From positions 1-36,517 of the IMG/VR virus record IMGVR_UViG_3300010151_007864: 36,517 nucleotides of DNA; one strand, 5' to 3'. Below, in pieces: positions 1 through 36,517 of this stretch (its first letter is position 1; every line of letters starts with the position of its first letter). The notes beneath the pieces were generated by a model. It did not search any database. It was given only the letters and a program-made list of their open reading frames with translations, and had not been told where the DNA came from. This DNA is from a virus. The position numbers and the translations under genes are program-made.

Positions 1-187
1 CGGTGAGGGTACAAAGATTGTCCTTACAGGCGATATCGAACAGATTGACACCGTTTATCTGGACGCAACAAGTAATGGCTTATCTTATGCTGTTGAAAAG
101 TTTAAAGAGCATGATCTTGCTGGACATGTAACTTTACAGAGAGGCGAAAGATCAAAGGTGGCAACATTGGCAGCAAAGGTATTATAA
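1..187 (+). CDS. phoH: PhoH-like ATPase, C-terminal end (partial)
   Basis: Only the last 61 codons are present; the reading frame begins at base 2 and stops with TAA at 185-187. The peptide contains GTKIVLTGDIEQID, a DATSNGLSYAVEKF stretch, then GERSKVATLAA near the C-terminus. This is the typical end of the PhoH P-loop ATPase family, in which the TGD-x-x-Q segment belongs to the nucleotide-binding core. phoH genes are very common in marine T4-like phages; their role in infection is unsettled, with RNA-related or phosphate-linked functions proposed. The stop codon overlaps the next start by one base (TAATG), so the next gene is probably translationally coupled. Family assignment is firm; the Walker A motif lies outside the window. 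Confidence 0.9.
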   Translation, partial: GEGTKIVLTGDIEQIDTVYLDATSNGLSYAVEKFKEHDLAGHVTLQRGERSKVATLAAKVL

Positions 188-435
188 TGAATTTAAAAGA
201 ATATATGATTGATTATGTTGGAAACAAACACAACCCTGAAAATGATGATGTGACCGTTAATATGATTATAGAGACTATGGCAGACGAGTTTCCCGAGTTT
301 CTACTTATGATTGCAGAGGAAAACTATATCAGAGGGTATGAGCAAGCGCTCGATGATGTTAATAGTGTGAAACAAGAATATGGACAACAAACAACAATAC
401 ATAAAAAGAAAGACAAAAAAAGCAAAAATAAGTAA
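187..435 (+). CDS. Small hypothetical phage protein, acidic with basic tail
   Basis: An 82-residue protein that I do not recognise. The first 60 residues are acidic and mostly helical (MIIETMADEFPEFLLMIAEENY region), followed by GYEQALDDV and a very lysine-rich tail (KKKDKKSKNK). It has no cysteines, signal peptide or membrane segment. Its start ATG overlaps the phoH stop by one base, and its 3' end overlaps the next gene by 56 bases. Small proteins with a helix ending in GYEQALDD are frequent in early regions of marine T4-like phages, but I can give no function. The reading frame is supported by its coupling to phoH. Confidence 0.7.
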   Translation: MNLKEYMIDYVGNKHNPENDDVTVNMIIETMADEFPEFLLMIAEENYIRGYEQALDDVNSVKQEYGQQTTIHKKKDKKSKNK

Positions 436-1027
436 TGGTTTTACAATAAGTGGGGTCAAGGTTCAATTTGGAGAAGAACCAAATTTTGATGTTGAAAAAT
501 TTTTAAAAGATAAATTTGATAAGTTGCCTAACCATTTAATAAATTCCGTCAATAAAATTATTTTTGGTGGATTTTACCTTAGTCCTGAATTTGCAGGTAG
601 ATCAGTAAATGATGTTATATATTTAACTAACAAAATCAATGAAAATGATCTTTATTCGGACCTCATTCACGAACTTGCACACGCTTTTTTAAGAAAAAAC
701 TATAAACAAGTGCTTGGAGACGGCAAACTTAAAAAAGAATTTATTTCAAAAAGAAATAAACTTTATCATAAAATGAGATCAAGTGGGCTAAATTTACCAC
801 CACATCAGTTTTTTGAAAATCCAAATTTTGATAAAAAATTTGATGCTTATTTAAATAGAACAGTTGGATATGATCTTTTAAGTCAATTGATTTCAGGTAT
901 ATTTCCAACTTGTTACAGTGTCAGTTCTTTAGAAGAATACTTTTCAGTCGGATTGGATTTGTTATTTACTGGCAAAGGCAGAATGCTTGAAAACTGTCCT
1001 ATGCTAAAAGAGAAGGTATCATTATGA
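380..1027 (+). CDS. Putative zinc metallopeptidase (HExxH)
   Basis: A 215-residue protein with HELAH at residues 97-101, in the context DLIHELAHAFLRK. This is the classic HExxH zinc site, where the two His bind zinc and Glu activates water. A conserved-looking acidic helix near the C-terminus (SSLEEYFSVGLDLL, about 185-200) could supply the third ligand, as in gluzincins; this is inference. There is no signal peptide or membrane segment, so it probably acts in the host cytoplasm or in the virion. The ATG at 380 lies 56 bases inside the previous gene and has only a weak purine-rich site upstream. I found no ATG, GTG or TTG closer to the conserved part until about codon 49, so the overlap is probably real. 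Its substrate is unknown. Confidence 0.7.
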   Translation: MDNKQQYIKRKTKKAKISNGFTISGVKVQFGEEPNFDVEKFLKDKFDKLPNHLINSVNKIIFGGFYLSPEFAGRSVNDVIYLTNKINENDLYSDLIHELAHAFLRKNYKQVLGDGKLKKEFISKRNKLYHKMRSSGLNLPPHQFFENPNFDKKFDAYLNRTVGYDLLSQLISGIFPTCYSVSSLEEYFSVGLDLLFTGKGRMLENCPMLKEKVSL

Positions 1028-1278
1028 GAAAGACAAGAATTCTTTTTGAGCAAGTATTGGTTGAAAAAATGCAGCGCTTGCAAGAAAAAGTTAAAAGAAA
1101 AACTGAAGCAAAGAAGAAAAACAAAGAAAACGAGAAGAAAAGAGGGTTTGATAAATTCTACAAAATGAGTTATAATGAACTTCGTCAAGAAGCAAAAAAC
1201 TTAGACATTATTACTTGGCGCAAAACAAAAAAGGATTTAATTGAAGAACTCATCCGAGAACACAAAAAATTACATTAG
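1024..1278 (+). CDS. Small basic protein with SAP/Rho-N-like C-terminus
   Basis: An 84-residue, very Lys/Arg-rich protein. Residues 1-45 form a charged, probably coiled-coil helix. Residues about 48-80 (YNELRQEAKNLDI, then RKTKKDLIEELI) have the two-helix pattern of SAP/LEM/Rho-N modules, which bind nucleic acid: Y-x-E-L-R-x-x-A-K, a short turn, K-x-x-L-I-x-x-L. A nucleic-acid-binding role is therefore plausible, but this is pattern recognition only. It overlaps the metallopeptidase by four bases (ATGA) and is itself overlapped by the downstream nuclease gene by 38 bases. Confidence 0.65.
   Translation: MRKTRILFEQVLVEKMQRLQEKVKRKTEAKKKNKENEKKRGFDKFYKMSYNELRQEAKNLDIITWRKTKKDLIEELIREHKKLH
1231..1235 (+). 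promoter_or_regulatory. Shine-Dalgarno AAGGA deciding the TTG start at 1241
   Basis: AAGGA at 1231-1235 sits five bases before TTG at 1241. No ATG or GTG start occurs in the nuclease frame before its conserved N-terminal motif (YSRYKMF), so this site supports a TTG start inside the preceding gene. Confidence 0.6.
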
Positions 1279-2017
1279 CTACTCACGCTATAAGATGTTT
1301 AGCGAGTGCGGTTGGAGATACCGCTTAGTCTACAAAGATAAGATTCCATTTTACTCCAGTAACGAGTATACAGCATTTGGTACAGCAATTCACTCCACCT
1401 GTGAAAATGTTCTTTTTGGAAATAGTAGTGCAAAACCAGAAGATTATTTTGTTGAGCAGTTTACAAATGAGCGTAGAGAAGTCGAAAAACCAGATGATGT
1501 TTTAGCGCAGCAGATGCTCTCACAAGGCAAGACAATACTCCCACAGGTACAAGGAGCCGTCAAAACTGTTTTTGGCGATTACGAGGTATTCTCAGTTGAA
1601 GAAAACCTATTGGAGCCCATTAAGGATGACCTCGATTTTAAGGGATACATCGATATGGTTCTAAAGACGCCTGATGGCAAGTACCACATCTTAGATTGGA
1701 AAACTTGTTCATGGGGTTGGAACGCTCAAAAGAAATCAAGTAAACTGATGACATATCAGTTGACACTGTACAAAAAATATTTTTGCGAAAAACACAAGAT
1801 TGACCCAAAAATGGTTGAAACCTATTTTGGCCTTCTGAAGAGAACTTCAAAGAAGAACAACGTTGAGATCTTCCGTGTCACAAGTGGTAATAAAAAAATT
1901 GAAAATGCTCTTAAATCATTAAATAATTTTATCTATAATGATAATAAGAATGTGTATTTTAAGAATAGATTGTCTTGTAAGTACTGTTCTTTCTATAAAA
2001 CAAAACATTGTAGGTAA
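1241..2017 (+). CDS. Cas4/RecB-like PD-(D/E)XK exonuclease, Fe-S type
   Basis: A 258-residue protein with the landmarks of the Cas4/AddB/RecB nuclease family. These are an N-terminal YSRYKMFSEC-type motif, AFGTAIH with His51, GYIDM with Asp138, LDWKT with Asp152 and Lys154, and a YQLTLY helix with Tyr172-Gln173. Cys23 near the N-terminus and Cys246, Cys249 and Cys257 at the C-terminus match the one-plus-three arrangement that holds a 4Fe-4S cluster in Cas4 and AddB. A DNA exonuclease acting in phage replication, recombination or host DNA breakdown is likely. There is no cas1 or cas2 nearby, so a CRISPR role is not indicated. The start is TTG with an AAGGA site and lies 38 bases inside the previous gene. 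The family is clear; polarity and substrate are not. Confidence 0.85.
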   Translation: MKNSSENTKNYISYSRYKMFSECGWRYRLVYKDKIPFYSSNEYTAFGTAIHSTCENVLFGNSSAKPEDYFVEQFTNERREVEKPDDVLAQQMLSQGKTILPQVQGAVKTVFGDYEVFSVEENLLEPIKDDLDFKGYIDMVLKTPDGKYHILDWKTCSWGWNAQKKSSKLMTYQLTLYKKYFCEKHKIDPKMVETYFGLLKRTSKKNNVEIFRVTSGNKKIENALKSLNNFIYNDNKNVYFKNRLSCKYCSFYKTKHCR

Positions 2018-2022
2018 AATTA

Positions 2023-3294
2023 ATGGAAGAAAAGAGAATAAAAGTCCTTACTCTGGGTGATATGCCTTTGAGTACATCTGGTGTTGGCAATCAGACAAAG
2101 TATGTAATTGAGGCATTGCTTGCAAGCGGTAAGTTTGAGGTATTTTCACTTGGCGGCGCAATGAAGCATCCACAATATCAGCTTATAAAAACAGATAAGT
2201 GGGGAGACCTTTGGAAGATTTTACCAGTAGACCAATTTGGTACCAAAGAAATGGTGCGTTCAGTTGTTTGGCGCGAAAAGCCAGATATTGTTTGGTTTAT
2301 GACTGACCCGCGCTTCTGGGGTTGGTTATGGGAAATGGACAATGAAATTCGTCAAAACATTCCTATGGTATATTACCATGTATGGGACAATTATCCATAT
2401 CCAAAGTATAATAAGAAATTTTATGAAAGCAATGATGTAGTTGCAACAATTTCAAAACTTACGGACGATATTGTAAGAACTGTTGCGCCAGATGTTGAAA
2501 CACATTATATACCACATGCTGTAAATACAGATATCTTTAAAAAGTTAGATGATGAAATAGTGGATAAACTAAGAGAAGAAAACAAAGGGCCTGATGGTAG
2601 AAGCCTTTCTAATAGATTCGTTGCTCTTTTTAATAGCAGAAATGCACGAAGAAAGCACAGTGGTACTTTAATATTTTGGTTTAAAGAATTTTTAGAAAAA
2701 GTTGGGAATGATAATGCAGTTCTTCTGATGCATACGGAACCAACGGACCCAAATGGCCCTGATCTCATGCAGATAGTTAAAGATCTAGAGCTTGACAAGG
2801 GGCAAGTTTTGTTTTCAAGAGATAAGATTGATGAACAAAAAATGGCTACATTGTACAATCTTGCCGACGTGACTGTTAATATTTCTGATGCTGAAGGCTT
2901 CGGTCTATCGTGCCTTGAATCACTTGCTTGCGAAACACCGGTAGTTGGAGTTAGGACTGGCGGTCTTCAAGATCAATTAACTGATGGTAAAAATGTGTTT
3001 GGGGTGATGATTGAACCCTCATCACAACAAATAGTTGGTTCCCAGTTGGTACCATATGTCATGGAAGATAGAATTAATAAGCAAGATTTTCTTAACGCAA
3101 TACAGAAAATGTACGATGCTGGTAGGGATGGAAGAGCCAAAATAGGGCAACAAGCAAAAAAACATGTTTCAAAAAACTTTAACTTTGAGGATTTTAACAA
3201 TTCTTGGGTTGAGTTAATGTCATCAATATATGAAAAACATGGTTCCTGGGAGACAAGAAAGGATTATCAAAGTTGGAGGAATGAATCATTATGA
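2023..3294 (+). CDS. Glycosyltransferase, GT-B fold (GT4 family type)
   Basis: A 423-residue, full-length GT4-like enzyme. The N-terminal half carries a LTLGDMPLSTSGVGNQT stretch where these enzymes bind the acceptor (a GGxxxx-type loop). An IPHAVNTDIF segment at about 165-175 marks the domain linker. The C-terminal nucleotide-sugar domain carries DAEGFGLSCLE near residue 290, the E-x7-E motif of retaining GT4 transferases, followed by CETPVVG. It opens the sugar cassette and overlaps the next transferase by four bases (ATGA). A retaining transferase using an NDP-sugar in the host cytoplasm is a safe family-level call; donor and acceptor cannot be read from sequence. It does not resemble the T4 DNA glucosyltransferases. 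Confidence 0.88.
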   Translation: MEEKRIKVLTLGDMPLSTSGVGNQTKYVIEALLASGKFEVFSLGGAMKHPQYQLIKTDKWGDLWKILPVDQFGTKEMVRSVVWREKPDIVWFMTDPRFWGWLWEMDNEIRQNIPMVYYHVWDNYPYPKYNKKFYESNDVVATISKLTDDIVRTVAPDVETHYIPHAVNTDIFKKLDDEIVDKLREENKGPDGRSLSNRFVALFNSRNARRKHSGTLIFWFKEFLEKVGNDNAVLLMHTEPTDPNGPDLMQIVKDLELDKGQVLFSRDKIDEQKMATLYNLADVTVNISDAEGFGLSCLESLACETPVVGVRTGGLQDQLTDGKNVFGVMIEPSSQQIVGSQLVPYVMEDRINKQDFLNAIQKMYDAGRDGRAKIGQQAKKHVSKNFNFEDFNNSWVELMSSIYEKHGSWETRKDYQSWRNESL

Positions 3295-4574
3295 AAAAGA
3301 AAGTATTATTAGTAGGACCAATTTTAACACAATCTGGTTATGGCGAACATGCAAGAATGGTCTATCGTGCTCTTAAAAGCAGGGAAGATTTATTCGAAAT
3401 TTTTATTAATCCTGTTAACTGGGGTGCCACAAGCTGGACATCGGAAGATACAAAAGAAAGGCAAGACATCGATGAGCTTATAAACAAAACTTTTGCTCAT
3501 ATGAATCAAAAACTTCCTTTTGATACTACAATTATGGTGACTATTCCATCAGAATGGAAGCAATACAGAGCGGCCCCTGAAAATATTGGCGTTTGTGCAG
3601 GAATTGAATCAGATCGTGTTTCTCCACATTGGTTAGAGGCAGCAAATTTATTTGTTGATAAAATTATTGTCCCATCAGAATTCTCAAGAGAATCGTTTAC
3701 TAACGCTGTCTGGAACGTCAAAGATCAGGCTGGAAATGAAGTTAAACTAACAGTTCAAAAGCCAATTGAAGTAGTCCATTATCCTGTGGAAAAAGAGTTT
3801 ATGGAGCCTTCAACTTGTCTTCATAAAAATCTGAAGTTTAAACACAATTTCAACTTTCTTTGTGTGGCCCAGTGGGGACCAAGAAAAAACATTGAAGGCA
3901 CAATTAAATACTTTTTAGATGAGTTTAAGGACGATGAAGTTGGATTGGTTTTAAAAGTTTCGGTTAAAGACGGATCAACAATTGATTTCTATGAGACAAA
4001 AAGAAGAATAGACAACATCTTAGCAAAATACCCAGAAAGAACGTGTTCAGTCCATCTATTGCATGGGTACTTTACAAAAGAAGAACTAAGTTCTCTCTAT
4101 ACTCACCCAAAAATTAAGGCAATGATAAACTTTGGTCATGGGGAGGGATATGGATTGCCTCTTTTTGAAGCGGCAGCAGTTGGATTGCCCGTTATTACTC
4201 ATGATTGGGGTGGTCAAAAAGACTTTTTGTATGCACCAAAGAGAAATAAGAAAGGTAAGGAAAAGTTAAGACCGCACTTCAGTAAAGTATCGTTTGACCT
4301 AAAGCCAATTCAGAAAGAAGCTGTATGGGATGGGGTCTTACAACCAGAGAGTGAATGGGCTTATCCACACTGGGGTTCTTGCCAAATAGCAATGAGGCAG
4401 TGTTACGAGAACTATGGGTTGTGTTCTGGGCAGGCAAAGAGACTTAAGGATCAGGTTTTAAGCACATTCACCGAAGAAAAGATAAATGACTCTTTTGTCA
4501 ATATTATACACAATGAGGGCTTATTTGAAGTTGAAAAGTGGCTAGGGGACCTTGATCTAATAGACGAAGCTTAA
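3291..4574 (+). CDS. Glycosyltransferase, GT-B fold (group 1)
   Basis: A 427-residue protein with a GT-B layout. The N-terminus reads LLVGPILTQSGYGEHARMV, the usual Gly-rich acceptor-side loop. Around residue 190 is LCVAQWGPRKNIEG, the start of the donor domain with the Arg-Lys often seen near the diphosphate. Near residue 281, GHGEGYGLPLFEAAAVG is the E-x7-E-type motif of GT4 enzymes. TSWTSED and WKQYRAAPENIGVCAGIE segments resemble phage and LPS-cluster relatives. It overlaps the genes on both sides closely and must be co-translated with the preceding transferase. Specificity is unknown. An inserted Lys/Arg-rich stretch at about 315-330 (APKRNKKGKEKLR) follows the donor motif and is unusual for the family. 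Confidence 0.87.
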   Translation: MKKKVLLVGPILTQSGYGEHARMVYRALKSREDLFEIFINPVNWGATSWTSEDTKERQDIDELINKTFAHMNQKLPFDTTIMVTIPSEWKQYRAAPENIGVCAGIESDRVSPHWLEAANLFVDKIIVPSEFSRESFTNAVWNVKDQAGNEVKLTVQKPIEVVHYPVEKEFMEPSTCLHKNLKFKHNFNFLCVAQWGPRKNIEGTIKYFLDEFKDDEVGLVLKVSVKDGSTIDFYETKRRIDNILAKYPERTCSVHLLHGYFTKEELSSLYTHPKIKAMINFGHGEGYGLPLFEAAAVGLPVITHDWGGQKDFLYAPKRNKKGKEKLRPHFSKVSFDLKPIQKEAVWDGVLQPESEWAYPHWGSCQIAMRQCYENYGLCSGQAKRLKDQVLSTFTEEKINDSFVNIIHNEGLFEVEKWLGDLDLIDEA

Positions 4575-4575
4575 A

Positions 4576-5427
4576 ATGAAATTATTGTTAATATCTGATT
4601 TTTTTCTGGAGGACCTTCCATATGGCGGCGGCGCTGAATACAATGATCAAATATTATTTGAACTATTAAAAAATGCTGGTTATGATGTACAGAGAATCAA
4701 GTCGCATAACGCTGGACTTGACGCTCTTTCAAAAATAGATAATGATACGAAGATAATAATATCAAATTTTATTAACTTGTCAGAAAAAAGCAAAAGTTAT
4801 ATTCAACAAAAATTTTCATATATAATTTATGAACACGATCACAAGTATCTTAGAAGAAGAATTCCCTCGCTATTTTACAATCTAAAAGCGCCAAAAAGCA
4901 AAATAGTTAACTATTCTTTTTATAAAAACGCCACAACGGTCATTGCTCAGTCAGATTTTCATAAAAAAATAATCGATTTAAATATAGATACGGGCAATGT
5001 GATAAACCTTTCAGGCAACTTATGGTCTGATGAGGATTTTATAGAAATTGAAAAAAATATTCACGGCGATAAGTATAGTTTGTGTTCAATAATGGAATCT
5101 CCTCTTATAAATAAGGGTACAAAAAAGTCTATTCAATATTGTGAGAAAAAAAATATTAATTACGAATTAATATCTGATAAAAATTATTATAATTTTTTAA
5201 AAAAAATATCCAAAAACGAAAAATTAATTTTTTTACCAACAATACCTGAAACTTTTAGTAGAATATGTGTTGAAGCGAAGATGATGGGTTGTAAAGTTAT
5301 AACAAACGGATACGTTGGCGCAAAATATGAAGAGTGGTTTAACTCAGATCCAGAAGAGATCATTTCAGAAATGCGGACTACTAAAGAGAAAGTAGGTAAA
5401 ATAATATTAGAGAAATTTAATGACTAG
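4576..5427 (+). CDS. Short glycosyltransferase (GT4-like)
   Basis: A 283-residue protein, shorter than the usual 350-400 of GT4 enzymes. An N-terminal loop YGGGAEYNDQ (about 15-25) corresponds to the GGAE acceptor-side motif, and TIPETFSRICVEAKMMGCKVI near 221 is the donor-side E-x7-E motif. A YEHDHKYL motif near 85 is seen in related short transferases. A group-1 glycosyltransferase with a trimmed N-terminal domain is likely. The gene is extremely AT-rich: bases 5161-5220 hold only 8 G or C. It starts two bases after the previous stop and its end overlaps the next gene by eight bases. Confidence 0.75.
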   Translation: MKLLLISDFFLEDLPYGGGAEYNDQILFELLKNAGYDVQRIKSHNAGLDALSKIDNDTKIIISNFINLSEKSKSYIQQKFSYIIYEHDHKYLRRRIPSLFYNLKAPKSKIVNYSFYKNATTVIAQSDFHKKIIDLNIDTGNVINLSGNLWSDEDFIEIEKNIHGDKYSLCSIMESPLINKGTKKSIQYCEKKNINYELISDKNYYNFLKKISKNEKLIFLPTIPETFSRICVEAKMMGCKVITNGYVGAKYEEWFNSDPEEIISEMRTTKEKVGKIILEKFND

Positions 5428-6331
5428 AGTTGTATTTTTAAAAAATAAGATTAAAGGCGCATGGGAACCAATTATAAAAGGATATCAGTCTGCGTTTGCT
5501 CATTTCAATTTTAAGGTTGAAGAGGTAGAAAATTTTAAAAATTTAGATGGGAATTACTTCTTATTTCTGAGAGAATGGGAGATTGAAGAGGGACACCTCT
5601 CAACAATAAGTCAATCAAAAAAGACTTTTTTGTTTGTACAACCCACACAATATGATTTGCCCTGGGGCAATCACCCTAATTTCATATCCAACTTGAAAGA
5701 ACCTCTAAGAAAAGAGATGGCATCATACAAAAATGTTTATAAGTGGACATTCGCTGACTTAAAAGATGAAAATTTTAAAAACTATTACTCTGATTGGGGT
5801 TTTGTGAATACTTTACCTTTAGCATTTGACAACTTAAATTATAAAAAAATATTAGACGAAAAATTTAGATATGATGTTTGTTTCATAGGTGGGTGGGCAA
5901 ACAATGGATTTAATGAAAAGAAGAAAATATTAATAGATACTTTTTCTGCTTTTGTGAAGTCGGATTTAAAGTGTGGATTCTTTATTAATAAGGCGATTTC
6001 TCACAATATAGAGAATAAAATATTAGCAAATAGTAAAGTTTGTTTGAACATTCATGATAAGTATCAAAGAGTTCACGGTCGAGATACAAACGAAAGAACT
6101 TTTAAATCTTTGGGTTTAAATGGAATAATGGTCTCAGACCAAATAGAACAACAAAATTGTCTTTTCCCTAATCTTAAAAATAGCAATGAACCACAAAAAA
6201 TACTGAAATATGTAAAAGAATATGTTAACATGAGTGAGAGTGAAAGACAGGACATCGCAAATGATAACAGAAAACTTGTTTTAGCAGGTCACACTTACAT
6301 CCATAGAGTAGGAAAAATGTTAGATGAATGA
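5420..6331 (+). CDS. CgeB-like glycosyltransferase
   Basis: A 303-residue protein. The C-terminal half shows DVCFIGGWANNGF near 155, SKVCLNIHDKYQ, then GRDTNERTFKSLGLNGI (about 220-236) followed by VSD. This Asn-x-Arg-x-Phe-Glu/Lys pattern, in which the protein is changed to a new sugar-nucleotide site, is typical of the CgeB / Glyco_trans_1_2 type of GT-B enzymes. The N-terminal half is divergent, with WEPIIKGYQSAFAHFNF resembling the acceptor-side helix. It overlaps both neighbours by eight bases, so it is part of a tightly coupled run of five transferases. Family call is moderate; donor and acceptor are unknown. Confidence 0.7.
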   Translation: MTRVVFLKNKIKGAWEPIIKGYQSAFAHFNFKVEEVENFKNLDGNYFLFLREWEIEEGHLSTISQSKKTFLFVQPTQYDLPWGNHPNFISNLKEPLRKEMASYKNVYKWTFADLKDENFKNYYSDWGFVNTLPLAFDNLNYKKILDEKFRYDVCFIGGWANNGFNEKKKILIDTFSAFVKSDLKCGFFINKAISHNIENKILANSKVCLNIHDKYQRVHGRDTNERTFKSLGLNGIMVSDQIEQQNCLFPNLKNSNEPQKILKYVKEYVNMSESERQDIANDNRKLVLAGHTYIHRVGKMLDE

Positions 6332-7058
6332 CGTAAAGTTTACAATAATAATTCCATGCTACAATAGTGAAAAATGGATCACTCAGTGTGTTTTATCCGC
6401 ACTTAAACAAACTTATAAAAATTTAGAAGTAATATTTGTTGACAACGAAAGCACAGATGGGTCAGTTGATTTAGTTAAGAAAATTCAATCTGAATACTCT
6501 GAACTAATGATGTCATCAGCAAAAAACATTTATAGGCACTCTTACCAGGAACCAGTAGAGGAAGCATTAAGACTTGCTTCGGGTGATTACTTTACTATAC
6601 TTGGATCAGACGACTATCTTGATGAAAACTATATTCAGAACATCTATAATATTTTGTCAAAAACAAATAAAATCTCTATTATGCAAAGTCCTTTATACTG
6701 TGTAAGGGAGTCAGAGAACAAAGTAGTGAATGTGATAAAACACCAGTATAAAAGTTTATCAGAATTTAAAGAAAAGTTGCTTCAAGGGTGCCCCGTTACA
6801 ACACCTTCAATAGTAGTTAAGAAGAAGTTATATGATGATGGTAAAGTTAAGTGGCGATCAGATATGTATTTAGGTGTATCAGATTATGAATTATATTTTT
6901 CACTGGCAGACCAAAACATTTTTATTTATCCATTTCCTAAATGGTTGGGATATTACTATAGATGGAACGATCAACAGAGTACATGGGGTATGCACCGCGA
7001 AGAGACAAAATATGATGTTTTGATAAGAGAAGAATGGCAAAAGAGATGGAAAAACTAA
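6324..7058 (+). CDS. Family 2 glycosyltransferase (GT-A fold)
   Basis: A 244-residue GT2 enzyme. It begins TIIIPCYNSEKWI, with the P-C-Y-N signature at 11-14, then ALKQTYKNLEVIFVDNESTDGS, the conserved QT...EIIVVDDxSTD segment. LASGDYFTILGSDDYLD (about 85-100) carries the metal-binding DxD equivalent Asp96-Asp97, and the C-terminal WGMHREET part is where the base or acceptor loop lies. It acts in the cytoplasm on an NDP-sugar, transferring with inversion as is usual in this family. It has no C-terminal membrane helices, so it is a soluble form. Its 3' end is overlapped by 25 bases by the first transketolase-like gene. Confidence 0.9.
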   Translation: MNDVKFTIIIPCYNSEKWITQCVLSALKQTYKNLEVIFVDNESTDGSVDLVKKIQSEYSELMMSSAKNIYRHSYQEPVEEALRLASGDYFTILGSDDYLDENYIQNIYNILSKTNKISIMQSPLYCVRESENKVVNVIKHQYKSLSEFKEKLLQGCPVTTPSIVVKKKLYDDGKVKWRSDMYLGVSDYELYFSLADQNIFIYPFPKWLGYYYRWNDQQSTWGMHREETKYDVLIREEWQKRWKN

Positions 7059-7681
7059 AAGAACGAATACTTGATATATGCTATGAGAATAAACTTTCAC
7101 ACCTTGGTTCTTATTTTTCAAGTGTGGGAATAATAGATAAAATTTATTCAGAAATGAAAAGTGATGATATTTTTATTTTATCGTCTGGTCATTGCGCCGT
7201 CGCTCTGTACGCAGTAATTGAAAAGTATAAGGGGGTTGATGCGAATGACTTGTTTCTAAAGCATGGTGGTCACCCCCACAGAGATGAAGAAAATCACCTT
7301 TTCTGCTCAACTGGGAGTCTTGGTATGGGTCTTCTTGTTGCTATTGGCAGGGCAATGGCAGATCCAAGTAGAGAGATATATTGTTTAATAAGCGATGGAG
7401 AGTGTGCTGAGGGGTCTATTTGGGAAGGTTTAAAATTTATTTACGAGAATAATCTTAAAAACATTAAAGTATATGTAAACATTAATGGGTATGCTGCTTA
7501 TGATACCGTGGATACTGATTATTTGTCAAAAAGGTTAAAAACATTTTTACCTGAAATAAATTTGGTTTACACAAGTGTAAACCAATTTGAATTTTTAAGC
7601 GGGTTAAATGCACATTATCATATAATGTCAGAAGAAGACTACCAACTAGCAAAAAGGGAAATAAATGAGAAAAGAGTTTAG
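7034..7681 (+). CDS. Transketolase-like ThDP enzyme, N-terminal subunit
   Basis: A 215-residue protein matching the diphosphate-binding (PP) half of transketolases. The landmarks run in order. SHLGS (His23) stands where transketolases have GHPG; ILSSGHCAVALYA carries His53; GGHP is at 78-81; STGSLGMG is at 92-99. SDGECAEGSIWE (120-131) is the Mg/ThDP motif, with Gly changed to Ser in GDGE, and a YVNINGYAAYD segment at about 147-156 completes it. It is shorter than the usual 270 or so residues of split N-subunits. The missing part lies before the C-terminal HYHIMSEEDYQLA segment. With the next gene it should form one ThDP active site. An alternative start is the ATG at 7046. It overlaps the GT2 gene by 25 bases and the C-subunit by 17 bases. 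Confidence 0.88.
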   Translation: MAKEMEKLKERILDICYENKLSHLGSYFSSVGIIDKIYSEMKSDDIFILSSGHCAVALYAVIEKYKGVDANDLFLKHGGHPHRDEENHLFCSTGSLGMGLLVAIGRAMADPSREIYCLISDGECAEGSIWEGLKFIYENNLKNIKVYVNINGYAAYDTVDTDYLSKRLKTFLPEINLVYTSVNQFEFLSGLNAHYHIMSEEDYQLAKREINEKRV

Positions 7682-8141
7682 TAAACTTCTTCATAGAGAA
7701 ATGGGCAAAAATGAAAATATTGTCCTATTAACAGGAGATTTAGGTTACGGACTGTGGGATAGGATTAGGATCGACTACCCCAACAGGTTTTGGAACGTTG
7801 GTTCTTCAGAACAACTATTATTAGGTGCTGCTGTAGGTATGGCAATGGAGGGAAAAATACCATTTGTATATTCCATAACACCTTTCCTGATATATCGTCC
7901 GTTTGAAGTTATTAGAAATTATATTGATCACGAACAAGTTCCAGTAAAACTTATCGGCGGCGGTAGAGATAGAGATTACGGTTATCTTGGATTTTCGCAC
8001 TGGGCTGAAGAAGATAAAAAAGTTATGTCGTGCTTTGAAAACATAAAAATGATTCACCCACAAGGCACTAAACAAATAAAAGCTGCATTGATGAGCAGCA
8101 TTAACGACAATTCTCCATACTACATTAATTTAAAGAGATGA
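7665..8141 (+). CDS. Transketolase-like ThDP enzyme, pyrimidine-binding subunit
   Basis: A 158-residue protein matching the pyrimidine (Pyr) domain of transketolase/DXS-type enzymes. VLLTGDLGYG is at 20-29. NVGSSEQLLLGAAVGMA follows, with Glu49 in the position of the catalytic Glu that activates ThDP. Then come GKIPFVYSITPFL, and GFSHWAEEDKKVM with His112, equivalent to the THHxxED loop. The protein ends just after the Pyr domain. The third, C-terminal domain of transketolases, which is not needed for cofactor binding, is absent, whereas typical split C-subunits have about 310 residues. AAGGGA five bases before the ATG is a good ribosome site inside the previous gene, favouring balanced production. 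It likely transfers a ketol group to a sugar; the substrate is unknown. Confidence 0.88.
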   Translation: MRKEFSKLLHREMGKNENIVLLTGDLGYGLWDRIRIDYPNRFWNVGSSEQLLLGAAVGMAMEGKIPFVYSITPFLIYRPFEVIRNYIDHEQVPVKLIGGGRDRDYGYLGFSHWAEEDKKVMSCFENIKMIHPQGTKQIKAALMSSINDNSPYYINLKR

Positions 8142-8974
8142 AAAAGATATTAGTAATTGCTGAAAATAGCTTTTTGGCAAAACAGATTAAAGACTACTTT
8201 TTTAACAGCGAGTATGACTTATGTTTTTCTACAAGAAAGGATTTTGATTTAACATCTGCCGAACAAACTCGTAAATTTTTTAATATTCGGTATTACGATG
8301 TCGTCATCAATTGTGCAATAAACGGCGGTGTTAGAGGCAGAGAAGACACTCTACAAGATTTTTTAAATAACATACAAATGTTTAAGAATCTTGTAGACAA
8401 TAGAGATGCTTTTGGCAAACTGATAAACTTTGGTTCTGGAGCAGAGTTTGACAGAGCATCAGAAATAAACGATTGTTCAGAGAACGAAATCTACGAGAAA
8501 AACCCAAAAGATTATTATGGATTGTCAAAAAACATCATAACCAAAGAAATATACAAGTATGATAAGCTTTTCAACATAAGAATATTTGGTTGCTTTGGCA
8601 TATATGAAAAAGAAAGTAGGTTTTTGAAGACAAACATAAAGAATGCTTTGAAAGGTGAACCTCTCATAATACATCAAGATAAATTTATGGATTTCATATC
8701 ATCAGATGATCTTTGTAAAATATTGAAATTTTATTTTGATAATGAGAAAGAATCGTTACCAAAAGACCTAAACGCTGTATATAAAAAAAAATATACTTTA
8801 AAACAGATGGCAAAAATGATAAAATCTAACTTGAAAAGTAAAAGCAAAATATTAGTTCAACAAAGAGAGATGGCAAACTCATACACTGGGAAATCGAACA
8901 AGTTAGATACTATGAATATAGAACTTTCTGGTTTAGAAAAAGAACTAAAAAACATTATTGGAAAATTTATTTAA
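8138..8974 (+). CDS. NAD(P)-dependent sugar epimerase/reductase-like SDR
   Basis: A 278-residue extended SDR of the WcaG/RmlD type. Visible parts are the N-terminal Rossmann beta-alpha unit (KKILVIAENSFLAKQI), DVVINCAINGG near 54-64, LINFGSGAEFD with Ser100, and YYGLSKN with the catalytic pair Tyr127 and Lys131. FMDFISSDDLCK lies near 185. The dinucleotide Gly motif GxxGxxG is changed to A8-x2-S11-x2-A14, which is unusual. The gene starts with a four-base ATGA overlap with the transketolase C-subunit, and its stop abuts the 3-dehydrase start. Context suggests reduction or epimerisation of a keto-sugar made by the neighbouring enzymes, but the reaction is inferred. Confidence 0.78.
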   Translation: MKKILVIAENSFLAKQIKDYFFNSEYDLCFSTRKDFDLTSAEQTRKFFNIRYYDVVINCAINGGVRGREDTLQDFLNNIQMFKNLVDNRDAFGKLINFGSGAEFDRASEINDCSENEIYEKNPKDYYGLSKNIITKEIYKYDKLFNIRIFGCFGIYEKESRFLKTNIKNALKGEPLIIHQDKFMDFISSDDLCKILKFYFDNEKESLPKDLNAVYKKKYTLKQMAKMIKSNLKSKSKILVQQREMANSYTGKSNKLDTMNIELSGLEKELKNIIGKFI

Positions 8975-10330
8975 ATGTTTGATCAAAAAAGAAAACAGAT
9001 ATTAGAACTTGTTTCTGAATATTATGAGGAAAAAAGAAGTAAGGATACTTGGAAACCCGGTACAGATTGGGTTTCTTATTCTGGTCTCAATTACGATAAA
9101 GATGAAATATTAGCAGCCGTAAAAGTGATACTTGATGACTTTTCAAACGATTGGGTAATTTTTGGTAAAAATAATAAGTTGTTTGAGATGCAGTTCCCAA
9201 AATATCTTGGAAAAAAGAGAGGCATATTAACTAATTCTGGCAGTTCTGCAAACTTGTTAGCCGTTTCATGTCTTAAATCAAAAAATACATTTTCTTTAAA
9301 AGAGGGTGACAAGTTTATAACCCCGGTAGTTTGTTTTCCAACAACAATAAATCCCATTATTCAAAATGGATTCAAGCCAGTTTTTGTTGATGTCGAACTA
9401 CCAAACCTAAATTTAAATTTAGATCAGGTTGAACAAAAATTAAAGGAAGATCCTGATATTAGGGGTATAATGTTTGCACATGTTTTGGGGAACCCTCCAG
9501 ATATGGAGCGATTAATGAATCTCGTAGAAAAATATGATCTAATTTTTATAGAAGACGCTTGTGATGCTCTTGGATCTACATATAATAATAAAAAGCTTGG
9601 TTCATATGGGCACATATCCACTTGTTCGTTTTTTCCTGCACACCACATGTCCATGGCTGAGGGCGGCTTTGTCGCCACTAATAGCGGAAAAATACGAAAG
9701 TCTTTAGCAAGTTTTCGCGACTGGGGGAGAGCTTGCTATTGCAACGATATCAAGCCCGGTTGTGTGATCGATGGCACAGCCTGCGGTAATAGGTTCAAAG
9801 CTTGGTTTGATAAAATGCCAGAGGCTATCTACGATCATAGATATGTTTTTGATGAAATCGGATATAATTTAAAACCTTTAGATCTGCAAGGGGCAATGGG
9901 TCTTGAGCAGTTAAAAAAGCTCCCTGCCATGGATTCTGCGAGGAGAGAAAACTTTACTAAATTAAAAAACATCTTCTTAAAGTATGAAAAACATTTTCAT
10001 TTACCGTATGCTACTAAAAACTCTGATCCTTGTTGGTTTGGATTCCTTTTAACTTTAAAAAAAGATTGTGTTTTTGATAAACAGGAATTTGTAAACCACC
10101 TTGAAAAAAACAAAATTCAAACGAGATCTTATTTTACGGGGAACGCATTAGCACATCCAGCTTATGAGAAGCTGTCAGCGGATTATGACGATATAACAAA
10201 ATCATTCCCAGTTGCATCTTATGTTACAGGCAATACTTTTTTTCTTGGAACTTACATAGGCATAACAGATGAGAAGATTGAATACATACAAAAAGTTGTT
10301 GATTCATTTTTCAAGGAGCAGAAATTATGA
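8975..10330 (+). CDS. rfbH: NDP-4-keto-6-deoxyhexose 3-dehydrase (RfbH/E1-like)
   Basis: A 451-residue member of the DegT/DnrJ/EryC1 aminotransferase fold, close in length to the 437-residue Yersinia E1. The PLP-binding Lys is replaced: SFFPAHHMSMAEGG places His223 where E1 has its His. The 2Fe-2S cysteines are also kept: Cys196 (EDACDALGS), then exactly 57 residues, Cys254, one residue, Cys256, and a later Cys270 (TACGNRF). The last spacing is 13 instead of 7 because of short insertions; Cys263 lies between. Such enzymes remove the C3 hydroxyl of a 4-keto-6-deoxy sugar nucleotide using PMP and electrons from a reductase. ColD-type dehydratases share the His but not the cluster, so RfbH/E1 fits better. 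No reductase partner lies in the window. The next gene overlaps by four bases. Confidence 0.9.
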   Translation: MFDQKRKQILELVSEYYEEKRSKDTWKPGTDWVSYSGLNYDKDEILAAVKVILDDFSNDWVIFGKNNKLFEMQFPKYLGKKRGILTNSGSSANLLAVSCLKSKNTFSLKEGDKFITPVVCFPTTINPIIQNGFKPVFVDVELPNLNLNLDQVEQKLKEDPDIRGIMFAHVLGNPPDMERLMNLVEKYDLIFIEDACDALGSTYNNKKLGSYGHISTCSFFPAHHMSMAEGGFVATNSGKIRKSLASFRDWGRACYCNDIKPGCVIDGTACGNRFKAWFDKMPEAIYDHRYVFDEIGYNLKPLDLQGAMGLEQLKKLPAMDSARRENFTKLKNIFLKYEKHFHLPYATKNSDPCWFGFLLTLKKDCVFDKQEFVNHLEKNKIQTRSYFTGNALAHPAYEKLSADYDDITKSFPVASYVTGNTFFLGTYIGITDEKIEYIQKVVDSFFKEQKL

Positions 10331-11277
10331 AGGTGGTATATATCACAGGCTGTTTAGGCTTTATAGGCTCCTATGTGACCCGTAGATGCCTTGAAAAAGG
10401 TTGGATGGTATATGGAGTCGATAAATGCACTTACGCAGCTAGTATCGAATCCTTGAAGGAATTTGAGAAATGTAAAAACTTCGCTTTTGAAAAAATTGAT
10501 ATTAAGGATATGACTCACCTATATGACTGTGATTACATTATTAACCTTGCTGCGGAATCGCATGTCGGTAATAGTATCGTCGATAGTAAGAAGTTTTTGG
10601 ACAGCAATGTCGCTGGTACACAAAATTTATTGGAATTAATAAGGCATAAACAAGAAAATTGCAACGAGAGACCAATATTTTTTCACTTTAGTACTGATGA
10701 AGTTTATGGTGATATTGATGATGGCTTCCATAAAGAGGACGACCTTTTAAAGCCAAGCAATCCTTATTCAGCAGCTAAAGCAGCAGCGGACATGCTGGTT
10801 TATGCTTGGGCAAGAACTTATAATGTAAAATATATTATTTTGCGACCTACCAATAATTATGGAATAGGGCAATATCCAGAAAAGCTTATTCCTTTAGCAG
10901 TTAAAAATTTAGTTCGTGGTAAAAAGATTAGATTACATGATGGTGGAAAGCCAATTAGGACTTGGTTGCACGCAGATGACACAGCCAGAGCAGTTATAAA
11001 AATTATTGAATCAAGACAAACCAACAAAATTTTTAATGTATCTGGCGGTTTTGAGCAAAATAATCTGACAACTGTCTCACAAATATTAAAAAGTTTCTTT
11101 AAAAGCAAAATTGATATTGATGATTATGTTGATTTTTCTTATAATAGAACTGGTCAAGATATTAGATATGCTTTGGATGATGAACGTTTGAGATCTATTG
11201 GCTGGGAGCCAAAAAGACGGTTTGATGATGAAATAGGAGAAATTGTTAAATTTTACAAAAACAATTTTATATGGTGA
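10327..11277 (+). CDS. rmlB: dTDP-glucose 4,6-dehydratase-like SDR (RmlB type)
   Basis: A 316-residue extended SDR. It shows G8-x2-G11-x2-G14 in ITGCLGFIGS, YIINLAAESHV, FHFSTDEVYGD with the catalytic Thr123-Asp124-Glu125 triplet of RmlB, and NPYSAAKAAAD with Tyr147 and Lys151. RPTNNYGIGQYPEKLIP and IRTWLHADD are further RmlB signatures. It would convert an NDP-glucose, classically dTDP-glucose, to the 4-keto-6-deoxy form, which is the substrate class of the 3-dehydrase it overlaps (ATGA). The CDP-glucose dehydratase signature (TSDKCY) is not present, so a dTDP or UDP donor is more likely. No RmlA, RmlC or RmlD follows, so it is not a complete rhamnose operon. Confidence 0.87.
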   Translation: MKVVYITGCLGFIGSYVTRRCLEKGWMVYGVDKCTYAASIESLKEFEKCKNFAFEKIDIKDMTHLYDCDYIINLAAESHVGNSIVDSKKFLDSNVAGTQNLLELIRHKQENCNERPIFFHFSTDEVYGDIDDGFHKEDDLLKPSNPYSAAKAAADMLVYAWARTYNVKYIILRPTNNYGIGQYPEKLIPLAVKNLVRGKKIRLHDGGKPIRTWLHADDTARAVIKIIESRQTNKIFNVSGGFEQNNLTTVSQILKSFFKSKIDIDDYVDFSYNRTGQDIRYALDDERLRSIGWEPKRRFDDEIGEIVKFYKNNFIW

Positions 11278-11287
11278 ATTTTATAAA

Positions 11288-12217
11288 ATGATTATTACAG
11301 GTGGTACAGGGATGGTGGGCTCTGCATTTAAGCGAATTTTACCAGAAGCAGAATATCCGAATCGTTTTCAATTAGAGGATATGACTAGGAATGCTTATTA
11401 CAAGGGGAATTTTACTGATAAGCAAGTAATCCACCTTGCAGCTAAAGTGGGCGGCGTGAAGGCAAATACCGAGCAAGTTGCCAACTTCTATATGGAGAAT
11501 GCCAATCTAAACGAAAGAATTCTATATTCGGCGCATCAAACAGGAGCAAATAAAGTCCTTTCGCTCTTATCAACTTGTGTTTATCCAGACGCTCCATACA
11601 TTAACTACCCGCTCACAGAAGACCAACTACATCTTGGACCACCGCACCATTCTAATTTTGGCTACGCCTATGCAAAAAGGATGGTTGATGTTATGTCCAG
11701 AGCTTATAGGCAGCAATACGGTTGTAACTTTATTACAGCAATCCCAAACAATCTTTACGGCGAGAATGACAACTTTGATTTAGAAAACAGCCATGTTATT
11801 CCGGCGCTTATCCGCAAGGTTTGGGAGGCTAAAATAAATAAAGAACCTTCTGTATTCTGCTGGGGCGATGGCTCACCACTTCGTGAGTTCACATACTCAG
11901 AAGATATTGCCCGTATTCTCCTATTCTTGATGGAAAACTACGATGAACCAGAACCAATCAATATTGGTAACACAGATGAATATTCCATCAAAGAAATTGT
12001 AGAGATGATATGCGATATTCTAGGATACGATGGTGAGCTAGAGTGGCAAACAAACCAGCCATCTGGACAACATAGAAAGCCAAGTTCAAACCAAAGGTTG
12101 CTTGACTTGGGGTGGAAAAAAGAATATTACATATCGTTAAAAGAAGGTTTAAAAAAGACTTGTGATTGGTTTATAATAAATTATCCAAAGGTTAGAGGTG
12201 TTAAAAATGGATTATAA
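11288..12217 (+). CDS. fcl: GDP-L-fucose synthase-like epimerase/reductase
   Basis: A 309-residue SDR from the ATG at 11288. An upstream ATG at 11243 would add 15 residues before the Rossmann strand and is less likely, because MIITGGTGMVGS is the natural N-terminus. G5, G8 and G11 form the NADP motif. LSTCVYP has Ser95 and Cys97, GYAYAKR has Tyr126 and Lys130, and NSHVIPALIRK has His169. These match the Ser-Tyr-Lys triad plus the Cys and His acid/base pair of GDP-fucose synthase. It would epimerise C3/C5 and reduce C4 of GDP-4-keto-6-deoxymannose, the product of the GDP-mannose 4,6-dehydratase two genes downstream. A colitose-synthase-type reaction is a possible alternative given the 3-dehydrase in the same cluster. 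Confidence 0.88.
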   Translation: MIITGGTGMVGSAFKRILPEAEYPNRFQLEDMTRNAYYKGNFTDKQVIHLAAKVGGVKANTEQVANFYMENANLNERILYSAHQTGANKVLSLLSTCVYPDAPYINYPLTEDQLHLGPPHHSNFGYAYAKRMVDVMSRAYRQQYGCNFITAIPNNLYGENDNFDLENSHVIPALIRKVWEAKINKEPSVFCWGDGSPLREFTYSEDIARILLFLMENYDEPEPINIGNTDEYSIKEIVEMICDILGYDGELEWQTNQPSGQHRKPSSNQRLLDLGWKKEYYISLKEGLKKTCDWFIINYPKVRGVKNGL

Positions 12218-12833
12218 GTCTCAAATAGGACAAGATAGATTTGTGACAGAGGTATTAAATAACAAGTTAAATGGCTATTTTGTGGATATTGGAGCAGGTC
12301 ATCCAAAAGAAATAAACAACACTTTTTATTTAGAAAAGAAGCTGGGTTGGAATGGTTTGTCTATCGACATGGGTCCAGAGAATGAATTTTGTCACATTGA
12401 GGCTGGAACAACTAAACATGAGTTTTTAAACTTATGGGAAACTACAAGGTCAAGTGAATTTGTTTGCGGGAATGCTTTAAAATTAGACTACGAAAAATTA
12501 TTTGATGAGAGGTCTGTACCAGAGACAATAGATTATCTCTCCATAGATTTAGAGCCTGCTGATATAACATATGAGTGTTTATTAAAAATTCCTTTTGAAA
12601 AGTATAAATTTAAAATTGTAACTTTTGAACACGATCTATATAGAGATCCAGAAAACAACATCAAATATTTAAATGGGGCAAGAGACTTTTTAAAGAAGTT
12701 TAATTTAGTCCCGTTAAATGTTAAAAAGTTTTTGAAAAGCTGTGGATATGATACCCATAGAATATCTATACAAGAAGATTGGTTTTTAAATGTAGAGTTA
12801 CTCAAAAAAGATAGCAAGCTCAAGGTATTATAA
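12207..12833 (+). CDS. FkbM-like methyltransferase
   Basis: A 208-residue protein. YKSQIGQDRFV near the N-terminus, GYFVDIGAGHPKEINNT (the SAM-binding motif I) and LGWNGLSID are typical of the FkbM / Methyltransf_21 group, whose members O-methylate sugars or small metabolites. IDYLSIDLEPADITYE and FKIVTFEHDLY follow, as in those enzymes. I chose the ATG at 12207, preceded by AGAGG at 12194-12198, over the GTG at 12198. The start overlaps the fucose-synthase-like gene by 11 bases. Lying between two GDP-sugar genes, it probably methylates the sugar made or transferred by this cassette; the exact position is unknown. Confidence 0.8.
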   Translation: MDYKSQIGQDRFVTEVLNNKLNGYFVDIGAGHPKEINNTFYLEKKLGWNGLSIDMGPENEFCHIEAGTTKHEFLNLWETTRSSEFVCGNALKLDYEKLFDERSVPETIDYLSIDLEPADITYECLLKIPFEKYKFKIVTFEHDLYRDPENNIKYLNGARDFLKKFNLVPLNVKKFLKSCGYDTHRISIQEDWFLNVELLKKDSKLKVL

Positions 12834-12834
12834 A

Positions 12835-13827
12835 ATGAAAACGGCACTTGTTAGTGGAATCACGGGACAGGATGGCTCATATTTAGCAGAGTTCTTACTA
12901 CGCAAGGGTTATTTCGTTGTTGGTTTGAAAAGAAGAACTTCTCTTATTTGTACAGAACGAATAAATAGTGTCTATAATAATCCTAACTTTAAAATGGAGT
13001 ATTGGGATTTAAATGACTCTTCCGCAACTTATCGCTTGTTGTTAAAATATAAACCTGATGAATTCTACAACTTGGCGGCACAATCCCACGTTAGAGTTTC
13101 TTTTGATATACCAGAGGATACCGTTTCTGGTATTGTGAATGGAACACTTCGCATTCTTGAGGCGATAAGAAATGTTCATCCAAAATGTCGTTTCTATCAA
13201 GCTAGCTCCTCAGAAATGTATGGTGATAATCCAAATGTGCCTGAGATTGGATACAATGAAGAATCGCGACTTACACCAGCTTCGCCATATGCCTGTGCAA
13301 AGGTGTTCGCTCATAACTTAGTCCGCAATTATCGAACTTCTTATGGTTTGCACGCTTCAAGTGGTATTTTGTTCAATCATGAATCACCAAGACGCGGAGA
13401 AACTTTTGTAACGAGAAAAATTACATTAGCAGCGGCAAATATCAGGTTAGGGCACCAATCCAACATCGAATTAGGAAACCTTTCTGCAAAAAGAGATTGG
13501 GGACACGCTAAAGATTATGTAAGAGCAATGTGGCTCATGTTACAACAAGAAGAACCAGATGATTATGTTATTGCCACTGGCGAAACATACTCAGTAAAAG
13601 AATTTTTAGATGAGGTTTGGACTTGTGCAGAGCTTGGTAATCCAACAAAACATTTAAAAATTAACAAAAAATATTTTAGACCACACGAAGTACCTTATCT
13701 TTTAGGCGATAGTTCAAAAGCAAGAACGGTTCTTGGGTGGGAACCAAAGTATAATTTTTCCTCTCTAGCAGGGGATATGTATTTAAGCGATTTTAATCGC
13801 ACAGTTTCAGAAAAAGGATGGAAATAA
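12835..13827 (+). CDS. gmd: GDP-mannose 4,6-dehydratase
   Basis: A 330-residue extended SDR with the full GMD signature. GITGQDGSYLAEF has G8, G11 and G14; LKRRTS is the NADP phosphate site. NLAAQSHVRVSFDIP and ASSSEMYG follow, with Ser125-Ser126-Glu127 at the catalytic Thr/Ser-Glu position. SPYACAKVFAH has Tyr152 and Lys156, and GILFNHESPRRGETFVTRK is diagnostic of GMD. Length is normal for the family. It makes GDP-4-keto-6-deoxy-D-mannose, the substrate of the upstream fucose-synthase-like enzyme, so the pair could supply GDP-fucose or feed the 3-dehydrase. GC content is clearly higher than in the transferases upstream (29 of 60 bases at 13261-13320), suggesting separate acquisition. Confidence 0.95.
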   Translation: MKTALVSGITGQDGSYLAEFLLRKGYFVVGLKRRTSLICTERINSVYNNPNFKMEYWDLNDSSATYRLLLKYKPDEFYNLAAQSHVRVSFDIPEDTVSGIVNGTLRILEAIRNVHPKCRFYQASSSEMYGDNPNVPEIGYNEESRLTPASPYACAKVFAHNLVRNYRTSYGLHASSGILFNHESPRRGETFVTRKITLAAANIRLGHQSNIELGNLSAKRDWGHAKDYVRAMWLMLQQEEPDDYVIATGETYSVKEFLDEVWTCAELGNPTKHLKINKKYFRPHEVPYLLGDSSKARTVLGWEPKYNFSSLAGDMYLSDFNRTVSEKGWK

Positions 13828-13828
13828 A

Positions 13829-14020
13829 ATGAAATTATCAGATCAAGCATTGGGAGCCGTAATGATGGCTTTACAAAAATCATTGTTAGAGCAAACAGAC
13901 ATTGTTCCAGTTTTAAAGGGCTTCAGCTTTGTAATCCAGGGTGATTCCCAGGATGAGTTGGCAGTGACAAACCCACCAACATTTAAATTAGATGAGTTTA
14001 ACGATGCAGAAGATAGTTGA
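13829..14020 (+). CDS. Small hypothetical phage protein
   Basis: A 63-residue protein starting one base after the gmd stop. Its N-terminal half (KLSDQALGAVMMALQKSLLEQ) looks like an amphipathic helix, then DIVPVLKGFSF, and an acidic C-terminus (LDEFNDAEDS). There are no cysteines or membrane segment. I recall similar short proteins with an LGAVMMALQKSL-type helix in marine T4-like phages, but no function is known to me. The tight fit between gmd and the cupin gene supports that it is translated. Confidence 0.65.
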   Translation: MKLSDQALGAVMMALQKSLLEQTDIVPVLKGFSFVIQGDSQDELAVTNPPTFKLDEFNDAEDS

Positions 14021-14360
14021 GAAGCCCTGGGGTCATGAAAACCTCATTGTTCATACTGATAAATATGTTATGAAAAAGCTGTTCATCAAAGCAGGGCAGC
14101 GCCTTTCAAGGCAGTTTCATGTCCAGAAAGACGAAACAGTGTATGTCAGTCAAGGGACGCTTCTTTTAGATTTATCAAGGAGCGACAACGAAAGCAACGT
14201 TATAAAGCTCAAGGAGGGTAAATCTTGGAGAATTACACCAAACACAATTCACAGATTTACAGCACCGGACGATCAAGACGTTGTATTATATGAGGTTTCA
14301 ACGCCAGAATTAGACGATGTTATTCGTCTTTCTGATGATTACGGAAGAGCAAATGCCTAA
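14004..14360 (+). CDS. Phosphomannose isomerase-type cupin
   Basis: A 118-residue single-domain cupin. VEKPWGHE at residues 5-12 is the hallmark of the C-terminal (type II) mannose-6-phosphate isomerase domain. It is followed by LSRQFHVQKDETVYVSQG, whose His39 and Glu44 are likely metal ligands, and TIHRF with His83. It probably interconverts fructose-6-phosphate and mannose-6-phosphate, feeding GDP-mannose and so the gmd step. In bacteria this domain is often fused to the guanylyltransferase ManC, which is absent here. The start at 14004 has GAG seven bases upstream; an ATG at 13992 would add four residues. The gene overlaps the small protein before it by 17 bases. Confidence 0.8.
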   Translation: MQKIVEKPWGHENLIVHTDKYVMKKLFIKAGQRLSRQFHVQKDETVYVSQGTLLLDLSRSDNESNVIKLKEGKSWRITPNTIHRFTAPDDQDVVLYEVSTPELDDVIRLSDDYGRANA

Positions 14361-14619
14361 GTATCACTTTCACTGTATTGATTGCACCAGAAAATGGTGG
14401 GAATGGATGTCAATATCAGAATCTAATATGGAAAAGTGCCCACATTGTGAAGGCGGTCCACCACAAAAAATTCCTGTTAATTTTATAAAAATTGATATAC
14501 CAATACAGGAAAAAAAAGGTGCAAAAGAAAACGTTGTATCTCATATTGAAGAGAATAGAGAGATTTTAAAAAAAATGAGAAATAAGGCTAAAAATGAGGA
14601 CGTATTAAAAGATGATTGA
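14353..14619 (+). CDS. FmdB-like zinc-ribbon protein
   Basis: An 88-residue protein. The N-terminus MPKYHFHCIDC and KCPHCEGG place Cys8, Cys11, Cys29 and Cys32 in a CxxC-x17-CxxC zinc ribbon of the FmdB/YHS-like putative regulatory type. The remaining half is charged and helical (NREILKKMRNKAKNED). The ATG at 14353 is preferred because GGAAGAG stands just upstream and the ribbon begins directly after it; the ATG at 14317 would add 12 unrelated residues. It overlaps the cupin by eight bases and the membrane protein by eight. Similar zinc-ribbon proteins sit near the late sigma gene of marine T4-like phages. A nucleic-acid or transcription role is possible but unproven. Confidence 0.72.
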   Translation: MPKYHFHCIDCTRKWWEWMSISESNMEKCPHCEGGPPQKIPVNFIKIDIPIQEKKGAKENVVSHIEENREILKKMRNKAKNEDVLKDD

Positions 14620-14881
14620 AAGTTTAGCAATAATAGGAACAATAATTTTTATTGGTATTTTTTTTGGATCAATTTGGTTTAACATTTTTTTATTAAGAAA
14701 GCTTTTATATTTTAATGAAAATTTTGACCAAATCAATCTATCAGTAGATAGTTTTACAAAGCACTTAGAAGAATTATATGAACTGCCTATGTTTTATGGC
14801 GACGAAAATTTAGAAAAAATGTTAGAGCACTCAAAAGAGCTAAGAAGGGACTTAGAAGAGTTTAAAAGTAAGTATTCATGA
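14612..14881 (+). CDS. Small single-pass membrane protein
   Basis: An 89-residue protein with one strong hydrophobic segment at about residues 4-29 (LAIIGTIIFIGIFFGSIW and following), then LLRKLLYFNENFDQI and a helical, acidic cytoplasmic part containing LEELYELPMFYGDENLEKMLEH. This layout, with an N-terminal helix, L-Y-F-N-E-N and Y-G-D-E, is one I recall as conserved next to the late sigma gene in T4-like marine phages; its role is unknown. It overlaps the zinc-ribbon gene by eight bases and the sigma gene by four (ATGA). Confidence 0.75.
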   Translation: MIESLAIIGTIIFIGIFFGSIWFNIFLLRKLLYFNENFDQINLSVDSFTKHLEELYELPMFYGDENLEKMLEHSKELRRDLEEFKSKYS

Positions 14882-15570
14882 CAAAGAAAAGAAAAAAAAG
14901 AACTAAAAACATGTATTTTACAAAAATACATGAAGTCGCAATAGTACAATATGCAAGTTCTTCTGACTTAACAGAAAAGACCAAATTATACGGCGAGCTG
15001 ATTCAACCTGCTTTTAATGAACTAGTAGATAAGATTGTTTATACTTATAAATTTAATAATCTTCCAAATATTAATTATTTAAAAGATGACTGTAAAGTTT
15101 GGCTTACAACAATTTTAAACAAGTATGACCCAAACAGAGGTTCCAAAGCTTTTTCTTATTTCAGTGTTATTACTAAAAACTGGTTTATTCACAAGGCGAA
15201 AAAAAATGCTCAAGCAGCGAGAAGGGAAATAGCCTTAGATGACGCTCTAAAATCCTCTCAGAGCCGTTTTATAATGACTTCCCACCCATATGAGCACAAT
15301 AGGGAAAAGCGCGAGTTCTGGGCAGCCCTGCTCGTTTTCATCAAGGGCTTGGAAAAAAATAATTCTATTATAAAAAATGATAATGATAAAAAGATTATTT
15401 CATCAATAGAATACATGCTTGAAAATATGGACAAGCTTGAAATTTTAAATAAAAAAGCAATTTATCTATATCTCAGGGAAATGACTGGCCTGACAACAAA
15501 ACAGTTGGCTCCAACACTTAGAAGGATTAAAGCCGAATATAAAAACTTCATTAAAGAGTGGAATAACTAA
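14878..15570 (+). CDS. 55: Late-transcription sigma factor, T4 gp55-like
   Basis: A 230-residue protein with a very basic N-terminus (KKRKKRTK). Its core resembles sigma-70 region 2 as found in gp55 of T4-like phages. TTILNKYDPNRGSKAFSYF (about 77-95) is followed by VITKNWFIHKAKKN (97-110), where the aromatic/basic helix contacts core RNA polymerase and the -10-like element. The rest is helical, ending in a KQLAPTLRRIKAEYKNF helix that may contact the promoter or polymerase flap. Length is close to that of T4 gp55 (185) plus an extension. It would direct the host polymerase to late promoters for the tail genes that follow. Position right before the structural block fits. Assignment is by pattern, not alignment. 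Confidence 0.72.
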   Translation: MTKKRKKRTKNMYFTKIHEVAIVQYASSSDLTEKTKLYGELIQPAFNELVDKIVYTYKFNNLPNINYLKDDCKVWLTTILNKYDPNRGSKAFSYFSVITKNWFIHKAKKNAQAARREIALDDALKSSQSRFIMTSHPYEHNREKREFWAALLVFIKGLEKNNSIIKNDNDKKIISSIEYMLENMDKLEILNKKAIYLYLREMTGLTTKQLAPTLRRIKAEYKNFIKEWNN

Positions 15571-15609
15571 TTTTAACAATTAACCTAATTACCTATAAGG
15601 TGGTCGTTA
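15571..15609 (+). promoter_or_regulatory. Longest intergenic gap, with strong ribosome site
   Basis: A 39-base AT-rich gap between the sigma gene and the coiled-coil gene. AAGGTGG at 15597-15603 lies six bases before the ATG and is a strong ribosome site. TTAACA (15573-15578) and TATAAG (15594-15599) look faintly like a promoter, but with a 15-base spacer and the second box merged with the ribosome site, so I do not call a promoter. Confidence 0.5.
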
Positions 15610-15921
15610 ATGAATAAGAACAAGTTAATAGAAGAAGCCCTTGACAATATTAGAACTGATAGATCAACTACTGAGTCATTATTGCAAGACCTTCAACAAG
15701 AAATCCAACAAAAACAAGTTGAAAATACAAAAGCTGGTTTTGTTGCCGCAAAATATGTTGAAACTTTACAGCGCTCAAACGAGCAACTTGTAAAAGTTCT
15801 TCACCTTCTTCAAAAGGCTGAACAACAAAATGGTAGTGTTGAACTTTCAGACAACGAAAAAGACAATCTTTTTGAATTGATTCAGGGTGAAATGAGCGAA
15901 AGGGCATCTGGAGAGGAATAA
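15610..15921 (+). CDS. Small coiled-coil hypothetical protein
   Basis: A 103-residue, Gln/Glu-rich helical protein. Residues 18-60 form a heptad-like coil (LLQDLQQEIQQKQ), and the VAAKYVETLQRSNEQLVKVL segment is a recurring motif I associate with a conserved gene after the late sigma gene in marine T4-like phages. The acidic tail (LSDNEKDNLFELIQGEM) could act as a protein-binding peptide. A gp33-like coactivator role is conceivable from position and size, but no diagnostic motif is visible. Translation starts from a strong AAGGTGG site; the stop overlaps the next ATG by one base. Confidence 0.7.
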   Translation: MNKNKLIEEALDNIRTDRSTTESLLQDLQQEIQQKQVENTKAGFVAAKYVETLQRSNEQLVKVLHLLQKAEQQNGSVELSDNEKDNLFELIQGEMSERASGEE

Positions 15922-16472
15922 TGACAATAAATCGTTATAATCAATTAGATTTATTGCCCTATAATTTAGATCCTGGTGCAACCATTGAAAGAGATGATCT
16001 GGTTCAATTATTAGGCAATAAAGCTGCGAGAGAGGTTCAGACAACTGAAAATGAATTTAGCTTCCCAGGTATAGCAATTGCAAGACTTGTAGAGGAGGTA
16101 GAAGACACTTCTCAGTTGTCTGGAAGGGCAATCCAAGACCTTATTATAAATTCTGATGAAAATAGTTTATATGCAATATATTTAGAGGTTGATGGATTAA
16201 CAAGCTCTTTTCAAGATTTATTCAATAAAATTATTACGAAAGATGAATATTATGGTTCGCTTTTAAAGTCTTATGTCAATCCAGGCTTATCAAATAATAG
16301 ATTACCAATAAGTAACGAAATAGTTGTTGTAAGTTATGACAATCCACAAGAATTTGCAACAATTAAATTTGCAGGATTTCCCTCTTTAAGACCAGAAATG
16401 GACCCAAAATTGAGTGAATACACAGAGCGGAAAAACAATTCAGCAAAACAATTTTTTCCACAGGGGGTATAA
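15921..16472 (+). CDS. Hypothetical tail/baseplate-region protein
   Basis: A 183-residue protein that I cannot assign. It begins INRYNQLDLLPYNL, has an acidic middle (ARLVEEVEDTSQLSG) and ends FPSLRPEMDPKLSEYTERK. There are no cysteines, membrane segments or signal peptide. It stands at the head of the structural gene run, coupled on both sides by TAATG overlaps, with GGAG before its ATG. A baseplate or tail role is inferred only from neighbours. Confidence 0.68.
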   Translation: MTINRYNQLDLLPYNLDPGATIERDDLVQLLGNKAAREVQTTENEFSFPGIAIARLVEEVEDTSQLSGRAIQDLIINSDENSLYAIYLEVDGLTSSFQDLFNKIITKDEYYGSLLKSYVNPGLSNNRLPISNEIVVVSYDNPQEFATIKFAGFPSLRPEMDPKLSEYTERKNNSAKQFFPQGV

Positions 16473-17479
16473 TGGCAGGCAACGGAGTATCATCAGTACA
16501 ATCAAGAAAAACTGGGAATCTTACACCAAAACGTCAAGATGCTCAAAAAGGTTCAAATAAACTTAACAACGGTGATAGAAGTTTTAAAGGATTGCACACA
16601 CCGGATTTCTCAGATAATAAGAAAAAAGGCGCTGTGGTTATTGATGGCGAGGCAGATTCTGTTTTATACCTTGGGCAAGATGCTCGCTATGGCACTACAT
16701 TAACAACGACTGGTTCCGGTGGAGATTTTGCAAATAAGGTTGTTTTAGGTGTTGGATTTTTAAACGAAGGCAAGAAAGACGGCGATAAGATAGATTTGTC
16801 TAAGCCGGATTTAAGGTATGGCGCGGGCCTTACAATTTATCAAAAAACTGATACAGGAAAAGATGCTGTAATTGACACATCCGATCCTAAAAATAAAGAT
16901 AGAAAGGCTACAACAAGATCCCCACAAACCGCTGTTTCTGTTTTTGAGGTCAATGCAGATGTTATAGAAGTTAAGGCCAGAAACGGTGGGGTCAATATCA
17001 TTGCAGGTTATGATCCAACTTTACCAAACTATGGTTCTCGTTTTAAAAACGAGAGATCAAATACTGATTATGTCGGTGTTAGCCTCATCTTTGGCAACCC
17101 AGATGAAAAAACATTAAAAGACGAAAAATCCGTTTTTGGGCTACAGCCGATAGTAAAAGGGTATGCTTTAGAAAAGAGAATGAGAGAGGTTTCTTCAAGA
17201 ATATCTGATGTTAATAAGGTTCTTTTAAAGGTAATTAAAGCCCAAAAAGCACTGGATACAGCGTTAGCACTGCATGTTCACCCAATTATTCCGCCACTAA
17301 GTCCTGTTACGCTCCCCAGTATCGACTTGGCGATTGCAATTGGAGCAGTAAAAACTCCTTTGGACATATTTAATGTATTAAGAAATATTACTGCTAAATA
17401 CAATCAGGTGGCTTTAAGAATTAACACATCTGATATCTCACAAGGCGGATTTAGCAGCAAATTTAACTTTACGAACTAA
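16472..17479 (+). CDS. Putative baseplate/spike-associated structural protein
   Basis: A 335-residue protein with a Lys/Asn/Gly-rich N-terminus (about 1-50), a beta-rich core (VLYLGQDARYGTT, VVLGVGFLNEG, VFEVNADVIEVKARNGGVNIIAGYDP) and then FGLQPIVKGYALEKRMREVS followed by helix. The QPIVKG-plus-helix pattern, followed by a LHVHPIIPPLSPV segment near 268-280, resembles the C-terminal region of marine T4-like virion proteins that end in a His/Pro-rich peptide. A beta-structured baseplate or spike component is likely. A GGGGG ribosome site lies just before the TAATG start. Confidence 0.62.
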   Translation: MAGNGVSSVQSRKTGNLTPKRQDAQKGSNKLNNGDRSFKGLHTPDFSDNKKKGAVVIDGEADSVLYLGQDARYGTTLTTTGSGGDFANKVVLGVGFLNEGKKDGDKIDLSKPDLRYGAGLTIYQKTDTGKDAVIDTSDPKNKDRKATTRSPQTAVSVFEVNADVIEVKARNGGVNIIAGYDPTLPNYGSRFKNERSNTDYVGVSLIFGNPDEKTLKDEKSVFGLQPIVKGYALEKRMREVSSRISDVNKVLLKVIKAQKALDTALALHVHPIIPPLSPVTLPSIDLAIAIGAVKTPLDIFNVLRNITAKYNQVALRINTSDISQGGFSSKFNFTN

Positions 17480-17480
17480 A

Positions 17481-19460
17481 ATGGCAGATAACCCAAATAC
17501 AAAACAAAAAGCGGCTGAAACAAAAGTCGATTCACAGGTAACTGCCGGCAGTGTCTTAGCTTCTGCTTGGGCATACGGAACAACCGGGCTTGAACTTATT
17601 CAAAGTTTGGATGATGCAGTCGCTCGTTTGGCAAACGTGGAGTTGTCAGGTAAGTGTAAACAAACAAAGCAGGGGGGAAGTCTATCACCAACACTTGATA
17701 CTTTTGCAGGTATCGAAGGATGTACTCCATATTTGCAGTCTGCTAAAAATGCAATAGATTCAGCCAAGAATAAAGATAGTTCAGCGCAAGTTGCGGGCAA
17801 TATTGCTAGTGCGGTTGTTGAAATTGTAAAATCTTTGTCGGGAGAACCAAGATTTCCAGGTTGTATGGATGACCAATATAGAAAGTTCTTATCCGTACTG
17901 CCTGTTCAATATTATCTCTTAATTTTATTGAGCAAGCTTGCAAAACAAGTTGCCGACTCTTCAATTATAAAAAAAGAGGTTAATACAGTTTGTGGTGCAA
18001 GGCTTGAGCAAGCAGAAGTTTTTGAAAGCCGTCTACCAAATTTTGAAATTCCATTGATACCGGAATTACCTTATATCGATATCCCAGATTTTACTGATAT
18101 TCTTGACAATCTTGTATCTGAGGGACTTTGCATTAGTTTGTGTTTAGTAACAACTCCAATCATTAATACGGTTTCATCTGTCTTGTTAGACTTAGCAAAT
18201 CAATGGGCTGAACCTGATGAGACAGGGTTTTATGACAATTATTCACCTTTGAAAAAAATACTCATTGACCCATATATAACAGAGGCAGCAATACAAAATA
18301 CAAAGACTTTAGGATTAACCCCTGGTAATGTTCAGAACAAAGATATTCGCACCTATATTAGTGAAACTCAACAGAATCCAACTATTCAGCAAGAAGAATT
18401 TATTTTCTTGTTTTTAGGGCAAGGAAACTGCAATATTGTTAATAAGATATTGACTCAGAACTCAACTCTTGCTTTGCAAAATCGGGGTGTTAAGCTTAAC
18501 AACGAACAAGAAATTTTGACATTTTTTCAAGCAATAGGCAGTTTTATAAATTTTGTTGAAATCTTAAATAAATCAAAAGCGGATATTTGCATACCAGACC
18601 CCTGTGATTTAAAGCCAGAACAGTTAGAAGGCGTTCTTTCAAATGTCAACAACTTGTGTGCTTTATTAAATCCAGAGATGGGCCTACCTCCATTGCCGCT
18701 CGGAGCATTGATGGAGGCTACTGGTATAAACGATTTTATTGTTGATAATACTTATGAATCTTATAAGACTATTCCAGTGTTAAACGAATCATATCAAGAT
18801 TATATTAATGACTTTTATACAGACTCCTCTAATAAAGTTGTTCCAAAACTCATTAATTATAATTCCGATAATAGTTCATTCGTTGCCATTGGAGTTAACA
18901 AAGAAGGGGTTTCCTTATCCCAGTACGGCGAAGGCAAAGTTATAATTGGCGGTGGTGTAGAGCTAACAACAACTGTTGAAAAACAAAAAATTATTGAAGA
19001 CGGAGCATACAACTTCAAAAAAATAAATAATTCAATACAAAAATACTGGCTTGAAAGTAATGACTTAAGTTTTAATAACAACACCCTTCTTATTTCAAAT
19101 TATATTGGTTCAGAAGACAAACAAGAAAGTTTATTAAAAAGTTTAAATGGTTTTGCAAAAAGATACTTAGAGGCCAGCTATCCATTTGCAGTCCTAAGTT
19201 TGGTGAGTAAGTCAATTCCTCAAAATTTTGATTTTTTGAATTTTTATAACGGATGGTCTGCACCGTCACCGGGGCAAGAGTTTAAAACCGCAGAGTCGGG
19301 AGTAGGCGTGAGTTTTAATGGTTTTTATAAATACTCTAAAGAGTTATTAAGAAGTCAATTAAAAAATCTTCAGAAAGATAGTGAATTAAATGTAGGTGAC
19401 AAAGACTCCTTAAATGCAGAACTAAAATTTGCCAATTTGAAAAAGGACTTTGGATTATAA
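17481..19460 (+). CDS. Large structural protein with ten cysteines
   Basis: A 659-residue protein that I do not recognise. The N-terminal 200 residues are helical (ASAVVEIVKSLSG, YYLLILLSKLAKQ). A Pro-rich stretch IPLIPELPYIDIPDF (about 190-205) follows, then a segment with ICIPDPCDLKPEQ near 375 and NEQEILTFFQA. The C-terminal part is beta-rich (GKVIIGGGVELTTT) and ends in helix. Ten cysteines are spread over the first 400 residues, unusual for a phage tail protein. No transmembrane helix is certain, although the stretch near 215-235 (LCISLCLVTTPIINTVSSVLL) is hydrophobic. Position between spike-type and gp25 genes suggests a baseplate hub or wedge component. Confidence 0.65.
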   Translation: MADNPNTKQKAAETKVDSQVTAGSVLASAWAYGTTGLELIQSLDDAVARLANVELSGKCKQTKQGGSLSPTLDTFAGIEGCTPYLQSAKNAIDSAKNKDSSAQVAGNIASAVVEIVKSLSGEPRFPGCMDDQYRKFLSVLPVQYYLLILLSKLAKQVADSSIIKKEVNTVCGARLEQAEVFESRLPNFEIPLIPELPYIDIPDFTDILDNLVSEGLCISLCLVTTPIINTVSSVLLDLANQWAEPDETGFYDNYSPLKKILIDPYITEAAIQNTKTLGLTPGNVQNKDIRTYISETQQNPTIQQEEFIFLFLGQGNCNIVNKILTQNSTLALQNRGVKLNNEQEILTFFQAIGSFINFVEILNKSKADICIPDPCDLKPEQLEGVLSNVNNLCALLNPEMGLPPLPLGALMEATGINDFIVDNTYESYKTIPVLNESYQDYINDFYTDSSNKVVPKLINYNSDNSSFVAIGVNKEGVSLSQYGEGKVIIGGGVELTTTVEKQKIIEDGAYNFKKINNSIQKYWLESNDLSFNNNTLLISNYIGSEDKQESLLKSLNGFAKRYLEASYPFAVLSLVSKSIPQNFDFLNFYNGWSAPSPGQEFKTAESGVGVSFNGFYKYSKELLRSQLKNLQKDSELNVGDKDSLNAELKFANLKKDFGL

Positions 19461-19462
19461 TA

Positions 19463-21220
19463 ATGCTTAATTTTAAAGAATACACGTTGATGAGTTTTCA
19501 AAATCTTTTTGAGGAAAGGTTTAAAAACCACTTTCTGAAAGAAGCTCGGCAAAATTTATTTAAATTTAATTTTTCCTCTGGCTTTTTATCATCACTGACA
19601 AAAGATGGAAATAACTCAGAGGCGATTAAATATTTTGTTAATTTAATAGAAACAGAAGAGCCATACACTTCTTTGTTTAATAGTTTTTTAACAGATTCTG
19701 AAAGTAAAAAATATTATAGGTTTGCTTGTTATTACATGAAAGAAAGTAACTTACCAAATGGCATAAGTCAGTTGGATAATAAAATAACAAAGGAAAAGAA
19801 CGCAGATATAGCTTTAAAGGAGGTTTTTGCTAATGAGCTTTATAAACATCTTTCTATTCTAACTCTATCCAAAACTCAGCCAGAGCAAAAAAATATTATA
19901 CAACAGACTAAAGAGAATATCTCAAAAGCCTTTGTACCCGACGCAGTAACACATATTGCAGTATCAGCAGTCTCAACGCTCTTTGACTGGCCTACGATAA
20001 GCTATCTCCTAAAGGGCAAAAGTCATACTGGAGGCTTTCAAGGGTTTAAAACTGATTTTGGATATTCAGTATTCATTAATCCGTTTTCATCATTTTATAA
20101 TGATCGAACAATTTCATTTCAAAATAGAATTTTTAATGAAGACGAATTTAATAATACAATAACTACTTTATTGGATGATAAAAAAACATTTACGGAACCT
20201 TTTGACTTTGGTAAATTTTATGCAGAAACAACTAAAGAGACAAACCACTCTATTCTTTTAGACGCGGGTGCTTATATAGAATATTATTTTAAGTTTGATT
20301 ATAGTTTGTTATTAAAATATAAACCTTATGCAACACCGGATGGTAATGGGTTGACTCAATATTATAAATGGGGTTTAAATAAAAAAAATTACTATTCTTT
20401 TAGAGAAATTACTTTGCTGTTAAGCATTTTAAGGATAATCGTCGATCAGCATAACTTTAACCCATCTAATAAATCTTTATTAAGCAAAGAAGAAATTCTT
20501 GATAAATTAAATTTAAAGTTTGGTGCTCGACTTGTTGTAAAAGCTCCATTCTTAGATAATTTTATTTCTAAAAAAATTAAATTTGGCAACACAAATAAGC
20601 TCTATGAGTCATCTTTGAAGGTTAACACACCCAGCACAGGCCCGCTGACAGCGAATATATATTCCTTAATTGAAGATACAGAAGAATATGCAAGTAAAAA
20701 TATTAAAAGTTGTTATAAAAATAAAACTTTTGTCTACAATTTAATAGAACAGGACTTTACATCCAGTGGCGATCTGAATGAGAATGCTTCTTGTTCTGTT
20801 GAACAATACGAAACTTTTCCAATGGCAGAATATGAAATAAGCTTATCTAAAGAACAAGTTACTAAGATATTAGTTTCCAGTCATGCAAACACGGCGACGG
20901 GCGAAGGCTGGGCGGCTACATGGCGGAATTCTTATGATTTTTTGGTTGATAAGCAAATAATTTCTTTATTTTCTAAAAAAATATTGGATGAACTTTTTAA
21001 TATTCAGATTGTAAAAGAATATTTTCTTTCAAAAACAAACTCTTTGGAAGAGGTAACATCAGCGGTAATAAGCAATGAAAAAATTTATAATGAAGCTACA
21101 AAGGACACTATTCTAAGTTCGGGGACTACACCTGAAAAATTTATCAAGGATGCGAATAAGATGGACGATATTATAGATCAAAATCTAATTACTTTAATAA
21201 GTTCAATAGAGGTTTCATAA
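19463..21220 (+). CDS. Structural-region protein of unknown function
   Basis: A 585-residue, Asn/Lys/Phe-rich protein that I do not recognise. Features are a helical N-terminus (FQNLFEERFKNHFLKEARQ), an EEPYTSLFNSFL stretch, a Gly-rich GGFQGFKTDFGYSVFINPF segment near 190-210, and a C-terminal helical region ending MDDIIDQNLITLISSI. It is low in Cys and shows no membrane segment. A second in-frame ATG at 19490 (MSFQNLF) is an alternative start; neither has a strong ribosome site. It ends directly before gp25, a place usually held by baseplate genes, so a tail role is inferred. Confidence 0.62.
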   Translation: MLNFKEYTLMSFQNLFEERFKNHFLKEARQNLFKFNFSSGFLSSLTKDGNNSEAIKYFVNLIETEEPYTSLFNSFLTDSESKKYYRFACYYMKESNLPNGISQLDNKITKEKNADIALKEVFANELYKHLSILTLSKTQPEQKNIIQQTKENISKAFVPDAVTHIAVSAVSTLFDWPTISYLLKGKSHTGGFQGFKTDFGYSVFINPFSSFYNDRTISFQNRIFNEDEFNNTITTLLDDKKTFTEPFDFGKFYAETTKETNHSILLDAGAYIEYYFKFDYSLLLKYKPYATPDGNGLTQYYKWGLNKKNYYSFREITLLLSILRIIVDQHNFNPSNKSLLSKEEILDKLNLKFGARLVVKAPFLDNFISKKIKFGNTNKLYESSLKVNTPSTGPLTANIYSLIEDTEEYASKNIKSCYKNKTFVYNLIEQDFTSSGDLNENASCSVEQYETFPMAEYEISLSKEQVTKILVSSHANTATGEGWAATWRNSYDFLVDKQIISLFSKKILDELFNIQIVKEYFLSKTNSLEEVTSAVISNEKIYNEATKDTILSSGTTPEKFIKDANKMDDIIDQNLITLISSIEVS

Positions 21221-21598
21221 ATGTCAGCAGGTATTTCAGCAAAATTGCCATTAGCCTATACAAAAAGTAGTGGCCCTTACCTTTTAACACAAGGCTTAAC
21301 TGAGAATACAAAACAAAATTTAAAAAATTTAATTTTTACCAACCCCGGTGAAAGAGTAATGGATGCTGAATTTGGTGTGGGCTTTTATAATCTTTTGTTT
21401 GAAAACGCAACTGATGATATTTTAGAAGATTTAAAGGAAAGACTATTTACACAAGTAGATAAATATTTGCCCTTTGTGCAAATATTAAATGTAATTACAA
21501 AGATAGAAGAAAATACAGTATATTTAAGGGTCGAATATGTTATACCAAGCCTATCTGTAAGTGATACATTAGATTTAGATGTAAAGGGGTTCATATAA
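21221..21598 (+). CDS. 25: Baseplate wedge protein gp25 (gpW/gp25 family)
   Basis: A 125-residue protein, matching T4 gp25 in size (132). ENTKQNLKNLIFTNPGERVM followed by AEFGVGF (residues about 28-54) is the signature of the gpW/gp25 family, including N-P-G-E-R and the downstream E-F-G. LLFENATDDILEDLKER follows as a helix. The C-terminus VYLRVEYVIPSLSVSD forms the usual last strands. In T4 it forms the wedge inner ring contacting the tail sheath and tube. It abuts the gp6-like gene, as in many contractile tail clusters. Confidence 0.93.
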   Translation: MSAGISAKLPLAYTKSSGPYLLTQGLTENTKQNLKNLIFTNPGERVMDAEFGVGFYNLLFENATDDILEDLKERLFTQVDKYLPFVQILNVITKIEENTVYLRVEYVIPSLSVSDTLDLDVKGFI

Positions 21599-21599
21599 T

Positions 21600-23396
21600 A
21601 TGGCAGATAAGAAAACAAAACCAGTAAAATACTCTAGCAAAGAATTTGACTCTATTAAAGATTCTCTGGTTAATTATGCAAAAACATATTACCCCGACAC
21701 TTTTAAAGATTTTAATGCGTCATCTTTTGGTTCACTTATGTTAGATACTGTTGCTTATGTTGGTGACATGTTATCTTTCTATATTGATTATCAAACAAAT
21801 GAAAGTTTTGTTGATAGTGCGATTGAGACAAAAAACTTATTAAAAATTGCTAAACAGTTTGGATACAAAAATCCGTTAGCATACTCTGCGAATGGAAAAG
21901 CAGTTTTTTATGTTCAAATTCCAGCAAATTCTGATAAGACTCCAGATACAAATTTAATTCCAGTGTTAAAAGAGGGGTCAACCCTTTCCAGTAATAATGG
22001 AATTTCACTTATTTTAACTTCAGATGTCGATTTTAATAAATCTGACGCAGAAGTTGTTGTGGCTCAAGTGGATGGAAATGGAGATCCAACTTCTTTTGCC
22101 TTTAAAGCACATGGTGATGTAATAACAGGATTGATAAAGACTGAAATTTTGACAGTCGGAAATTATCAAAAGTTCTTAAAATTGTCTTTATCAGACAGCA
22201 ATATTACAGAAATTATTTCTGTTGTTGATTCCGAGGGCAATGAGTATTATGAAGTCCCCTATCTGTCCCACAATGTTTCATTACAACCGATAAGGAATCC
22301 AAGCAAGAGCGGCGATGAAGATGCCCCATACATTCTTAGAGAAAAACTGGCGGCAAGAAGATTTACAACAGATGTCGATGAAGATGGGACTGTGGCACTG
22401 CAATTTGGGTATGGCTCTGAAAATAGTCTCAAGGGCAATGAATACCCAGAACCAGCGTCAGCGGCTTTACAGAGGTATGCTCGCGATTATTATTCTGATG
22501 ATAGTTTTGACCCGTCTGTCTTGCTAAAAAATGATAAGTTTGGAGTTGTTCCGCCCGCAGGTGACTTGATAATTAATTATAGAAAAAATGATCAAAGCAC
22601 TGTTAACATTCCAATTGATTCGGTTAATTCAATAACAAATGCAGTTTTATCGTTTCCGAATACCGATTCGGTATCAGGTGAAAATTTATCTTTTATCGAA
22701 GACTCCTTGGATGTAGAAAACGAAGAGCCTATCCTCGGTTCCTCAGACAATCTTGTGCCAGAGGAAATAAGAATACGAGCGTTAGATGCCTATTCCGCAC
22801 AGAATAGAGCAGTGACACAGCAGGATTATATAAGCCTGATCTATAGAATGCCATCTAAATTTGGTTCAATTAAAAGGGCAAACATTGTACAAGATAAAGA
22901 CTCTTTTAAAAGAAATTTAAACCTATATGTCTTGTCACAAGGTTTGGATAAAAATTTAACAACGTCAACATCAACTACGAAAGAAAATTTAAAGGTTTGG
23001 CTAAATCAGTACAAAATGATTAATGATACGATTGATATTTTAGATGGTCAAATAGTTAATTTTAGTATAAAGTACAAAGTATTGGGAGCATTAGACTCTA
23101 ATCAATCCGAAGTTTTAGAGCAGTGTAACAGAGCTTTAAAGAATTTTTATAATACTCAACTTCTTTTTGGAACGCCTTTTTACATATCAGAAATTTATAA
23201 AATTTTGAATGATCTTGATTCTGTTGTTGATGCACAAGATGTGCAAATTGAACAAAAATTTGGTGCAAATTATAGCGGATATGCCTTTGACATTGAAGGG
23301 GCAACAACAGACGATGAAAGATTTATTATAATCCCAGAAAATGTTGTGTTAGAATTAAAGTTTCCAGATGAAAATATTATTGGAGTGGTGGTCTAA
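21600..23396 (+). CDS. 6: Baseplate wedge protein gp6 (gpJ-like)
   Basis: A 598-residue protein, close to T4 gp6 (660). The N-terminus has SSKEFDSIKDSLVNYAKTYYPD, then NASSFGSLMLDTVAYVGDMLSFYIDYQTNES (about 40-71), the best conserved segment of gp6/gpJ wedge proteins. LVPEEIRIRALDAYSAQNRAVTQQDYISLI near 380-410 is also diagnostic. The C-terminus is beta-rich with EIYKILNDLDSVVDAQDV. Gp6 dimers connect wedges into the baseplate ring. It overlaps the next gene by one base. Confidence 0.93.
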   Translation: MADKKTKPVKYSSKEFDSIKDSLVNYAKTYYPDTFKDFNASSFGSLMLDTVAYVGDMLSFYIDYQTNESFVDSAIETKNLLKIAKQFGYKNPLAYSANGKAVFYVQIPANSDKTPDTNLIPVLKEGSTLSSNNGISLILTSDVDFNKSDAEVVVAQVDGNGDPTSFAFKAHGDVITGLIKTEILTVGNYQKFLKLSLSDSNITEIISVVDSEGNEYYEVPYLSHNVSLQPIRNPSKSGDEDAPYILREKLAARRFTTDVDEDGTVALQFGYGSENSLKGNEYPEPASAALQRYARDYYSDDSFDPSVLLKNDKFGVVPPAGDLIINYRKNDQSTVNIPIDSVNSITNAVLSFPNTDSVSGENLSFIEDSLDVENEEPILGSSDNLVPEEIRIRALDAYSAQNRAVTQQDYISLIYRMPSKFGSIKRANIVQDKDSFKRNLNLYVLSQGLDKNLTTSTSTTKENLKVWLNQYKMINDTIDILDGQIVNFSIKYKVLGALDSNQSEVLEQCNRALKNFYNTQLLFGTPFYISEIYKILNDLDSVVDAQDVQIEQKFGANYSGYAFDIEGATTDDERFIIIPENVVLELKFPDENIIGVVV

Positions 23397-24889
23397 TGGC
23401 AGTCAGAAGATTTAAATCAACAAAAGATAATACAATTACAAATGCGTATAAAGAGAATTTAACTACTCGTGGCACCGGCTCCAATATGGGTGCATCTGAT
23501 ATTGTTGAAGTTTTTAGTATTTATGGTCAAGCATCAGCAACATCGGGTGAATTATCAAGAGCTTTAATGGAGTTTGATATTGCAACATTATCCGCGTCAA
23601 GAGATGATGGTAATATCCCAGCATCAGGCTCTGTCGATTTTTACTTGAGAGTATATAACGCGGAGCATTCATCTGCAACCCCAACGGATTTTACTTTAAC
23701 AGTCGCTGCAATATCCCAGTCTTGGGCAGAGGGGATTGGGTTAGATATGGATGATTACTCTGATACTGGTGTTTCAAACTGGATCAAGGCGGCTTCCTCG
23801 ACAAACTGGACCACTTTTCACGGAGATGTTGAGGGTGGTTCTTTTCATACTGGCTCGGCAGCAGTTACCTCAAGCCAGTTTTTTGCAGAGGGTACAGAAG
23901 ATTTAGAAATAAATGTTACAAGGCACGTTGAAGAGTGGCTAAACAACAAAACTGGTAGTTATGGCTTTGGTATATTTTTAACATCTTCTTTGGAAGACGC
24001 TGAAACTTCTTATTATACAAAAAAATTCTTTGCAAAAGACAGTCAATACTTTTTGAAAAGACCAGTAATTGAAGCACGTTGGAATGATTCAAGATATGAT
24101 GACTCTTCCAGTTTTTATCTCAGTTCTTCAAGAGTGCCCGCAGCAGACAACCTAAATACTCTTTATTTTTATAACTATGTTAGGGGACAACTACAAGATA
24201 TTCCAGGTCTTGGAGCGGATAACAAGATATATGTCAGTGTCTATTCAGGTTCAAACTCGGCACCAGCAGGAAATAAATTGCAGCTTCCTATTGGTGGTGG
24301 AGTGGTAGTTAGCAACGATACTAATGCAACTGGAAGCAAGGTCTCAACAGGTATATATTCAGCCTCTTTTGCATACTCTAATTTAAATGTTACTGAACTT
24401 TATCCAGTGTGGCATAGCGGCTCAACAGAGTACTTAACAGCTTCTGCCGTGTCGGTTAAAACATTTGATACTCAAATATCTTATCCTATCAACTCTTATA
24501 AAACAAATATTACAAACTTACAAGCTGAATATGGTGCAACAGACACTGCACATTTAAGAGTCTTTGTACAAAACAAAAATTTTCAAGCAACTGTGTATAC
24601 AGTTGCTTCAACAATGGTTGAGCCCACAATAATTGAAAAAATGTATTATAAAGTCCAAAGATTTGTAGACGAAGAAGTCGTAATCAATTACGGGACAGGT
24701 TCTGGGAATCTTGGCTATTCACAACTTTCATATGATTCTGCTGGAAATTATTTTGATTTAGATATGAGCATCTTTGAGCCTGATTTTTCATATCAAATTA
24801 GTTTTTTAATTAATGACGCAGGTAATCACTATGAACTCAAGGATAAATTTAAATTTAGAATAATTGATGAAAATGACCTGCCGGGTTGA
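23396..24889 (+). CDS. Beta-rich structural protein with DNRLRE-like domain
   Basis: A 497-residue protein. The first 230 residues resemble the DNRLRE/CBM96-type jelly-roll. DNTITNAY is at the start, LSRALMEFDIATL gives the R-x-L-x-x-F-D pattern, SVDFYLRVYNAEH is a core strand, and INVTRHVEEWLNNKTGSYGF supplies the V-T-x-x-V-x-x-W segment. The remainder shows Ig-like strands (LYPVWHSGSTEYLTA, SYQISFLINDAGNHYEL). Ser/Thr/Gly-rich composition and position after gp6 suggest a baseplate-exposed, perhaps glycan-contacting, component. The domain call is by pattern and moderate; no exact T4 counterpart is evident. Confidence 0.65.
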   Translation: MAVRRFKSTKDNTITNAYKENLTTRGTGSNMGASDIVEVFSIYGQASATSGELSRALMEFDIATLSASRDDGNIPASGSVDFYLRVYNAEHSSATPTDFTLTVAAISQSWAEGIGLDMDDYSDTGVSNWIKAASSTNWTTFHGDVEGGSFHTGSAAVTSSQFFAEGTEDLEINVTRHVEEWLNNKTGSYGFGIFLTSSLEDAETSYYTKKFFAKDSQYFLKRPVIEARWNDSRYDDSSSFYLSSSRVPAADNLNTLYFYNYVRGQLQDIPGLGADNKIYVSVYSGSNSAPAGNKLQLPIGGGVVVSNDTNATGSKVSTGIYSASFAYSNLNVTELYPVWHSGSTEYLTASAVSVKTFDTQISYPINSYKTNITNLQAEYGATDTAHLRVFVQNKNFQATVYTVASTMVEPTIIEKMYYKVQRFVDEEVVINYGTGSGNLGYSQLSYDSAGNYFDLDMSIFEPDFSYQISFLINDAGNHYELKDKFKFRIIDENDLPG

Positions 24890-24921
24890 TGAAAACTTAA
24901 CAACAAAATAATTATAAAGAT

Positions 24922-27900
24922 ATGGGTACAAAAAGTTTTTTTAATAAGCAAAAGTCACAAGAAGTAAAAATTCGCGGACAAAAGAAATCAACAATCGATA
25001 ATGTAAAGCAAAATGTCGAGTCTGTTGAATATATAAAAGAATATTCAATAGATAAGTTGGATTTTGCCCCTCAGCTTGATTTTGAAAATCCTGCAAACTT
25101 TGTAAAGTACGGTTCTGCTGAAGACTACTATGTAGATTTGGTGGATAGTGTCATTCAGGCATATCCATATGATGGATCTCTTGCGGAAAGATTAAAATAT
25201 CGCAATGGACTCGTTGCAATCCAAAAGCACGAATTTGATAAAAATTATCCAAGATCTGTTGGCTATGCCGACTTTGGGGATGAAAGCTTTCTTGCTTCGC
25301 TCGGTACACCGTTTACAGTAGGAGATATTACTTTTACTCTTGGTGAAAGTTCTACTGATCATTATATCATTACAGACAACTATTCAAATAATTTAGTTTA
25401 TAATGCCGGGTCACAACAGGTTGGAAGTATAGAAATCGACTTCTCTGTTGGTGCCACTGTTGAGTTATGGATGAAGAAGGATACTTTTCCAGATTCATCA
25501 GAAACCCAAAATGAAGTAGTCTTTTCAATTAGCAACACTGATCATACAATAAATGATCTATTTCAGATAACAACAGATGTTACAGGTTCGGGAAGAGAAA
25601 AATTATATGCTACTTTCTCTAAAACTGCGGCGTTTACACCAGAGTTTGTTTATGAATTTGATACTGGCATTTCGGGATCTACTGGGAATGGCTTGGCAGA
25701 TGGAAACTGGCACCACTATGCCTTTTCTTTCTCTACAAGCTCAACTGGTTATATTGGTGAATTTTATGTTGATGGACATTTTCGTGAGAAAAAATTCTAT
25801 ACCAAAGGTAGTCCCGATCATTATCTAACAGGGACATTGGACGCTACGGTTGGCGCATCTTCTTTAAGTGCCTATCTTGGTGATGGTGGTCTGCTCGGAT
25901 CTGTTGATGAAGTTCGCTTATGGAAAACTACAAGAAATGCTAAAGAAATTGGTATTAATTACTTTTATGATATCGGCGGCGGTGGTAATACTGATACTGC
26001 AAAGGTAAATGATAATAGCCCGCTTGGACTGTCTTTATATTATAAATTCAATGAAGGTAATACTGGAGTAACTGCAACTGACAGTATTGTGCTTGATTCC
26101 TCTGGTCGTCTAACCAATGGTGTATGGGTCGGCTACTCAGCCGGTTCAAGAGCGACCGGTTCAGCAATAATAGAATCAGGAACTACAACTGAGGTTGGCG
26201 ATCCAATTATCTATTCAACACATCCAAGTGTTGTTTCCTATAAGGCTGATAAGATTATTTCGGGTTCTGCATACGATGCCAACAACTTGGGCAGCACATA
26301 CAATATGATGCCGCAGTGGATAAGGGACGAGGACGCCGCCAACGGGCTTTTAATCCGTAAGATGACCCAAGTTATGTCGAGCTACTTAGACACGCTCTAC
26401 GGTCAAATTACGGCGATTACAGAGCTACAAGATGGTTCTTATGTTAGTGGCTCAAATGCGAAACCCAATCCTTTCTCAAAAAGAAATTTAACATCTTATG
26501 GGTTTGATATTCCTGATGTGTTTATTGACCCAGAAATTATCGAAGAGATTTATTTTAAAGACGAAAAAAGGCTTTATGAGGATAAACTTTTTAATTTAAA
26601 AAATTTAATCTTTCAAAATATTTTTAATAATTTAAATTATATCAACAAGTCTAAAGGAACTGAAAAGTCTTTCAGAAACTTATTTAGATGCTTTGGTGTC
26701 GATGATGAGCTTGTTCGATTAAATATGTATTCTGACAACCAGCAATACGAAATTAGAGAAAATTATGAAACTTCACAGATTAAAAGAAATGTTATTGATT
26801 TATCAGGATATAATGATGGTCAAAACAGAGAAGTTGTTTTATATCAGTTTGCCGATGCGACAAAAAACATTTCTGAAACTGGTGATAATGGATATATTCC
26901 ATCATCATCTAATGCCTATATCCCATTGACATTCGAAGGTCAGTTTCAGTTTCCAAAATTTGTAGATTTTCCAAACGGTTATTTAGACAAATTAACAAGA
27001 TCTTCTTTATTTGGTGTTCATAGTGCAAGTAACGATACTGCCCAGACAACGATTCCATCTGATGATTTATATTTTAAAGTATATGCAGATACAAATAGTT
27101 TAAATAAAACACAATTTACACTGGAGACTAATATTGCTTCGGTCGGTTCTTTAACCTCTTCTTTTTATGAAAATGTATATGATAACACAGAATGGACTTT
27201 TGCCGTTAGGACTAAGCCAAGAGAGTATCCATACGCTCAAGAGATTACAGCATCTGATGTATTCGATTTAGAATTTTATGGCGTAAATTATGTTGCAGGT
27301 TATAAACTACATGAATTTAGTACCTCCGCAGAAATTAACCTATCAAATGATATTGGTCAATTTATTACAGGGTCAAATAAAAGATTATACGTCGGCGCAG
27401 ATCGAGAAAATATAACTGGGTCTTTAAACTACAAATCCAATACAAGGGTGGTCTCTTCAAGAATTTGGTTTGATTATTTAACAAATATAGAATTAAGCAA
27501 TCATGCAAGAGATGTTAGTAGTTTTGGCCGTTTAAGCCCTTATAAAAATTCTTTTATTTTTGAGGGTCAAGAGTCAGAAAACTATATCCCAAAAATTGAA
27601 ACCTTGGCCCTTCACTGGAATTTTGAAAATATAACAGGTTCAAACTCAAGTGGTAAATTCTTAATTCAAGATACTACTTCAGGTTCTAATACTGATATAG
27701 ATAATCGATATGCGGCTGGCGACTACTCCAGATGTGTTGGAGCAAATTATAGTGGTCAAGGTGCGGGAGTTACAGCAGGCTCAACAAAAGTTGTAGATTT
27801 CTTATTTGTGGATGCAGCTAAACAACAGCTACCAGAAAACCTTTATAGTTCAGACTTGGTAGAGATTAGAGAAGGGGACGATAATTTATTTACCAGAGAA

Positions 27901-30900
27901 AGTCGCCCAAGCAAATACTACTTTGCAGTTGAAACAAGTTTATATGATACTATTTCAAGAGAAATGCTTGGATTTTTTGCTTCAATTAATGATTTTAATA
28001 GCTTAATTGGTAATCCTGTCAATATGTATAGGCCAAATTATAAAGCTTTAGAAAAATTAAGGGGCCTTTTCTTTGAAAATATCCAAAACAATCCTGATTT
28101 AGACAAGTTTGTAAATCTTTATAAATGGATCGATGGAGCGTTAGATAGCGTTATAGCTAATTTAATTCCAGCATCTGCAAGGACTTCAGATAAAGTTAGA
28201 AATATTGTCGAAAGTCATATTTTAGAAAGAAGTAAATATATCCATAAATATGTTGCTTTAAAAGGGTATAAAAAAGAAGATTTTATTAAGCAAGACCCAA
28301 ATATAGAAATAACTGATACAACGCCAACTGGCAAACCTGTTATAGAATTTCCAATTGGAATAGATATTGGTGGTCCAATCCAGAATGATATAAATGTAGC
28401 AAGAAAAGTTCCTGAAGAAATAAGAAAGGGAAAAGTAAGAGATCGAGGTTCTTTAAGACCCAAGCCCTCTGCCTCTGAAATACCGTTAAAGACGAGAGAG
28501 GTTATTGCACCAGCAAGTCCATTAGCTACAAAGCAGGGTGAAGCCCCCTTCTGGTTCAGAACGAGGGCCAATAGAGGTACAGGCGAAATTTTATCAACCG
28601 GTAATGATAGTGTTGATTGGAATAGAATTCAAATAAAGGCAAATCAATCTCAGATTGCAACAGGTTCACGACAATCTCCATTTGTTTTTAGGGTGGATGC
28701 AACAAGGGCAATCGGAACTAATGTTGGATTTGCTGGTGAGAATAGAAAAAATTATTTTCCAAATTCTTTTAACTTGTCAAGTGGGACTGTTGGACAAGAT
28801 GGCCTTTCTTTAGAAGTTCAAAAAACCATAACAAATATAGATGGCAAACCATATTATGATTACGAAGACGCAAGAGACGAAACCTATGATAATAATCGCT
28901 TGACTCCTCTTAATATCTTTGACGAAACAAACTCTAAAAAACTACCAGGACAAAACTACTTGCCTTTTGATGTATTAAGTGCTTCAAATGTTGTTGCTCC
29001 GTATCAACAATATCTATTTGACAGAGGGTTTGAAGTAAAGGTTGAATCAAAACATAGAGATTATAATGGGGCAGAGGGTAGTAACCTTCAAGGCCCATTC
29101 ACAAAAGAGCATGTCGGTGGCTACATGTATCGCCACGGAAATCTCTTAGAGACTGACCCGATTGTTAGAAAAGAGGGCTATCAATTTAATGTTGTAGAAA
29201 ATCAAACAATTCATATCAACAGTCCAAGAATGGTTAGTGGTTCAACTCCTGAACCAGAATTCACAAAAGACAGGCCATTGGGCCACTGGTTGAGGGATAC
29301 GGCAGCAAAAAGGCCGGTTAATATTAAAAATATTAGTGGTTCAAATTATTTTTACGATTATGAAATTGTTCAAACAAGCGGTCGCTTAGAAAATAACAGA
29401 TATTATGTAAAATCTAATGGATACACTGGAACAGTAGATAATGCGAGTAATATATCATATGATGATGCTGGAACGTTTTTCTACAAAGACTTTAGAATTT
29501 TAAATCGCGATACAACGGGTAGTAATAATTTTATCATTGTTAATAGGTTTAGTGCCCCAGGCGGCCCAGAAGTTAATTCGCTTGCCTTTTTAGATGTTGA
29601 GGCCGCAGAATACTCAGTATACAATAATTTAAATTACAGAAATGTTATTGTCAGGATGGAAAATAATAAATTATTGGTAAGACACGCTTTGAGCGGTGGG
29701 TACGATTCTGTTTTATTACAGCCAACAGGGGCTTTTTATAAAACTCCCCGAAATGGAATATACAAAATATCTGCCTCACTGGAAACACCAGAAACAATTT
29801 TTGATAACTCATATATTGGACATGGAATTCCAAGAACTGATGTGCAATATCGTTGGGTCGCAAGTTCGTGGATTGCAAGAAAGACAGGTTATCCAAATTC
29901 TGCTACTTTAAATTCGACCGAAGGGTTATTAACGGCGAGCGGGAGAAATCCAGCGTTTGGTCAGAATCAAAGTGATTTTGATTATAATATTTCATCCAGT
30001 GATTACTCGCCAATATATGGAAGATTGTATTCAGACAACATCAGACATACATCAGAGGGGCATATTGAGTATGGTGTAGGTGGCAGTGTCCCGGTCTCTG
30101 TTGCTTTTAACGCAACCAATTATATTGTTGTTGGCGATATAGATTTGGACAGAAACTTATTTACAACTGCATCAACATCTGATGGCCCAGGTGATTATTA
30201 CAGCTTACCTGATTTTGATGCAGACACTGCTCCATTTTTACTAAATGGATTATTGTTAAGCAATAATGGCCCATATCAACACCCAACCTTTAAACAGATT
30301 AGAGGTGGCGAACATCGTGTTGGTAGAGAATTTTGGCAACAAAACATTTACAGAAATCAAATAGATGTGTTGAGTGATGATCGACAGAGAAGACTTCGTT
30401 TTGGCGAGCAGTATTCAATAAATCAGGCCCCTGTAACTGCTAAGTTTAAACCAATCAGACAGTTTGTAGATGAAGGGACTGGATCAATTCAATATGAGCT
30501 TGGTAATGATTTACATTATTATGCTAACACTTATGATGTTAGCTCCAATGAAATAAAAGATTACAATTTGGAAATGGGTGCCTCAACAGTTGATATAAAT
30601 AAAACTGATTTTTATAGATTTAGTCAGAAATTTAATATCATAAACTATAAAGAAGCTGTATACCCAAAAGATGAGAATATCTATAAAGAAGAAACAAGAG
30701 AACGACTTAACTATCTCTCTTTCTGGGTTAATGATATTTTAGATATTAGAACTGCGGATTCAATTACAAACTCGCAAGGCTATTTAATAAATGCCAGTCA
30801 GTGGCCTATGGATGTCAGTACATCTGGTTCTAATCAAGCTGAAACCTCTGGCGAATTAATGAGAAATACGGGCTCAACAGGCGTAGGATTGGCTGAAAAT

Positions 30901-33663
30901 GAAGCAAACGCTAGATATTCATTTAATATGGGTGAGTGTCGTCCAAAAAATACAGTACAGTCTCAAGCAGGTACAGGGGCTTTTTATACAACTTATGGTG
31001 AGTTTTCTGTGGATACGAGATTAATTGGCCAAGATGAGACAATTATTCCAGAGTTTGTAATTTCTGATTTTATTAATACTGTTATAGTGGATAATAATGG
31101 AGATTTCTTAAATGAGAGTCTTTATGAATTTAGTTTGACAGGAAGTGATAGCTTGGCTGGTAATTCTTTTGCGGAAAGATACGGTAAAACAGAAAAGACT
31201 ACTTATCTTAAACAGTTAAAAGATTTTTATGGGGAGCCCACAGCCATTAGGTTGAGTTTCGATACGACTAAAAAATTATTACCAAAAACAGGTTTTTATC
31301 CACAACAAAGAGTTATTCAATTAGCACAGCAATTTTCAGCATCGCATGCCAATTCAACCTACGTCGAGTTAGGCGGCACAGGGAACTCATCGGTCCCATT
31401 GGGATCAGATGCAACACAGGAAACGACACTCATTCCATTTTGGTCACCGGGTATTGGTTTAAATTCCATTAAAGCTGGTTATGCAGTAGAATTTCCTTAC
31501 AAATCAGGTTCAGCGGGTAATCCGGCACCAGATATAAATACTGCTTATGACTCAACTGCGCCTTTTGAAGCGATCATAAATCCTAATGAATATGTTAGTA
31601 CGATAACCCATATAACTAATAATGGAAGCGCTCCTCTCAATAGCAGTGGGTCCGTGAATAAGAGTGATGGTGTTTATGAATTAATGGCTCATAATTTTTT
31701 TGCAGAAGTACCTGACTTTTTCTTATCCGATTTGGCAACTTTTAAATCTTCCCCAGAAGCCCAATGGACTTTTGAGGGACCACTTTCCTCAAGTAGTGGT
31801 ATTAAAAAATTTGCAATGGATATTGTTATTGAAAATCCAGCTAGTTTCGTGCAGTATGGAAATGGTGCAGCTTTTGGTACCTTCCCATATAATCATCACT
31901 GCCCACCAGGGTATTATTTTAATAATGATGCTGCATCCCCAAGTGAATACTGTTTGGGCGGCCTGATGAACGCTGGCTCGGACCGAGCGTCCTTCACAAA
32001 AGCTACTTTGATTTTCGACCCCACAAATCTAATTTCTACAACAAGTAGAGCGGGGCAGACAAGGTTTAGTTTAGCAGACGTTGTTGCCAATTCAACAATA
32101 GAACATCAAAATTATTTATCAAATTCAATTAAGTTTATGAAAATTACTGCAAGCCTTGATTTATTTGAGGTAGATAAGGAAAATAGATGGATAATTCGTT
32201 CAAAATGGGAATGCCCAGTCCTTAACTTTAACAACGTCGCTACATCGTCAGACGGCGGCGTTGGTGCGACAAGGGGTATGTGGCATCAATATGGGACACT
32301 TGCAAGTTCCAACCCAAGAGAGCGAGTTCATGTTAGATTGGAAGAATCTCAAATTAGCAATGTTGCTTTAACGGGCTCGTTAATTCAGGCTGTTGGGTTT
32401 GAAACTACAGCAAAAGGCTTTGGAGGTATTAAGCCCCGCCAAATTATTGAAGAGGCTATCTGTGCAGTTCCATTCTTTGTTGATTGTGAAACTGGTGAGG
32501 AAAACTTCTTTGAATTGCCAATAAACATTTTTGAAAGCAGATATACTTCTGTCAGAACAAATAAAATTACAGAAGATTCTATTTCAGATATGATTACCAA
32601 AATGGATAAATATGTTTTGCCCCCGGTTTATGATTTTGTTCATACAAGAGATGGTGCAAGACAGATTATCAGAGATAAACAGTCCTTTGAGCCCACCTAT
32701 CCGCCATTTGCCATGTACTTTTTTGAATTTTCAAGCGATCTGACAAAACAAGACTTGGCAAATATTTGGCAGGGGGTGATGCCAACTATTGCAACACAAG
32801 CTGAAAAACAGAAAGTAACTTTAGAGCACCCAATCGCAGATGGTGAGCTTTTATCGCCAACTATTTTTAAATATAATGGATTAAAATCAATTCCAAACGA
32901 TATTAAATGGAAAATATTTAAAGTTAAAAAGAGGGCAAATTATGATTATTACAAAATGCTTGAAAATAAAACAGGCGTTAGGGCTTATAAATCATCAGGG
33001 GCTAGCCGCTTTTCGTTTAATTACCCATACGATCAATTTAGTTTAGTAGAACTGGGGAAGATGGATGTTGAATTTGAGGTTCGCAATGATAGTCCAGACA
33101 GAATTAGACAAATTACAGGTGGCGGTTATATAAAACCAGAAGATGTTTTGGTCGAAGCTATTAATCTAGGCCAGCCAATTCAGATTACTTCTGAGCCACA
33201 ACCGGCAAGACTTGCTGAAAGAGTGATTAAAAGATGTACCCAGGAAAATTTAAATGAGTTTGAGAGGTTAAGATTTTTGGTTGATTCGGATTTCGCAACT
33301 GCTGAACAGCGAGCAAAATATATCACCTTATCAGAATTATGTGGCATTTCAATAATTACACCCGCGAGAACAACCATTGAGAGGGTGATAGAAAGGGAGT
33401 CTGTGGAAGAAAGAGCGGTTGAAAGAAGGGCTGAAGCCCAAGCCCCTACACAGGCAATCCAAGCAAACACTGGATTAACAATAGGAGCAACAACAATAAA
33501 TGCAGTTAATTTTGATAACGGAAGTAGAATAGTTTGTACAGAATTAGAAATAGGTGAGCTTGATGCATTGCAAACAATTGCAGACGATGTGGGAGTTGAA
33601 GCTTTACCCCTTGACAAAAGAAATAAATACAATGAGCTTGTGCAGAAATGCCAACAAAACTAA
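24922..33663 (+). CDS. Giant baseplate wedge-like protein with LamG-type domain
   Basis: A 2913-residue protein filling 24% of the window. Residues about 150-420 look like a LamG/concanavalin-type domain (VGATVELWMKK, DGNWHHYAFSFSTS, GEFYVDGHF, VDEVRLWKTTRNA). Residues 474-633 (YINKSKGTEKSFRNLFRCFG and flanks) and 1024-1123 (KFVNLYKWIDGALDSVIANL, VESHILERSKY) are helical segments I recall from gp7-position proteins of marine T4-like phages. The long middle is Ser/Thr/Gly/Asn-rich beta. The C-terminus has a charged coil (ERVIERESVEERAVERR) between two Cys-framed repeats. T4 gp7, also after gp6, has 1032 residues, so this may be a fused or expanded wedge protein with an outward sugar-binding module. 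It begins 32 bases after the previous stop. Confidence 0.75.
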   Translation: MGTKSFFNKQKSQEVKIRGQKKSTIDNVKQNVESVEYIKEYSIDKLDFAPQLDFENPANFVKYGSAEDYYVDLVDSVIQAYPYDGSLAERLKYRNGLVAIQKHEFDKNYPRSVGYADFGDESFLASLGTPFTVGDITFTLGESSTDHYIITDNYSNNLVYNAGSQQVGSIEIDFSVGATVELWMKKDTFPDSSETQNEVVFSISNTDHTINDLFQITTDVTGSGREKLYATFSKTAAFTPEFVYEFDTGISGSTGNGLADGNWHHYAFSFSTSSTGYIGEFYVDGHFREKKFYTKGSPDHYLTGTLDATVGASSLSAYLGDGGLLGSVDEVRLWKTTRNAKEIGINYFYDIGGGGNTDTAKVNDNSPLGLSLYYKFNEGNTGVTATDSIVLDSSGRLTNGVWVGYSAGSRATGSAIIESGTTTEVGDPIIYSTHPSVVSYKADKIISGSAYDANNLGSTYNMMPQWIRDEDAANGLLIRKMTQVMSSYLDTLYGQITAITELQDGSYVSGSNAKPNPFSKRNLTSYGFDIPDVFIDPEIIEEIYFKDEKRLYEDKLFNLKNLIFQNIFNNLNYINKSKGTEKSFRNLFRCFGVDDELVRLNMYSDNQQYEIRENYETSQIKRNVIDLSGYNDGQNREVVLYQFADATKNISETGDNGYIPSSSNAYIPLTFEGQFQFPKFVDFPNGYLDKLTRSSLFGVHSASNDTAQTTIPSDDLYFKVYADTNSLNKTQFTLETNIASVGSLTSSFYENVYDNTEWTFAVRTKPREYPYAQEITASDVFDLEFYGVNYVAGYKLHEFSTSAEINLSNDIGQFITGSNKRLYVGADRENITGSLNYKSNTRVVSSRIWFDYLTNIELSNHARDVSSFGRLSPYKNSFIFEGQESENYIPKIETLALHWNFENITGSNSSGKFLIQDTTSGSNTDIDNRYAAGDYSRCVGANYSGQGAGVTAGSTKVVDFLFVDAAKQQLPENLYSSDLVEIREGDDNLFTRESRPSKYYFAVETSLYDTISREMLGFFASINDFNSLIGNPVNMYRPNYKALEKLRGLFFENIQNNPDLDKFVNLYKWIDGALDSVIANLIPASARTSDKVRNIVESHILERSKYIHKYVALKGYKKEDFIKQDPNIEITDTTPTGKPVIEFPIGIDIGGPIQNDINVARKVPEEIRKGKVRDRGSLRPKPSASEIPLKTREVIAPASPLATKQGEAPFWFRTRANRGTGEILSTGNDSVDWNRIQIKANQSQIATGSRQSPFVFRVDATRAIGTNVGFAGENRKNYFPNSFNLSSGTVGQDGLSLEVQKTITNIDGKPYYDYEDARDETYDNNRLTPLNIFDETNSKKLPGQNYLPFDVLSASNVVAPYQQYLFDRGFEVKVESKHRDYNGAEGSNLQGPFTKEHVGGYMYRHGNLLETDPIVRKEGYQFNVVENQTIHINSPRMVSGSTPEPEFTKDRPLGHWLRDTAAKRPVNIKNISGSNYFYDYEIVQTSGRLENNRYYVKSNGYTGTVDNASNISYDDAGTFFYKDFRILNRDTTGSNNFIIVNRFSAPGGPEVNSLAFLDVEAAEYSVYNNLNYRNVIVRMENNKLLVRHALSGGYDSVLLQPTGAFYKTPRNGIYKISASLETPETIFDNSYIGHGIPRTDVQYRWVASSWIARKTGYPNSATLNSTEGLLTASGRNPAFGQNQSDFDYNISSSDYSPIYGRLYSDNIRHTSEGHIEYGVGGSVPVSVAFNATNYIVVGDIDLDRNLFTTASTSDGPGDYYSLPDFDADTAPFLLNGLLLSNNGPYQHPTFKQIRGGEHRVGREFWQQNIYRNQIDVLSDDRQRRLRFGEQYSINQAPVTAKFKPIRQFVDEGTGSIQYELGNDLHYYANTYDVSSNEIKDYNLEMGASTVDINKTDFYRFSQKFNIINYKEAVYPKDENIYKEETRERLNYLSFWVNDILDIRTADSITNSQGYLINASQWPMDVSTSGSNQAETSGELMRNTGSTGVGLAENEANARYSFNMGECRPKNTVQSQAGTGAFYTTYGEFSVDTRLIGQDETIIPEFVISDFINTVIVDNNGDFLNESLYEFSLTGSDSLAGNSFAERYGKTEKTTYLKQLKDFYGEPTAIRLSFDTTKKLLPKTGFYPQQRVIQLAQQFSASHANSTYVELGGTGNSSVPLGSDATQETTLIPFWSPGIGLNSIKAGYAVEFPYKSGSAGNPAPDINTAYDSTAPFEAIINPNEYVSTITHITNNGSAPLNSSGSVNKSDGVYELMAHNFFAEVPDFFLSDLATFKSSPEAQWTFEGPLSSSSGIKKFAMDIVIENPASFVQYGNGAAFGTFPYNHHCPPGYYFNNDAASPSEYCLGGLMNAGSDRASFTKATLIFDPTNLISTTSRAGQTRFSLADVVANSTIEHQNYLSNSIKFMKITASLDLFEVDKENRWIIRSKWECPVLNFNNVATSSDGGVGATRGMWHQYGTLASSNPRERVHVRLEESQISNVALTGSLIQAVGFETTAKGFGGIKPRQIIEEAICAVPFFVDCETGEENFFELPINIFESRYTSVRTNKITEDSISDMITKMDKYVLPPVYDFVHTRDGARQIIRDKQSFEPTYPPFAMYFFEFSSDLTKQDLANIWQGVMPTIATQAEKQKVTLEHPIADGELLSPTIFKYNGLKSIPNDIKWKIFKVKKRANYDYYKMLENKTGVRAYKSSGASRFSFNYPYDQFSLVELGKMDVEFEVRNDSPDRIRQITGGGYIKPEDVLVEAINLGQPIQITSEPQPARLAERVIKRCTQENLNEFERLRFLVDSDFATAEQRAKYITLSELCGISIITPARTTIERVIERESVEERAVERRAEAQAPTQAIQANTGLTIGATTINAVNFDNGSRIVCTELEIGELDALQTIADDVGVEALPLDKRNKYNELVQKCQQN
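33235..33342 (+). repeat. Cys-framed helical repeat, copy 1 (protein level)
   Basis: Encodes residues 2772-2807 of the giant protein: Cys-Thr, an acidic segment with EFERLRFLVDSD, then QRAKYITLSEL and Cys. It shares the pattern C-T-x(n)-E-x3-L-x2-(L/I)-x-D, K-Y-x2-L, C with a second copy 65 residues later. Similarity is seen at protein level only; the DNA has diverged. Confidence 0.55.
33535..33651 (+). repeat. Cys-framed helical repeat, copy 2 (protein level)
   Basis: Encodes residues 2872-2910, close to the C-terminus of the giant protein: Cys-Thr-Glu, GELDALQTIADD, then KRNKYNELVQK and Cys. It matches copy 1 in its ends and in the L-x2-(L/I)-x-D and K-Y-x2-L positions. Confidence 0.55.
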
Positions 33664-33681
33664 TTACTAAAGAGGGTATAT

Positions 33682-34617
33682 ATGACGTTTTTTAACAAAA
33701 AAGAAGAAGTTTTGGAAGTTCAATTAACACGTTTGGGTCGCCAACTTTTGTCTCAGGGTCGTTTCAAACCTGCTAGTTATGAGTTTATGGATGAAGATAT
33801 TGTTTATGATAAACAATATGTAATGTCTGGCTCGATAGAACAACAAAATGAGATAAAGGCAAGAATAAAAAATAAATTGACACTCAGAACTCCAACTGCA
33901 AAACAGGAAGTTAAAAACACACAAACACTGGAAGCAGAGGCTATTCAAATTGTTTTACAGAATTTGTTTGGGGGATCTGGTATAAACTTTCCTCTAGTGT
34001 TCAGAAGTGAAAATAAACCAATTGAAGGTCTTGGAACTTTTACACCATATTCAAATTATAGACCAGCCTGGAAAATAGTGGCAGAGGACGGCAGTCTATT
34101 TACCGGTTCTTCAGAGATGTCTTTTGCCCCATTAGAACTTGAGGGTGGCACAATTGGTCCCTCTTATGAAAAAATTCCACAATTAGATTTAGCTTGTACA
34201 TATAATTACAACAGGTTTTCTTTTAATAAAGATGATATTGAATCTTCATATCATTCAGATGTTCAAGAAAACCTAAATATCGATTTTAACGACTTGTTTA
34301 AACGAGAGGGGGATGACACTTTTATTTTGTTTGATAAAAACTTTAATGATTTTACAATGTTGGTTGAGGAAAAAAATGTTTTAAGTGGAAAAGATGATTT
34401 CCACATTGAAGTTTTTAAATATCAATATACTAATAATTTTCAAACAGCGAGCTTGGGAAGATTGTTTTTTGATGAAGAAGAATTAAATCCAGCATCTGTT
34501 GGTTGGTACTTTAATATTTCCACAGATGTAGAAGTAAACACGACAAGAGAAGGGTTTACTTTTGTAGATGAGCCAGATAATTTAGAAAAAATTAATGATG
34601 AATGTGTGGACTTATAG
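33682..34617 (+). CDS. Virion structural protein, baseplate region
   Basis: A 311-residue acidic protein. Its N-terminus (FFNKKEEVLEVQLTRLGRQLLSQGRFKPASYEFMDEDI, about 3-40) is a motif I recall in proteins from tail regions of marine T4-like phages: L-T-x-x-G-R-x-L-L-x-x-G-x-F-x-P-x-x-Y, then D-D/E-D-I-x-Y-D. The rest is beta-rich with NFQTASLGRLFFDEEE and an acidic tail. AGAGGG five bases upstream is a strong ribosome site. Function is unknown; a structural role is inferred from the motif and neighbours. Confidence 0.68.
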   Translation: MTFFNKKEEVLEVQLTRLGRQLLSQGRFKPASYEFMDEDIVYDKQYVMSGSIEQQNEIKARIKNKLTLRTPTAKQEVKNTQTLEAEAIQIVLQNLFGGSGINFPLVFRSENKPIEGLGTFTPYSNYRPAWKIVAEDGSLFTGSSEMSFAPLELEGGTIGPSYEKIPQLDLACTYNYNRFSFNKDDIESSYHSDVQENLNIDFNDLFKREGDDTFILFDKNFNDFTMLVEEKNVLSGKDDFHIEVFKYQYTNNFQTASLGRLFFDEEELNPASVGWYFNISTDVEVNTTREGFTFVDEPDNLEKINDECVDL

Positions 34618-34627
34618 GAACTAAAAT

Positions 34628-36334
34628 ATGTCTTTTATTAATATAGATTATTCCAAAGCAAAAAATAGTGTGAAGGGTTTACAAGTCTTTCCATCTGAAC
34701 AGTCTGATATGACGGTATCCGCTTCTAATTTTTACAGAGTAAACAAAAAATTGTACTTTGACTTAAACATCTCAAATTTAAACAATTTTTTTGACACAAT
34801 AAAAATTACTTCTCTATCAGAACAAGACTTGTCTTCTTTACAAGATTCAGGCTTTCCAATAGAGTTAAGTGATAATGTTAGAAAAAGGCTTTTTTCAGTT
34901 GCACCTGGAGATACCGTTTTTGCCGCCGCAGATATGATTTCATCTATTGAAATAGACTTAAATCAAATAGTGGGTCAAAACTTTAAAATTTTAATTAATA
35001 TTGTCGATAACCGTATTAAGTTCGGGCAAACATTCTTATTGTCTATCAATAGGCAAGACATAATTGATAAAACTAATTTAACATCAGTTTCTATAAAAGA
35101 CTTTAAAACCTTCAATCAAAGTGATTCAACAACAATTTTAGAAATGTTAGATGAGAGTGCCTATACTTCTAACCTTATTTATTCTTTCTCTACCGATCAA
35201 ATATTAACGGGCCTTTTTGCTATAGATGCTCAAAGATTTATTGATGAACGAACAAAATTTCCCAACTTAATTGATGTTAATAATGAATTACAATTTCAAA
35301 ATTTTTTAGTTTCATCCCAAGTCAAACTTACGACTTATGATTCTGCAAAATTTGGTTATGATTTTGAGGGTGTATCTTCAATCGTTGGTTCAACCATGGT
35401 GGATAACCTTAAAGTTCAAAATGCTGATACTTATAAATTTTATAACTTTTCTATTGCTAATCTGAATCCCTATGCAGAATATGAAACAAGATTAATATTA
35501 TATTTTAAGGATACAACTGTTGAAATCGCACAACAATTATTAACTGATTTGCGAAAAGCAAAGGCAGAAAAAAACAGGCAAGAAGTTCTTGATATTAGTC
35601 TAAGATTATTTGGCAACAATATACCGGCAGAATATCAGAGAAGTATTGATAAATTTGAAATAATTTCAAATTTGGACTTTGATTCATTTGTTAATAAGGT
35701 TATTACGCTTTTTTCTGACGAAATAAAATCGGCAACAGAAAGAGTTGTATCAAACCAAGATGTGGCTTCTCAATATACAACTCCATATTTTTCTTTATTT
35801 AACAGTTATATAAACAATTTTGAACAAAGTTTTGATAAAAAAATAAAAATAAACAGCAATAAGGATAATACTTTTACAAATTTGACAGATGCTAGTTATT
35901 TCAAAACGATTTCAGCAAATACAATAGACTTTGGAAACAAAAAATATATTAAAGCTACGGCAAAGTCATTTGAAAAAATTAAAAATTTATTAGCAATCCC
36001 ATCATTTTCTATCAATTCGATCAAGGGGGAGACTGTAAACCAGGTTGGCTTAGTGAACCAGGCTGAGTGTGGAAATACTGACCAACGCGCAGACACAAAG
36101 ATTAATTTTGAACAATCAGAGCAGACCCTTTCTTTAATAACGACGGCAGAAAGAGATGTTAAGATATTTTATTTGGAAAATTTAGGCGGTACTGTGTCTG
36201 CTCTTAATTTTAAAGAAGTGGATCAAAAAACCTTAGACCTTTTAGAATCGGGCGAAAAAATATTGGCGCGACTTGATAATTATGAAGAGTTTTACGATTC
36301 ATATTTTTATATTGAAGGAAGTAGTGTGGAATAA
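34628..36334 (+). CDS. Structural-region protein of unknown function
   Basis: A 568-residue, Asn/Ser/Phe-rich protein. The N-terminus SFINIDYSKAKNSVKGLQVFPSEQS resembles the start of beta-structured phage tail proteins. The middle carries a helical charged stretch (LLTDLRKAKAEKNRQEVLDISLRLFG, about 305-330), and the C-terminal part has EQTLSLITTAERDVKIFYLENLGG followed by acidic residues. No membrane segment or signal peptide is seen. It follows the 311-residue protein by ten bases and overlaps the next start by one base, so it belongs to the baseplate operon. I cannot name the protein. Confidence 0.65.
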   Translation: MSFINIDYSKAKNSVKGLQVFPSEQSDMTVSASNFYRVNKKLYFDLNISNLNNFFDTIKITSLSEQDLSSLQDSGFPIELSDNVRKRLFSVAPGDTVFAAADMISSIEIDLNQIVGQNFKILINIVDNRIKFGQTFLLSINRQDIIDKTNLTSVSIKDFKTFNQSDSTTILEMLDESAYTSNLIYSFSTDQILTGLFAIDAQRFIDERTKFPNLIDVNNELQFQNFLVSSQVKLTTYDSAKFGYDFEGVSSIVGSTMVDNLKVQNADTYKFYNFSIANLNPYAEYETRLILYFKDTTVEIAQQLLTDLRKAKAEKNRQEVLDISLRLFGNNIPAEYQRSIDKFEIISNLDFDSFVNKVITLFSDEIKSATERVVSNQDVASQYTTPYFSLFNSYINNFEQSFDKKIKINSNKDNTFTNLTDASYFKTISANTIDFGNKKYIKATAKSFEKIKNLLAIPSFSINSIKGETVNQVGLVNQAECGNTDQRADTKINFEQSEQTLSLITTAERDVKIFYLENLGGTVSALNFKEVDQKTLDLLESGEKILARLDNYEEFYDSYFYIEGSSVE

Positions 36335-36517
36335 TGACAATTGATATAAAAAACGCAACAAAAGCTCTTTATGGGACTGAATCAATTGGCGAAAGCTCAG
36401 ATTCGGTTGCTAAAGAACAACAAGCAAAACAGCAAGCACTTGTCGATTCAATAGAACTAAAGTCTTCAGAAGCACCTGCCCCAGAAGCAATCATTCCAGA
36501 ACCGCCAGGAATAATAA
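36334..36517 (+). CDS. Hypothetical structural-region protein, N-terminal part
   Basis: The first 61 codons of a gene that runs off the right edge, starting with a TAATG overlap. The peptide begins MTIDIKNATKALYG, continues with a Gln/Ala/Ser-rich segment (VAKEQQAKQQALVDS) and then an Ala/Pro/Glu-rich stretch (SSEAPAPEAIIPEPPG). This looks like a flexible linker after a short N-terminal helix. No family can be named from this much. Confidence 0.55.
   Translation, partial: MTIDIKNATKALYGTESIGESSDSVAKEQQAKQQALVDSIELKSSEAPAPEAIIPEPPGII

Follow-up and report, generated by a model that had tools for sequence, protein, structure and literature searches.

The window, that is, the whole 36,517-base stretch of viral DNA analysed here, carries no completeness estimate, so that absence of a gene from it does not amount to absence from the phage. 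The gene at 21600-23396 specifies a T4-like baseplate wedge protein with best relatives in Microcystis, uncultured and Flavobacterium phages (~30% identity), which confirms that the record derives from a tailed phage. Among the phage structural genes lies one for a 2913-aa protein (24922-33663) with a Laminin_G_3 (concanavalin A-like) domain.

Organization of the gene cassette

The gene at 8975-10330 (rfbH) is part of an uninterrupted plus-strand array, the first part of which is an operon-like run of glycosyltransferase-like genes (2023-7058). Matches to glycosyltransferase NCBIfam models fall in 2023-3294 and a Glyco_trans_1_2 match in 5420-6331, the remaining open reading frames of this run being assigned by eye from the sequence. 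It is followed by two genes for the parts of a split transketolase. The N part (TktN, 7034-7681) contains the ThDP-binding domain with its SDGE...N motif (NF004559, 85.7 bits), and it matches the N-terminal split transketolase of PDB entry 6yak (5e-10). The C part (TktC, 7665-8141) is a 158-aa protein with the pyrimidine-binding domain only, including the catalytic glutamate in an SSEQ motif (PF02779, 7e-17; PDB 6yaj, 1e-17). The two domains are thus on separate chains, and the third (C-terminal) transketolase domain was not found in TktC, for which Pfam gives only Transket_pyr and the match to 6yaj covers residues 38-193 of 341. An RmlD-like SDR-family sugar epimerase/reductase gene comes next (8138-8974; PF01370, 4e-16; PF04321, 2.5e-9), with its stop codon directly before the ATG of rfbH, and the 3′ end of rfbH in turn overlaps by 4 bases the start of a gene for an NDP-glucose 4,6-dehydratase of the dTDP (RmlB-like) type (10327-11277; TIGR01181). 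A separate GDP-sugar block on the same strand (11285-14360) encodes, by Pfam and NCBIfam matches, a GDP-fucose-synthase-like SDR, an FkbM-like protein, a GDP-mannose 4,6-dehydratase and a mannose-6-P-isomerase-type cupin.

Comparison with a 103.5-kb sister contig (L006) delimits the cassette. The block 7015-11278 is 94-100% identical in nucleotide sequence between the two, except at about 10265-10760, where identity drops to 87-88%; just upstream of the block identity is 60-81%, and homology is lost after position 11278, where the sister contig lacks the GDP-sugar block. A near-identical block between diverged or unrelated flanks suggests exchange as a unit, which appears to have been recent. 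The order of the genes recurs elsewhere: TktC is next to TktN in all 16 viral loci with TktN, the SDR gene follows in each of the 15 untruncated ones, and RfbH, full or edge-truncated, is present in 10 of the 16. The ThDP motif and the catalytic glutamate are kept in most relatives of TktN and TktC. A DNA-level search of phage records for the transketolase pair returned nothing.

A virus-specific lineage of RfbH/E1-type dehydrases

The rfbH frame is intact, starts with ATG and encodes 451 residues. Its product passes the curated RfbH model NF011936 (465.6 bits, cut-off 423), which is also matched by all 50 aligned members of the family, and its closest solved structure by phmmer is E1, the CDP-6-deoxy-L-threo-D-glycero-4-hexulose-3-dehydrase of Yersinia pseudotuberculosis (3bcx, E = 4e-97), well ahead of the GDP-4-keto-6-deoxymannose 3-dehydratase ColD (1.5e-54). 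An AlphaFold2 model, for which 50 relatives from viruses and bacteria were used, reached a mean pLDDT of 92.3, with a less certain cluster loop (53-78 for residues 251-290). In VIA-align the top matches of this model were to E1 (Z 52.9 and 52.8, rmsd 1.7-1.9 over 413-416 residues), followed by ColD (Z 47.7).

His223 faces histidine in wild-type E1 and lysine in the E1 H220K entry (3bb8) in the phmmer alignment, and is therefore the equivalent of the catalytic His220 of E1, which replaces the lysine of aminotransferases. Of the ten cysteines of the protein (99, 120, 196, 217, 254, 256, 263, 270, 353 and 365), Cys196, Cys254, Cys256 and Cys270 align with the four conserved cysteines of E1, that is, with the ligands of a [2Fe-2S] cluster. 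The spacing which the first-pass annotation had given for E1, Cys196-x57-Cys254-x-Cys256, is exact, and His223 does lie 27 residues past Cys196; a position of Cys270 off the cluster site, which that annotation would have taken as a refutation, was not seen. When 81 viral and 79 bacterial sequences were aligned together with three more from phages, every viral and bacterial row kept the histidine and the four cysteines (81/81 and 79/79); the short conserved peptides used as search patterns selected for C196 and H223 in viruses and for H223, C254 and C256 in bacteria, and conservation of C254, C256 and C270 in viruses is free of such selection. Fold, catalytic histidine and the four ligand positions of the phage protein are thus established by comparison, and the original reading of this gene as an RfbH/E1-like 3-dehydrase with complete cofactor residues stands: on sequence and model, it is a genuine member of this class.

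The phage protein and E1, or Salmonella RfbH, share their fold (rmsd 1.7 over 413 residues for E1), the catalytic histidine, the four cysteine positions with the x57 spacing and the RfbH equivalog model, but they are only about 40% identical, and the spacing before the last cysteine differs. The third and fourth cysteines are separated by 13 residues in the phage protein and by 11-13 in all viral rows, compared to 7 in E1 and in 67/79 bacterial rows. A displacement of the last cysteine by a short insertion had been noted from the sequence, together with the extra Cys263 within it; the insertion is real, but Cys263 is incidental. It was considered as an alternative cluster ligand and rejected, being present in only 7/81 viral rows. 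Another cysteine, Cys217 (9623-9625), six residues N-terminal of the catalytic histidine, occurs in 81/81 viral but only 12/79 bacterial RfbH sequences. ColD (PDB 2gms/3b8x) shares the fold and the catalytic histidine with the phage protein, but it has lost three of the four cluster cysteines and needs glutamate rather than a reductase.

Viral contigs contain at least 591 confirmed relatives of this protein, of which the best 80 are 49-99% identical to it, whereas the nearest bacterial sequences (best 80 of the bacterial collection) reach at most 45%. In a maximum-likelihood tree of the best 80 of each collection, which is not a random sample, the 81 viral sequences group together in a single clade (SH-aLRT 98). 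Its sister group consists of three phage sequences (from a Synechococcus phage, a marine virus and an uncultured phage) and one Nitrospirales contig, and the remaining 78 rows, bacterial and archaeal, fall apart from both. By these sequence comparisons, a virus-specific RfbH lineage, which the longer loop before Cys270 marks, is present in hundreds of metagenomic viral contigs. As a viral metabolic gene rfbH has already been listed (PMC10653327; PMC11295528), and the lineage with the longer cluster loop is a variant of that known kind.

Source of electrons for the phage enzyme

Enzymes of the E1 type need an electron donor, either an NAD(P)H-FAD-[2Fe-2S] reductase (E3/RfbI) or a ferredoxin system. 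The first-pass annotation had found no reductase in the window, which proved correct in searches for the Fer2 domain, the ferredoxin-reductase NAD domain (NAD_binding_1), flavodoxin, Pyr_redox_2 and a short reductase of bacterial type. The same searches gave no candidate in the 103.5-kb sister contig, the RfbH of which is 99% identical to that of the window. Among related viral records (31-230 kb, several near 200 kb), Fer2 was found in 0/45 and flavodoxin in 0/46, and weak Pyr_redox_2 matches, mostly below cut-off, were treated as chance or SDR-related. The reductase NAD domain exceeded its cut-off in 1/45 (G011), a contig that also has RfbH; its ferredoxin-NADP+ reductase-like protein (G011 31461-32244; L168:1411-2196), encoded about 4 kb away from that contig's glycan genes, scores 138.9 bits with NF008178, below the cut-off of 390, and was the only protein recovered from the 46 viral records with a profile of the bacterial short reductase. 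Two Synechococcus phages, S-H68 (L007) and S-B43 (L008), encode a sister-lineage RfbH together with a plant-type ferredoxin. The lack of a detected reductase does not set this phage apart; it is common to essentially the whole viral lineage.

Likewise, the majority of the 80 closest bacterial RfbH loci showed no linked reductase, and a scan for ferredoxin motifs, with two cyanophage ferredoxins and no E3 as positive control, gave 0/80. The notion that all these loci lack a reductase was nevertheless rejected. The G011 reductase used as a query, followed by a profile search, revealed a short FAD/NAD reductase of the FNR type (about 229 aa; e.g. L030:11318-12004) downstream of rfbH in 17/80 loci, in 13 of the 17 within 17 bases of rfbH or overlapping it. 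It has no Fer2 domain, and may be a cluster-free electron donor distinct from E3 and a candidate alternative to it. Its linkage to rfbH raises the possibility that some RfbH enzymes need a matched partner that hosts lack; near viral rfbH genes this type of reductase is absent.

For SpnQ, the dTDP-sugar 3-dehydrase of the spinosyn pathway, a general system is enough, namely a reductase paired with ferredoxin or flavodoxin, and ColD works without a reductase (PMC8987622). Compared by description rather than sequence, the phage enzyme resembles SpnQ in its expected PMP and [2Fe-2S] logic and dTDP substrate, although SpnQ belongs to secondary metabolism and its substrate is a 2,6-dideoxy sugar. 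The simplest reading of the sequence data is that the phage RfbH takes its electrons from a host reductase. The annotation had left the choice between a host reductase and one encoded elsewhere in the phage; with no candidate in the sister contig and one in 45 related contigs, the host is favoured and the second option less so, with the reservation that these records are fragments and a donor gene could lie outside them.

Taken together, we consider it reasonably probable that the gene specifies an active PMP- and [2Fe-2S]-dependent 3-dehydrase that would act on a dTDP sugar with electrons from the host, in a pathway with probable branching at C4 and placement of the product on a glycan. Against this, the phage may encode its own reductase outside the 36.5-kb window. 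The window is of unknown completeness, the reductase-like protein of G011 (NF008178, 138.9 bits) lies some 4 kb from a glycan cluster, and phages S-H68 and S-B43 do combine RfbH with ferredoxin; still, the absence of any candidate from the sister contig and from 44/45 related contigs, several of them near 200 kb, makes a phage-borne donor unlikely. Slightly less likely again is that RfbH works without a reductase, either as an aminotransferase with PLP and glutamate, a fallback that SpnQ possesses, or by hydrolysis in the manner of ColD (PMC8987622), to which the GDP-mannose dehydratase and fucose-synthase-like genes of the same array might seem to point. E1 and ColD, however, showed no transaminase activity under SpnQ conditions (PMC8987622). 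Both sequence and fold place the phage protein nearer E1 than ColD, its frequent partner dehydratase is of the dTDP and not the GDP type, and strict retention in viruses of three cysteines that ColD has lost is unexpected for an idle cluster; on these grounds of cysteines, fold and partner enzyme the use of a GDP sugar was rejected. That rfbH is a passenger gene in decay and now functionless, as the mosaic-looking position of the cassette might suggest, is very improbable given a full-length, translationally coupled frame and catalytic and ligand residues that are invariant in 81 viral proteins diverging to about 50% identity.

Nucleotide substrate and possible product of the pathway

The partner dehydratase points to the nucleotide. 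In the window it scores 297.6 bits with TIGR01181 and 77.6 with the CDP model, and as the curated dTDP cut-off (365.1) is not reached, the nucleotide is a prediction. Viral dehydratases matched dTDP models in 25/25 cases (best E 7.5e-99 vs 4.1e-23 for the CDP model), whereas the CDP-glucose model was the best match for 10/10 bacterial dehydratases beside RfbH; a dTDP-type dehydratase occurs in 64/80 viral RfbH loci. The phage set thus departs from that of E1 in its dTDP-type partner as well as in the lack of a detectable E3. An NTP-transferase match was present in only 2/46 viral records, one clear and RmlA-like and one weak, and the activated sugar is therefore probably also derived from the host.

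A pathway can be proposed from these elements. The downstream 4,6-dehydratase would produce dTDP-4-keto-6-deoxyglucose, which RfbH would condense with PMP, His223 driving loss of the C3 hydroxyl. Two electrons, passing one at a time through the RfbH cluster, would then reduce the bound glucoseen to dTDP-4-keto-3,6-dideoxyglucose; they would come from the infected cell by way of a ferredoxin or flavodoxin and an NADPH reductase, as SpnQ can use, rather than from a phage E3. After that, a two-carbon branch would probably be attached at C4 and reduced by the split transketolase and the SDR, and the sugar would be transferred by the glycosyltransferases to a glycan of the host or of the virion.

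The two-carbon branch at C4 is the least certain step, and is proposed by analogy with the YerE enzyme of yersiniose pathways and with split transketolases for which a role in keto-sugar branching has been suggested (PMC12247030; PMC4753412). As in yersiniose pathways, the phage ThDP enzyme adjoins a set of genes for making a 4-ketosugar, but YerE is a pyruvate-decarboxylase-type flavoprotein with a CDP-sugar substrate. Split transketolases of the miharamycin/amipurimycin type share with the phage pair the division into two genes and the proposed action on keto sugars; all 13 listed in a review are from Streptomyces, and acceptance of ketosugars by transketolases is a proposal without demonstration so far (PMC12247030). 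The phage pair differs from them in being shorter and in missing the third transketolase domain. These analogies suggest a C4-branched 3,6-dideoxy sugar as the product of the cassette. The branching step is not obligatory, since the TktN/TktC pair is within reach in only 14/80 viral RfbH loci and some transketolase cassettes lack RfbH within 6 kb. Across the viruses, then, the pathway probably builds an unusual surface sugar, which is possibly branched. More tentatively, a widespread phage lineage may possess its own dTDP route to C4-branched 3,6-dideoxy sugars that relies on a virus-specific, host-fed RfbH and a minimal two-domain split transketolase accepting ketosugars.

The surfaces of bacteria carry branched and 3,6-dideoxy sugars as immunodominant and receptor-relevant decorations. 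A virus-specific RfbH lineage with a dTDP-type dehydratase, joined in a subset of loci by a split transketolase, offers enzymes with which glycan remodelling by phages can be tested. It is also a natural case of a reaction whose redox half the virus apparently entrusts to its host. A limited literature search found no paper on viral RfbH joined with a split transketolase. The minimal split transketolase, of 215 + 158 aa, occurs in at least 16 viral loci.
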